Part shown: positions 1 through 64,000 of the stretch, in pieces
Position numbering within the stretch: the first letter of the stretch is position 1
How the letters are laid out: every line of letters begins with the position of its first letter
Source of the DNA: a bacterium
GTDB lineage: Bacteria > Oederibacteriota > JAAXVQ01 > JAUVAV01
DNA length: 64,000 nucleotides
Assembly: GCA_021108215.1 (NCBI GenBank)
Contig: JAIORK010000004.1
Span: 1 to 64,000, forward strand
Direction of reading: 5' to 3'
Position numbers and translations under genes: made by a program
Notes under the pieces: model-generated
Seen by the model: only the letters and a program-made list of their open reading frames with translations
Databases searched by the model: none
Told to the model about the DNA's origin: nothing

Positions 1-2971
1 CGATAATACCATTCGACCACGCAATCGCATCGTTGCGCGCCTGGGAGCGCATCTGTCTCAAGTCCGCACGATTAAGCGTATTCTGCCAGGTTTGATATGC
101 CTGGACGTCTTTCCGGAGTTCATCAAAATTCTTATGCTCTGTCGCAGCCTTGGTCTGCCAGTAGCTTTTCAGTGAACTTTCCAGCATGGCATTACGCACT
201 GCCTGACCGGTACGCAGAAAACCAATTGCGCCAATTGCCAGATAGACTCCTGAAAAAGCACTGACTGCCATGCCGGCCAATGCCGGCAGAGAATTCTCCA
301 TACCCAATCCTAAATAAGCACCCATGCCGATCAAACCAATGGCGACCACCCCTGAAATCCCGGAAGAAATGTATCCCCATAACGCCCGGAAAGGATGTTC
401 CTTCCCACCAGGTTTACTCTGCCGTTCCTGCTCAGGTTGCACTTCCTGTTCGCGCTCCCGATCAGCTTCCGTTCGGAGCACTTCTTGTTTTCTATCGATT
501 CCCGTGTCGCCCGGGGTTACCGGCTGCCTTCCCTGTACAAACGCTCTGCGCGCGCGCGATGTGGTGACACCGGCGGATTTGATCTCCCTGGCAAACATCG
601 TCTTCCAGCCCGCAATGGTATCCTGTACATTTTCATCCGGCGCAATATTCGCAAGGTATTCATTCACATTATGATACCCAAATTTATTGACAGCGACATA
701 GCGCAACACTTCAATGTCGGTATCTGAAAGCAGTTTCATATAGTTCCTTTCATTAATAAATGGAATCATGATAAACCGGCGGTCTTCACCATAAACCGCG
801 CTGGTTGATATGTTTTTATATAAATAACTTCCCCCGATATTCAAAACAATATTATACAGATCCTGATAGGTCGTGATTTCACCGGCATCTGCATGCCCGA
901 TTTTATTCAAAATTCTGCGCAAATCACTTTCCGTAACTTCATAGGTCAGCAACCCCAAACCGTTTCGCGTGGTAAGATCCTGCGAAAGAGCACTTGCCAA
1001 ATCAACCATGGAAGCACTGCGGGTATCCAAATCAGACAAAGAAGCCTCGGCATCATACGGCAGGATTTTCTCCGGCTGTGCCTGACGCAAGATATGCTGA
1101 TAAGCAGACATAAACTCCAACAAAGTTGAGTAATGCCAACCGCGGAAAAAATCCGTCATATTATCATGCCCCATATTCCGGGTAATATTTGCCATTTCTT
1201 CCATACTGATTTCTTTAAATTCGTTTCCGAGATATAGTTTCAGATCACGATTTACCGCAGTCGTAAAGCGCTCAATTGTCACAAAATTAAATTTATCCGT
1301 TTCAACCAATTCCCGGATCTGCGGGACTTCTTTGCCCAACAATCTATCAACAAACGCCTCGGCTGTAAACCAAAGTTGTTGATAATATACTTGCCGCATA
1401 TCCCAGCGGTAATCATAATTTTCACCCGGCGCATACAACATATAATTGAACTTAAACCTGTCATACGCTGGTTTATCATAAATCAAATTCACCGAACGAT
1501 GCGCCATATTAATCCCAACCGCCAGCAACCAAAAAGCCGCAATAGTCATGGAGCGGGCATTAAACATAAACCGCATAAATTTGATCGGCGCAGTAAACGG
1601 AAAAAATGCAAGATTTACAACCCGCGTCGCTGTGCGTTGCCAAAAATTCCCTTCCGTGCGCCAAAAATTCCAGATATTGGATATCCTGCGAAAAACATTT
1701 TCGCGGTTATCGCGAATACCCAAGGCCCGTCGGAGAAGACGCCCCAGCACCTGACCGAGCCGGACAAAAACCTCCAGCCCGCGCAGAAAAAACACCATAG
1801 CAACAACCAAGCCGGTGCCAATCGCAATTTCCGCTGCCAAGAACACTGCCGGCAAACGCATTTCATGCCGTGGAATATTCGACTTCTCGCCAAATCCAAG
1901 GCGCTCGGCAATCGACGGATTAAACTGATTTTTATTTAACGACGGTATTTCCCGGTTTGGCGACCAAAGCACCGCGCCATTGGCCATCCGCCCCATGCGT
2001 TTCCATCCAGCCATGGCCAACAGAGTATCATAGCGTGATTCATTCGGATGGGTCATGACTACGCCAACACGATAGCGTTCCGGCTGAGAAACAATTTTCC
2101 TGAGTAAATAAACCAGATTATGCTTCTTACCCAGAGAATCACCTATTAATTCAGGATCTGAAACCTGAAAAAAATCAACCATAGATGATAAACGCTTCAC
2201 ACCATGGAAACGCGGTTCGCGATTGGGTGTCAGGGTTGTATAACCAAAATTGATATCCGGTCCATATCCCATCCCCATATCCAAAAAGTAATAATAATAT
2301 CCCGGTGCAACCGACTGCTTTTTCCCACCAACTTGCGTGTATTGATTCGGATCCGCATCCAAAACCGACCCATACAAACCATGCCAGGGAGCTTTTCCCG
2401 TGGTGGCCGGATTCACATCAACACCGTACTCAACACTGGATGGTTTGCCAATCACATTGGCTGCCGGACCCACGCCGGGCAACACTTTCCCCGGACCTTC
2501 CAGTCCCACTTCCTTGTACATATAGCGGCTGCCTTCAAATGAGGGAAATTGCACATACCCGCCGGTAACCAGCTGGGGATTGGCTGTTGACATAAGACGC
2601 GCATTGGCCACCATCTGGGCATGACTATTGAAACCGTATTGCCCCTTTGTCTCCACTCCCAGTTCAACAACAAATTCACGCGCGCCGCTTCGTATCTCCT
2701 CCGGTAAAATGGTTTGCAAGTCATACAAGTTAAACCCTTCAACAATCGTCGGATTCAATTTAAATGATTGACCGGTCTGCACATCAATCAATGTAACGTA
2801 CCCGTATGCCAGATTGGACATCTGATCAACGTTTACTTCCATATAGCGCATTTTTGCCGGATCAAAAACCACCCGACGGTAAACCGCACCATAAGAATTT
2901 TTCGGATCATTCCCTTTAATTTTCATATAAACTTTTTCATCCCCTGCTTTTGTCACCAGTTGAACATCCGC
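1..2971 (-). CDS. Continuation of giant protein A after a frameshift (3' end outside window)
   Basis: This frame has no stop from 2971 to the left edge, about 990 codons. Its translation is closely similar to giant protein B from about residue 3930 to 4890: a short beta-rich stretch, a Tyr-rich segment (PGYYYYFLDMG), a TM near 1780-1880, a second TM near 1500-1560, a helical region, and an HPFRA-type two-TM module near 400 whose DAIAWSNG motif lies at the window edge. It begins where giant gene A stops (TGA at 2953-2955) and overlaps it by 19 bases in the -1 frame. The similarity to B runs straight across the junction, so this is most likely the rest of gene A, separated by an indel of one base or a few bases. 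If it were translated on its own, GTG at 2956 or ATG at 2926 (AGGGG about 14 bases upstream) would be the possible starts, but neither is convincing. The protein has no secretion signal at this start. Function unknown. Confidence 0.85.
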
Positions 2972-5900
2972 TCATAGCGCGACCGCAATGTGGAAACATA
3001 CTGCTCATCCGTATAGTACCAAGCACCCATCGTGGTCAGGTTGATGACATCCTGATTAATCCCCCCCAACGCTTTTCCGGACATGGCCAACATGCGTGAG
3101 ATCGTAATCGTCTGGCCGGCATTACTCACATGCTCAGGCATATAGGGGGTCCCCGGTTTATGATATTTGCTGATGACACCAAATTCCAGCCAGCAATTAC
3201 TGCTAAAAATCCCATCAAGATCAAAACGATAAGTTCCAGGAGCATTAATTTTCATTTTCGGTGAGATTGCCTTCCCATCGGCATTGTTGATCACGAGATA
3301 GCCTGAAGAAGTCATCTCATCCACCGTCACTTCAATCCAGCGGTTGGAAGGATCTATTTTCAATTGACGCAACACTGTTCCGGAACCGTTTTTCTTTTGA
3401 AAGGCATTGATTTCAGCTTCACTCATCATACCCAACTTTGCTGCCGTCATCTCTTCCCGCGCGCCGCGAATCACCAATCGATTTTGTTGATCAATCCGTT
3501 GTTCAACACCATTAGCTTCCCAAGGCATAAAATAATTTTCCGCATTATATGCCCATGCGCCATTGCGAATTAAATCAACGCCACGCTGTTCCGAATCACT
3601 CGCGCGGATAATTTCCATAGAATCAATCACAACACGCTGGCCGGCATTGGTTTGTTGCTGCGGTGTTGCCGGTTCCTTCGACTCAGGATCACGCCACTGT
3701 GAATTAACACCGATTTCAATTGGAATCATCAACGAACCAAGCTGGGCATCCAACTGACGGTGCCGCTGCCCGGATATTCTTCCCCATTTTTCATCTATCA
3801 AATCATGTTCCGCTTTCAGGGACACGCGCAAGGCTTTACGCTGCTGTGTTTCGTAAGCAAGTAATTTTTGATTCGCCCGGTTGTATTCCACGCGCGGCAC
3901 TTCTCCCGAATAGCGGCTTGCCAGCGCATCATATGCCTGCTTTGTGCGCCACCGCAAATCGCTTTCCAATTGTTTCCATCTGGGTTTGGCATTATTTTCC
4001 AAAGCATTATGTTCCGCTTGCGCTTCTCTGCGAATAACATCATCCACAAGTGTGCGGTGGAGGTGTTTAATCGTCGCTTCATCCACTCGCCCCTCTCCGA
4101 CTTGTTCATAAATATTTTGCGGAATAATATCTTTTAAGTTGAAGTAATAAACTCCCGGTTGATTAATCGGCAAAGGTGTAGAATATATTTTTGTATATTT
4201 TGTTCCATCGTGATCATAATGTATATTGATATACATGGAACTCGTCACTTCTTTAACCTCCATCCGGAGCATATTGAAACCCTTGCCGTTTAAACGTGTA
4301 TGTAACAAGACGCCACCATATTTCCGATGTTCCTCAGAATCCTGACCCGAACGTGTTCCAACGACTGTGAGACGGGTTCCGCCCTGACCGTTATCCGCCA
4401 ACACAACATCAGCACCATAGCTCTGAAACTCTTCCGGGGTCACTCCGGAAGGCAATAATGCCACACGATTTTCCTTTTCCATTGATGGCATTAAATTATT
4501 AAACCGGGATTGACTCACCCGATCATAATAGTCCGCTTCAGAAAGCACCTGGTATTTTTGCCAGTTGGCTATCAAATTTTCCAGTGGAAATTGTTTCGGA
4601 TCCCAGCGGCCAAAAATCTGCTCAAAACCACTAACAATGGTCGCTAACTGATCCAAAGTAAACCGCCGCTTCAAATCCGGTGTCATATATTGCTCTAAAT
4701 TATACCTACCCATAACCTGTTGGTTGTTCAGGCGGCCGATAATCAACCGGGGGTCCCGTTCACCCGCATTCCAGGCTGCCAACAATCCCAGAACACCTTC
4801 ATTGGGATTGGACGACGGATTGAAACGCAGCAACAAGTCGCGCATTGTCGGCTTGGTATAATTCAATTTATACATCCACTGCATCATGGGCACCAACAGA
4901 TCCATCCAGATCGAACTGCCACCGCCTTTGGCCGGCAATCCCGGTGCATAAAACCCGAGTTTTTCAGAAATTTCCAGACATTGCCGAATTTGTTCAGACG
5001 TCAGCTTCTCCCGATAATTCCCCTCATGAATATAATCATCGCTGGTTACTGATTCATTTAAATAGGCATAATAAACATCCCCAATCAAACGGGTCAATGT
5101 CGCTTTATTATGATAGAGCACAAAGAACCATTCTTCAAAACCGGAAGCTTCCTGGTCAATAACACGCCGCATTTCACTTGGCGAAATTTCGCCCTTGATA
5201 CCCTGCTTGGCAAGCTCGCGATTCACTTCAATACAAATACCCGGCAGATCCGGTTTGGGATCTACAAATTGGCCGCTGATGCGGCGGCGAATCAACTCCA
5301 ACAGACGGTCACCGGGCGAATAATTAAAAAAGCGGCGACGCACGGTCGAAACCATCTCCACCTCAATCTGGAGGGCATTGTACGTTGCCAGATAGGTCTC
5401 CAGATTCATTCCCGGATGATTCAACGCTATTACGCGCTCAAAATTTTCCTCTGCCATATTGATGGAAGGATGGCTGCAAAATTCAGAAATATCCTGCTTC
5501 GCAAGCATTCCATCCTCACGCATCACCAAATCTGCGGGTCCAACCCACGCTTGCCACTCAGCATCAAAGATAGCTCCCCTAAATTCAAGTGCTGCCTCGT
5601 TCCAGCCGCCCTGCCAGGCATGGATCCACTCCATACTGCTCTTGCGCGCTTTCCAGCGCGTGACAAGCTCTGTGAGCGATTCAGTAGAATGATAAGGCAG
5701 AAAAGAACCGAGGTCACCGCGAATCGGCTGCACCAAACGGTTGGCTGGAATATTAATCCAATACTGGTAGAGCCAGAGTTTGACCCGGTTGTAGAGGGTC
5801 GACCGTTTGCCCATCACATCTTTTTCACGCGTATCCTCCAACTCAACCATCATCAACAAAGCCGTAAGTGAAATATTATGTTCCCGGCAAAATGCCTTGA

Positions 5901-8900
5901 GGTTTAATTTATTAAATGTAAGATATTTTTTTGCCATGACCGGATGTCGGCTTTCTACACTGATTTTATCTATCACCGCCTGATTGGCCAACGGTCCCAA
6001 AGCTTCCATTTCCACCCGCACATCACTTATCCCCTGCCCGGCCAACGGAATCCGTGCCTGGCGGCAAAGCTGATAAAGATCAAGCCGGGTCTCGCCGGCA
6101 AAAAAATAAAACGGATTTTCCAAACGTATTTCCTGTCCATCCACAAATACTTTGGCACGCAAATAGGCCTGGCCAACCGGCAAATCCACACGTAAAAAAG
6201 GCGTTTTAATGATATCAACCTTGTGTTCGACGGTCTGAACACGTTTTCCCTGGAGCGTCTCCATGGCCAGTTTTTCCGCGAGTGTTACTTGAAGTGCATT
6301 GGTGCGGGTTGTCCGGTTTCCATTAACTATCTTCACTTCTTCCACAATCACTGACGCATTTTGATCCGGCAAGGTTCGCGTGTAATCGGTCTCCGTCACA
6401 CCGATTTCCAAAGTAAAATAATGACCCCACTGTTGCATGTTGGCAGGCAGATAATGGGCCAGATCAAACACAAATTCACCATCAACGTGCGTGTCCAGTT
6501 GTAAACGGATCTGTTGGCCTGTCTCCGCATGGGTTAAAACCGCATACCATTGCCCAGTGACATCCCGTACTTTAATGCTAACCTCGGCATGTTGGTTGAG
6601 ATCAACCTGGAAACTTTGCTTGGTAACCATACCGCCGTAATTCTGATCTCCGGTTCGCTCAATTTTCAAACCATCATCCAGCGGCAGCATGGTGATACGC
6701 TCGCCTGCCGGGGTCCAAATCCCGCTAATCGCATCCGTTTTCGTCAGCATCTCTTGCGAAAAAAGCTGAATGGTTTCACCATGAACGCGGTTGTAACCAT
6801 TCATCTCAGAAGGCGTCTGTATAGGCGCACTGGGACGACTGACTTCCTTGATATCCGTAAAATCCGTACCCACATAAGATATCCCGATGGTGTTCATACC
6901 ACTCCTCAGGCTCCCGGCCCCATCAAACACCCCGATTTTTTCATCCCCCATATCATTGAGTGCCCAAATTAAACCGCCGGCAATGTCGGTTTTATAAATT
7001 TCCCTAAACACACGATGGATAAAGTCTCCGGCCGCACCGCTCTCCGTCGTGGCGTAATCAACACCAAATTGTTCAAATAGGATTGGACGGATATTTCCGG
7101 TTTTATGCATAAATTCCTTGGCTTTCATAATCAAGGCTTGAGGAGAATCCAGCCGGCCGCCGGTATGCAAAGCAAAAACATCCACATAAGTCATATCAAG
7201 ATAGTTAAATGTTTCCGGTTTCGACGATCCGGCAATCACCAGGTGGTTGGGGTCGGTGGCTTTAAGATGCCGGGCAATGGTATTATGCCAGACAGCTGCT
7301 TCTTTCATCGTAGGATATTCACCCGGCACACCGTGCAAATAAACATCCAAATCCATTTCATTGGTGACACCCCACCCGAATATCCGTGAATCATCTTTAA
7401 ATTCTCCCACAATTTGTGTCACATGACGCTTCGCCTTCTCAACATCACCATACTCGCGTTCATTGGGAAACAGCGTAAACTGGACCTTCATCCCATAACG
7501 GTCCGCAATCTCAACAAACTGACGCATACGTTGAAGCATGGCAGGATCCACTTTATCTTTGCCAAATTCCTCGTAATGCACAAAGGTGCGAATCAGATTA
7601 ATCCCCACCTGGCTGGACCGGCTCAATTCTTTCTCAATCAACGCGGGGTTCCATTCCGTCCACATTTTTTCATAAGCATGCTTGGACGGATAATAATTAG
7701 CTCCCTTAATTTTTACGACCGTGCCATTAATGGAAATCTGGTCCGGTTCGGCGCGATTGACTGCTGCAAAACCTTCCGGCACAGACTCAGATGTTCCAAA
7801 GAGGCGTTCCGAGATCGAGTTGAGTCGTTCTCCCGGCAACCCGGTGGTTTTACTGATATCTGCAGAAACATCCGGTTTTTGATCACGATAGGGACTGATT
7901 TTATTCAACAATCCGCGGGAAATATCCACCAACGGCTGCATGGTTATCCCGATGATAATCTGGACAAAACGGGTTTGTCCCAGAGGCGCCAAAAACATAA
8001 ACGCGATTGCAATCATGCTGACACCGGCACGGGTAATCCCCCAAAAGGCGCTGCGTACAAAATCAGTCAGAATCCAATACTGCATACCGTGTCTGCGCAG
8101 CCGCTCATGTTGAACGCCTGTGCTCCGGAGTCGACCGGTACGCCAGGCATACGTTAACATCCCAAGTGCGAGCACCACCAAACCGATACTCACCGGCAAG
8201 GCCGTATTGAAGCTGGTGATTTCCGCCATCCCGATGCCAATAATACCGGTAAGCAGAATTCCAACAATTGTTACAAAATCCACCAAGCGCTTCCCCTTAC
8301 GCGCCCGACCGATCTCAGCGGGTGCCAATTGGGAAAAATCCTCATTTCCAATTTGGCTAAATTGCTGCCACAGGGTTTCATCCACACCAAGCTTATTTTG
8401 TTCGCCTGCTTCACCAACAGAATATTTATTCGCAATCTTTTGTGCATCACGTAAATATTCCTGTTTATGATCTGAACCCAGTTCATCAACATTTGTTTTT
8501 CTCAGGTTCTTACTCGCTTGAACAAAACGCCGCATGATAGTTGTATATACATTAAACGCACGCCGCACTTCCCGCCAGGCAGCCGCATTTTGGTTATAAG
8601 CACGGCTAACCGCTTTTTCCAGTTTAGGATCAACTTTTCCGTCAGTACCTGCCCGGCGCCAGGCTTTGTCCAAAACTTCTTCCACACGATTTTGACGCAG
8701 CTCCATCTCTTCCGCACGCTGGCGTGCAATCATCATTGTATGCAGGGCAACAGCCAATTCTTTATCTGCTTTGCCCACAATACCAAGCGCTTGGTCCAGA
8801 CTCATCATTTCCCGCGAAATCAATTCTTCCAGCGGTGCCTGTCGTCCCCGGATAATTCTTCCAATAAAAGGTATTTTGGTCGCCGCCAACCATGGAATAT

Positions 8901-11900
8901 TGATGATCGTGCTGAAATTCAAAATAAAATCAACAACACCCCCGCCTTTTATTTCAGCCAAAATAGCCCGGGCCTCGCCCATCCCTTTTTCACCATGTAC
9001 GCGCTCATGCCGCAAAATGGAATCAAGCTGGCGCCGGGTAAACCAATCATTGGAATCAAGCAACCGTTCGGAAACCCGGTATTCTCCTGTCGCCACATCA
9101 TAAGCTGCCAAAGGTTGGTTCTGCTGCAAGGCTCGAAAAGCACTCGCCCATCCCCGTTCCTGACGAATCGGCACCACTCGAAGTCCGGTTCGTTGTTCAA
9201 TCGCAGCAACTTTTTCGTCCAGCGTCAGTGCCTTCCACTTCAGGTTGGCAAACAATCTCAAAAAACCAGAACGAACCACAAAATATTTACTCACTTCCAC
9301 CATATAAAAAATCGTTGCCATTGCCGCCGGTAAAAATAAATACCAGTCTCCCCCTACAAAAAATTGATAGGCAACTGTCGCCACAGCAATCAAAACCGGA
9401 ACAAACATCCGGGGTGTTTCCTTAGGCTGCTGGGTAATCACAGATAAATGATCGAACGTCACATTGGGACGACTGGCTTGTTTTGTCTTCGCTGTACCGA
9501 TTTCAAGTGTAATCGTATGTTCACCGGTTTGCATATCACCGGGCAGATGAGCACGAATATCATAATAAAACCGCCCGGTTTGATCCGTGTCCATTTGAAT
9601 ACGCGCATACCAATCCGGTTTCTCCGGTGAGCGTAAAATCAAATACCAACGTCCTTTAACAAATGTCACATTAAGATCAATCCACTGCTGCTGATCCATA
9701 TTCAATTTAATTTGGTTCTGTCCGGGCGTTAACCCCTGTAAAATAACGCCGCCGAATGTAGCTTCCTGATCAACCTGAATTCTGGCTTGATCCTTCCCCA
9801 CGCGCTCAATACTGCCCTTATTGGCCGAAAACACAGAGATATCATTTCTTCCTTCTCCAATTACCGTTTGCACCGAACGCCGAGTGCCTGTCTGACGCGT
9901 GATATCAACATCACCCGAAATAAGTGCGAGCTCATCAAACGTCATGGCGGCATTTTTACTCGCATCTGTCCGGGAAACACCAATTTCAAATACAAATGTG
10001 TGCTTCCCGGTTCTCAATTCCTGTAATGCTTCCGGGATGTAATCGGATAAGCGATAGTAAAAAGTCCCCTTCCGGGTCGTATCAATCTGAACCCGTTGAT
10101 ACCATCCCGGTTTTTCCGGCGAACGCAAAATTAAATACCAGCGGCCTTCAACGTCATTCACATTGATTTTCAGCCACTGAGAAATATCCATATCCAGTTC
10201 AATAGGTTTACTCAGCTCAATGGCGCCGTAATTCGGTGTCCCGGGACGCTTAATTGTAAACTGGTTATTTTCACCAATCTCTAAAACCGCTTGCTTTTCA
10301 GTAAACAACAATGAGTCACTTTTTTGCGGACTCACCAGAACATTGATATATGAACTACTATGACGTTGCTCGCCCAACCCCTTTAACACCGGACGTGCCA
10401 CTTGAATTAATCTGCGCCAATCAGTTCCCTGGTAAAAATCGCGTATAATGGCGGAAGCCCCGCGCGGCCTGCCCTCCTTGTCAATAATGCCATAGGTCTG
10501 ATCATCAATGTCATTGAGCGCCCAGACCATAAAACCGGAAATATCGGATTTTTTTACCGCGCTCATCGCCTGACGGAAAAATTTACCTGACTGCAACCCG
10601 GGAACTGCTTCCTTTTTAAAATCGACACCCAATTCTTCAAATAAAATCGGAGCCGTGATACCCTTGTCCCGCATCGTGCGCTGCGCTGTGGCAATCATGC
10701 CGTCAACTGCATCACCATAAGCGCCGACATGCAGCGAATAAACATCTATATGAGTCGGATCAAGCAACCCGATCCAGCCGGGACGCGATGTCGCGGCAAT
10801 CACAATATGATTGGGATCAATTGACTTTATAAATCGCGCCATCTCGTTGTGCCAGGCAATCCCAAGTTTTTCCAAACCCTGATCCTGCGGATTGTTTTCA
10901 ATATGCAGATCCAGTTCATTGGTAACGCCCCACCCGAGAACACGCGAATCATTTTTAAAGCGCTCCAACACCGCCCGGACATGGGCCTGCATATTCGGCC
11001 AATTATCCTTATGATAGTTGCGGTGCATTGGAAAAAATGTAAACTGGACTTTCAGCCCATAACGATCGGCAATTTCCAAAAACTGATCCATCCGCCTCAG
11101 CATTGCCGGATCAACCTGATCTTTGCCGAATTCTTCATAATGGATAAAGGTTCGAATAGAGTTGATTCCCAACCCGGGACAGCGCGACAATTCCTGTTCA
11201 ATCAATTCCGGGTTCCACTGCGACCACATCTTCCCCCAGCCATGTTGGGAAGGATAATAGTTGGCACCCTTGATTTTCACCACCACACCCTCTGCCGAAA
11301 GTTGCGTAGGATGATCGGGATCAATTTGCACAAACGACTTAGTGGTTGCGCTGATATTAACATCCAACCGATGGCCCCAGTTGGGGTTAATGCTGTAAAG
11401 CGTCTCGCGCAAAATATCCACAACAGAATTGGGCATATTACGAATAACCGTCCCGAGCAAACCATTCATGGTCTGCGGGAAAAGACTGAAAGACATTGCC
11501 ACCAGCGTGATACTACCCACCAAACTAAAAAAGACCCTGCGGGCCATACCGGTCAGACGCCCGGTCTGCGCAACTTTCTCAGCTTTAAGCACCGCAATAT
11601 TACCCAGCCGTTTTAACAATTCTGGTCTCACGCCGGTTTGTGTTTCAACGCTTGCTTCCCCTGCGGAAAGTGCCTCTGCAAATACAATGGCGCGTGCCAT
11701 CACCTCCCGCTTTTGGCCGGGCATAAAGCGTTCAGCATGTGTTGCCTGTACCGACTCCGCCGCACTGACAAAACGATCCAACCGGGTTGTATACTGGGTA
11801 AATGCCTGATAAATCGCCAGCCGGTCTTTCTCGTTCATCTCCGTTTTGGCGGTATACTCATCAAGTAATGCTTGAGAAACCGGCCGCTGCTGTTTTTGTG

Positions 11901-14900
11901 CCTGGGTCCGTTCCTGTTCCAGCGCCAACAATGCCTCGGTTTTCAATTGTGCTGATTGAACGAACATCGCTTCTGCTGCATTGACGCCTTCCAATGCGCG
12001 GGAAATAACGGTCTCACTTTCACCAATTTGTACAATTGCTGTCTGGAGCTGTGTCCCATCTTGATCAACGAGGGTGGTGCCGGTCTTCATTCTCGTACCA
12101 ATTCGATTCATTACACCAAGCGCCATGGACCAGGGAATATTTAAAAGCGTGCTAAAATTAAGCATAAGATCCGTCAGTCCACCGCCCCAAACTTCCGCCA
12201 AAATGGCACGTGTCTCGCTGGCACCGCGTTTGGCATGAGCTTGTTCATGACGCAAAAACGAACTCAATTGGCGTTGCATAAACCACTGATCGGAATCAAG
12301 CAAGCGTTCCGAAACCGCATAGGTATCATCATTGGGATTATACGCTGTCAGCGGTTTCCCGCTCCGCCAGGCACGCCAGGCATTGAAAATACCCGGCGCC
12401 TGTTCCATGACCCGCACCCGAATTCCGGTACGATTTTCAATCGCATCTATTTTTTGTGATTGGGTCATTTTCTTCCAGGCGTCACTGGCGCCGCTTTTAG
12501 CAATCCCGGAATTTAAATAAAGGTATTTCCCCACCTCAACTGCCAAAAATACCGCCGTCAGTAATGCCGGCAATAGATACAGCCAGTTATTACCTGCCAA
12601 ATACTGCAACCCCAGACCTGCCAATGCCGCCAGAAAAGGCACGGAAAGTCGCGGAACAGCTTTTTCCATGACAGGTGTTGTTGCCAAATTCACGCCATAA
12701 CTCTCCGTCCGCAAAACCAACTCCGCCCGCAATTCAGCGTATTTCAAAAATGCATCCGTCGCCTTGCTTTTCGCCTCAATATAGGCTGCGACATAAGGCA
12801 GCAATTTCTGCGCTTCTTCCGGTGTCCCGGCATTAAAACTTTTACGCGCCGCTTCCAACGACTGCTCAGCCTGATTTAACTGAAGACGCGCCTGATTATA
12901 TATCCGGGCCTGATCATTAATTTTCCCTTCCAACTCCGAGAGTTCACCTTGCACTTGATTTCTCACCGCCTGTGCCGAAGCCAGATCAATCTGATTTCGG
13001 AGATCCGCAATACTCCCATCCATAATGTGGTCGCCGGAAAACCGAAGAATCAAATTCACTGCCAGGCGGCGGCTGAACATATGTTCATCCGTGGTCTGAA
13101 TATCGATCTGATTCATCCGTGCCTGGATGCTCACATCTGGGATAATCCCGGTTACAAAAGCAGGCAGAATCGAACCCGTGCCTTGCGCATCCGTCATAAT
13201 ATCGCGAAGCCGCGGATCATTTTCCGTCGCCAGGTGAAGTGCCTGCTCAATCTCCTGATCAAACCCGGTACTTGACAACAGCGCACCCGCATCACCCGTG
13301 GGTGTATACGAAAAATGAATATGCGTGCCAAAAATATTAGAAAGTTCTGCTTTGGCCCATGCCAGGGCCTCCTGCCGCTCCAACAATTGTTTCCGTGCCG
13401 AGCTGTGTTTAAAGCTAATCGCTGCATCTGATGGATTTTGATCCCGCAAACGCGTCCAACTTGTCAGCTCATTTTCCGCCAGCTTGACCATCTCACTTTG
13501 AAGTGCCAAGTTGTAATAAGCACGAAGACCCGCCACCCATTTTTCATGCACCACCCGGTCCCGGTCCATGCGGCTCTCAAATGCCTGGTGACGCGCATTT
13601 TGGATCTGAGAAAGATAGGCCGGCGACCAGTCAATTTGTCCTGTCATGGCTTGATACTCGTTTTTAACCGTCATCGGCCTGCCATCCGGATTGGTAAATG
13701 TCTGACCGGCTGCTCCCAACGGCGCCAACAAGGACAGTGTAAACAGCGACGGATCATTAATTCGCGCCTGCGCCACCTTAAAACTATTTTCAGCGAAAAT
13801 AACCGCATCGGACCCCTCAACCAGCGGGGTTAATAATTCAATCATTTTCGCCGGGTCGGTAACATCAATCGCTACGGTTTGTACTTCGGTTGTCACCATC
13901 TCCGGTCTGCCGCCAAACTGACTCAAATACAACGCTGCCCGGGATTGGTTCCCCTGAAAATACGTAAGTTCCAGTTTCCGGTAATTAACCTGGATTCGTT
14001 TAAAATCAAGCTCACTAAAACCAATTTTGCCTGCATCAAAATCACGCTGGGCCTGACGATACTGCTCCTGGGCCAACACCACCATGCGTTGGGCAATACG
14101 CAATTTTTCAGTACTGTACCGGTAAATTTCGGCAAATGCCCGCCGCTTATTGGCCAGTTCATTTTCTACCTGGTGAATCTGGTTCTCAACCTTGGCCAGT
14201 TCCAATTCCGCCCATGTCTGCTGTGATTTTTTCGAACCACCGCCAAAGGGAATCGAAATCCCGCCATAGATCGAGGCATCATTGACATAAGCATCATAGC
14301 CAATACCCACTTTCCACTGTGCGCCGGTCTTGTTTTTCTCTGCTGCGACCTGAGCTGTCAGCTGACGTTGATGCGCCCGGAGCAACTCAAGAAATGCTTC
14401 GGGATTATGCCCCTGATTGCGCAGGGCCGCACCAATGCCGCCCGGCATCTGCTCTAAAAGTGTTTGCGGGTTGTCCACTGTCAAATTTGTACCGGCAGGC
14501 AGTTGTGCCAGGCGGCAGTACTCAGCTTTTGCCAGATCCACTTCCAGCTTAATCTGTGCCAGCAGGGACTCCCCATACGCAATCTGGTCCTGCTCGGCCC
14601 GCGCAAAGAAAGGTTTGTTGTTCTGCTCTGCATCCTGGCGACGCTGCTCAAATCCGATTTTAGACTGTTTCACAATCTCAGACTGCGCTTCAAACCGGGC
14701 CGCCAATTCAAGCACACGAAGATAGGCCTCCGCCGTTGCCACCATGGTTTGGTCCTGCACCACCTTGACCCCGGCCTGCCGCTCCAATACTTTCAGCCGG
14801 GCCGCCCGTTCAGATGCCTCTGTTCCGCTAAAACTCAGTGCACCGGAAAGTTCAAGATTTGCGCCATAGCGGTAGCCCTCATCACCCGTAATCCGGGTAC

Positions 14901-17900
14901 CCAGAGTTTCAAACTCTGTAAAACCCCGATAACCGCCGTAAATCGAGAAATTAAGTTGAGGATTTTTTTCACGTCTGGCTGCGTCAATTTCAGCATCCGC
15001 CGCATCGACACCCAGCAAAGCACGCCTGACATCCGGTGAGGTCTCCGTAATCAGTTGCAGCCCCTCATTAATCGCAGGCAACCCAAAGGTCGCACCCTCG
15101 GTTGTCACTGTCTGCGCACCGGACAAAATCATGGACGCAGTCAGATAATTATATTGCATCCCGGCTTTGGTGACATACAGTGCCGACCACTGGCTGCGTA
15201 ATTCAGCCACCAGTATGACATCGCCGCGTCCGGCCTGGAAATTCAGCTCTGCCAATCCCAGCTTTTCTCCAATCTGCCGGAGCTGACCTTCCAAATATTG
15301 CAATTGGCCCAGCGCATGCTGCAAGGTAATTTGCGCTTTCCAGACAGCGTACTCCTTCTGTGCCCGAGCATCGCGTACATCCAGCGCGGCAATACGGCTA
15401 TTCACTGCGGCAATATTTTCCTGCGACGCCGTCCTGCCGAAATCGGTATGCAGCAGCCGTGCGCGTAACTCCAGATAATAACCGATATCATCACCGCGCG
15501 AATTGTCAAAAACAATCCCGCCGGCATCCAGTGTAGGAATCCACGAAGCATTGGCCCGGAGCAGCTTTTGCTCATGCTCCGAGACCGACAAATTGGCTTG
15601 TGCAACATCCACGGTTCCTTCCAAACTGGAAAAACCAAAATAATTTTGACCAATGGCGTCCAATTCTTCTTTCGTCACCAGTGTCTTCCCAACCTGAATG
15701 CGCATCTCAGCCGGATTGCCGGTCAAAAGATTAAGCGTCCGCATTTTTTGATTCACATCGGTTTCCGACTCAATCAATTCGGTCCGCATTTTTTCAAGCC
15801 GGGTGATTAACAACTGATGATACAGTTTTAAATCAGCTTGGGATTCCGCGGGTGCCGCTTCAATTGCCGATTCATTTTCCGCAATCAACCCAAGTTGGGA
15901 TTCCACTGCCTGTCGGCGCTGTTCCATCACATAATTCGCACTGCGCAACGCAATATAACCATTCACAACCTTGGTGATCAACCCTGTAACATCCCGGTCC
16001 AACTCTGCCTGGCTCATGGTGGTATTGGCATGCAAACGGTCCTGATAAGCAGATCGGATAGGATCATAAACCCTGGCGTGAACACGCAACAGTTCATCAA
16101 CAAAAAAATCCGCCTCGCCGACCATGCCGTCCGAAACACGCCCGACCTCATTCATATAGCTTTCATAAATCGGCACCGTCAGGGTTACGGCTGGAATATA
16201 GGCCGAAAGTTTGGCCTGTAGCACCATTTGTTCATTCACCGTGATCCGGGTGCGATCAATATTCAATTGCGATGATTTCCGTAGTGCTTGATCAATAAAC
16301 CGGTTCAATTCCTTGCTTGCAATACGATTGGGAGCCGTCAGGGTGGTTGTGGGACTCTGCGCGGTCTGTCTGCCTGCCGAAAGAATCACCCCGTCCGGTG
16401 AACTTCGGCGTGGCGTAAAGGCTGTGGTGTTCATGGCTGATGTTGTCCGCGTAATACTGTGCACGGATGTACAACCGGTCATCAGCAAAGCAACCAATCC
16501 TGAAAAAATCGCCAAGCCGCGCCCGGTCCATTGCCTAAGCACACCCAGATTTCTTTGAAAGCGCCGCGAACTCGGCGCGAGTGTAATGCTGCGATTAACA
16601 ATCCCCCGCGAAAGCACTATTTTAAGCGCTGCCTGCATTCCACCCGGATACATCGCCAAAATGGATTCAATGCGATTAAAAACGCTTCCGTCTGCCAGCA
16701 GGTCTTTATTGGCCAAATCATACTGGTCAATCAAAATTGCCGCCGTGCTTTGCAATGTCCGGCTGGAAACCAACAGCCACCGGAAGATATCGCTCCCCAA
16801 TTGAAAAGACCCCTGCGGCGTTGCCAAATTAACTCCCTGATTCGCATAAGCATCCAATGCAAAAATCAGGGTCTGCTCATTGATCAAACCTTCTGATTTC
16901 AGTTTATCAATTTGCTGCTGATCGCGGGTTGCCAGAACAACAATGTTCTGATTCGGATTCAAATATTCCAACGGCAATCCCTTCAAACCCTCGCGCAGTC
17001 GTTGATCAAAAACCGCAGTAATACCGGAAATTGCCTTTTCTGCATTGGAATCTACATATATATTTAATTGCTTACCGCCCACTTTCCACGTCTGTATTTT
17101 ACCTGCCTGAAGCGCTTCCCCGGTTGCATCCAATCCAATCGTTATGCTCTCCAGACCGGACGGCAATTCTGTTTCCAACGACAAGGTCTCAGGTGCGAGA
17201 TTGGTACGCAGCATCCGGTTGGTACGCTTGGTAAATCTCCCGCCAAAATTCACAATTTGATCTCTCAGTAAAGAGGGTTGTGAAATCCAGGATCCAACCC
17301 GGTCAATCAAGGTCCGGGCCATAGCCCAAGGCACATTAAGCAATGTGCTGAAATTAAGCATAAAATCAACCAGCCCATTGCCCCATATCTCGGTTAAAAT
17401 CGCCCGTGACTCACCCACACCCCGAACAGCATGCGCCTGTTCGTGCCGCAGAAAGGTATCCAACTGACGGCTGCTAAACCAGCCGTTTGAATCGAGCAGA
17501 CGTTCCGAGATACGATACGTATCCGTATCCGCATCATACGCAGTAAGCGGGCTGCCGCTGCGCCAGGCACGCCAGGCATTGCCTAATCCTTTTGCTTGTT
17601 CCTCCACGCGAATTGTCAAACCGGTCCGCTGTGTCACCGCATTGGCCCGTTCTTCCAAAGAAAGCGCTTGCCATGCCTGATCAGCGCCGCGCTGCATCCA
17701 CCCGGCATTAAATGCAAGATACTTGGTTAATTCAGCGCCCAAAAAAACAGTAGCAATCATGGCCGGAAGCATCCACAGCCAACCTCCGGCAAAAACAAAT
17801 TGCAATCCCAACCCTGCCAACGCAGCCGCAAAAGGCACGGACGTACGCGGAACTTCTTTTTTCACGACTGCCGCTGCCGGTTGCCGGATGCCATAACTTT

Positions 17901-20900
17901 CCGTCCGCAATGTCAGCTCAGCCTTTAATTCGGCATATTTTATGAATGCATCCACTGTCTTGGTTTTTGCCTCAATATAGGCATTGACGTAAGGAAACAA
18001 CATCAATGCATCTTTGGCTGTTTTACCTTGATACTGCTCCCGTGCCTTTGCCAAAGCGGATTCTGCCTGGGTCAACTGCCGGCGGGCGGCATTATATACC
18101 TTTGCCTGATCATTAATTTTGCCTTCCAAATTTTTCAATTCCGTCAAAATCTGCTTGCGTACTGCCTGAGCTGATTGAACATTAATCTTTTTTTCCAGGG
18201 CGGATAGTTTCCCTGCCAAAACATTTTCCCCGGAAAACCGCAATATCAGATTCACTGCCAGCCGGCGGCTGAAAAGGTGTTCATCCTGACTGCCTGCTTT
18301 AACCTGGATGTCAATCTGATGCATCATTGTTTCAATACCCACCTCAGGTAAAATCCCCTGCACCACACTGGGCATTTTAGAACCTGTGGCATTGGCGGCC
18401 TGCACAATATTCTGCATACGCGGATCACGCTCAGCCACAGCAGCCATGGTTTTGTCCAGCTGCACGTCAAGTCCTTGCGCAGAAAGCAATTTGGTAATAT
18501 TACCGGTGGGGGTATAAACAAATGTCACATCCGTACCAAAAATATTTGCCAATTCCGCCCTGGCCCAGCGCACGGCTTCCTGCCGTTCCAGCACCCGCTT
18601 CTGGGCACCGCTGTATTGAAACCCGACTGCCTTCGCATTTTTCGCATACAGGGGTTTGAGCCGCGCCACTTCATTCTCAGCCACTTTTAAAAATTCACTT
18701 TGTAAAGCCAGTGTGTAATACGCCTTGATCCCCTGAATCCATTTCTGATGAACCGCACGATCCCGGGCAAGCCGGCCCTGGAAAGCCTTGTGCTGGGCCG
18801 ACTGGATCTGCCGCAAATAAGCCGGTGTCCAGTTAATCTGACCTACCAAACTGGCATACATATTTTTCACTGTGGTCTGTTCCCCGGCGGCATTGGTAAA
18901 AGACTGACTGGCCGTGCCTCCCGGAATCAAAAGCGAAACCGTAAACAAGGTCGGATCATTGGAAAGCGCCTGTGCAACCTTAAAATTATTTTCTGCGGTT
19001 AAAACATCATTGGACCCCTGTACCAAAGACGAGAGCAATTTCACCACTTTGGCGGGATCGGAAATATCAATTTTCACAAGCTTGCGCTCTACTGCAACCG
19101 TGGAAGGACTCCCCCCGAACTGAGCTAAATACAATGCCGCCCGGGATTGGTTCCCCATAAAATAGGTCAGCTCCAACCGGCGGTAAAGCGTCTGTAAGTA
19201 AATAAAATCCAGCTCATTAAACGTCAGAGTTCCGGCTTTATACTCTGCTTGTGCCTTGGCATATTCTTTTTCCGCAACCGCCACCATCCGCTGAGCTACC
19301 TTGAGTTTTTCCGAACTAATGCGATAGATCCCAACAAAAGCGTCACGCTTCTGCCGGAGTTCACTGCGCACCTGCTGAATTTGACGCTCTACACGCACAA
19401 GTTCCACACGCGCGCGCGTCATCTGAGATTTTTTACCGCCGGACCCCAGCGCAATACTAACGCCCAAGTAAACAGTATGATCATTAATCGGCGCAGTATA
19501 GCCGTATCCCAGTTTCCAACGCGCAGACGTTTCCCGGCCGGATGCTTTGATTTCCGCGCGCAACTGATCGCGATGGGCTTCCAGCAATTTAATAAATGAT
19601 TCCGGATCATAATTATTTTGCAGCAAGGCAGTGCCCACGGTTGTCGGCATTGAGGTCAACAATTTTTCAGGATTATGAATCGCAACCTTGGTGCCGGCCG
19701 GCAAATTGGAAAGCCGCAAATAATCGGCACGGGCCATATTCATTTCATGCTCAATTTGTTTAAGCTGCGTTTCGCCGAAAGCAATCTGGTCCTTTTCCGC
19801 CTGGGCAAAAAATGGCCGGCGAAGCCGCTTGGCTTCCGCTTCACGCTTGACATACCCTTCGCGTGCGCGGGTCACAATCGTTTGCTGGGCCTTATAGCGA
19901 TAGGCCAGTTCCACCAGTTTGATATATGCTTCCGTCGCACTGATCATCACCTGATTTTTCGCTACGGTCTCTCCTACCTGCCGGGTTTTCTCTTTCAGGC
20001 GGGCGGCGCGCTGTTCAGGCCCGGTACCGAAAGTGCGCATGCTCAACGGTCCGCCGAGTTCCACATTCACACCGGTCCGGTATCCTTGATCACCTGTCAC
20101 CCGTGTCCCAATGCCTTCTTGTTCAGTAAAGCCGCGATATCCAACGAACGTACTCACACCCAATTCAGGCCGCCCTAATTTTTTTGCCAATTCCAATTCC
20201 GCCCGGGCCGCTTGGGTGCCTAAAATGGAGCGGCGCACATTCATTGATTTTTTTGTAACCAGTTGCAGATTTTGACTCACCGTGGGCAACGTAATCGTTG
20301 CCGTGGACATGCCCGGTTTTTCCGTACCTTTTAAAATCATTGAGGCGGTTAGATATTCAAACTGCATACTGGAACGTTGGATATAGAGATCCGCCCATTG
20401 GCTGCGTAATTCCGCCACCAGAATGACATCGCCCCGGTTGGCCTTGTAATTCAGCTCCGCCAATGCCAGTTTCTCACCGATCTGGCGCAACTGATTTTCC
20501 AGAAATTGCATCCGTCCGACAGAATGTTGCATGGTCATCTGAGCTTTCCAAATCGCAAAATCCTGCTGCCACTTGGACTGCTTGACATCCAAACCGGCAA
20601 TCTGCGCATTGACCTGCGCAACCCGCTGCCGGGCTGCAGTTAAACCAAAATCAGTGTGCAACAAGCGTGCGCGCAATTCCACATAGTACGCCATATCCTT
20701 AAATCCCTTGGAATTGCTAAAAACAATCCCACTCAAATCCAGCGTGGGGATCCAGGAACGATTGGCTTTGAGCAATTCCACTTCATAATTTGACATCCGC
20801 TCTTTGGCCTGTAAAACATCAATCTCTCCCCGGGCCGGTGTCAGACCAAAATACTTGGACGTGATCGTGTCCAGTTCAGACTTGGTCACCAGCTTGTTGC

Positions 20901-23900
20901 CAACGCTCAGCTTGGTTCCCACCGGGTTGCCTACCAAAATATTAAGATCACGCATTTTTTGACTGACATTGGCATTGGCCTCCGCCAATTGGGTCCGGAT
21001 CTTGTCCGCCCGGGTCAGCAATTGAAGATGATAAACACGCAATCGGGCTTGCTGTTCAACCGGCGCTTGCTGCGTTTTTATTTCATTTTGTTTTATCAGT
21101 GTCAGTAATTCCTGAAGCGCGGCTTTACGCTGGGAAACAACATAGTTGGCATTACGCAGTTCAATATACCCTTTCACAACTTTTGGCACCAGCACGCTGA
21201 TATCACGGTGATATTCAGAACGATGCACCGCGGCATTGGACTCCAGCCTCTGGAAATAAGCCGAACGAACAGGATCATAAATTCTCGAATGGACACGGAT
21301 CATTTCATCCACAAAAAAATCAGCGCCATCCACACGCCCCTCGCTTACCCGGCCCAATTCACCCATATAAGAACGATACAGCGGCACCTTCACCGTGAGA
21401 CTCGGGATATAGGCAGCCAGCTTGGCCTGAAAAACCGATTCGCGCGCCAAATCAATTTTGGTACGGTCAATATCCAATGAAGATGATGTGCGCATGGCAC
21501 TGGAAATCAAACCGGGCAAATCCCCTTTTGCAGTCTGACGCACCTGACGGGTTGATGTATACGCACGTTGTCCGGTAGTAAAATGCGCCGGTTCAAATGC
21601 CCGCGTGTACGCCCTGTTCGAGGCACAACCGGTAACCAGCAACGTGGCCAATCCGGCAATCACACTAAAAACTCTTTTCCCCATGCCCCAAACACGATTC
21701 AGACTGAGTGCCTGCCCAACGTCTCCCGGGGTCGCGGTACTTTGTTCCGTGATTATTTGGCCGATACGGGCCTGGAGCGCCTGCTGGACAATCCCGGTGG
21801 CATAATCCGCAATCGCTGCATCCACATGCTCGAAAACCGAGCCATCTGCAATCGCCGCCTCATTGGCCAAATCATGTTCCAAAATAAGTTTCTGTGCTTC
21901 ATTTTCAATGAGCGGACTTCTCATCATAAACAGAGTCACAAAATCCAGCATCAGCCGGTTTTGGCCATCGGTTGTATTCAAATCAATTCCCTGATCCTGG
22001 TATCCATCCAAAAATAAGACAAAACTATTTTCATCAAGAACACCTTGCTCCCGCAGTTGGCGAATATGCGCATCGTCACTTTGCGCCAGGACAACAATTT
22101 TCTGGGTCGTATTTCTATGCCCGCGGGGAAGATCAAGCATGATACTGCGGAGTGCATTGTCCACCATGGCGGTGATGCCGACCAAATTGTTTTCCGCCTG
22201 TTGGTCAACATAAACCGTGGCATCGAGTCCTTCATGCTGCCAGGTCCGGACCTGCCCGGTCACAAGCGCAGGCAGGTTGGTTTCAGCTGATTCTGCCGGT
22301 TGACGTGTACGTCCCGACGTATAGGCGACCCGGAAAATACCCTGGGCTGTCTTCATAAATGTCTTCGAAAACCGGACAGCACGCTTGCGCAATCCGCTGT
22401 TCAACCCTACCAACATAACCAGTCCAACCGCAATCAGACCGCCGCTGCCCAAAGCCAGGCTCCAGCCGGACAGCGTCAACAAGCCAACTGCGCCGAGACT
22501 CACCAAACCGACACTCACCAAAGTGGTCATCAATGTCATCACCAGGGCACGTTCCACACTGCGGAAAACAGTCCCCAGATATTTGGCTGGACGGGAAAGT
22601 GAAATATCCAATTGCGGCAACCGTCCGCGCAGACCACGGAAGGACGTCTGCAAGCGACCGTCGGATGTCATCTGATAACTTTCCGCCCGCTTTTGCGCAT
22701 GACTGCTTGCATAAAGAATGGATACTGCGCGACGAATTTTACGGACGTGCTTCTTTGCAGTCGATTTTTCCGCAGTGACCACCAGCATAACCCGCGCATT
22801 ACGATTCATAATTCTGGCTGTTTCCTGTAAATAAACAAAATCCGCCTCATCCAGCAATGCCGGATTATTAATCCGGAAAATCACTACCGGCTGGTCTTCA
22901 CGGCCAAAGCTGGCTTTGTCAAGATTCAAGGGCCGGTCTTTTTTAAAATCACCATCCAATTGACGCAATTGCCCGGAAATGGCAGCTTGGTATAAAACCG
23001 TAGCATTTTCCGGAATGGATTCATTGCCTACATCCCCGGCAGTGGGCAGCGACGTCTCCGCGGCAACTGTCTCAAAACCTGAACTGCGTCCCAACAGGGC
23101 GTCCGCGTCCGCCAGGACCTCTTCCACGGTCCGTTCCGGTGCAGCCACTGCTTCAATACGCAAAGGTGAGACAGCAGCGGTTGTCAAAATCTGCGGAACC
23201 CGTTTCGAGAAAAAATCAATTGTGATCCGGCTGGCTTTCTCTTTGAAACGATTCAACGGATCACGCCCTACATAAGAAACAAACATAACATCCTGCATGG
23301 CCGTATCAATCGGACGTAAAAACTGGTTGCCCCAATCATTTTTCAACTGGGTAATCAGGTTTTTCTTTTGATCTTCCACCGTCATACCGGTCGTGCGCAC
23401 AACCATCGCATAAAAATCAATTGTATAAGCTGTCAAAGCCTCGGCCAGCAATGCCGCCGCCTGCTTATCCCCTTTGCGCGCAGACATTTCATACGCGGAA
23501 ACCATATCCAGAAAACCCTGCGTTTCAATGGGAAGTTGAATCCCCCGGTCGCGAAGACTGGTGATCATCAAATCCATCCCGGTAATCAGGACATCGCCAA
23601 ACGGGATCGTCCCGGCTTCTTTTTGCAGCTGTTTAATCAAGCGTTTCCGCAATTCCAGTCCGCCGCGGTTCCGGTCTGCCACTGAATTTTCAACCAGTGC
23701 GGCCATGGTTTGAAATGTCGCCTCATCAATCGCCACCGGCTTCAATGCCGCCAACAACGCACTCGTATCCCATAATTGTGGATTTTGATAATGGGTAAAT
23801 TGATTCACCGTATCTGCAATCTGTTGGCTGATAACTTCACGAATATTTTTTTCTTGTGTGAAATAACGAACCTGAGCTGTAATATCCTGCTTAATATTTT

Positions 23901-26900
23901 CCTGAACAAAGGCGGTCAAGGCCGTTTCCGACATCGCATCAATCCGGCGTTCAATCCCCCGCCGGTGAACATCCGCCCGGTTCACAGCAGCAAAATATTT
24001 ATCAAAATAAGAGCGTGCTTCAGATTTTGTCCGTGAAATTTTCAAATGCGTCCTGTAAATATTACGCAAAATTACCTGGCCCCAGCGGGTTCCGATCATA
24101 TTGCCGGTCACTTCATTGTTCAGCAGCTTCTGCACAAAATCAGGAATATATTTTTGAAAAATTTCATCATCCTCAAAACTATACACTTTCTGAGCATAAC
24201 CCATCAATCCCTGCCGGCCCACACGCCCAAACAACTGATCATTGGCATCCGCACTCTCCGGCACTTCCGCCTCTATCGCCAGCATGTCGCGCCCCAGCAC
24301 ATTGAATCCCCGGGTACCGCGGGGATTGGTCAGGGTCACCACAAAAGGCAGGTTCGCAATCTGCTTAATCGCCGCCAACTGCTGCTTGCTGGTTTTAGAA
24401 GAAATCACACAGATCGTCAGCTGATTATTGTCCTGCTGATAGCGCTGCAGCAGTTCAGTCTTCGCCTGTTGCCGCGCCTGCGCGTCCGGCATGGCGTTGA
24501 CTGCATCCATTTCTTTTTGCAACGCATTGGCACGCGAGCGGGCAATCGCCACAGTGGTACGCAACCGGGAAACCGGTGTATCCGCATCAATCACCTGTAC
24601 CATAAATCCCTGGCGACGCAAGGCCTGAAGCATACGCGAGGCCAGTGACTGAAGTTTACCTGTTGTATAAGTCCCGATCAGCGTCCCACTGATCACGCTA
24701 TGTTCTTTCACCATTTCCTGAACAGCGCTTAATTGTTCTGACGCTCTTAAATAATATTGATCGGCATAGCGGTTGCGTATCAACGAGGCCCCCTGATCTG
24801 AAGGCAGATGGAGACGCGAGAGCCCCAGACGTTCGACCAATTCCTGCTGTTCCTCGCTGTTGCCGGTTGTGGCTGACATCAGATTACGCCAACGGTAACG
24901 GAGCGCATACTGGGCCGGCATCAATTGGCTCTGATATTCACCGATATCCGTAAAACGGATGGCCTGGCGCTGCAGAGGATCGGCTTCCACCAAAAATTCC
25001 TTGGCTTGCAATGCCTGATGAATCCCGCCCGAAACTTCCTGACCGGGCATGTCCTGACCCGTCTCCTTATTAATCAAGGTAACCTCGCCACCAACCATGC
25101 GATACTCTGTCACGCCGGGTTGCAAATCCCGCCGTATCGCGGTCATATCCACATCGCGCCGAACAAAGAAAAACTGGGCATTCAACGCCGCATGCAGATA
25201 ATGCTGCAAAAGAGGAAATTCGGTCAGACCGGTTTGGGTAGACAGCCCCAGATATTGCTGTTCCAATAGTTTGCGCGCTTCTTCCGTCAGGGTTACTTCT
25301 TCCTCACCTGCCTGGTAAGCGATCTCAAACATTTTGACATCATTCCTGCTCTGGAGTGCCGCCATCTGACTGACAATCGTGGCAAACAAAAGACGCATCA
25401 ATGCAGGATTCTCATCAGATAAGGCATTAAAAACATCGGCATTGGGAATCGCCGCTTCTCCGGCAGCAGACAGTTTCACACCTTGCGTTGCCAGATCCAC
25501 TTTCAAGAAACCGGGTTTCACCGCACGCACCAACCGGGCCAGCAATTCCTTCTGTTCCGGATCACGGACCGTTTCCTGCACTGCCTGATTAATGGAACGC
25601 GGGGTCACGCCTTCCACAAAATAAGTCACGTCCCCTTCGTCATCGATACGGAAATAGGGATCACGCGGATTAATCCCGGTCTGATAATCAAAATTAAATG
25701 CCGTCTCCGTCCCATAGGTAATATCCGCGGCATACGCCCGGCTTAAATCATGACTGATTTCCATTTCCTGCTTGGTTTCATTCCAGATCATCACCGCAGG
25801 CCGGGAGGTAGCACGATCAAAATAACCTGTGACAGCGACAGAGACACCGAGCGGTGCCAGCAGCCGGGCCGCTTCCACCCCCTGTTCAACCGCCAAATCG
25901 ATATTCGGCGTTATCAGATGGGCTCCTTGATCCAACAACGCCATCGCGTAAAGCGCCATCGCCGCAGTCTCAGTCTTGCCCTGCCCGGTCGCCATTTTAA
26001 TCGCATAAGCCATCGCATCAATCGCCGACACCTCCGGCGTGACCAGCATCCGGAAAAAATAACCGATCCTGGCCCAACCCCGCCGCTGTTGCATCTCTGT
26101 AAAAGCCAGTGCCGCCATAATCTGATTGGGATGCATGGTGAATGTTTTAAGGAGCTGACGGGTCACCTCATTTTTCTCCTGATCCGCTGAAGCCCGTTTT
26201 TGTTTCTCAATCGCAACCGCCGCGATGGCAATCGCCCGCATACGCTGTGTGCGCATACTTTTTTCCGACTGCTCCAGGGATTTATCCTGTAACGATTGAC
26301 GAATGGTATTCGTCTCATTTTTCAATTCCGCCAATGATTTATCCCGCAATGCAACCCGCAATACATCCACATCATCCGCCTGCGAGCGAATGGTTGCAAT
26401 CTTACGCGCATAAGCACGCGCCTGCCGGCGCGGTGCAATCCATTGACGGTATGAAAAATACCCAACCACAATAAGACCGGCCCCTATTGTGAAAAGCCAG
26501 GAAGCCAACCCCAGGGTGACAAAAACAGTCACAATCCCGAAAGCAAATTTACCGAATAATACCACCTCAAACAATATGCCTGCCAAAGCACCGACAATCG
26601 CCGCAGGGACTAAAAACGGCAGCGCCCGTCCTACAAACGTTTTTGATTTTCCCAGACGCGCCGTTTGCACCATCGCCGACCGTTGCTCGGCAAAAATAGC
26701 GCGCAACTGGTCACCCAGGCCGACCACAATACCTATCACCAAAAAGATAGACACACCGATGCCGCCCAGGCCGATCGCTTCCGGCAACAGCGCCATGGCG
26801 ATCACTGCTGCCGCGCCTCCGGCCGGAAGAATCGCAAGAATTTTAGAGAGATAATCACGCGTCTGCGCACCGGGCGCTTTGCCGGGAATATATGATCCTG

Positions 26901-29900
26901 AGCCGGCTAAGTTGGCCGCGATTTCTTTGGGATTGAGCATCAGCCGGGTTCCTACCAGCGAAAAAAGCAAAATCATACCCACCACGATCCCGATATAAGC
27001 CAGAGACATGGGCGCGATAGCAAATCCGAGCAATGGCTGGGTTACCATGGATATAAACGAAATGAGCATCATGGAGCTGAAAATCGCGTTAACCCCCATA
27101 TAGTCGGCTTTCAAAGGCAGAAACCGTTCGCTGATCTTCCGGTCTTTTTTCCCGCTATCGCGTGTCGAGCGGATGGGAAGTTTGAAATAATAGGTGTTCA
27201 ATACAACCGAAAGCGCGGACAACGAAAGTACGGCAATCATCATGGTCAATGCCGGCATACTCAACACACCCACACCCAATGCCGCAGTCACCTGACCAAT
27301 CAAGCCGGGAACAATCATGGCACCCAAAAGCAATGATGTCTGCTTGCCGCCCAAACCGCGTTCTGTAATCACCGAGTTGAACCAGGTGACGATCACGGAA
27401 CCCAGCGTCAGCGTAATCACACCGGCAACCATCATTCCGGTCGAGGCAAACAATGCCGGAAACATGGCAACCACAAAAACCGCCTGGACCACGGCAATTC
27501 CCACCGAGATATACTTGGAATACTTCTCAATTTTTTTCCGTCCGATCTCACCGGACTTCTGGAGATCCTTGATCGCCGGAAAAATAAATTGCCCGACCAT
27601 CATGAGCATGGATGCACCAAAATACGGTGCCAGGCCCAGACCAAAAACTGAAAACTTCTGCAAAGCACCCCCGGAAAAGAAATTAAAAATATCCATGGAG
27701 GTATTGCCTGAAAGCGCAGTGATGAAAGAAGGATCAATCCCCGGAATGGGAATCGTCTGGCCGATAAAATAAATCCCGATAATACCAATCGTGATCATCG
27801 CCCGTTTGACCAGACCCCAGGGAATACCGGCGGTGAGCCGGTCAAAATACAAACGGGTGTCTGTTGTAGCTGCTTTAACCCAGGAAGATGATTTCTCGGT
27901 TTTAGCCCCGACTGAATTATCCGATGCCACCTGGTTTAAAACCGACTGGATGCGTTTACCCGGAACATCCACCTGAGCAATACCGGCTTCGGTTTGGACT
28001 GCCGTCTTTTCAGTCGGTCCGCGCGGCAACGCTTGCGCCGCTGCCAAGGTCGTCTTGGCGCTGCCCAGTGTCCCGCGCATTGCCGCCACCATCAAACCGG
28101 GAATCGAGATAACCTGACTGATATACGCGGTGATCTCGCCGACTATTTTTCCGGCAGGTGCCCGGTTTGCCTGAGCACGGCGTGCCGCCTGCGCCTGATG
28201 CGCCAACTCATGATTTAAAATAAGCTGCTGGAAAAATTTAGGCACATGGGAAAGACGCGCCAGATCAGCCGTGATCTGTCCTGTGGCTTCATCAAATCCG
28301 GCAATAGTCTTTGCGCCGCGCCGGTCAACCACATTATAAATCTGCCAACCACTGATAAGCTTGGTACTCTGGATCCCCCGGCTTGCAGCCAATCTGTTTG
28401 AACGAAAAATCGAGACACCCATAACAACAAAAGGAATCCCCACCAGGGGCAGCAACACCGAGCCGAGCGCGCCAACTGCCAATGCAGCAGTACTCCAGTT
28501 CATCCCCAGGGCAATGACACCGGATAAATCCGCATATCCAAAATAAACCGCCAACAATGAAAGCAGCATACCGGCCATTGCCAACGCCGCAACCGTGCTC
28601 ACGCCGGTTTGAGAAATCGGACGGACATTTTCTCCTGCAATGCTCTCCGTGGTTTGCCCGGTCAATTGTCCCAGCTGCCGACTGATCACAGGATAGCCAA
28701 TCACCGCCATCCCGGCAAATCCAATCGCCGAACCGAGCATTACCGGCACATTGGCAAAGAGGATCAATCCCAGCGCCATGGCAATAACCCCGGCGCCTGC
28801 AACCACCCTGACATTCACGGCAACCTTGCCCTGTTCATCCAAAACCAACCGGCCAAGCCGGTCTTGTATCCTGCCGAGTGCATTGCCGCTTCCCTGCTGC
28901 AAGCTGCGGACCATATCCGGGAGCACCTGGGTTACATTTCCAAAGGCACTCATAAAGCTGCTTGTACTCTGCCCGGAAAGCAATGCCGCACCCCCGGTCG
29001 TCATCACCGCCATGGGTGAGATCAAATTGATGACTGCCCGGCGCAATCCCAGGAAAGAACCGCTTACCCTGCGCCCACCGGCCAGTAAGCGTCCCTGAAC
29101 CTGCGCCAAGGTGGCATTGTCCAGCATCACAACTTCATACCCGGTTTTTTCAATCGCAATTTTTGCCAATTCAATCATCCCGGCAGGATTTTCCGAACCC
29201 TGTCTGCGCACAACCGCCGATGCGGCAATACCCTTAAACGGAAGAATATACGTATCTCCGGAATTCACGGCATTTTCCCAATCAACAGTAATCTCATTGG
29301 TGTAAGGATACACCGCCATATCAGTTTCAAGCTTTGCCTGCACATCAGTCAACAACGTGGTTCCGCTCGAGACCAAACCGGCAATCTCCGCCTCTTGCAG
29401 CAGCATGCGCATGCTGTCGAGAAAAACCCGCACATCACCGGATTGCGCCGCTTCCTGCTCAACAGATAAAATTGCATCACCTTCTCCCACCTGCGGAAAA
29501 CTGGGTGCCAGAGCAAGTATATTTTGATTTTCAGCCAAAAGTTTTTCCAGCGGCGTTTTGCGATTGCGAATCAAAGCAAAATAAGGATTTACCAAATCTT
29601 CCTGGGTCATGCGCGGACGCACGGAAAGGTAAGAAATACCGCGGGATTTCATCTCCTGCAAAACACGCTCCGTATGAAAACCACCTGTGACCATCACTGC
29701 AATCCCGGTTTTATTCTGCCGCATGCCGGAAAGGGTATTTTCTACAAAAACCTCACTGCGCAGGTCTGCCATCTCATAAAAACGAACAACTCTGTCGAGA
29801 TATTCATCCAGTCCGTAAACCTCAGATTCCATGAGTAAATCGCCCAGCGCGTCATACTGTTGAATAAAGGTGGTAAATTCTTTTACCGTATAGCTTCCGC

Positions 29901-30909
29901 GATTTTGCAGATAACTCTGGAGCTCATCTGATGTGGCTGAAATATTCAAAAGTTTTTCCATCACATCCAACTTCGTCAAATAGGTGTCCAGCTCCCGTTG
30001 GGCATGCGAGGTATATAGTTTTGCTCGCACAGCCAAATCCAGCGCATCAACTTCCGCATAAATCTTATCCGGATCCAACTCCTGCGGGATGACGTTGCGG
30101 CGCTTGGAGACATATTCCAAAAGATCTGCATAGGCATTTAGATCAATCCGAATCCGCTTGGCATACCCGCAAAGGTAGACACCGTATTTCATGATCGATA
30201 TTTCACCCTCACGATAATCGCGTTTTTGATCATCCAATTCCTGGAGTTCGGGACTATAAATTTCAACCTTCAAAGCATCCAGCAAATCGCGCAAATCATA
30301 AATAAAACCCTGGCTCTCGTCATTGAGAAAGCTCATCACCAGCTTGCGGCTGCTGTGATAAAGCTCGTCTTTTTCAATACCCGTGAGCACGACAGGGTGC
30401 CTGCCCGTACCGGCATAATATTCAGCACCACTCATTTTGCCTTGGCGCATAAAAAATTGACCGGTTGCTTGTTTGGCTTTCAGATTGGGAAATTTAGACA
30501 GATGGGTCACATTGACAGGACGGGAGGCGCCTTCAATCGCAACCAGTTTGAGCCGGTAATCTTCAGCCAGATAATCGATGATATTGGCAATATTATTTTG
30601 CACCTCATAATTGCAATGCAAATCCTGAATATGCACTACCAAGCGGTCCTGCCCTTGATAGGCATCCAAAATCGCGCCGAAATCCTCAGGAATACCGACT
30701 TCCTGTTGTGCATGAATGACGACGTTCCTGGCCTGTGGATAAGCCTCTGCTTCAAACGCCCAGGTGAGGTAGGGAAATACAAAGGCCAATGTAATAAGCA
30801 TTGCAATAACCTTTGTCATAACCTTCCTACCGGGCTGATGCCAATTTTTAAGAAGCAGAAGCTGTTCAGGATCAAAAAGTGCTGAAATGGCTTCTTGTAT
30901 GCGGATCAT
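2953..30909 (-). CDS. Giant multidomain envelope protein A (9,318 aa) with SecY, SecA-like, TolC-like and GH-A domains
   Basis: This is a single uninterrupted frame of 9,318 codons. ATG at 30909 is preceded by GGGAG at 8 bases and a promoter at 30989-31017. The N-terminus has a hydrophobic signal segment (residues 31-52). Domain order, with approximate residues: TIKI/EreA-like 56-515; TMs plus an HELAH motif 640-960; SecY 1020-1410; SecA-like ATPase 1500-2330; TM and unknown domain 2780-3050; lipobox Cys3095 with TolC-like block to 4340; HExxH module 4350-4540; second unknown domain, lipobox Cys4813 and TolC-like block to 6080; HExxH module 6085-6270; clan GH-A barrel 6545-6830; two beta-sandwich repeats 6870-7160; HExxH module 7165-7345; GH-A barrel 7730-8025; beta domain 8100-8200; unrecognised helical region 8320-8810; beta-rich end. 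Its order matches giant protein B except for an added 5,000-residue secretion block. It probably stops early through a frameshift. I infer an envelope-spanning scaffold that degrades or binds glycans. The overall function is unknown. Confidence 0.95.
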   Translation of the reverse strand: MIRIQEAISALFDPEQLLLLKNWHQPGRKVMTKVIAMLITLAFVFPYLTWAFEAEAYPQARNVVIHAQQEVGIPEDFGAILDAYQGQDRLVVHIQDLHCNYEVQNNIANIIDYLAEDYRLKLVAIEGASRPVNVTHLSKFPNLKAKQATGQFFMRQGKMSGAEYYAGTGRHPVVLTGIEKDELYHSSRKLVMSFLNDESQGFIYDLRDLLDALKVEIYSPELQELDDQKRDYREGEISIMKYGVYLCGYAKRIRIDLNAYADLLEYVSKRRNVIPQELDPDKIYAEVDALDLAVRAKLYTSHAQRELDTYLTKLDVMEKLLNISATSDELQSYLQNRGSYTVKEFTTFIQQYDALGDLLMESEVYGLDEYLDRVVRFYEMADLRSEVFVENTLSGMRQNKTGIAVMVTGGFHTERVLQEMKSRGISYLSVRPRMTQEDLVNPYFALIRNRKTPLEKLLAENQNILALAPSFPQVGEGDAILSVEQEAAQSGDVRVFLDSMRMLLQEAEIAGLVSSGTTLLTDVQAKLETDMAVYPYTNEITVDWENAVNSGDTYILPFKGIAASAVVRRQGSENPAGMIELAKIAIEKTGYEVVMLDNATLAQVQGRLLAGGRRVSGSFLGLRRAVINLISPMAVMTTGGAALLSGQSTSSFMSAFGNVTQVLPDMVRSLQQGSGNALGRIQDRLGRLVLDEQGKVAVNVRVVAGAGVIAMALGLILFANVPVMLGSAIGFAGMAVIGYPVISRQLGQLTGQTTESIAGENVRPISQTGVSTVAALAMAGMLLSLLAVYFGYADLSGVIALGMNWSTAALAVGALGSVLLPLVGIPFVVMGVSIFRSNRLAASRGIQSTKLISGWQIYNVVDRRGAKTIAGFDEATGQITADLARLSHVPKFFQQLILNHELAHQAQAARRAQANRAPAGKIVGEITAYISQVISIPGLMVAAMRGTLGSAKTTLAAAQALPRGPTEKTAVQTEAGIAQVDVPGKRIQSVLNQVASDNSVGAKTEKSSSWVKAATTDTRLYFDRLTAGIPWGLVKRAMITIGIIGIYFIGQTIPIPGIDPSFITALSGNTSMDIFNFFSGGALQKFSVFGLGLAPYFGASMLMMVGQFIFPAIKDLQKSGEIGRKKIEKYSKYISVGIAVVQAVFVVAMFPALFASTGMMVAGVITLTLGSVIVTWFNSVITERGLGGKQTSLLLGAMIVPGLIGQVTAALGVGVLSMPALTMMIAVLSLSALSVVLNTYYFKLPIRSTRDSGKKDRKISERFLPLKADYMGVNAIFSSMMLISFISMVTQPLLGFAIAPMSLAYIGIVVGMILLFSLVGTRLMLNPKEIAANLAGSGSYIPGKAPGAQTRDYLSKILAILPAGGAAAVIAMALLPEAIGLGGIGVSIFLVIGIVVGLGDQLRAIFAEQRSAMVQTARLGKSKTFVGRALPFLVPAAIVGALAGILFEVVLFGKFAFGIVTVFVTLGLASWLFTIGAGLIVVGYFSYRQWIAPRRQARAYARKIATIRSQADDVDVLRVALRDKSLAELKNETNTIRQSLQDKSLEQSEKSMRTQRMRAIAIAAVAIEKQKRASADQEKNEVTRQLLKTFTMHPNQIMAALAFTEMQQRRGWARIGYFFRMLVTPEVSAIDAMAYAIKMATGQGKTETAAMALYAMALLDQGAHLITPNIDLAVEQGVEAARLLAPLGVSVAVTGYFDRATSRPAVMIWNETKQEMEISHDLSRAYAADITYGTETAFNFDYQTGINPRDPYFRIDDEGDVTYFVEGVTPRSINQAVQETVRDPEQKELLARLVRAVKPGFLKVDLATQGVKLSAAGEAAIPNADVFNALSDENPALMRLLFATIVSQMAALQSRNDVKMFEIAYQAGEEEVTLTEEARKLLEQQYLGLSTQTGLTEFPLLQHYLHAALNAQFFFVRRDVDMTAIRRDLQPGVTEYRMVGGEVTLINKETGQDMPGQEVSGGIHQALQAKEFLVEADPLQRQAIRFTDIGEYQSQLMPAQYALRYRWRNLMSATTGNSEEQQELVERLGLSRLHLPSDQGASLIRNRYADQYYLRASEQLSAVQEMVKEHSVISGTLIGTYTTGKLQSLASRMLQALRRQGFMVQVIDADTPVSRLRTTVAIARSRANALQKEMDAVNAMPDAQARQQAKTELLQRYQQDNNQLTICVISSKTSKQQLAAIKQIANLPFVVTLTNPRGTRGFNVLGRDMLAIEAEVPESADANDQLFGRVGRQGLMGYAQKVYSFEDDEIFQKYIPDFVQKLLNNEVTGNMIGTRWGQVILRNIYRTHLKISRTKSEARSYFDKYFAAVNRADVHRRGIERRIDAMSETALTAFVQENIKQDITAQVRYFTQEKNIREVISQQIADTVNQFTHYQNPQLWDTSALLAALKPVAIDEATFQTMAALVENSVADRNRGGLELRKRLIKQLQKEAGTIPFGDVLITGMDLMITSLRDRGIQLPIETQGFLDMVSAYEMSARKGDKQAAALLAEALTAYTIDFYAMVVRTTGMTVEDQKKNLITQLKNDWGNQFLRPIDTAMQDVMFVSYVGRDPLNRFKEKASRITIDFFSKRVPQILTTAAVSPLRIEAVAAPERTVEEVLADADALLGRSSGFETVAAETSLPTAGDVGNESIPENATVLYQAAISGQLRQLDGDFKKDRPLNLDKASFGREDQPVVIFRINNPALLDEADFVYLQETARIMNRNARVMLVVTAEKSTAKKHVRKIRRAVSILYASSHAQKRAESYQMTSDGRLQTSFRGLRGRLPQLDISLSRPAKYLGTVFRSVERALVMTLMTTLVSVGLVSLGAVGLLTLSGWSLALGSGGLIAVGLVMLVGLNSGLRKRAVRFSKTFMKTAQGIFRVAYTSGRTRQPAESAETNLPALVTGQVRTWQHEGLDATVYVDQQAENNLVGITAMVDNALRSIMLDLPRGHRNTTQKIVVLAQSDDAHIRQLREQGVLDENSFVLFLDGYQDQGIDLNTTDGQNRLMLDFVTLFMMRSPLIENEAQKLILEHDLANEAAIADGSVFEHVDAAIADYATGIVQQALQARIGQIITEQSTATPGDVGQALSLNRVWGMGKRVFSVIAGLATLLVTGCASNRAYTRAFEPAHFTTGQRAYTSTRQVRQTAKGDLPGLISSAMRTSSSLDIDRTKIDLARESVFQAKLAAYIPSLTVKVPLYRSYMGELGRVSEGRVDGADFFVDEMIRVHSRIYDPVRSAYFQRLESNAAVHRSEYHRDISVLVPKVVKGYIELRNANYVVSQRKAALQELLTLIKQNEIKTQQAPVEQQARLRVYHLQLLTRADKIRTQLAEANANVSQKMRDLNILVGNPVGTKLSVGNKLVTKSELDTITSKYFGLTPARGEIDVLQAKERMSNYEVELLKANRSWIPTLDLSGIVFSNSKGFKDMAYYVELRARLLHTDFGLTAARQRVAQVNAQIAGLDVKQSKWQQDFAIWKAQMTMQHSVGRMQFLENQLRQIGEKLALAELNYKANRGDVILVAELRSQWADLYIQRSSMQFEYLTASMILKGTEKPGMSTATITLPTVSQNLQLVTKKSMNVRRSILGTQAARAELELAKKLGRPELGVSTFVGYRGFTEQEGIGTRVTGDQGYRTGVNVELGGPLSMRTFGTGPEQRAARLKEKTRQVGETVAKNQVMISATEAYIKLVELAYRYKAQQTIVTRAREGYVKREAEAKRLRRPFFAQAEKDQIAFGETQLKQIEHEMNMARADYLRLSNLPAGTKVAIHNPEKLLTSMPTTVGTALLQNNYDPESFIKLLEAHRDQLRAEIKASGRETSARWKLGYGYTAPINDHTVYLGVSIALGSGGKKSQMTRARVELVRVERQIQQVRSELRQKRDAFVGIYRISSEKLKVAQRMVAVAEKEYAKAQAEYKAGTLTFNELDFIYLQTLYRRLELTYFMGNQSRAALYLAQFGGSPSTVAVERKLVKIDISDPAKVVKLLSSLVQGSNDVLTAENNFKVAQALSNDPTLFTVSLLIPGGTASQSFTNAAGEQTTVKNMYASLVGQINWTPAYLRQIQSAQHKAFQGRLARDRAVHQKWIQGIKAYYTLALQSEFLKVAENEVARLKPLYAKNAKAVGFQYSGAQKRVLERQEAVRWARAELANIFGTDVTFVYTPTGNITKLLSAQGLDVQLDKTMAAVAERDPRMQNIVQAANATGSKMPSVVQGILPEVGIETMMHQIDIQVKAGSQDEHLFSRRLAVNLILRFSGENVLAGKLSALEKKINVQSAQAVRKQILTELKNLEGKINDQAKVYNAARRQLTQAESALAKAREQYQGKTAKDALMLFPYVNAYIEAKTKTVDAFIKYAELKAELTLRTESYGIRQPAAAVVKKEVPRTSVPFAAALAGLGLQFVFAGGWLWMLPAMIATVFLGAELTKYLAFNAGWMQRGADQAWQALSLEERANAVTQRTGLTIRVEEQAKGLGNAWRAWRSGSPLTAYDADTDTYRISERLLDSNGWFSSRQLDTFLRHEQAHAVRGVGESRAILTEIWGNGLVDFMLNFSTLLNVPWAMARTLIDRVGSWISQPSLLRDQIVNFGGRFTKRTNRMLRTNLAPETLSLETELPSGLESITIGLDATGEALQAGKIQTWKVGGKQLNIYVDSNAEKAISGITAVFDQRLREGLKGLPLEYLNPNQNIVVLATRDQQQIDKLKSEGLINEQTLIFALDAYANQGVNLATPQGSFQLGSDIFRWLLVSSRTLQSTAAILIDQYDLANKDLLADGSVFNRIESILAMYPGGMQAALKIVLSRGIVNRSITLAPSSRRFQRNLGVLRQWTGRGLAIFSGLVALLMTGCTSVHSITRTTSAMNTTAFTPRRSSPDGVILSAGRQTAQSPTTTLTAPNRIASKELNRFIDQALRKSSQLNIDRTRITVNEQMVLQAKLSAYIPAVTLTVPIYESYMNEVGRVSDGMVGEADFFVDELLRVHARVYDPIRSAYQDRLHANTTMSQAELDRDVTGLITKVVNGYIALRSANYVMEQRRQAVESQLGLIAENESAIEAAPAESQADLKLYHQLLITRLEKMRTELIESETDVNQKMRTLNLLTGNPAEMRIQVGKTLVTKEELDAIGQNYFGFSSLEGTVDVAQANLSVSEHEQKLLRANASWIPTLDAGGIVFDNSRGDDIGYYLELRARLLHTDFGRTASQENIAAVNSRIAALDVRDARAQKEYAVWKAQITLQHALGQLQYLEGQLRQIGEKLGLAELNFQAGRGDVILVAELRSQWSALYVTKAGMQYNYLTASMILSGAQTVTTEGATFGLPAINEGLQLITETSPDVRRALLGVDAADAEIDAARREKNPQLNFSIYGGYRGFTEFETLGTRITGDEGYRYGANLELSGALSFSGTEASERAARLKVLERQAGVKVVQDQTMVATAEAYLRVLELAARFEAQSEIVKQSKIGFEQRRQDAEQNNKPFFARAEQDQIAYGESLLAQIKLEVDLAKAEYCRLAQLPAGTNLTVDNPQTLLEQMPGGIGAALRNQGHNPEAFLELLRAHQRQLTAQVAAEKNKTGAQWKVGIGYDAYVNDASIYGGISIPFGGGSKKSQQTWAELELAKVENQIHQVENELANKRRAFAEIYRYSTEKLRIAQRMVVLAQEQYRQAQRDFDAGKIGFSELDFKRIQVNYRKLELTYFQGNQSRAALYLSQFGGRPEMVTTEVQTVAIDVTDPAKMIELLTPLVEGSDAVIFAENSFKVAQARINDPSLFTLSLLAPLGAAGQTFTNPDGRPMTVKNEYQAMTGQIDWSPAYLSQIQNARHQAFESRMDRDRVVHEKWVAGLRAYYNLALQSEMVKLAENELTSWTRLRDQNPSDAAISFKHSSARKQLLERQEALAWAKAELSNIFGTHIHFSYTPTGDAGALLSSTGFDQEIEQALHLATENDPRLRDIMTDAQGTGSILPAFVTGIIPDVSIQARMNQIDIQTTDEHMFSRRLAVNLILRFSGDHIMDGSIADLRNQIDLASAQAVRNQVQGELSELEGKINDQARIYNQARLQLNQAEQSLEAARKSFNAGTPEEAQKLLPYVAAYIEAKSKATDAFLKYAELRAELVLRTESYGVNLATTPVMEKAVPRLSVPFLAALAGLGLQYLAGNNWLYLLPALLTAVFLAVEVGKYLYLNSGIAKSGASDAWKKMTQSQKIDAIENRTGIRVRVMEQAPGIFNAWRAWRSGKPLTAYNPNDDTYAVSERLLDSDQWFMQRQLSSFLRHEQAHAKRGASETRAILAEVWGGGLTDLMLNFSTLLNIPWSMALGVMNRIGTRMKTGTTLVDQDGTQLQTAIVQIGESETVISRALEGVNAAEAMFVQSAQLKTEALLALEQERTQAQKQQRPVSQALLDEYTAKTEMNEKDRLAIYQAFTQYTTRLDRFVSAAESVQATHAERFMPGQKREVMARAIVFAEALSAGEASVETQTGVRPELLKRLGNIAVLKAEKVAQTGRLTGMARRVFFSLVGSITLVAMSFSLFPQTMNGLLGTVIRNMPNSVVDILRETLYSINPNWGHRLDVNISATTKSFVQIDPDHPTQLSAEGVVVKIKGANYYPSQHGWGKMWSQWNPELIEQELSRCPGLGINSIRTFIHYEEFGKDQVDPAMLRRMDQFLEIADRYGLKVQFTFFPMHRNYHKDNWPNMQAHVRAVLERFKNDSRVLGWGVTNELDLHIENNPQDQGLEKLGIAWHNEMARFIKSIDPNHIVIAATSRPGWIGLLDPTHIDVYSLHVGAYGDAVDGMIATAQRTMRDKGITAPILFEELGVDFKKEAVPGLQSGKFFRQAMSAVKKSDISGFMVWALNDIDDQTYGIIDKEGRPRGASAIIRDFYQGTDWRRLIQVARPVLKGLGEQRHSSSYINVLVSPQKSDSLLFTEKQAVLEIGENNQFTIKRPGTPNYGAIELSKPIELDMDISQWLKINVNDVEGRWYLILRSPEKPGWYQRVQIDTTRKGTFYYRLSDYIPEALQELRTGKHTFVFEIGVSRTDASKNAAMTFDELALISGDVDITRQTGTRRSVQTVIGEGRNDISVFSANKGSIERVGKDQARIQVDQEATFGGVILQGLTPGQNQIKLNMDQQQWIDLNVTFVKGRWYLILRSPEKPDWYARIQMDTDQTGRFYYDIRAHLPGDMQTGEHTITLEIGTAKTKQASRPNVTFDHLSVITQQPKETPRMFVPVLIAVATVAYQFFVGGDWYLFLPAAMATIFYMVEVSKYFVVRSGFLRLFANLKWKALTLDEKVAAIEQRTGLRVVPIRQERGWASAFRALQQNQPLAAYDVATGEYRVSERLLDSNDWFTRRQLDSILRHERVHGEKGMGEARAILAEIKGGGVVDFILNFSTIINIPWLAATKIPFIGRIIRGRQAPLEELISREMMSLDQALGIVGKADKELAVALHTMMIARQRAEEMELRQNRVEEVLDKAWRRAGTDGKVDPKLEKAVSRAYNQNAAAWREVRRAFNVYTTIMRRFVQASKNLRKTNVDELGSDHKQEYLRDAQKIANKYSVGEAGEQNKLGVDETLWQQFSQIGNEDFSQLAPAEIGRARKGKRLVDFVTIVGILLTGIIGIGMAEITSFNTALPVSIGLVVLALGMLTYAWRTGRLRSTGVQHERLRRHGMQYWILTDFVRSAFWGITRAGVSMIAIAFMFLAPLGQTRFVQIIIGITMQPLVDISRGLLNKISPYRDQKPDVSADISKTTGLPGERLNSISERLFGTSESVPEGFAAVNRAEPDQISINGTVVKIKGANYYPSKHAYEKMWTEWNPALIEKELSRSSQVGINLIRTFVHYEEFGKDKVDPAMLQRMRQFVEIADRYGMKVQFTLFPNEREYGDVEKAKRHVTQIVGEFKDDSRIFGWGVTNEMDLDVYLHGVPGEYPTMKEAAVWHNTIARHLKATDPNHLVIAGSSKPETFNYLDMTYVDVFALHTGGRLDSPQALIMKAKEFMHKTGNIRPILFEQFGVDYATTESGAAGDFIHRVFREIYKTDIAGGLIWALNDMGDEKIGVFDGAGSLRSGMNTIGISYVGTDFTDIKEVSRPSAPIQTPSEMNGYNRVHGETIQLFSQEMLTKTDAISGIWTPAGERITMLPLDDGLKIERTGDQNYGGMVTKQSFQVDLNQHAEVSIKVRDVTGQWYAVLTHAETGQQIRLQLDTHVDGEFVFDLAHYLPANMQQWGHYFTLEIGVTETDYTRTLPDQNASVIVEEVKIVNGNRTTRTNALQVTLAEKLAMETLQGKRVQTVEHKVDIIKTPFLRVDLPVGQAYLRAKVFVDGQEIRLENPFYFFAGETRLDLYQLCRQARIPLAGQGISDVRVEMEALGPLANQAVIDKISVESRHPVMAKKYLTFNKLNLKAFCREHNISLTALLMMVELEDTREKDVMGKRSTLYNRVKLWLYQYWINIPANRLVQPIRGDLGSFLPYHSTESLTELVTRWKARKSSMEWIHAWQGGWNEAALEFRGAIFDAEWQAWVGPADLVMREDGMLAKQDISEFCSHPSINMAEENFERVIALNHPGMNLETYLATYNALQIEVEMVSTVRRRFFNYSPGDRLLELIRRRISGQFVDPKPDLPGICIEVNRELAKQGIKGEISPSEMRRVIDQEASGFEEWFFVLYHNKATLTRLIGDVYYAYLNESVTSDDYIHEGNYREKLTSEQIRQCLEISEKLGFYAPGLPAKGGGSSIWMDLLVPMMQWMYKLNYTKPTMRDLLLRFNPSSNPNEGVLGLLAAWNAGERDPRLIIGRLNNQQVMGRYNLEQYMTPDLKRRFTLDQLATIVSGFEQIFGRWDPKQFPLENLIANWQKYQVLSEADYYDRVSQSRFNNLMPSMEKENRVALLPSGVTPEEFQSYGADVVLADNGQGGTRLTVVGTRSGQDSEEHRKYGGVLLHTRLNGKGFNMLRMEVKEVTSSMYINIHYDHDGTKYTKIYSTPLPINQPGVYYFNLKDIIPQNIYEQVGEGRVDEATIKHLHRTLVDDVIRREAQAEHNALENNAKPRWKQLESDLRWRTKQAYDALASRYSGEVPRVEYNRANQKLLAYETQQRKALRVSLKAEHDLIDEKWGRISGQRHRQLDAQLGSLMIPIEIGVNSQWRDPESKEPATPQQQTNAGQRVVIDSMEIIRASDSEQRGVDLIRNGAWAYNAENYFMPWEANGVEQRIDQQNRLVIRGAREEMTAAKLGMMSEAEINAFQKKNGSGTVLRQLKIDPSNRWIEVTVDEMTSSGYLVINNADGKAISPKMKINAPGTYRFDLDGIFSSNCWLEFGVISKYHKPGTPYMPEHVSNAGQTITISRMLAMSGKALGGINQDVINLTTMGAWYYTDEQYVSTLRSRYERMFNW
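4480..5960 (-). other. Domain in giant A: unrecognised helical region shared with giant B
   Basis: Residues about 8320-8810 are rich in helices and Trp, with conserved blocks NISLTALLMMVELE, IPANRLVQPIRGDLGSFLP, WIHAWQGGWNEAALEF, FFNYSPGDRLLELIRRRISG and GGGSSIWMDLLVPMM. The same region occurs in protein B at 51600-53030 at high similarity. I do not recognise the fold. High conservation with many charged and aromatic residues suggests a real enzyme or binding function. Confidence 0.6.
6840..7725 (-). other. Domain in giant A: clan GH-A TIM barrel, copy 2, with Gln beside the nucleophile position
   Basis: Residues about 7730-8025 repeat the layout of copy 1: KIKGANYYPS start, HYEEFG, GWGVTNE with acid/base Glu7851, and strand 7 LFEQFGVD (Glu7946, Gln7947). 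In GH5-type enzymes the nucleophile Glu directly precedes aromatic-Gly, and here that position is Gln. Either the preceding Glu is used or this copy is a binding-only domain. Protein B has the same substitution in its second barrel. Confidence 0.75.
8880..9415 (-). other. Domain in giant A: HExxH membrane module, copy A3
   Basis: P-R-M-F-V-P helix pair, RTGLRVVP, PLAAYDVATGEY, SERLLDSNDWF, ILRHERVHG (His7301, His7305), EARAILAEIKGGG and NFSTIINIPW. A coiled-coil-like helical segment and two TM helices (about 7540-7590 and 7627-7645) follow before the second GH-A barrel. It is most similar to the second module of protein B. Confidence 0.7.
9430..10300 (-). repeat. Domain in giant A: two beta-sandwich (CBM-like) repeats
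   Basis: There are two copies of about 120 residues with the shared core V-x-G-R-W-Y-L-I-L-R-S-P-E-K-P, then a Q-x-DT strand, a G-x-F-Y-Y strand and a GxHTxxxEIG strand, each ending in T-F-D-x-L. The aromatic-rich beta pattern beside glycosidases suggests carbohydrate binding. Related copies lie in protein B at 56540-57340. Confidence 0.65.
10430..11280 (-). other. Domain in giant A: clan GH-A (GH5-like) TIM barrel, copy 1
   Basis: Residues about 6545-6830 begin with VKIKGANYYPS, typical of the first strand of GH5/GH2-type barrels. The strand-4 motif GWGVTNE carries the predicted acid/base Glu6665, and strand 7 ends in LFEELGVD with the predicted nucleophile Glu6758 or Glu6759. Conserved HYEEFG, FTFFP and VWALNDID support a retaining glycosidase of clan GH-A. 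The substrate cannot be told from sequence; mannanase-like GH5 enzymes have a similar FEE(Y/F)G nucleophile motif. Confidence 0.8.
12100..12662 (-). other. Domain in giant A: HExxH membrane module, copy A2
   Basis: The architecture is the same as the other copies: P-R-L-S-V-P-F helix pair, RTGIRVRV, NAWRAWRSGKPLTAY, SERLLDS, FLRHEQAHAKRG (His6221, Glu6222, His6225), TRAILAEVWGGG and NFSTLLNIPW. It is followed by a helical stretch of about 150 residues and a TM before the first GH-A barrel. This copy sits where protein B has its first HExxH module. Confidence 0.7.
12680..16473 (-). other. Domain in giant A: lipobox plus TolC-like block, copy 2
   Basis: Lipobox ALLMTGC(T) with Cys4813 is followed by a second TolC-like block of about 1,260 residues. 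It is colinear with copy 1 along its length: the IDRTRITVNEQMVLQAKLSA start, GDVILVAELRSQW, YRGFTEFE, GGSKKSQ, and HMFSRRLAVNLILRFSG near the end. Copy and original differ by many substitutions, so the duplication is old. Two TolC-like blocks in one chain may supply two of the three protomers of a TolC trimer; this is inference. Confidence 0.75.
16590..17190 (-). other. Domain in giant A: unrecognised alpha/beta domain preceding lipobox 2
   Basis: Residues about 4575-4774 are similar to residues about 2880-3050 upstream of the first lipobox. Shared features are an I-V-V-L-A strand, a Q-I-x-x-L-x-x-x-G-x-L/V-x-E helix, a hydrophobic strand ending in LDxYxxQGxxL, and DLANxxxxADGSVF. I cannot place it in a family. 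Its duplication shows that the whole unit (domain, lipobox, TolC block, HExxH module) was copied. Confidence 0.6.
17290..17865 (-). other. Domain in giant A: HExxH membrane module, copy A1
   Basis: This module recurs five times in the window. The order is P-R-x-S-V-P-F followed by two hydrophobic helices, then RTGLTIRV, the NAWRAWRSG-PLTAY stretch, ISERLLDS, FLRHEQAHA (His4489, Glu4490, His4493) and GESRAILTEIWG. A final hydrophobic segment with NFSTLLNVPWA follows. HExxH and a downstream Glu resemble gluzincin active sites, as in M48/M56 families. It separates the first TolC block from the next unit. Confidence 0.7.
17880..21627 (-). other. Domain in giant A: lipobox plus TolC-like block, copy 1
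   Basis: A hydrophobic stretch ending LLVTGC(A), Cys3095, looks like a lipoprotein signal but sits 3,000 residues inside the chain. It is followed by about 1,240 residues of long amphipathic helices separated by short beta pairs, with about five half-repeats of the TolC/OprM type. Examples are the IDRTKIDLARESVFQAKLAA start, and turns of the GDV-L-VAELRSQ and GTLTFNELDFIYLQTLY kind. Lipid-anchored outer-membrane factors (the OprM/NodT branch) have exactly such a lipobox. A standard protomer has two half-repeats, so about five is unusually many. Function as an export duct is inferred. Confidence 0.75.
23920..26412 (-). other. Domain in giant A: SecA-like preprotein translocase ATPase
   Basis: Residues about 1500-2330 follow SecA order. 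The N-terminal segment has the L-x-x-K/E-T-x-x-x-R-x-x-L pattern. Walker A is ATGQGKTET (Lys1645, Thr1646). ITPNIDLA matches the SecA motif after Walker A, and YGTETAFNFDY matches the SecA YGTNxEFGFDYLRD element. A DEGD (1757-1760 region) aligns with the SecA DEVD Walker B. SGGIHQALQAKE matches the preprotein cross-linking region, NPRGTRGFNVLG matches the AGRGTDI.LG motif, and GRVGRQG (Arg2229, Arg2232) with YSFEDDEIF matches motif VI. A helical tail follows, and no zinc-binding C-terminus is seen. The ATPase motifs are nearly intact though diverged. Fusion to SecY implies that motor and channel are produced 1:1 in one chain. Confidence 0.9.
26680..27852 (-). other. Domain in giant A: near-complete SecY translocon channel
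   Basis: Residues about 1020-1410 read as SecY. The TM1/plug region carries the IPIPGID signature, followed by FNFFSGGALQKFSVFGLGL, which is near-diagnostic of SecY. Next come GEIGRKKIEKYSKY (cytosolic loop) and, late in the domain, LNPKEIAANL with SGSYIPGKAPG, the SecY TM8-9 loop and NPKE signature. About ten hydrophobic helices can be drawn, so the length is close to a full SecY of roughly 420-440 residues. The cell must also have a normal SecY elsewhere; this copy is fused within a 1 MDa chain and immediately precedes a SecA-like ATPase. I am confident of the family. Whether it forms a channel is unknown. Confidence 0.93.
28030..28992 (-). other. Domain in giant A: multi-TM segment with an HELAH metalloprotease-like motif
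   Basis: Residues about 640-960 contain several hydrophobic helices, followed near residue 900 by NHELAHQ, an HExxH motif of the kind found in membrane-bound M48/M56-type metallopeptidases. In this segment I see only the HExxH motif, without a clear third ligand, so catalytic activity is uncertain. It lies directly upstream of the SecY domain. Confidence 0.5.
29365..30744 (-). other. Domain in giant A: N-terminal TIKI/EreA/ChaN-like domain
   Basis: Residues about 56-515 follow the signal segment. Conserved points shared with protein B are HIQDLHCN (His93, Asp96, His98), VAIEGAS (Glu126) and VTGGFHTE (His412). The spaced H..D.H / E / G-F-H pattern, with alternating hydrophobic strands and helices, recalls the TIKI/TraB/EreA/ChaN superfamily of metal-dependent hydrolases. 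That assignment rests on motif spacing only. Placement directly after a signal peptide would put the domain on the outer face of the inner membrane. It is the most strongly shared N-terminal part of giants A and B. Confidence 0.45.
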
Positions 30910-30988
30910 ATTTCCATCTCCCGTCTGTTCCCCAAAGGGGTAATTAAAAATTTTATTTATATTAAATTACTTTTTTAGATTTGCTTGA

Positions 30989-31017
30989 ATTATAGCATAG
31001 CGAAAAACAAAAATCAA
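30989..31017 (-). promoter_or_regulatory. Sigma-70-like promoter of giant gene A
   Basis: On the minus strand: TTGATT, 17-base spacer, TATAAT, with TGC directly before the -10. This is a strong match to consensus. The predicted start would be near 30982, giving a leader of about 73 bases that contains a short CCCC-TTT-GGGG hairpin and the GGGAG ribosome site. Giant gene B has a similar promoter. Confidence 0.7.
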
Positions 31018-31254
31018 ATTCCATAATCTGTGATAATCGTTTATTTTAAATAAATAAATTGTGTTTGTGTCATTTTGAAACATTTTTTTGCTATTTTCTG
31101 GATTATTATTTTGCCTATTTTATAAGGATTTTAATCACTGCCAAAAATCTTACAGAAAGTCTCGTCATCCCAAAATGAAAAACAAGTCTATTGATGGTTT
31201 TTTTTTATTTTTTTACAAAAAGGATAAACTTTTTTTCTAAAAAAACTATGAACG

Positions 31255-31275
31255 ACCCTGGGCAAACCCCAGGGT
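31255..31275 (-). terminator. Terminator-like hairpin behind the hexomutase gene
   Basis: A perfect 8-bp stem (ACCCTGGG / CCCAGGGT) with a 5-base loop, followed on the minus strand after 8 bases by a T-rich run. It lies 148 bases after the stop codon. The gap before the T run is longer than ideal. Confidence 0.5.
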
Positions 31276-31422
31276 ATCCATGCCCCGCGTGTCCTTTGTT
31301 TATTCCTGCCGCAAGCAACAGAATTTTAAAATTAAAAACATGAAAAACATATATGAAGGTACGGTGAGTTAAATAATTTTTTTGTATATCGTGACCCCTC
31401 GAAGTGATTCCGGAAAAGCGGC

Positions 31423-33078
31423 TCAGACACCCGCCTGGTTGATGTCTTTCTCCATGGCACGCAAAAAACCGTCCTTGGCCAACCCCATGGAAACAATCTC
31501 ATCAGCTCGCTGTTGCGAATCCGCATTGGAATAAATCCGCAGTTGCGGAGCATTGCCGGAAGGCCGAATATGCGCAACATCATGATTGGAAAAAACAATA
31601 CGGATACCGTCAACCATATTCATCCGGATCACTTCGCCAAATCCCCGGTCAGATGTAAAATAGTTGCTTTCAACAATTTTCTTGATAATTCTTTCATCTT
31701 TTGATTTCTCCGTAAGTTCCCAAAAAGCATCCAGGTCCTGCTGCGAAACAGCCTCCGCATAACTTTCGCTGCGCTCAATATGCCCGTCATAATACAACAG
31801 GCTTTGCTTACTCTCATCATAATTAATCTGCATGATTGAATCATCCGATTTAAAACCGGATATCAAACGCCGGCTGGTCGCGACAGGAAAATCATCAATC
31901 AAACCGGCCTGAGTAAAACGCTGCGGCAACCCACCAAAAAGTTTGCTCATACTCCCTTCGTTGATGCCTGCAAGCAATGCGCATAAAGTAGGAAACACCG
32001 CATCGCGGGTGGGCAATGCTTTGAGCGTCTTACCTCCCACAAAAACATCGGTGGCCAACATGAACCCGCCGTTCACTTCCCAACCCACCACCGGTGTTTT
32101 CCCTTCATCCATGCCCTTTTGCATGGCTGCAATCACATAAGGAGATCCAATCCGGGTCTGTACCCGCTCAATATCGGTCTCTTCCAAAAAAACATCAATG
32201 GCGTCATTGGCACTGATGGGTACCGCAGCAAAACGAGCCCCGATATACCTCGCCACCACAGCTCCCAAAACATCCCCGCGATGAAAAACTCCGGTTTCAT
32301 CAACAACAAAAGGCCGGTCACTGTCGCCATCCGTAGACACAATGGCAAATGGCTGGTATTTTTCCGCCAGTGCTTTAAAACCGGCCTTTGTCGCTTCCGT
32401 AATATTTTCCGTATCCTTCGGAACAAAGGTATCTGTTCGGCCTTCGCGAATCACTTCAGCGCCCAAGTACTCCAAGATATCGCAAAGCATGTCCCGGCCC
32501 ACTGCGGAATGCTGGTCAACCACAATCCGCTTGCCCTGCAAAATATCGACCGGCCATCCTTCCGTATAACGATCACGGTATTTCTTCTCTGCGTCACGAT
32601 TCACTTCCGGCAGCTTGCGTTCAATACCCTCTAAAAAATTTCCATCACGGTCGAATAAAGCACTTAGGTCCATCACGCGAACCTTGGCCACTTTATCCAA
32701 AATACCCGGTTCATCCGCTTTAAGGATCTCACCGCTGGGTTTGTTAAATTTGATGCCGTTGCGATCATCCGGAATATGGCTTCCGGTAATCATAATACTG
32801 GCCTGGTTTTTCTCCATAGCAAAAATCATCACAGCCGGCGAAGGCAATTTTCCGCAATTTTCCGGGATGCAGCCGCTGTCCGTGACAGCTTTTCCCACCG
32901 CCTGCATAATGCGGTCCGTCGAAAAACGCAGATCCCCGGCTAGCGAAACCTTGCCGGCGAGATCAATCTGTTTACTCTGAATAAGATAATGCAGATAGCC
33001 AAGGGTATTGATATAGCATTCCTGGTCCGTCATCTCCGTTACCAGACCTCTAAGACCGCTTGTACCAAACATCAACAT
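31423..33078 (-). CDS. Phosphoglucomutase/phosphomannomutase-family hexose-phosphate mutase (551 aa)
   Basis: This enzyme interconverts hexose 1-phosphate and 6-phosphate in the cytosol. All four family loops are present. The start is FGTSGLRG (residues 4-11). The active-site phosphoserine loop is ITGSHIPDDRNG (Ser100; the usual TASHNP is altered). The metal loop is DGDSDR (250-255). The sugar loop is GWEVNGG (332-338, replacing GEESGG), and the phosphate loop is RPSGNAPQLR from 505. At 551 residues it is a little longer than bacterial PMM/PGM (about 450-550). ATG at 33078 has GGAGG 9 bases upstream; an alternative ATG two codons in would also fit. It stands between giants B and A on the same strand. 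Substrate specificity cannot be read from the loops. A GH130-like domain at the end of the upstream giant would make mannose 1-phosphate, which suggests a mannose role. Confidence 0.93.
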   Translation of the reverse strand: MLMFGTSGLRGLVTEMTDQECYINTLGYLHYLIQSKQIDLAGKVSLAGDLRFSTDRIMQAVGKAVTDSGCIPENCGKLPSPAVMIFAMEKNQASIMITGSHIPDDRNGIKFNKPSGEILKADEPGILDKVAKVRVMDLSALFDRDGNFLEGIERKLPEVNRDAEKKYRDRYTEGWPVDILQGKRIVVDQHSAVGRDMLCDILEYLGAEVIREGRTDTFVPKDTENITEATKAGFKALAEKYQPFAIVSTDGDSDRPFVVDETGVFHRGDVLGAVVARYIGARFAAVPISANDAIDVFLEETDIERVQTRIGSPYVIAAMQKGMDEGKTPVVGWEVNGGFMLATDVFVGGKTLKALPTRDAVFPTLCALLAGINEGSMSKLFGGLPQRFTQAGLIDDFPVATSRRLISGFKSDDSIMQINYDESKQSLLYYDGHIERSESYAEAVSQQDLDAFWELTEKSKDERIIKKIVESNYFTSDRGFGEVIRMNMVDGIRIVFSNHDVAHIRPSGNAPQLRIYSNADSQQRADEIVSMGLAKDGFLRAMEKDINQAGV

Positions 33079-33398
33079 GCGCAGGTTCCTCCACTTGCAA
33101 TCATCACACTGTATCCTGGATTATTGAATATCATTTTTAAATGGCAAATTTAACCGGGAAAGGTATCATCTCACAGATTATTGATTTTTCAACTAGAAAA
33201 GCACCACTGTCAAATGCCGAAAAGACAGACGTCGTGATGCCGATTTGATTCATCCGCAAGCGACAAGCAAACATAACGATTGCATGTGTTGCTTGCCAAA
33301 AAGTGGCCGGTTTATCTATTGAATCGCGCGGATGAATCAAATCGGCATCACGTCTGTCTTTCGTATATAAGGTTAAACCTGTGGCGCGGCGATTGACT
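33079..33398. other. Spacer between giant gene B and the hexomutase gene
   Basis: The spacer is 320 bases. It contains the palindromic element at 33221-33361 and, nearer the mutase, a weak possible promoter on the minus strand (TTGCCA, 17 bases, ATAATC), which I do not regard as secure. No gene is seen. Confidence 0.7.
33221..33361. repeat. Palindromic element downstream of giant gene B
   Basis: Inverted repeat arms lie at 33221-33257 and 33328-33361, identical over about 34 bases apart from a 3-base insertion in the left arm. The loop is about 70 bases and contains a smaller hairpin. The arms share the core GTGATGCCG.TTTGA.TCAT with the element at 62661-62792. It starts 38 bases after the giant gene stop, and may act as a terminator or be a small mobile palindrome. 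Confidence 0.8.
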
Positions 33399-35410
33399 TT
33401 ACGCAGCCACTGAAGTGCTGCGGAATAGTTTGCGCCGACGTTGTTCCAGTATATTTTCATCAATTTGAACCGGCAACTGATTTAATATATCATAGTAAGC
33501 CCCAAAAGCACCCTTGCCGCCAATCTGGAGCAACACGCCCGGTACCATGATCGCAACACCCGCGAGCGACCTGTCTACCGGCTGTGCCCAAACACCCAGT
33601 GCCACCCCGCGCGAAAGCGCGCGCATTTTCCGGGCCATTCCGCTAAAGACAACCAGGGTACGCTCAAACCCTGCCGGTTGTGTCTGCGTGATATCCAATG
33701 CCGCTTCGGCCTTCATAACACGCAACATGGTTTTAATAAAATTACGCTCCAAACGACGGCTGGTCGGGTCAAGGGTATAGCGCAAGTAGGCCTGCACCAC
33801 CGGGCTGTTCACCTCCCGCAGCAATTGTCCTAAACGCGAATCAGCCGGTCCGGCTTGCGTGACAACATGTTTTAAATAACCCATAGGATCACTGCGCATC
33901 GCCATGGTATGAACACGACGCGAAGGAATAAGCCGTATAAGTCCCATCATGACAATATCCCGTCGTACGGGAGCCGGCATCACCTGTTCCACTTCGCCGT
34001 CATACGAATTTGCCCGTATCTGCCGGGGCAATTGTGCGGACATCAATTTGCGCGCCACCACATTTTCGCCCACCGGAGCTGAAATCTCAAAAACCCGCGG
34101 GTCAGCCATGGGAATACCCATGATCTCTACAGTATCCACTTCACCGCTGACCATCCCATGCACTTGAATATCCAGGTCCTCACCCAGAGCCAGCAGGCTT
34201 GCTTGCGACCTTAGGGCCTGACGCTCCAATTCAGCATTTAATTGCACACCCGTGGTTTCATCCAGCATACCGGTTTTTCCAGCTTCAACATCAGACACTG
34301 CGGTCAATGCCTTCTCAACCATACTGAGACGCGCAACCAAACCGGCAACACCGGGCTGCCCGCGCAGCCGGCTCAAGGCGAGACGTACTGCAACCAATTG
34401 TGAAGCATCGGTTTTCGGCATCGACATGAGATGTACCCGCCGGCCTTCTACCCTGGCTGCGCTCTCAATACCACGTTGCGCGGCATTCTCTTCCATAACC
34501 ATTGGCGCACCAATAAAGTTATCCGCGACACCGTTGGTATTCAATCTCTGTACCGCCGCATCCAGATTTTGACTTTCTTGGACCAATTGACTCAAGATGG
34601 CGGCACGGCTGCCTTCCGGAATGCCCTTCATCTGCGAGACCACCCGTACCATCGTTGCCAAGGTCGGCGCCGCACCGCGCGCCAGCTCTTGCTCGAGTAC
34701 TTTTTGGACAGAATCCATACTGGTATCTTTGCCCAACAAAATTTCCGCCTCTGCCAAATAGCGCCCGACAAGCTTGGCCACTTCCGCTGTGGTCACACCG
34801 ATATTTTCACGCGCACGTTGATACCATTGCGCAGCAGTCTCTTGTCCGCGCAGGCTCGTCACCCGGTTGGTTTCTGTTTCTTCTGTCAGATCTTCCAACG
34901 CACTTTCAACACCCAAATCCTGTGCCAGCCCATCCCAACGACTCCGGGCATAATATTTTTCTGATTGATAACCCACAATGGCACCAAAAAGAAACACCTG
35001 GGCACGATAACGAAGCCGTGCCATTGCGGTGCGCAAGGTCCCATCATCAACCGGTATGACCTGCGACATCGTGCGCAGCAACTGGTCGGGAACGAAAATC
35101 GTAGCCCATTGACCATGCTCCGCCGCAGTCCCTTCCTCTGAATAACTTCCCAACAGACTGTTGCTTAAGAAGCGTTTGAAGAACCCGCCTTTTTGCGAAA
35201 GCGCCTGCAAGTGAATTTGTTTAATATTGTGTTGCTTCGCCATGACGGCATCGGGAATCACCAAGCTCCGCTTAATTGCATTAATGCGCGGGTCAGCTTG
35301 ATCAATCACAACCGGCTCAGCACCGCGCATACCGGCAAAAACGCCCACCACTGTTTGGACAATTACAAACCCGGCCAAAACAATCCCGGACAAAGCCCGC
35401 AGCGGTGCAC
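33399..35410 (-). other. Domain in giant B: conserved C-terminal region ending LFRSTSVAA
   Basis: Residues about 8800-9466 contain one TM (near 8805-8827) and then mostly helices. From residue about 9110 it aligns with the end of the upstream giant gene: RGQPGV, QVHGMVSGEVDTVEIMGI against NIHGVKTGHVETTQLEGI, LIPSRRVHTMAMRSDPMGYL, SPVVQAYLRY, IPGVLLQIGGKGA-GAYYDILN, and a near-identical last dozen residues. This is a shared tail of these giant proteins. A sorting or assembly role is possible but not shown. Confidence 0.85.
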
Positions 35411-38400
35411 GCGCATTCAGATTCCCACTGGTACCGGGATCATTGACAAACAGCAAACTGCGGATACCATACTGCATGATACGTCTTGGCAGACTGCGGA
35501 TCCCCCGCAAGGGTTGGTTCAAAGGTTCGGGCAATATATTTTTCAGATGCTGCATATGCTTCCGGATTTCACTCTCAGCTGTCCGGCCGCCGGTTATCTT
35601 GGCCGCAGCCTCTGCTGCGGGTGCGCCTGGTTCAAGCCGATTCCCCTGGTCATCATACCGGCGTACATGGGTTAATAAACCCTGATAGTCCAGCCGCATG
35701 ACACCGACTTTTTCATCGGCAGCACCATAACTTAACAACAATTCATTTCCTTGCCGGATCATACCGGTGACAAAAATCACCGGCGCTTGAAACCGTCCCG
35801 GTTGCTCCCAGTCTGCCCGGGCGGTAATCAACCGGTCCGAGCAACGATGCTTCACAATTGGGAATCCATCCGCCTGCTCCTCTAAAATCATAAACGACTG
35901 GGTGTAGCCGGTTTGATCATCTTTTTTACCATGATAATTCAAAAGCCACTCGGTCGGCGAGATACGGATGGGCGGCGCACTTGCGCCAATGCGGTCACCT
36001 TCCCAATCGAACAAGGGTGATGCCAGGATACGCTGCTGGTTACTCTTCCACAGGTCCGTTACTTTTCCGGCAGCCCGCATAAAAATAGACGGTTTAATCG
36101 CACCCGCTGTATCCGGATAGGCGGCCGCATCCTGAGGACGGTGAAGACTCACAAACATCGCTTCCCCATTTACTTGCATTTTTTCCGGGAACAGCATCAC
36201 ATCGCGGTTCTCACCCAATTCAGGATCTGTGAGATGGGTCATGTATTGGAATGCTTTGGCATAATCACCCTGCGTCAATGCATCCAAATTCACTTTATAC
36301 AAAACATTGCTGGTTACATTTTCCGCAGCAGCCCGGCCAAACGAATTTTCACCTGTCCGGACCCAATCCGGGGCCGCCTGCAGCGGATCGTCTTTTTCCC
36401 AATAAGCTCCCGGCGGGAACATACGTGTGGCAACTACCATATAGGTTTCACCCTCTATTTGAAAAAAGCGCGGATCTTCAATCCCGCCATTGGCATAATC
36501 AACTACATTTTCACCCAGATGATTTTCTGTATAAATCCGACCCGCCTCGTACTGAAGCGCAGGTTCCAGCGCGGGTTTTGAAAAATCAGCCTGCCAGGTT
36601 TTCCCCTGATCATCACTAAATGCATAGCCCAGGAATATGGGATACGGTAACGGCTTGCCAAGAATCCGCTTTTGGGCATAGGGTCCGGTGGCCCGGAAAA
36701 GCATGTGAATCCTGCCGGTCTTCGGGTCCTGAATAATTGCCGGATTAAGCACCATGGTATCAGCCCAATCCGAACCTGCTTTGGGTCCAAATAGAAGCTT
36801 TCTTTCCAAAATAAAAGGATAAGCCTCTTTTTCCGTTTGTTCCAAATTCAGTTGTAAAACCTTCACTGTTTTTGCTCTATACGATTTTTCCGCCACCACG
36901 ACAAAACCCAGCTTAGTGTAAAAATCTTCCGCTTCAGGGGTTTCCAGCGTTATACGCCGGGGGCCCTGGGGCAGACGTAAATACCCGCGTGAGCGAAATT
37001 CAGAAATCACTTCAGACATCAGTGCACTACCCAGTTTTTGTTTTTGGTATTCGGTCGCCACAGCCAGGGTACTCACGTACAGGCTGTCTTGGCCGGTCTC
37101 AGAATCTTGCTTGCCGGACTGCTCAAATGCCATCAGGATGGCTATCGGCCGGCCCTGGGCATCAAGAATTGCACGGCTGTGCTCAAACTTGGCCAACTGA
37201 GACCTTCCAAAAATACCTCCCTCTCCCACCAAAAGGGATTCACGCCGTCCAACCACACCGGTGCTACGCAGCAATTCAGTTATTTCGTCAATGTAGAGCC
37301 ACATGAAATCACTGTCCGCCCGAACGATTTCCAGGGTCTCCCCTGAATCAAGCGTGATCATTTTTCTTTCGGAAATACTGGATATGTTTTCCTCATCTTG
37401 GGCGCGTTTCGCACTTAACCGATTACGGATTTGTGTTGCCCAGCGGGATTCCCACAGTCTTTTCACACCCGGCAACAAGGCCAGCATACCCACAAAGTGG
37501 GTTCGAAAGGTTTCATGAAAACGGATTTGTGCAGCAGCCTGCGGATCAGCTTGCGTCAGAATATTCATGGCCGCTTCATTGACCCGGCCGTCCGACCAAG
37601 CCAGAGCCCGGTTCCAGGCCTGCATGTTTATAGTGTAACGGACAGACATATTTTGGCCCTCTTGCCAGGCTGCGTATGCCTCAGCATCCTGTCGCAATGC
37701 CGAAAAGGGGCGGTCCCCCGCCTTGGCCTGCGAGGTATAAAAATGCTCCCACAAAGCTTCGGCCATGGCCTGCCGGGCAGACCGGGCCAGACGATAGTAA
37801 TGCACCGCGCCCACGGTCAGATAAGCGCCGCCAAACAAGGACATCAGGGGCAGCATAATTCCCCATAGCCCCCCCGGCGCCAGACCCGCCGCGGCAACAC
37901 TCAGGGCCAGCAATCCCAGACCGGCCAGACCCGCGAAAAAGGAAGCTGTCCTGGCACCAATCGCGCGGAAGGGATGGGTATGCTGGGTGTCAATCACCCG
38001 CGTATTGCCGGTATCCGTGATCATGCTAACCTGGCCGCTGTGGGTCCCGACAGTATAATCAAAAACATACGTCGTGTTCCCGGCACCATCCTGTGTTCTG
38101 GTCACAGGTACTGTGCCGACATCCCCGTTTTCATCATACAACCGTGCCTTCCATCCATCATCATTGTATAATTCTGCACTGAACATGATGCTGCCATTCA
38201 AGGCGTCAATAAAGCGAATGGTATAATACGTTTTATCCGTATACGTCTGATCAACAACAATACCGTCCTCGCTGACGGTAAAGACGTGATACGGACCGCC
38301 TTGATTTTCCCGCAAATAGACATCCCCGGAAGCTGTAATCCCAATCATCGTATCGGCGAAGTTATACAGCAATTGATCCACACCGGATACTTCGCCATGA

Positions 38401-41400
38401 TAGAACCGGGTGCCGTTGGTATGATAATAGTCGATGATATACTGGTTGCCGCCCTGCCAGTAAACCTTCAGCAGGCCGATATCAAACAGGGTTGCCTGCA
38501 CATCAGGATATTTTACCGGATAGGCCGCGCTCACCACCAAACCGCTTCCCGGCACATCAAGAAAACTTACTTGCAGACGGGTATCCGCTTGCCACACCAA
38601 CGTGGCCGGCACCGTCTGATAGACAACACCGGTCGCGAGATTATAAAACTCCATTTCTTCGGTCTCCAGATTCAAGCGCGCGGCATGCGTAATACTGCCT
38701 GACGTCAGATCTGAAAAATGCATCAAATAATAATTGCGGCCTTCTACTTGTATATGCTCCGCAGTGCGGCCCCCTTCGTATAAGGTAAAAGAATGACTGC
38801 CCACCGCCCCGGTTTGATCTGTATAAACTTCCGTCATGCGCAGAAGCCCCTCGTCCGTCAGTTCAATTTTTACTCCGTTTTGTTCAAACAACACCTGGTT
38901 CGTGCCGCTGACCACGCCATGATATTGATTGATGCCTTGGTCGTCAAAATAATCAATAATAAAATCACCACTGGTATGTTTATAAACCGCCAAACGCCCT
39001 AAATCCAGCAATGTGGCCTGTACATTGGCATATTTCACCGGGTAGGCTGCGGTGACAATTTCATTATCTCCCCGGGTATTCTGAAACGTCGCCTGCAAAC
39101 TGGAATTCGCCTGGAACACCACCTGGGCCGGTGTGGATTCCGCCGGCGTACCGGTTTGAGGGTCAAAATATTCCATTACCCAATCGCCGGCCTGTTTTTG
39201 CAAGGCAGCGGCATAGGCCACGCCGCCATTGGCAGCATCAACAAAATGAACAAGATAAAAATTCCGGCCTTCCACCCGCACATGCTCTTTGACGACATTG
39301 GAAACATCAATAATATACGTATGATCACCCTGCGCACCTGCATCGGTTTGATACGGTTCTTTCACCCACAACTCGCCATTGGCGCGCAAAATAATGAGCA
39401 CACCCGACTGGTTGAAAAGTACCTGATCCGAATTCCCGGGCGTGACTTCCCCGTGGTAAAGGCGGGTGCCGGCATCATCGTAATAATCAATTACAAACTG
39501 GCCTGTCTCCGAGCGGAAAACGCGCAACCGGCCAATATTGAACAAATTACTTTGAATCCCCTCATAAGCAACCGGGAAATTCACCGTGACACTACTGCCA
39601 TCGCCGCGGGCATCCTCAAACGTGGCACTCAAGCTCGTATCTTCGTGCTGCACGACTTGTGCAGATACGCGCCAGACGCCTCCGGTATTCGGATCCAACA
39701 AGGCTATACCGGTTACCGGATCAATAAATTCCATAACCCATTGCCCGTCCACTTTCAGCAACGTGGCAGCATAGACAACTTGCCCGGTGTTTTGTTCCAC
39801 AAAATGTGCGATATAATAATTGTTCCCTTGCACGTGAATATGTTCCGCCACCACACGACTAAAATCCACTACATAGCTATGCAAGCCTGACTGACCTTGG
39901 GCGCTGGTATATGCTTCGGTAACTTGTATGGCGCCTGCGGCAGTTAATATGATGGTGGCATCACTGCCGGTGAATACCACTTGTTCCTGACCGGAAGGGG
40001 CCATGGTGTCATGAAAAATACGGCTGCCGGCTTGATCAAAATAATCCACCACATACTCACCGGATTCGGTCTGATACACGCGCAACCGGCCGATATTAAA
40101 CAAACTGCTGTGAATCGCTGCATAGAACGGGGCAAACTCAATGGAGACCGGCGTGTTATTTTCTTTTTCATTTTGAAAGGTCAGGGTCATGCCCGTATCA
40201 GCACGCCAAACAGCCTGTACCGGTATACGCCAAGCATCACCACTCGTGGGATGGCGCAACGCTTCTCCGGTGACAGGATCAAAGTATTCCAGAATCCAAG
40301 CCCCGTCTTGTTCCAACAGGGCTCCGGAATAATTCACGTCGCTGATTCCCGGTGTCATAAAATTAACGATGTAATGATTATTGCCGCCCACATGAATGTG
40401 TTCCGCAATCTGCGGTGCATCCCATACCGTATAGGAACGCATTCCCACCACTTGTCCGGATTGATCCGCATAAGGTTCTTCCAAAAAAACCGCACCGGAA
40501 GACAATACCGTAAGAGTGATATTGCCCTTGTGATACAATACCTGGTCTTCATCATTCGGCATGGCTTCAAAGTAATGACTCTTGCCCTGGTCATCAATCA
40601 GACTGATTGCAATGATGCCGTTATCTTGATGATTCACTCTGAAACGGTCACTCCTGAACGTATAGACCGTCATTTCAACCTCAGTAAAAATCGGCTCACA
40701 ACCGGCAATAATCAAAACAGTCGCAACCGGGAACACCAGGGCCAACGGACCCAACGCGCGCGGCAATCTCACCCGATGCCCGCTTAAAAGCCCGGTTGCC
40801 AGGATACGTCCCAGTTTTTCAATCCCCGGGAGCAGTGCCAAAAGACCCAAAAATTCAGTCCTAAACATTTCATGCCATTTAACTTGTTGGGCTTGTTCCG
40901 GATTTCGCTGCCGTAAAACAGCCATGGCAGCTTCATTCATCCTGCCGTCCGACCAGGCAATGGCTTCGCGGCGGGCTTGTTTTTTCAGGGAATTTACACT
41001 TTCAGACGACAAGGTATTGCGCCAGGCAGCATAGGCGTCCGCATCCCGGCGCAGGTCTTTAAATGTACGGTCATCAGGACCGGCGCGCGATTCGTAATGA
41101 TGGCGTAACAGACTCTCCAGCACAGCCTGCTCCACAGCCCGCCCAATTTGAAAATAGCGTACCGCGCCCCAGGCAAGATAAGCAGAAGACAACACTGCCG
41201 TGAAAGATGCCACGATCAATCCAATACCCGGTTCCACACTCCCCAAACCAAGCCAGGCGCCCAACCCGATCAACACAACACTTGCCACACCGGACACAAC
41301 GGAAGAAACATAACCGGTACGCGCCCGGAAAGGATGCCGCTTCTTTGTCGTATCCGGTTGAACGGTTTGTTCACCCAAAGTTTTTTGTTTTTCAGTATAC

Positions 41401-44400
41401 TCTTGAATACCTTGATTAATTTTAGTACGCAGCGTCGGCAAATATGCCCGTGCCTCGGCCAGTACTGCCGCCGCCTCAGCCGGAACCGCACCGTTATTTT
41501 TGGCACGGATATACTGCTCTGTCTGATCAATAACCTTTGCCGGATCAGCACGCACACCGGAAAAACGGGCGGCCAGTTCCATGATCCCAAAAAAACTGGA
41601 GAACCCTTTTTCCAAAGACGGCTCCATCTCCGTACCTTCATTCCAATCATCCCAGGTCATGAGCTTGGCCCATTCCAAATCACCCTGCCGCTGGACGGCA
41701 TAATCAATTGTCTTGGACAAAATGGCACCCGGCTTGGTCCGGCTCCCGCCCCATGTTTTCAACTTGCGCGTCACACCGCGGCCCCAATCGCCCCCGCCCA
41801 GTTCGGCGTCATCAAATTCGCTGTAAATCGAAGCCACCCCGATTAAATGCTCTGTTTTTTTCCGGACCTTATAGAACCAGGAGCGCGCTGTCTCTTCCCA
41901 CTTATCCGGCTGGAGCTGCCACAGTGCGCTTTTCGGGCTGCGCAAAAATGTCCCCATATTGATCCATTCATGCAGACCGCTCGCTATTTTATAATATCCG
42001 GGATGCACGGTGGTATCACCGATCAGGAGAAAAACATACCCTTCCGCTTCCAGTTCCGCAATAACCTGTTCATAATCCCAGGGATAGAACCCGGTGGACA
42101 TCATCCCGAACAAATAAATCACTGGAATTTTATTTACGCGCTGATACGCCGGACTCATGGCGTAATTCTCCAAAATATACTTCAACTGAGATTTGAAAAT
42201 TTTTGTATCCGGGTTGCCCTGCGCATCTTTGGCCAAACGGGTTTCATACATCAATGCCAGAGAAAAATCACCTGCCTCTTCAGCCAATTGGAACAACTGC
42301 GGAAGATGCTTTTCATAAGGTCTTTTTCCAGCATAATAATCAATACTGAATCCATTGATCCCCATTGCTTTGGATACCTGAATCAGCCAGCGGATGTACT
42401 CCGGATCTGAAGAACTGAAATTCCCGATCAGGGGATGATGCACCGAGGCAATATCCTTCGGATCGATATTGGCCTGATGGTCAAAAGCAAACCATCCCCA
42501 TTCATCTAATTCGGCTGTGCTTTTATAATCCGCTTCGTTTGAATACCACCAGACAGCATGCGGAATAATTTTGGGTCCCGCTTGGCGGGCAAAATAACCG
42601 GCCCGGGACTTAATCGCCAGGGCTTCTTCCACCGACTGAATTCCGGCAACTGTGAGCGAGGCATGCGGTGCCGGATAAACCTGCGCAACCTGTTGCTCCT
42701 CCACTTCTTCCTTATCCACCACCAACAGACGGGTATTGCGCGCATCAAAATTAACAAAAGTCTCCTGATCGGTAATCCGTTTGGGATAAGAACTGATGCC
42801 TGCCTCAAACCGTAACTGTCTTGAACCGGTTATGCCGAGATCACTCAGCCGGAAAACCAGTTTTCCCTGATATTTGGTATCCGGCTGGAGTTTGATATAG
42901 CCATCCGGAAAATCTTCGTTATAGACAATAAAAAACCATTCATGACTCGCGGCCACCACATCGAGTTGCACCAGGACATCTTGTTGATCAAAATCAATGG
43001 TAATCGGTTCATTGTTAAAAAATATCACGGAGCCATAGGTTGCTTCATAACTATAATTAGGATAAATGGTAAAAGCTGATCCGCGCATGCGCATCGACGC
43101 ACCCACCGGATAGTACACACTCAACAGCGGCATCTCCCGCTTGATCACCGCAGGATCAATTTTTTCGCCGCGCTGTAATCGCTGGGAATAACTCGCCGGA
43201 ATGTCCAAAGCCGCCGGTTGACTGATGTCCGTCTCAGGTGATCTACTCTCGCGAATCCAGGTATTTATTTTTTGATACGTGAAAAAACCCACAACCCCTG
43301 CAACTGCAACCACCAAAGAGACTCCCGTCAGCAAACGCCGTGTCCGCCCCGGCCGTGCCGGCATTGATTGGCGCACTGTTTTCATCCTGCCGCTAAGTGT
43401 CGGCACAAAAGGCAATAACCCCAGCACACCATAAAAATCATTGGAAAATGTTTCGTGATAACGGATCAGCGCGGCGGCAGCAGGTGCGTCTTTTTCCAAA
43501 TAACGCATGGCGGTATCCTGGATCATGCCGTCAGACCAGGCAATGGCTGAACGACGGGCCTGCTCTAGAACCGGCTGCTTGATTTCCTCAGACTGCGTTT
43601 TCCACCACCGGTTGTACCGGCGGGGTGATTTGATAAATTCATCAAATGGCAAAGCACCTTCTTTGGCTGTCGCCGTGTATAGTTTGCCGAAAAGATTTTT
43701 ACGCATTGCATTTTCTACAGCAGTTGCCACGCGATAATACCGTATGGCACCCCAGGTAAAATATGCCGAGGTGATAAAACCGGTTCCCAGCGTCACCAGG
43801 GTTGCCAGCGTGGGTTCCGCCAAACCATTCCCCCAGGAATATCCCAACCCCAATGCCGCAATACTCAACCCCATAGAAAGCAGACTGGCTCCCAGACCTG
43901 TGCTGGCCCGAAAAGGATGACGGGTCAATTTTTTTGCAGATGAAGTAACCTGCGTCTCACCGGCCTGGGATTTCTCAACCACCCGGATACGACTTGCCTG
44001 CATACCAAACTCAGCCATAACGTCCGTTTCCGCTCCCATTGAGGTGCCATTTAAAACGCCGCATTCCAAGCGGAGACTCTGCCTTCCAATTAATCCCAAA
44101 TCATTTAGCCGAAGGATAATCTTACCTACCTGATTGGTTGACGGCAGCACAGTCACGCTGCCGCCCGGCAGAAATTCGTTGTGTATGATAAATTGCCATT
44201 GCCGGGAAACCGCTTTAACATCTATCTCAATCATCACTTCCTGGTTATCAAAATCCACATTAATACTATGATTGCCATTGAGCATAATTGAACCGGCAAT
44301 ATTGTCGTCCGCCCGGATGATAAAATTATTCCCCCGCATACGCAGGCTTGCGCCCTGGGATTTATAAGCGCCGAAAAGCGACAATTCCTGCGTTATCCGG

Positions 44401-47400
44401 GTTCCGTTCAAAACGTCTCCCAAAGTAAAATCACCTTGTGCAATTAAACGCCGGATGCGTTCCACATCAACCGATTCCGGTAAAACCCACCCTTTGAGCT
44501 CCGGTGTGCTTTCTTTCAAAGAAATCAAGGCATTCATTATCTTAAAATAGCTCCACAGCCCCATCCCCGCAACCATCACGGTCCCCATAACAAACCAGAC
44601 AATCGTGGAGCGGCGGGCGCTAGATTTCCGTTCCGGAAACCAGGCAATTTTACTGCGCACCGAGCGACGGCTTCCTTGCAGATAGTAACCGGACAAAAAA
44701 CTTCGCGCAATTGGCAACAGCGCCAGCATGCCGCTCACATCGTTTTTAAATTCTTCATGCAAACGAACCAGCAGCGCGTAGTGATAATAATCACGCTCCA
44801 TAATCTTCATGGCCTGTTCATTAATCCGGCCATCAGACCAGGCAATCGCAGCAGACCGCGCTTCCGTCCGCATCCGGCGCATGGTCAAAGATGGAATGGC
44901 ATCCAACCACTCACGATAACGACGGCGATCTTTTTTCAAATCAGAAAAAGTCGTGTGATCGGTTTTAGCGCTTTGTCCCCAATAAGAAACCAATGCGCTT
45001 TCCAGCATCACCTTACGGGTTACACGGGCCAGCATCCAATAGCGCATCGCGCCCACTGCCAGATACACACCGGATAATTCAGAAACAATAAACACAATCA
45101 TGGAAAGCGACGGATCACCAAACAACCCTCCCAGCATAAAGGAAAAACCGAGTAATCCAACACTCACCAGACCGGCCACCCCGGCTGCAACATATCCCTT
45201 GCGTGCCGTGAAACTGTGAATTTCTGTTTTGATAACCTCGGTTTCTTCAGCAACCGTCGTCGTTGGCCCGGACAAAAAGTTTTTAAACAACCGCGGCCAT
45301 TGCGGCAGTATGCGCTGCATGCGGAAACGACGCGAGCCGTCACGTTCGCCTTTTTTCACAGACTGGGTTTTTTCACCCTGATCGGTTGGCGAACCGGGTG
45401 CCGGCGGCTCATCCATCCCGGTCTTGGCCAGGCGTCTTACTTTTTTCTCAAACCCGAACATGCTGCGCAGCCAGTAAATCGGATTGAATTCCAGGGTGGC
45501 TTTATCCATCAGATCCGGGCGCCGGGCCTGAACATAACGCACAAAATCCATGAGCGGCAACAGCGTATCGTCCCCAAACATGGCGTTACCGTGTCTGAAT
45601 GTGCCGGTCACTCCGCGTTGATTGGCCGTATTAGAGAGATGCAGCCAATTAATCATATGATTGTTTTCTTCGAAAAATTTCAGGACTTCTTCCAAAACCA
45701 AGCCCCGGATCGTTTTAATTTCTTCCGGCGTTTTAGCATCAGTAAACCGGGTGTAAAGGTCATGCCGTTCCTCGTGAATCCAGTGCCAGGGATCAAACAA
45801 AATAAATATGGGCGGTGCACGACCGGTATCGCGTAAATAAATTTCACGCCAGGTCTTAATAAAATCCATCTGGGCTGCAATGTTGTATGGCATTTCACGC
45901 GTAAAATTGAACCAGTTGTGCGGTTCAATCATCAGCTGTACATTATTTTTTTCCGCCAAACGCAATGTATGCATCACTGCATCATGCATGGTGTCAAAAT
46001 TTTCCATTTGCCTGACATGATCAAAGAACAAATCCAAATCCGAAGAATGTAAAACCAAACGGCCGGGATGGGCATCACTCCAGGGACGCCGGACCAATTG
46101 ATAGACTTTCTTCATGTCAAAGGGGTGCATCTGGGTATGAATGGAGCGCATGGGCAAACGGCCGCGGGCAAATTCATCCAGCGCCTTATCAATCTGAAGC
46201 GTATCCCCGTAAACTTCAACCCGCACAATGCCGAACAAGACGCGGGCAAAATACATATAAGTCCGGAAAAAAGGACGTATTACCGCCGCAACCGCTGCAC
46301 GGACAAACTTGGGCATCCGGCTGACGGGATATAAAATCGTGGTGGAGATGGATCCTTGGGAATAAAGCTTTTTAAACATGCGCACATCTTCATCCGTGAA
46401 TTCGGTCTCCGAGGCCAAATGGGTAATCTGCGGCATTTTAACATCCGAGACCGGCATGGGAATGCGGTTGTCGGACGGGTATTCACCCGGCATGAACAAT
46501 TCCACAGCGCCTTTGACAAAAACCCGCTCCCCTTCAGGCAACTGCACCCGAAAAATACCGGGCTCGACCATATGATCACGTTTCCAGCCCAAAAGCCGAC
46601 ATTCACCCTGATGCTGCCGGGTCTGGATCAGTTGCAGCCAGCTTGCCATGGATTCCGCCTCTAAAACACCGGCAACAAACTCAACAGATTGTCCGGCGAG
46701 TATCAGGCTTCCGATCATCGCGATCGGCGCCAGCAAACGGCCCCGTGCTGCGCCCTCCCAGATGCTGAGCTGGGCATCATCCTCAATACGGATGGTATAC
46801 ATTTTTCTGGTCTCCGGAACCGCAAAGTGAATCAGTGTCCCGGGAATCATCAAGTTTAAATTGACTTTTTTCGCCAGCGGAAGCCGCTTTATCTGTTCCC
46901 ATGCAAGCATCCGCCGCCCATTACGATAATAAGGCGAGCGGCTCTGATTGGCCACCTGTGGTTGGCGCAGCGAGCGGTGCAGGCGTTTTGCGATCAATTG
47001 AACAATGGGACGCATGCCGGGAAGCAGCGCCAACATGCCGGTGAAATCTTTTTTAAATGATTCATGATAATGAATTTGATCAGCCACCCAGGGGCGATCT
47101 TCCTGCAAATACGTCATGGCTTCGGCCTGCACCCTGCCGTCGGACCAGGCAATCGCTTCCTGACGGGAACGCTCTTGGATGGATTTACGGACGTAGCCGG
47201 GAAGTGACTGATACCACTGTTGATAAAGATTTTTTTTCAGCCGAAAATTTTCAAAAGGCAGCGCATCAGGTCCTGCGCGCGATTCATATTCCTGTCCGGC
47301 ATAATAATCCCGCATGGCCAGCCGAACAGCGCGGCTGATCGTAAAATACCGGGTGGCAGCCACGGCAAGATAGCCGCCCGAGACCACGGCGGATATCGCG

Positions 47401-50400
47401 CTGACTGCCAATGCCAGGGAAGGCTCAGTCACATTGATACCCAGCAAAACACCTGCACTAACCAGCACCAACGCGGCCAGCGCGGAAATACCGGCATATA
47501 AATACCCGGAAACCGCCCGGAAAGGATGCTGCTGAGTATCGCCTTGACCGCGATCACCGGGTGTCACTGGCTGCGCGTTTTGAACAAACACTCCCGTAGG
47601 TTGCAGGGTGCTTACACCGGCGGCCTCCAGTTCCTGAGCAAACATTTGTTTCCAGCCGGTAATGGTCTGCTGGATGTTCTCATCCGGGGCCACATCGTGC
47701 AAGTAAACTTCCACGGACGGATAGCCGAATTTCACCTGAACAACATACCGCAGCACCTCAATATCCAGGTCGGAAAGGAGTTTCATATAATTATTTTCAT
47801 TGATGTACGGGATCAGCGTAAAACTGCGATCTTCACCATAAACCGAACTTTGTGCATTTCGATATAAATAACTCCCGCCCATCTGCAAAACCAGGTTGTA
47901 CAAATCCTGATAAGTGGGTATGGCGGATGCATCCTGATGCCCGGCTTTATTGAGAATATGCCGAAGGTCCGATTCTGTCACTTCATAGGCCACAAACCCA
48001 CGGCTGTTACGCATTGTGAGGTCCTGCGAAAGCGCGGCTGCCAGATCAGCCAACGGCGCTTGTGTTGGATCAAGATTTTGCAAGGCTGCCTGCGGATTAT
48101 AGTTTAGGGAAGGACTGGCATCAGGACGACGCAATGTTTCTACGTTGGCAGCTAAAAATTCCAGCAAGGTGGCATAATGCCAACCCCGGAAAAACCCGGT
48201 CATGTTGTCATGGCCCATGTTGCGGGTGATGACCGCCATCTCCGCCATGCTTAGGTCCTGAAACTCATCACCCAGATACAGGCGCAGGTCGCGATTCAGC
48301 GTTTCATTGAGTCGTTCCAGAGTATGGAAGTTGAAATCACCGTCATCCGCCAACTCCCTAATCTCCGGCGGATTGATGCCCAGCAAACGGTTGACAAATG
48401 CTTCGGCTGTATACCAAAGCTGCTGGTAATAAACCTGCCGCATGTCCCAGCGATAATCATAATTTTCACCCGGAGCATAGAGCATGGCATTGTATTGAAA
48501 ACGATTATAAGCTGGTTTGTCATAAATCAGGTTGACCGAACGGTGCGCCATATTGATGCCGACTGCCAGCAGCCAAAATGCACCCATGGTCATGACCCGC
48601 ACACCGAACATAAACCGCATAAACCGGACCGGAAACCAGAAGGGGAAAGTCGCCACCTGGAAGATGCGGATGCCTGTTTTTTGCAGAAAGTTCCCCTCGG
48701 TTTTCCAGAAACGGTATTTACGCAGGACTTTTTTGAAAAACCCCTCACGCTCATCCGAGATTCCAAGCATGCGCTTCAGACGCTTCAGCAACCATTGCCC
48801 AACCGCAAGCAAGGATTCCAGACTGCGCAGAAAAAAGACCATCCCCACCACCAACACGGTTCCAATGGCAACTTCTGTTGCCAAAAAAATGGCCGGCAGC
48901 CGGGTCTCGTATTTCGGCGTATCATAGTCCTCAGCAAAACCCAGTTTTTCCGCCACAGAAGGATTGAACTGATTTTTATTCAGCGGCGCAATTTCACGGT
49001 TGGGCGACCATAACACAGCGCCGTTTTGCATCCTGCCAACCCGCTGCCACCCGGCCATGGTCAAGAGCATGTCATACCGGGTTTCATTGGGATGTGTCAT
49101 GACGATTCCCACCTGGTAGCGCTCCGGTTCCGCCAGAATGCGGCGCAGTAAATAGACCAGATTGTGCCGCTTGCCGATGGCATCCCCCACCAGTTCCGGA
49201 TCGGAAACCTGGAAAAAATCATTCATGGAAGAAATCCGTTTGGCACCGTGAAAACGCGGCTCACGGTTGGGTGTAAGCGTGGTGTATCCGAAATTAATAT
49301 CCGGCGCATAGCCCATGCCGAGATCAAAATAATAATAGTAATACCCGGGCAGCATGGCCACCGGCTCGCCGCCCACATCCGGATAAAGATTGGGTGTGGT
49401 ATTCAGCAAGGAACCGTATAAACCGTGCCAGGGCATGTCCTGCGCGCCGGCCGGGCTGACATTGGGGCTGTATTCGGTTGATCCGGGCTGCCAGGCTACT
49501 TCATTGCTGATGGAAACATCCGGCAGTTGCTCGCCCGGCCCGTCCAGATTCACCTGTTGGTACACATAGCGGCTGGCTTCAAAAGACGGAAACTCAACAT
49601 AACCTCCGGTAATAGTATGCGGATCCGCCGAACTGAGCAGACGGGCATTGACCGTCATCTGTGCGTGCGAATTAAATCCCAAATGACCTTGCGTATCCAC
49701 GCCCAGCTCAATGATGAATTCCCGATTTTCCCGCATCGCATCGGGCAGTAATTCTTCAAGATTAAACAAGTTGAATCCGGGCATCAACACCGGTGTCAGC
49801 TGCACACTCTCCCCGGTTGTGATGTCAATCACATTCACATAACCGTAAGCCAGGCTGGACATACGGTCCACATTGACTTCCAGATATTTAAGTTCGGCGG
49901 GATCAAACACCACCCGCCGGTAAGCGGAACCATAGGACTGCTCAGGATCCACACCCTGAATCCGCAGAAAAACCTGGTCCTCTCCCGGTCTTTGCACCAA
50001 GGCCACATCCACACCGCTGGATGTGCCGTCCTCGTATTCGGAGCGTAATGTCTCAGCAAACTGGTTGTCTGTGTAATACCAGGCATCCGGACTGGTAAGA
50101 TTAATTTCATTCGCCGCCACAGCGCCGGCAGCTTCACCGGTCATCACCTTCAAATTCGAGATGGTCATGGTCTGGCCGCTGTTGGAAATCTGCTGCGGTT
50201 CCCACGGTGTGTTTTCCGGATGGTAGGCGCAAAGCACACCGATCTCCAGCCAAACATTGGCCGTGAACATGCCTTCCAAATCAAACCGGTAAGTCCCGGG
50301 TTCGGTAATCTGGAGCCGCGGACTGATCGCCTGCCCGTCCGCATTGTTCAAAACAATGTATCCGGAGGAAGAAACTTCCTCCACCGTGATCTCCAGCCAT

Positions 50401-53400
50401 TGATTTTCAGGATCAATTTTCAACTGCCTGACCACTGTGCCGGAACTGAGTTCATTGCGGCGCGCTTCCCGTTCCTCCGCACTCATGCCCCAGAGTTCCT
50501 GGGGCGTGACACTGTCCCGCGCCCCGGTAATGGTCATGTTTTTCTGTGGATCAAACACATACTCCGAACCGTTGACCAGCCAGCCCAGCAAAAAATTATT
50601 TTCATCATAGGACCATGCACCCTCACGCAAAATGTCGGTGCCCGGTTCCAGATTTTCCACACCCCGCACCATCTGCATGGATTCAATCACAGTCACCTGG
50701 CCGCTGTTGGACAATTGCTCGGGCGTGGGATCAGGGTGGACATCAGGGTCATACCACTGGCTGTTCACACCGATCTCAATCGGAATCTGCATGCCCACAA
50801 TACGCATATCCAAAGCTTCATGCTGCATCCGGCTTTTTTCAATAAGTTCAATATCAATTGCCGCATGCTGCTGAGCAATATCCGCCAAAATCCGTTCCGT
50901 CATGACTTCGCGCGCCGCTTCATTGTGCGCGATAATTTCCGCATCCACCCGCGTATATTCCTGCTGCGGAACCTGGCCGCCGTACTGCTGAACCAGTTCA
51001 TTGTAGCGGGATTGCGCATAGCCGGGAAAGGTCGCTTCCAAATCCGCCCATTCACCGGCCCAAAGATCCTGATACTCCTGAGACGCAAAATAAGTTTCCA
51101 GTTCATCATGGAGTCGTTGTCCGTCTTCCGCAATAGCGTCATCAATGGCCTGGTGCGCCACAGTGGCATCCACCTCGCCCTCGGGAATCAGATCAATGAT
51201 TTCCTGGGGAATAATCTCATCGAGATTGAGATAATACACACCAGGCTCGGTGATCGGTATCGGCGAGGTATAAATCTGCGTATAGCGTGTTCCATCAAAA
51301 CCATAGTGGATGTTGATGTACATGGCGCTGGTCACTTCCGAAATCTCAAGACGCATCATATTATACCCGGTTCCATTCATACTGGTATAAAACAGGACAT
51401 TGCCGTAACGCTGCTGCTCAGCGGAATCATCTTCAGTCCGCGTCCCGGTCACGGCAATCCGTTGTCCACCCGCATCGTTATCCTCCAGAACCACCTCGGC
51501 GCCATAATTCTGAAATTTGCTTAAAACCAGGTCCGGGCCCAACAGCTCAACCCTATCGGCCTCCCCGCTCAAGGGTTGGATATTGTTAAACCGATATTGG
51601 CTCATATTAGCCAAATATTCACTCTGGCTGATTTCACGGTAATCGTCCCAATTCTCAATCAAATTGCTCAACGGAAACATCTGCGGGTCCCACTGGCCGA
51701 ATACCCGCTCAAAGTCCGCAACCACTTGGGCCACCTGCTCCAGGGTGAAGCGTGATGCCAGTTCAGGTGTCATCATGGTTTCCAGATTATAACGCCGGAT
51801 AATCTGCTGATTGTTCAAACGGTCGATCACCATTTGTGGATTGCGGTCTCCGGCCTCCCAAGCGGCAATCACTGCCAAAACGCCTTCTGTTGGATCTGCA
51901 GACGGCATGAACCGCAAAAGCAGATCCTCCATGGTCGGATCGGTGAAATTCCGTTTATATTCCCAACGCATCATAGGTGTCAATAAATCCATCCAGATCG
52001 AGCCGCCGCCGCCGACCGGTGGGATGCCTTGCTGGTAAAAACCGAGTGCATTGGAAATTTCCAAAGCAGTCTCGATTTGTGCGGATGTCAGACGGTCCTG
52101 ATAGTTGGTTTCATTAATATAATCATCCAGACCCACGGATTCATCCAGATATGGATAATAGACGTCAATAATCAACCGGGTGAGCGTTTGCCGGTTATGA
52201 TAAAGCGTAAAAAACCAGCTCTCAACGCCAAACGCTTCCTGCTGAATAATCCGCTCCAATTCCCGGGGCGTGATCTCGCCGTCAATCCCCTGCTGCACCA
52301 ATGCCCGATTCACTTCAATAGCAATGCCCTCAAAATCCGGTTTGGGATCTTCCCATTGTCCGCTGACCCGGCGGCGGATCAATTCCAGCAGGCGGTCACC
52401 CGGGGTGTAATTGAAAAAGACCCGGCGGACAGTGATGACCATCTCCTCCTCAATCTCCCGTGCCGAATACTGCGCCATATAGGTTTCCGCACTCATGCCG
52501 GGATGGTTCAGGGCGATCACGCGATAAAAATTCTCAACCGCGATATCCACGGACGGATGATTGCAAAATAATTCAATATCATCCACAGTCAAATTAGCTG
52601 TCTCGGAAAAAACATAATCCGCCGGTCCCACCCAGGCATCCCATTCCGCGCCGAAAATATCTTCCCGGTATTCCAATGCCGCCGCATTCCAACCACCCTG
52701 CCAGGCATCGATCCATTGTGCACTATGTTTGAGTGCGCTCCACCGGATCACAACTTCCGATAACGTTTCAATACTGTGATGCGGCAAAAAGGAACCCAGA
52801 TCTCCGCGAATGGGCTGGACCAGCCGGTTGGCCGGAATGTTTTGCCAGTACTGTGAGAGCCAAAATTTTAAATTCTGAACAAACCCGATCCGGGCGCCGG
52901 CCACTTCGTTCTCGCGGTTGTTCTCCAACTCAATCATGGTTAAAAAGGCGGTCAGGGAAATGTTGTGCTCCCGGCAAAATGCCTCGACATCAGCACGGTT
53001 GAATCCGAGATATTTTTGCGCCATCACCGGATCCCGGCCTTCCATAGCCACTTCGGTAATAGTCAATGCGTCCGCCAAAGGCCCCAGCGCCTCGATCTCA
53101 ATGCGCAGATCAACCGCACCTTGCTCAATGCCGCTGATGCCGGCTTGCTGTGCCAGGATATTCAGATCAAGCCGGTTCTCACCGGAATAAAAATAAAATG
53201 GATTTTCCAGGCGGATCTCCGTGCCATTGATGAAAATACGGGCCTTGCCATAAGCCTGCATTTCCGGTATGGTCACATTGATAAAAGGGGTCTCCACCAA
53301 ATTCACCTGAGCTGAAGTCTCCCAGACAAGCTGTTCCTCACGGGTTTCAAATACAGCTTGCGTAACAATGGTTTCATGCGCAGCTTGCGTCTGCGTGGTG

Positions 53401-56400
53401 CGGTCGCCGTTTACCACCGCGATGCTCTCCACTACAATCGAGGCATTTTGATCAGCCTGTGCACGGGTCGCGTCCGTCTCAATGACGCCGATCTCCAGCA
53501 CAAAATGGCGTTCCCCGCGCTGCAGCTCACGCGGCAGATTGCGGGCCAGATCGTAGACCATCTCGCCGGACTGGCTGGTATCGAATTGCAAGCGGTACAT
53601 TTCGCCGGTCTCGGCATCTTTCAACACAGCATACCAAAGCCCGTTGATATCGCTGACCCGGATCACCACTTCCGCATGCTGATCCATATTCACGCTGAAA
53701 GCCCGGGTATTTTCCATGCCTCCAAAATTTTCTTCACCACTGCGTGTGATGCGCAGTCCTAGGTCAACCGGCTGCAGCACAACCCGGTCACCCGGTGTCT
53801 GCCAGCGGCCGGCGAGATTTTCCTCAACAGCAATCCCGGCATCCAACAGGACCCGGGGCGTTCCCTGAACACGCATGTAACCGTTCATGGCCAGCGGCGG
53901 CATGATCGGCACTCCGGGACGCGGCACAGCCTGAATGGCATTGAAATCCGTGCCTTGATAAGATATGGCCACAGTGTTCATGCCCGGACGCATCTGGCCC
54001 TCGGACGTATAAATACCCCATTGTTCTTCACCCACATCATTAAGTGCCCAGATCATACCACCGGCAATATCCGTCTGGTAAATCTCACTATAGACCCGGT
54101 GAATAAAATCCCCCATCCGACTCACATAAGCCGGATCCTCAGCCGCCTGGGTGGCATCCATACCGAATTGTTCCAGCACAATGGGACGCACAACATTGTT
54201 CTCCAGCATGAGTTGCTGGGTCTGAACAATCATGGCCTGGGGAGAATCCAATGTACCGGTTTGATGGAGGGCAAACACATCAACATGCGTCATATCCAGA
54301 GCCGGCAAAGTCTCGGGACGCGAAGTAGCGGCAATAACCAGATGATTGGGATCAATACCTTTTATATATGAAGCAAGTTGGTTATGCCAGGCAGCCGCCT
54401 CTGTCAATGTGGGGTAAATACCCGGATTACCATGACGCAGTACATCTACATCCATCTCATTACTAATGCCCCAGCCAAAAATACGTGTATCATTTCGGAA
54501 ATGTTCGACAATGGTTCCCACATGGGCCTGTGAACTCTCCAAATCCGTATACTGCCGGTCCACCGGGAAAAAGGTAAATTGGACACGCATACCGTGACTG
54601 TCTGCAATACGGATAAATTCCTCCATGCGCTCAAGCATGATTGGATCAACATTGGGACCGCCGAATTCTTCATAATGGATAAAGGTACGCACCACATTGA
54701 TGCCCAGATCCTCTGCCCGGGCAAGCTCCCGGTCAATGAGGTCCGGATCCCAATCGGTCCACATGGCCGCATAGCCGTGCTGTGATGGATAATAATTAAC
54801 CCCCTTCACCTTGACCACCACACCATTGATGGAAATCTGGTCCGGCTCGGACCGGTTGATGACCGCAAAACCTTCCGGAATATCCTGCGAGGTTCCCAAA
54901 AGACCGGGATTCACCGGATGGGTGGTCTCCTCTCCGGGCAAACCGGTTACCTGATTAATGGTGCCGGTAAATTCAGGATTCTGGTCACTGTAGGGGCTCA
55001 GCCGGTAGAGCAAGCTGCGGCTCAGGTCAACCAACGGCTGGAGTGTAATACCAAAAATGAGCTGCGCAAAACGTGTCTGTCCCAGGGGGGCCAGAAGCAT
55101 AAAAAACATGGCCAGGAAAGAGACCCCGGAACGGATGATTCCCCAAATAGCACTGCGCACAAAATCCGTAAACACCCAGAGCGACAATCCGCGTTGCCGC
55201 ATCCGGCGGTGCTCAATACTCACACCAGTCAACCGCCCTTTTCGCGCGGCAGAAACCAAATAAACAGCACCCAGGACAATCATGGCCAAACCACCAAAAA
55301 GCGCCATACTAAAATCCACAATCTCAGCAGCGCCGATACCGATCATGCCCAAAACAAATACAGAAAACATCCCGACAATATCCGAGTAACGTCTCTGCAT
55401 CCGCAATTCACCCTTATCATTTAAAACATCCCGCACAAAATATTTTCCGCCGATCCGCTGAAAGCGTGCCCAGACCTCATTGCTCATGCCCATCCGGTTT
55501 TTCCGGGCGTTTTCACCTCCCGTGATTTCACGGGAAATTTTTTGCGCCAATGCAATATAGGCATCCTGTTTGGAGCGCGGATAAGTTTTACTGCTGCGGA
55601 CGGTCACAATATTTTCACTGGCCTGAATAAAAAGTAAAATCGCTTCCTGATAATTTTGAAATGCCTCCCGCACATCATGGGCTGCCTGCGTATGTGCCGT
55701 GTGGACGGATTTAACGGCACGCGCCCACTTGATATCCGCTCTTCCCGGCAGGGCTACATTTTTTGCCGCTTCCAATGCCGCCAGCGCATCTTCATAAGTC
55801 TGCCGGGCCTCGGCCTGCCGGGCCTGAGTTTTATTAAGGTAGTTTAATGTGCCGGCTACGGAATTGCGGGCAAGAATCCGTACCGCTTTTTCAGGCGGTA
55901 TAAAATCCCGGACCAACTGAAAATTCATTTCTTCCTGAGGGCGCATAAATTTTCTGACAATAGGAATCCGCCGTGCCAGCGCCCAGGGAATATTCAGCAA
56001 GGCTGTAAAATTCAGGATAAAATCCAGGGCACCGCCGCCGCGTATTTCCGCCAGAATTGCGCCAACCTCTGTGGCGGCTTTTTCAGCATGCGCTTTTTCG
56101 TGACGCAAAATGGAATCCAGCTGCCGTCTGGAAAACCAATCATTGGAATCCAACAGGCGCTCGGATATTTTATAATCACCGGACACCGATTCATAGGCTG
56201 CCAAAGGAAACTTCCAGCGCCAGCTGCGCACCGCGTTGCCCATACCGGGGTCATGCTTAACCGGCGTGACACGAATCCCGGTTCTCTCTTCGATATGTTG
56301 AATTTTCTCCTGCATGGTAAGCTGCTTCCACGCTTGATTTGCAAACAACTTCATGAAGCCGGAGCGCAATAAAATATACTTGGAGAATTCCACCAAAAAG

Positions 56401-59400
56401 AAGGCCGATGCCAACGCGGCCGGAAGATAGGAAAGCCACCCGGCATTGCCGGTAAAATGGGCAAGCCCGATACTCAATGCCAAAGCCAGGAAAGGCGTGA
56501 AAAGCCGCGGCGTGACCTTTTGAACCTGCGAGAAAAAAGACAATTCACTGATGCTCAGCGAAGGAGTGTCTGCCTGATCGGTTTGGGAAACCCCGATCTC
56601 AAAATAAAAAGAATGCTCACCGCTGCGCATATTTTCCGGAACATAATCCCTCAGGTTGTACATAAAAATACCGCTGCTGCCGGTATCTGTCTGAATCTGT
56701 TCATGCCAGCCCGGCATCTCATGGGAACGTAAAATAATATACCATCGCCCTTGGACCGCATTTACATTTAAGCGCAGCCATTGCGCCTGGTCCATATTCA
56801 ACCTGATCGGACTTGGTTCACCCTCGAGCACATCCGCATAGAGCATCACGCCGCCAAACGCGGTGCCTTGCGGCAAACTGATCACCGCCTGGTTGCGATG
56901 GTCCAATTCAATCACAGCCTTATCGGCAACAAATTGCGAGAGATCCCCGCCCTGGCTGTCAATCACAGATAAGCTTGGTGCGCTCGCTTCAAGCGTGTGC
57001 ATAACATCCAGGTTGCCTGATGTCAGCGAAAAGCGGTCAAAGGTCATGGCAATGTCTTCATCCGCCGATAGACGGCCTCTCGAAACACCCATCTCAACAG
57101 TAAATGTATGCGATCCCTGACGCAAAGCTTCCGGTACAAAACGCTGCAAATTATAGGTGTAGTCCCCGGGCCGGGTTGTATCCAGCTGAACACGGGTATA
57201 CCACTCAGGATTTTCCGGCGAACGCAGGATGATGTACCAGCGGCCGTTGGTATCGGCGACCCGGATGTTGAGCCACTGCGGATCGCTCATATTCAAGACC
57301 AACGGATCGCGCAACATAATCGCGCCGAACGTTTCCCCTGCCGGGATGCTGAGCGTATGTTGATAATTTTCACCAAAGGTCAACGTTGCCGCCGCTTCTG
57401 TAAATACACTGACACGGGTCTGATTCGGACCTACAAAAATTTGTTGTGCAGCATACCCGCTGCTCTCGCCCAGATCAGACATGCTCAATGTCGCTGTGGG
57501 GAGTGTTGCCACCAAATGCCACTGCGTGCCGTCATACTGTTCCTGAAAAACCGTCGCAGCAGTGCGCGGTGTTCCATCTGCCGTAAGGATTCCATAGTGT
57601 TGGTTATCAATATCATTAAGAGACCAGACCATAAAACCGGCAATATTTTCATCCTGAATGGATTGAATCGCATTTTCAAAAAACACTTCTGCTTGTCCGG
57701 GTTGGGGTTCCTGCGAAAAATCAACTCCCACTTCCTCGAACAGCAGTGGTTTTTCAATATTATTTTCCACCATGACCGCCCGGGCTTGTGCGATCATGCC
57801 GGCCACATTGTCGCCATAGGCCCCCACATGCAGGGTGTAGACATCAATAGACTCCGGATCAAAACGGACCAACCATTCCGGCCGTGAAGTGGCGGCAATG
57901 ACAAGCTGGTTGGGTGCATTTTGTTTGATAAAACGCGCCATGGCATTGTGCCAGGCAATCGCCTCTGCTTCCAGATTCTGTTGCTGTGCCTCGGATTCAA
58001 TATGCAAATCAATTTCATTGGTGATGCCCCATCCCAAAATCCGGGGATCATCACCAAAACGTGAAAGCACCGCGCTGACATGAGCCTGCATCGCAACCCA
58101 ATTGTCCGGACTGTAGTTCCGTTCCAAAGGAAAAAAGGTAAATTGAACTTTGATGCCATAACGATCGGCAATACTTAAAAATTCTTCCATGCGGTCAAGC
58201 ATCACGGGATTGACATTGGCGCCGCCAAATTCTTCATAATGAATGAATGTCCGAATCGTATTAATCCCCAAGTCCGGACAGCGGGCAAGTTCCTCTTCAA
58301 TCAAAACCGGGTCCCATTGTGACCACATGGCGCCCCAGCCATGTTGGGAGGGATAATAATTCGCACCTTTAATTCTGACCGGAAAGCCATTAACCACCAG
58401 CTGGTCCGAATTGGATCTATCGACTTCAACAAAAGACCGACGGGCATCACGCAAGCTCAGATCCATTTCCCGGGCCCAGTCGGAATTAATCCGATAAAGC
58501 GTATTGCGTACTGCGTCTGCCACCGGTGCAGGCAGGCTGCGCAAAACCGTTACAACCATCCGGTTCATCCCTACTGGAAAAATATTAAAGGCTACGCCGA
58601 CCAACAAAACAAATCCCGCCACCGTTGCCATGGCTTGACGCAACCGCTTGGCAACCCAATTGACCGGTGCCGGTTTCACGCCGGGTTGGTTCAGCGAGAC
58701 CTTTAAGAGCCGGTTCCAGAGCATCGTTTCCATCCCGGTCTGCAAATCAACTGCTTCCGGTGACTCAGTCAGTGTCCGGGCAACCCAAACTGCCAGATGA
58801 AGCAATGCCGCCCTGCGTGTTGCAGAAAGCCGGTCCTTATTCACTGTTTGTATCATCTCAGCAGCTGTGACCAGGCCCCGAACAGATTTAGAAAATTGCG
58901 AATACGCCAGATGATTGTTCATAACCGCCAGATTCTGTTTTTCCATGGCCGCATCATAGGCAGCCAGCAATGCCGGGTCTATATCCTGTCCGGTTTTCGC
59001 CGCCAAAGCTTCCGCAGCCGTAAGTGCCAGCATGGCCCGGTCCTTAACCTGCGCTGCGTCCCGTGCTGTACGCTCCGTGGTTTTGAGCTCACCCATCACT
59101 TGCCCGATCATGTCCCGGCTGTTTTCAATGCGGGCAATTGCGGTTTGTAATTCCGTCGCTTCCAGAGCTGCTGTTGAAGATGTTTTTTGACGTAATAAAA
59201 TCCGGTTGGAAATACTTTTCGCAAGCGCCCAGGGAATATTCAGGAGCGTACTTACATTGAGCAAAACATCGGTCAACCCGCCGCCCCATATTTCCGCTAA
59301 AATTGCGCGGGTTTCCCCGGCCTGACGTTGCGCATGTGCCTGTTCGTGGCGCAGAAAAGAATCGAGCTGGCGCTGCACGAACCAGTGGTCCGAATCCAGC

Positions 59401-61799: not shown

Positions 61800-61855
61800 A
61801 CTTGTTCCCCCGCAAATAATTTCATAAAAAACAATAACGTATTTTATTTATCTAA

Positions 61856-61883
61856 AGTATAGCATAAAAAATTGCGCAATCAA
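61856..61883 (-). promoter_or_regulatory. Sigma-70-like promoter of giant gene B
   Basis: On the minus strand: TTGATT, 16-base spacer, TATACT, with TGC directly before the -10. The layout matches the giant gene A promoter (same -35, same TGC extension). The leader would be about 50 bases. Confidence 0.6.
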
Positions 61884-62190
61884 CATCACAGTAATTGTTT
61901 TTTCTATTTATTAAAAGGTTATTCTTGCGCGTGTTTCTTTTTGGAACGTCATCTGCAAAAAAACAACCTATTAATAAGATACTATTTCTCATACTGATCT
62001 AAGAAAATAAATTCCTTATTTTTATTACATTTTCAAGGTATGAATTTACAAAAAAGATATAAAATTCCCGGATTGCAAACTTTCTCAGGGTACCTGCTGG
62101 AGAGTGTTCTGATAAAAAAAGAGAATAAATCAAAAATATCTTCATTTTTTTTACAAAATAAATATTTTTTTTAATGATTTATGGTGTCAG

Positions 62191-62590
62191 CCCTGCACCC
62201 TACAGTCCATAGCCGGCTAGCATAAAATCCTGCATTAGATTGGATATGTATTTTTTCTGCATTGAAAAACGAAAAACCCGGAGAAGGTTACTATTGCTGC
62301 ATGTCAAAAGGAAATCAGCCAATCATGATTCTATTTCAATGCAAAAAAAATACATATCCAATCCCGGAAACACTGTCCACAGAAAAATCCCTGCCCTGCA
62401 CCCTACAGTACATGGCTGGCTAGCATAAAATCCTGCATTAGATTGGGTATATATTTTTTCTGTATTAAAAAACGAAAAGCCCGGAGAAGGTTACTATTGC
62501 TGCATGTCAAAAGGAAAGCAGCCAATCATGACTCTATTTCAATGCAGAAAAAATACATATCCAATCCCGGAAACACTGTCCACAGAAAGG
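62191..62590. repeat. Two tandem 203-bp repeats, each with a long inverted repeat
   Basis: Copy 1 starts at 62191 and copy 2 at 62394 (both CCCTGCACCCTACAGT). Copy 1 has 30-base inverted arms at 62238-62267 and 62334-62363 with a single mismatch. In copy 2 the left arm has about four changes. The roughly 65-base centre is nearly unchanged between copies. A third partial trace (AAAATCCTGCATTGG) lies at 62843-62857. It could be a palindromic mobile repeat or a structured RNA. Confidence 0.8.
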
Positions 62591-62838
62591 TACCAGCCTT
62601 CACCATACGATGCAGAGCCGGCCGCTTTTCAAACCGCATTCACAGGATGTAACCTACAAAGGCAGGCGTGATGCCGGTTTGACTCATTGGCACGATTCAA
62701 TAGGATTTGCCCATCACCTTTCGCCAGACAGCACATATAAAAGTATGTCATCCTTTCGCTTGCCAATGAATCAAACCGGCATCACGCCTGCCTTGCGTCC
62801 AAAGGTACCAGTCCTCACCAAACGGCACAGGGCCGGCC
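62589..62838. repeat. Imperfect direct repeats flanking the 62661-62792 palindrome
   Basis: GGTACCAG followed by a C/T-rich stretch, TCACCA, ACG, and GCCGGCC occurs at 62589-62623 and again at 62804-62838. The palindrome sits between them, which suggests that it was inserted or copied within an existing repeat unit. Confidence 0.55.
62661..62792. repeat. Palindromic element downstream of the upstream giant gene
   Basis: 32-base arms at 62661-62692 and 62761-62792 with one mismatch, and a 68-base loop. The arm core GTGATGCCGGTTTGACTCAT matches the element after giant gene B at 18 of 20 bases. Both elements lie just behind a giant gene. Confidence 0.8.
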
Positions 62839-62888
62839 ACCCTAAAATCCTGCATTGGAAGCACCTTAAATTCCTGCCGGGCATTTAA

Positions 62889-62922
62889 GCAGAGACCCTG
62901 CACATACGTGCAGGGTCTCTGC
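62889..62922 (-). terminator. Terminator-like hairpin after the upstream giant gene
   Basis: A perfect 15-bp stem (GCAGAGACCCTGCAC and its complement) with a 4-base loop, 14 bases after the stop codon at 62937. Only a short TTAAAT follows, so it is not a classic Rho-independent terminator; it may still protect the 3' end. Confidence 0.6.
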
Positions 62923-62936
62923 GGTCAACTTCAGGA

Positions 62937-64000
62937 TTATGCCGCCACCGAAGTGCTGCGGAAGAGTCTGCGGCGCTGGTTCTCAAGCACATTCTCATTA
63001 ATCTTAGCCGGCAGCTCGTTGAGAATATCGAAATAAGCACCCAACGCGCCCTTGCCGCCGATCTGAAGCAACACACCCGGAATATGAATCGTCTTGCCTG
63101 CCAGAGATCGAGACGCTGTTTGCTGTGTCCAGTTGCCGGTAACCAGTCCAGGACTCAAGGCCTTCATGGACTGAACCAGCTCACTAAAGGCGGCCACTGA
63201 ATTTTCAAAATCCATGGCTGCCGCATCGGTCTGAACCGCCATACCTTGCGCTTTCAAAGCACGCAGCATGGTTTTAACAAAATCACGTTCCGCTTTCCGG
63301 CTGGCAGGTGTGGCTGCATATTTAAGATACGCCTGCACCACCGGACTGCTTCCCTGTCCCAGCATCTGCGCCATGGTGGATGATTCCACACCCAGCGAAT
63401 TCAGGATGCTGCGCAAATACCCCATAGGATTGCTGCGCATCACCAGTGTATGCATGCGCCGCGAGGGAATCAATTGCATCAACCCAGTCACGATACTGGT
63501 TTTTGCTGTAGGCACCTGAATCAGCGTATCAATGGTTCCGTCATATTGACGTGCTCTGACCTGCTTGGGTAGTTTGGCCTGACTCACATCTGTTGCGGAA
63601 AGTTTTTGGTCAACCGGTGCCGAGACCTCAAACACCATGGGATTCGCCATGTCAATACCTTCCAATTGCGTGGTTTCCACATGACCGGTCTTGACACCAT
63701 GGATATTGCGCGAGAGATCCTCACCAATCGTAAGCATGCCGTCAGCATCCGTCTTGGCCAGTCGGGCAACCTCAGCTTTCACCTGTTGACCAATGGTTGC
63801 ATCAAGCTGACCCATCTTACCGGCCGTAACCGCTGCCACCGCTGCCAAAGCTTTCTCAACCATCAGCAAGCGGTCCCGCAATCCATTGACACCCGGTTGC
63901 CCGCGCAGATCAATCAAAGCCCGGCGTACTGCCGCCAACTGTGCTTTATTCGTTTCAGGCATGGCCATCATATAGACTTCCTGACCAAGTGCAATCGCCG
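62937..64000 (-). CDS. C-terminal end of an upstream giant protein (5' part outside window)
   Basis: The frame is open from the right edge to TAA at 62937, about 354 codons. ATG at 63971 is internal: the reading frame before it continues the similarity to giant B (GQEVYMMAMPETN against RRVHLMSMPKTD). It aligns throughout with the last 355 residues of giant protein B, including RGQPGV, LIPSRRMHTLVMRSNPMGYL, SPVVQAYLKY, IPGVLLQIGGKGALGAYFDILN and the identical end LFRSTSVAA. It is therefore the tail of another member of the same giant family, in tandem with B. The tail itself has no recognised function. No SD-like sequence precedes ATG 63971. Confidence 0.9.
   Translation of the reverse strand, partial: AIALGQEVYMMAMPETNKAQLAAVRRALIDLRGQPGVNGLRDRLLMVEKALAAVAAVTAGKMGQLDATIGQQVKAEVARLAKTDADGMLTIGEDLSRNIHGVKTGHVETTQLEGIDMANPMVFEVSAPVDQKLSATDVSQAKLPKQVRARQYDGTIDTLIQVPTAKTSIVTGLMQLIPSRRMHTLVMRSNPMGYLRSILNSLGVESSTMAQMLGQGSSPVVQAYLKYAATPASRKAERDFVKTMLRALKAQGMAVQTDAAAMDFENSVAAFSELVQSMKALSPGLVTGNWTQQTASRSLAGKTIHIPGVLLQIGGKGALGAYFDILNELPAKINENVLENQRRRLFRSTSVAA

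Follow-up and report, generated by a model that had tools for sequence, protein, structure and literature searches.

A SecY channel and a SecA-like motor in one reading frame of a giant protein from an uncultured bacterium

To our knowledge, the SecY channel and the SecA motor are separate proteins in known systems. The literature searched described no natural fusion of the two, only an engineered one, in which T. thermophilus SecY and SecA are joined by a (GGSG)4 linker; with SecE and SecG (SecYAEG) this fusion is active in vitro, evidence that a chain of SecY followed by SecA can translocate protein (PMC5562318). A second SecY and SecA beside the housekeeping pair are found in SecY2/SecA2, the accessory Sec system of Gram-positive bacteria, which exports serine-rich-repeat adhesins (PMC5076819). 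Here, we describe a window of 64,000 nt of bacterial DNA, taken as a whole, in which SecY and a SecA-like motor are encoded by a single uninterrupted open reading frame, g1, an arrangement that an earlier note on this DNA had proposed and that is conserved in four species.

Giant open reading frames that combine transmembrane (TM) helices with carbohydrate-active domains are known from uncultured bacteria (Omnitrophota / Velamenicoccia; PMC10066038) and were reportedly also described by West-Roberts et al. in 2023 (bioRxiv 10.1101/2023.11.21.568195). SecY or SecA is not mentioned in PMC10066038. The relatives that carry the g1 fusion form a small family of uncultured bacteria in candidate division FCPU426 / Firestonebacteria.

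The upstream signals of g1 and its parts as far as the end of the conserved cassette are as follows.

31017-30989, minus strand: candidate sigma-70-like promoter upstream of g1 (TTGATT-17-TATAAT); sites of this kind show no excess over shuffled sequence (3 vs 2.2 expected)
8 nt before the ATG at 30909, minus strand: candidate ribosome site, GGGAG
2953..30909, minus strand: giant ORF g1, 9,318 codons and 9,318 aa, ATG start at 30909, zero internal stops
28921..30843, minus strand: N-terminal domain, residues ~23-663, common to g2 and at least eight further giant ORFs of the genome
27910..28812, minus strand: module ahead of SecY, with 4-5 TM helices and an HExxH motif (HELAH, residue 900)
26701..27813, minus strand: complete SecY domain, residues 1033-1403 (PF00344, TIGR00967, phmmer)
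26470..26652, minus strand: 2-3 extra TM helices between SecY and SecA, residues 1420-1480, kept in all four species
23812..26409, minus strand: SecA core (NBD1, PPXD, NBD2, helical scaffold), residues 1501-2366 (PF07517, PF01043, PRK12904; HMM of ordinary SecAs)
25972..25995, minus strand: Walker A, MATGQGKT, K1645 (motif alignment)
25630..25644, minus strand: Walker B, DDEGD (1756), aligned to DEVD of SecA
24208..24228, minus strand: motif VI, GRVGRQG (2228), with RxxR, aligned to GRSGRQG of SecA
23116..23448, minus strand: SecA two-helix finger with the region behind it, residues ~2488-2598, placed after the core as in SecA
22402..22533, minus strand: TM hairpin closing the conserved cassette, residues 2793-2836 (the L032 alignment spans 1010-2834; L031 reaches 2834)

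The channel is recognized over almost its entire length. PF00344 matches residues 1087-1396 at profile positions 1-303 of 306 (E 3e-47; 161.9 bits vs a gathering score of 32.2), TIGR00967 matches residues 1035-1403 at positions 2-406 of 414, and phmmer matches E. coli SecY with an E-value of 8e-39. By these profiles, what the earlier note had called a near-complete SecY is complete, and the IPIPGID, FSGGAL and NPKE (1326) motifs that it listed are all present. The pore ring, read at the positions of E. coli I82, I86, I187, I191, I278 and I408, consists of L, F, Q, L, F and L and is thus hydrophobic at five of six places. The TIGR00967 score, 173.9 bits, does not reach the housekeeping SecY equivalog cut-off of 253.6; judged by its sequence, this is a divergent SecY, other than the housekeeping type. 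The fused SecYs of the four species have a single origin in the tree (support 100/100).

The motor begins where expected from the earlier reading, about 100 residues after SecY (1403 to 1501), and both Pfam domains score above their cut-offs: SecA_DEAD (PF07517) at residues 1501-1742 with 54.3 bits (cut-off 24.6) and SecA_PP_bind (PF01043) at residues 1864-1967 with 24.4 bits (cut-off 23.5). PRK12904 matches residues 1565-2378 at positions 25-701 of 814, and an HMM built from 22 ordinary SecAs scores the motor at 73.2 bits. Equivalog cut-offs are far from reached (PRK12904, 96.4 of 814; TIGR00963, 76.8 of 800 bits). The Walker A lysine, DEGD and GRxGRQG motifs seen previously are joined by MSAT (SAT/GTA motif) and TNPRGT (motif V), so that all ATPase motifs are retained; in the alignment of the fusions, the Walker A core, DDEG and MSAT are invariant in all four species, and the motifs overall are invariant or nearly so. 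The two-helix finger is a weak match taken alone (i-E 0.015 in g1, 2.2e-4 in L032). Its segments FVSYVGRDPL (g1), FRSFAGRDPL (L031) and SRMFLQNRDPL (L032) align to a ten-residue segment (not shown), and the aromatic fingertip residue, Tyr in g1, is Phe in two relatives. The fusion had been placed at 23920-27852; it does lie there, but through the finger the motor extends past that interval to about 23116. The C-terminal CxC...CH zinc tail, present in six of seven ordinary SecAs aligned (one row incomplete), is absent from the fusions. On these alignments, we regard the motor as a complete but divergent SecA.

The junction is more than a plain linker, containing two or three conserved TM helices. 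Whereas the engineered SecYAEG is man-made with a 16-residue linker, g1 is natural, with ~95 residues containing TM helices between the two domains and a chain of more than 9,000 residues. Compared with housekeeping SecYEG-SecA, g1 has in common the channel and motor families, the ATPase motifs, the pore ring and the two-helix finger; it differs in forming one chain, in SecY identity (only ~25–30%), in lacking the C5-loop Arg and the zinc-binding tail, in its extra TM helices, and in being present besides a housekeeping set. The likeness to SecY2/SecA2 lies in the second SecY and SecA beside the housekeeping pair and in the very large surface proteins encoded at the locus; however, SecY2/SecA2 are separate proteins, g1 is a single ORF, and its SecY domain is nearer ordinary SecY (173.9 bits). 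Identity with SecY2/SecA2 was rejected on model scores of 100.6 of 249.6 and 76 of 930 bits. An AlphaFold2 model of residues 1033-2232, built from four sequences with ordinary SecY and SecA rows left out, was weak (mean pLDDT 52.7, pTM 0.32) and useful in its SecA parts only, the SecY part being mostly below pLDDT 50. All of its top 50 Foldseek matches are SecA and SecY chains, but the model is too poor to show the lateral gate or prove SecA docking.

Three further species of the family also have SecY followed by SecA within one frame, at 36–55% identity. The cassette, residues 1010-2834, is kept at L030/L031, L032 and L033 despite differing flanks, L033 stopping at a contig edge. At the third positions of four-fold codons, identity is chance-like, whereas the proteins are 38–63% identical in SecY, NBD1, PPXD and NBD2, a pattern that indicates purifying selection on the cassette in the four species. 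A one-frame join at such divergence, with synonymous sites saturated, argues that the fusion is neither an assembly chimera nor decaying, and the E-values together with conservation in three further species exclude chance. A search of 384 genomes gave no further case of the fusion, and a seed scan covering 84,980 species returned the same relatives only. The survey for standard partners that the earlier note had suggested found an ordinary secY and secA elsewhere in this genome, on contigs other than that of the fusion, and one copy of secE on another contig; the fusion would therefore be an additional translocase. No SecE-like partner was identified within the cassette.

Beyond the cassette, g1 continues with further modules, and a second giant, g2, adjoins it.

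21625..21672, minus strand: internal lipobox (LVTGC with Cys3095) preceding TolC-like unit A
17881..21522, minus strand: TolC-like unit A, residues 3130-4343 (OEP repeats; long enough for about six)
17296..17868, minus strand: TM hairpin and HExxH (HEQAH, residue 4489)
12706..16314, minus strand: TolC-like unit B, residues 4866-6068 (PF02321); this unit, too, has an internal lipobox, at Cys4813
12061..12672, minus strand: TM hairpin and HExxH (HEQAH, residue 6221)
10513..11217, minus strand: GH5-like domain (Cellulase PF00150, profile match)
8698..9423, minus strand: TM hairpin and HExxH (HERVH, residue 7301)
2..2956, minus strand: ORF g3, continuing g1 in register in a different frame and leaving the contig end
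33399..61799, minus strand: g2, a paralogue of g1 (9,466 aa) that lacks the Sec/TolC insert

The TolC-like ducts noted previously in the same chain are borne out by PF02321 matches above cut-off, in unit A at 20344-20808 and 19204-19599 and in unit B at 15136-15606, 14521-15060 and 13942-14370. The two units are 54% identical, and comparison with the genome's own OEP proteins (HMM and profile) supported related repeats. As in TolC/OprM (PF02321), the OEP repeats score above cut-off, and the internal lipobox resembles the N-terminal lipobox of OprM-type proteins; unlike TolC, whose protomer has two repeats in about 430 aa, the g1 units are ~1,210 residues long and share a chain with SecY and SecA. 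Unit B has at least three repeats by profile matches, and a putative count of six per unit comes from length and from the helix pairs of a poor AlphaFold2 model of unit A (two sequences, pLDDT 39.3, not usable). A phmmer search of unit A against solved structures gave no match, and the TolC-like units were found in this genome only. A related second GH5-like copy lies near residues 7614-8026 by internal repeat comparison.

Alignment with g2 suggests where this material came in. Residues 4-645 of g2 correspond to 23-663 of g1 (55%), and 677-3923 to 6080-9313, the common sequence resuming in g1 at the HExxH module at 12061..12672; a domain search of g2 found no Sec domain. Read from these matches, the Sec/TolC cassette is an insert of ~5,400 residues within a duplicate of g2. 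The N-terminal domain of g1 occurs in 10 copies in this genome, on at least 10 giant ORFs including g1, and in 8–34 copies in the five other genomes of the family.

Conservation of the join in four species speaks against an error; the fusion looks real and is probably a functional export machine built into the giant. On balance, we favor a natural SecY-SecA fusion that serves as an extra, dedicated translocase built into a giant envelope protein. In this reading, a self-contained SecYA translocase would export the C-terminal part of the chain to which it belongs and perhaps sister giants as well. SecY would be inserted with both ends in the cytosol, and the extra TM helices would return the chain and thereby place SecA against the cytosolic face of the channel to which it is joined, in a fixed 1:1 stoichiometry; SecE would either come from the housekeeping set or have its place taken by the extra helices. 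With channel and motor within the first 2,600 residues, both could fold in the membrane during synthesis of the other 6,700 or more residues. SecY-SecA would then drive out its own C-terminal part, i.e., the lipobox TolC-like units and the glycoside hydrolases, and perhaps also sister giants with the same N-terminal domain. A more ambitious version, which we hold to be unlikely, makes one polypeptide a whole trans-envelope secretion machine of SecY-SecA, two outer-membrane ducts and a glycoside-hydrolase payload, exporting itself and perhaps the cell's other giants; each duct would then be a TolC-like pseudo-trimer in covalent form, with about six OEP repeats.

The earlier suggestion that the fusion could export the giant chain or special partners is partly supported: the fusion and the ducts are confirmed, and export itself is an inference. 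The retained motor motifs and finger, and the many giants with a common N-terminal domain, point towards export. Against this, the C5-loop Arg is replaced in all four fusions, the structure of the pair is not confident, and two relatives, G001 (96% complete) and G004, gave 16 and 34 matches, respectively, with the N-terminal domain of the giants but no detectable fusion. The fusion is therefore not needed for all such giants, and the idea of an obligatory exporter of every giant was given less weight. If the favored reading holds, a natural 1:1 SecYA, with one SecA per SecY fixed in this lineage, bears on the long-debated motor:channel stoichiometry, and the fusion is a candidate, testable exporter for the very large proteins, from thousands of residues to tens of thousands, of uncultured bacteria.

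An unlikely alternative is that the giant is a polyprotein from which post-translational cleavage, perhaps by the HExxH modules that it contains, releases a free accessory SecY and SecA to work as an ordinary second Sec system. HExxH modules punctuate g1 (four seen vs 0.11 expected) and g2, with H, E, H and a later Glu invariant in eight modules, those of relatives included; the TM hairpins and internal lipoboxes resemble the ends of formerly separate proteins, and large adhesins are known to have SecA2/SecY2 systems of separate proteins (PMC5076819). However, the stretch from SecY to SecA is free of HExxH modules in all four species, where the join is always in one frame, Pfam and PDB profile searches gave the modules no peptidase family match, and no cleavage site was identified.

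We also judge it improbable that SecY-SecA is a repurposed or inactive module, kept as a membrane anchor or ATP-driven scaffold after losing protein translocation. The C5-loop Arg (E. coli R357) has become Ala in three fusions and Pro in one, and R357E in E. coli SecY blocks plug opening (PMC6021171); the plug segment FSGGAL, kept in g1 and variant in L030 and L033, is deleted in L032; the motor falls far under its equivalog cut-offs, and its Walker A carries an E-to-Q change. By contrast, GxGK[ST], DE, SAT, RxxR, the pore ring and the aromatic fingertip are all kept under purifying selection. The Arg loss in every fused copy offers a natural experiment on motor-channel coupling.

Lastly, an assembly chimera or annotation artefact joining a secY-secA locus to a giant gene is close to refuted: the relatives are draft MAGs, with the region near contig ends in G002 and G005, and g1 has a frameshift near 2953, but the identical join recurs in four separately assembled species, the fused SecY and the secY of the genome itself share just 28% identity, and the housekeeping genes lie on other contigs. 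No frame break separates SecY from SecA, an event that the earlier note had named as refuting; the break in this gene falls ~6,700 residues downstream of the fusion, and across it g3 matches g2 residues 3931-4888 at 58%, directly after the g1-g2 match ending at g2 3923.

SecY and SecA are fused in one chain encoded by g1, a giant, stop-free open reading frame (ORF) of 9,318 codons. The relevant features are listed below. G000 is the host genome, G001–G005 are other genomes of its family, and L030–L033 are relatives' loci carrying the cassette, i.e., the fused SecY, extra transmembrane (TM) helices and the SecA stretch.

Window 30909..2953, minus strand: g1, carrying the fusion
Window 61799..33399, minus strand: g2, neighbouring paralogue of g1, 9,466 aa
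Window 28842-30909: N-terminal domain of g1; other G000 copies on contigs C4, C8, C12, C49, C6, C34 and C36
g1 residues about 2881-4582: unit A, TolC-like, internal lipobox
g1 residues 4599-6283: unit B, TolC-like, internal lipobox
g1 residues 900, 4489, 6221, 7301; g2 818, 1900; L030 408; L031 842: HExxH modules
G002 (two contigs, L030 and L031), G003 (L032), G005 (L033): cassette-carrying relatives

According to the earlier note, the giant ORF encodes a near-complete SecY and, starting about 100 residues further on, a SecA-like ATPase. Pfam, NCBIfam and phmmer all bear this out. Pfam places SecY at g1 residues 1087–1396 (E 3e-47), SecA_DEAD at 1501–1742 and the SecA preprotein cross-linking domain at 1864–1967, with outer membrane efflux (OEP) domains and a GH5-like domain downstream. 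NCBIfam widens the SecY span to residues 1035–1403 (model positions 2–406 of 414) and places SecA at 1565–2378 (positions 25–701 of 814); both matches score below the equivalog cut-offs, meaning that the fused SecY and SecA are both divergent. With phmmer, E. coli SecY can be aligned to the g1 channel over its full length. The motifs first reported, and K1645, are exact in position.

Judged by its sequence, the fused SecA motor is complete. An HMM from 22 ordinary SecAs matches g1 at residues 1501–2366 and then, in order, at 2488–2598, which corresponds to the two-helix finger. Here, LITQLKNDWGNQFLRPIDTAMQDVMFVSYVGRDPLNRFKEKAS of g1 lines up with a stretch of 43 residues in ordinary SecA, and the finger carries a Tyr at its tip in g1 and a Phe there in two relatives; the finger-region match is weak by itself (i-E 0.015 in g1, 2.2e-4 in L032). 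The SecA zinc tail is absent. The ATPase motifs of g1 are MATGQGKT, IDDEGD, MSAT, TNPRGT and GRVGRQG, with the Walker A core, DDEG and MSAT invariant across four species.

The fused SecY covers almost the whole family model and retains five of the six hydrophobic pore-ring positions. The FSGGAL plug is retained in three of four species, being lost in one relative, and all four fusions carry Ala or Pro in place of the C5-loop Arg (E. coli R357). In E. coli, R357E blocks plug opening while SecA binding is retained (PMC6021171). Two or three additional TM helices, kept in all four species, separate SecY from SecA; if their number is even, SecA would be cytosolic, its proper side.

An AlphaFold2 model of SecY–SecA, run with four sequences, has a mean pLDDT of 52.7 and a pTM of 0.32, with good local confidence in the SecA parts only. 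All 50 of the best Foldseek matches to this model are SecA or SecY chains, at low TM-scores. Thus, the model does not indicate that the lateral gate or the nucleotide-binding fold is missing, but it is too weak to prove the lateral gate.

The cassette occurs in three further species of the family (G002, G003 and G005), where SecY and SecA read through in a single frame at 36–55% identity; in G002, the SecA part stops at one contig's end and is picked up again on a second. Between g1 and these relatives, four-fold-degenerate third positions of the main domains show chance-like identity (26–44%), whereas protein identity is 38–63%, indicating purifying selection. The one-frame join in three more species, together with this selection, rules out an artefact. 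The fused SecYs form a single clade on a long branch (support 100/100). When GTDB species contigs were scanned for two conserved SecA peptides, the same three records alone came up, under the name candidate division FCPU426 / Firestonebacteria. A profile of the entire cassette, searched against 384 genomes from 331 genera, detected it in four. The cassette was not found in G001 or G004, or in two sister-family genomes. Two genomes of the phylum encode very divergent stand-alone proteins with approximately the first two thirds of SecY and then a weak DUF2007 match (L066:3982-5400 in G024; L065:4038-5330 in G005). Ahead of the fused SecY in G002, the frame opens with matches to glycosyltransferase families 20 and 61 (L030:1-700), so cassette flanks vary among species.

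The host genome also has a standard secY (contig C42) and secA (C49), and a single secE (C59). Its own SecY is 28% identical to the fused SecY. The fusion would therefore be an additional translocase beside the ordinary Sec genes.

We regard the fusion as a variant form of the Sec translocase, an already known kind of machine. No natural SecY–SecA fusion was found in 5.39 million open papers (preprints and subscription papers being outside this scope). A man-made SecY-(GGSG)4-SecA, with SecE and SecG, moves protein in vitro (PMC5562318), so a working fusion is chemically possible. In Gram-positive bacteria, dedicated second SecY/SecA pairs serve very large surface proteins (PMC5076819). Given both precedents, we favor the reading that g1 SecY–SecA would be a dedicated translocase, settling in the membrane early during synthesis of the giant chain and driving outward its own C-terminal part, perhaps sister giants too. 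The earlier note had likewise proposed a built-in channel and motor that may export the giant chain or special partners. The anatomy, conservation and intact motifs of the fusion are directly observed, whereas its activity as an ATPase and translocase, what it transports, its pairing with a SecE and its connection to the TolC-like ducts are inferred. Counting against a dedicated translocase are giant-bearing relatives without the fusion, the lost C5 Arg, and the loss of the plug in one relative. An all-in-one trans-envelope machine, a possible but less likely reading, would if true be categorically new.

Units A and B are tandem copies (window 12706-21522), 54% identical in a duct part of ~1,210 residues each. 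Two OEP repeats in unit A and three in unit B exceed the Pfam cut-off; length and spacing suggest six per unit, equal to the number in a TolC trimer, and each unit is possibly such a trimer within one chain. A structure model of the unit is too poor to confirm six repeats. The units were not found in any other genome of the phylum. A TM hairpin with HExxH occurs four times in g1 versus 0.11 expected, and recurs in g2. These modules, in which H, E, H and a Glu further along the chain are invariant, match no known peptidase family; they are possible self-processing peptidases.

Residues 23–663 of g1 pair with g2 4–645 (55% identity), and 6080–9313 with g2 677–3923 (50%), meaning that, compared with g2, g1 carries an insert of 5,400 residues (664–6080); it holds TM helices, an HExxH module, SecY, SecA and the two TolC-like units. 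All six family genomes have a set of paralogous giant ORFs opening with the g1-type N-terminal domain, which is found at 10 places in the host genome, within open frames 2,270–9,482 codons long, and in 8–34 copies in each of the other five (34 in G004). Directly past the g1 stop, the g2 match continues in a different frame (ORF 2956..2, 58%). By this evidence, the g1 gene probably runs on beyond the contig end, with a real or technical frameshift near 2953. This break lies some 6,700 residues from the SecA end; the frame break between SecY and SecA that the earlier note named as a refuter is absent, and the fusion is untouched. g2 (window 33399-61799) matches GH5, GH130-like, GH99-like and GNAT domains and contains several internal repeats. 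Between the two giants lies a GlmM/phosphoglucomutase-like protein (window 31423-33078), scoring far under its equivalog cut-off.
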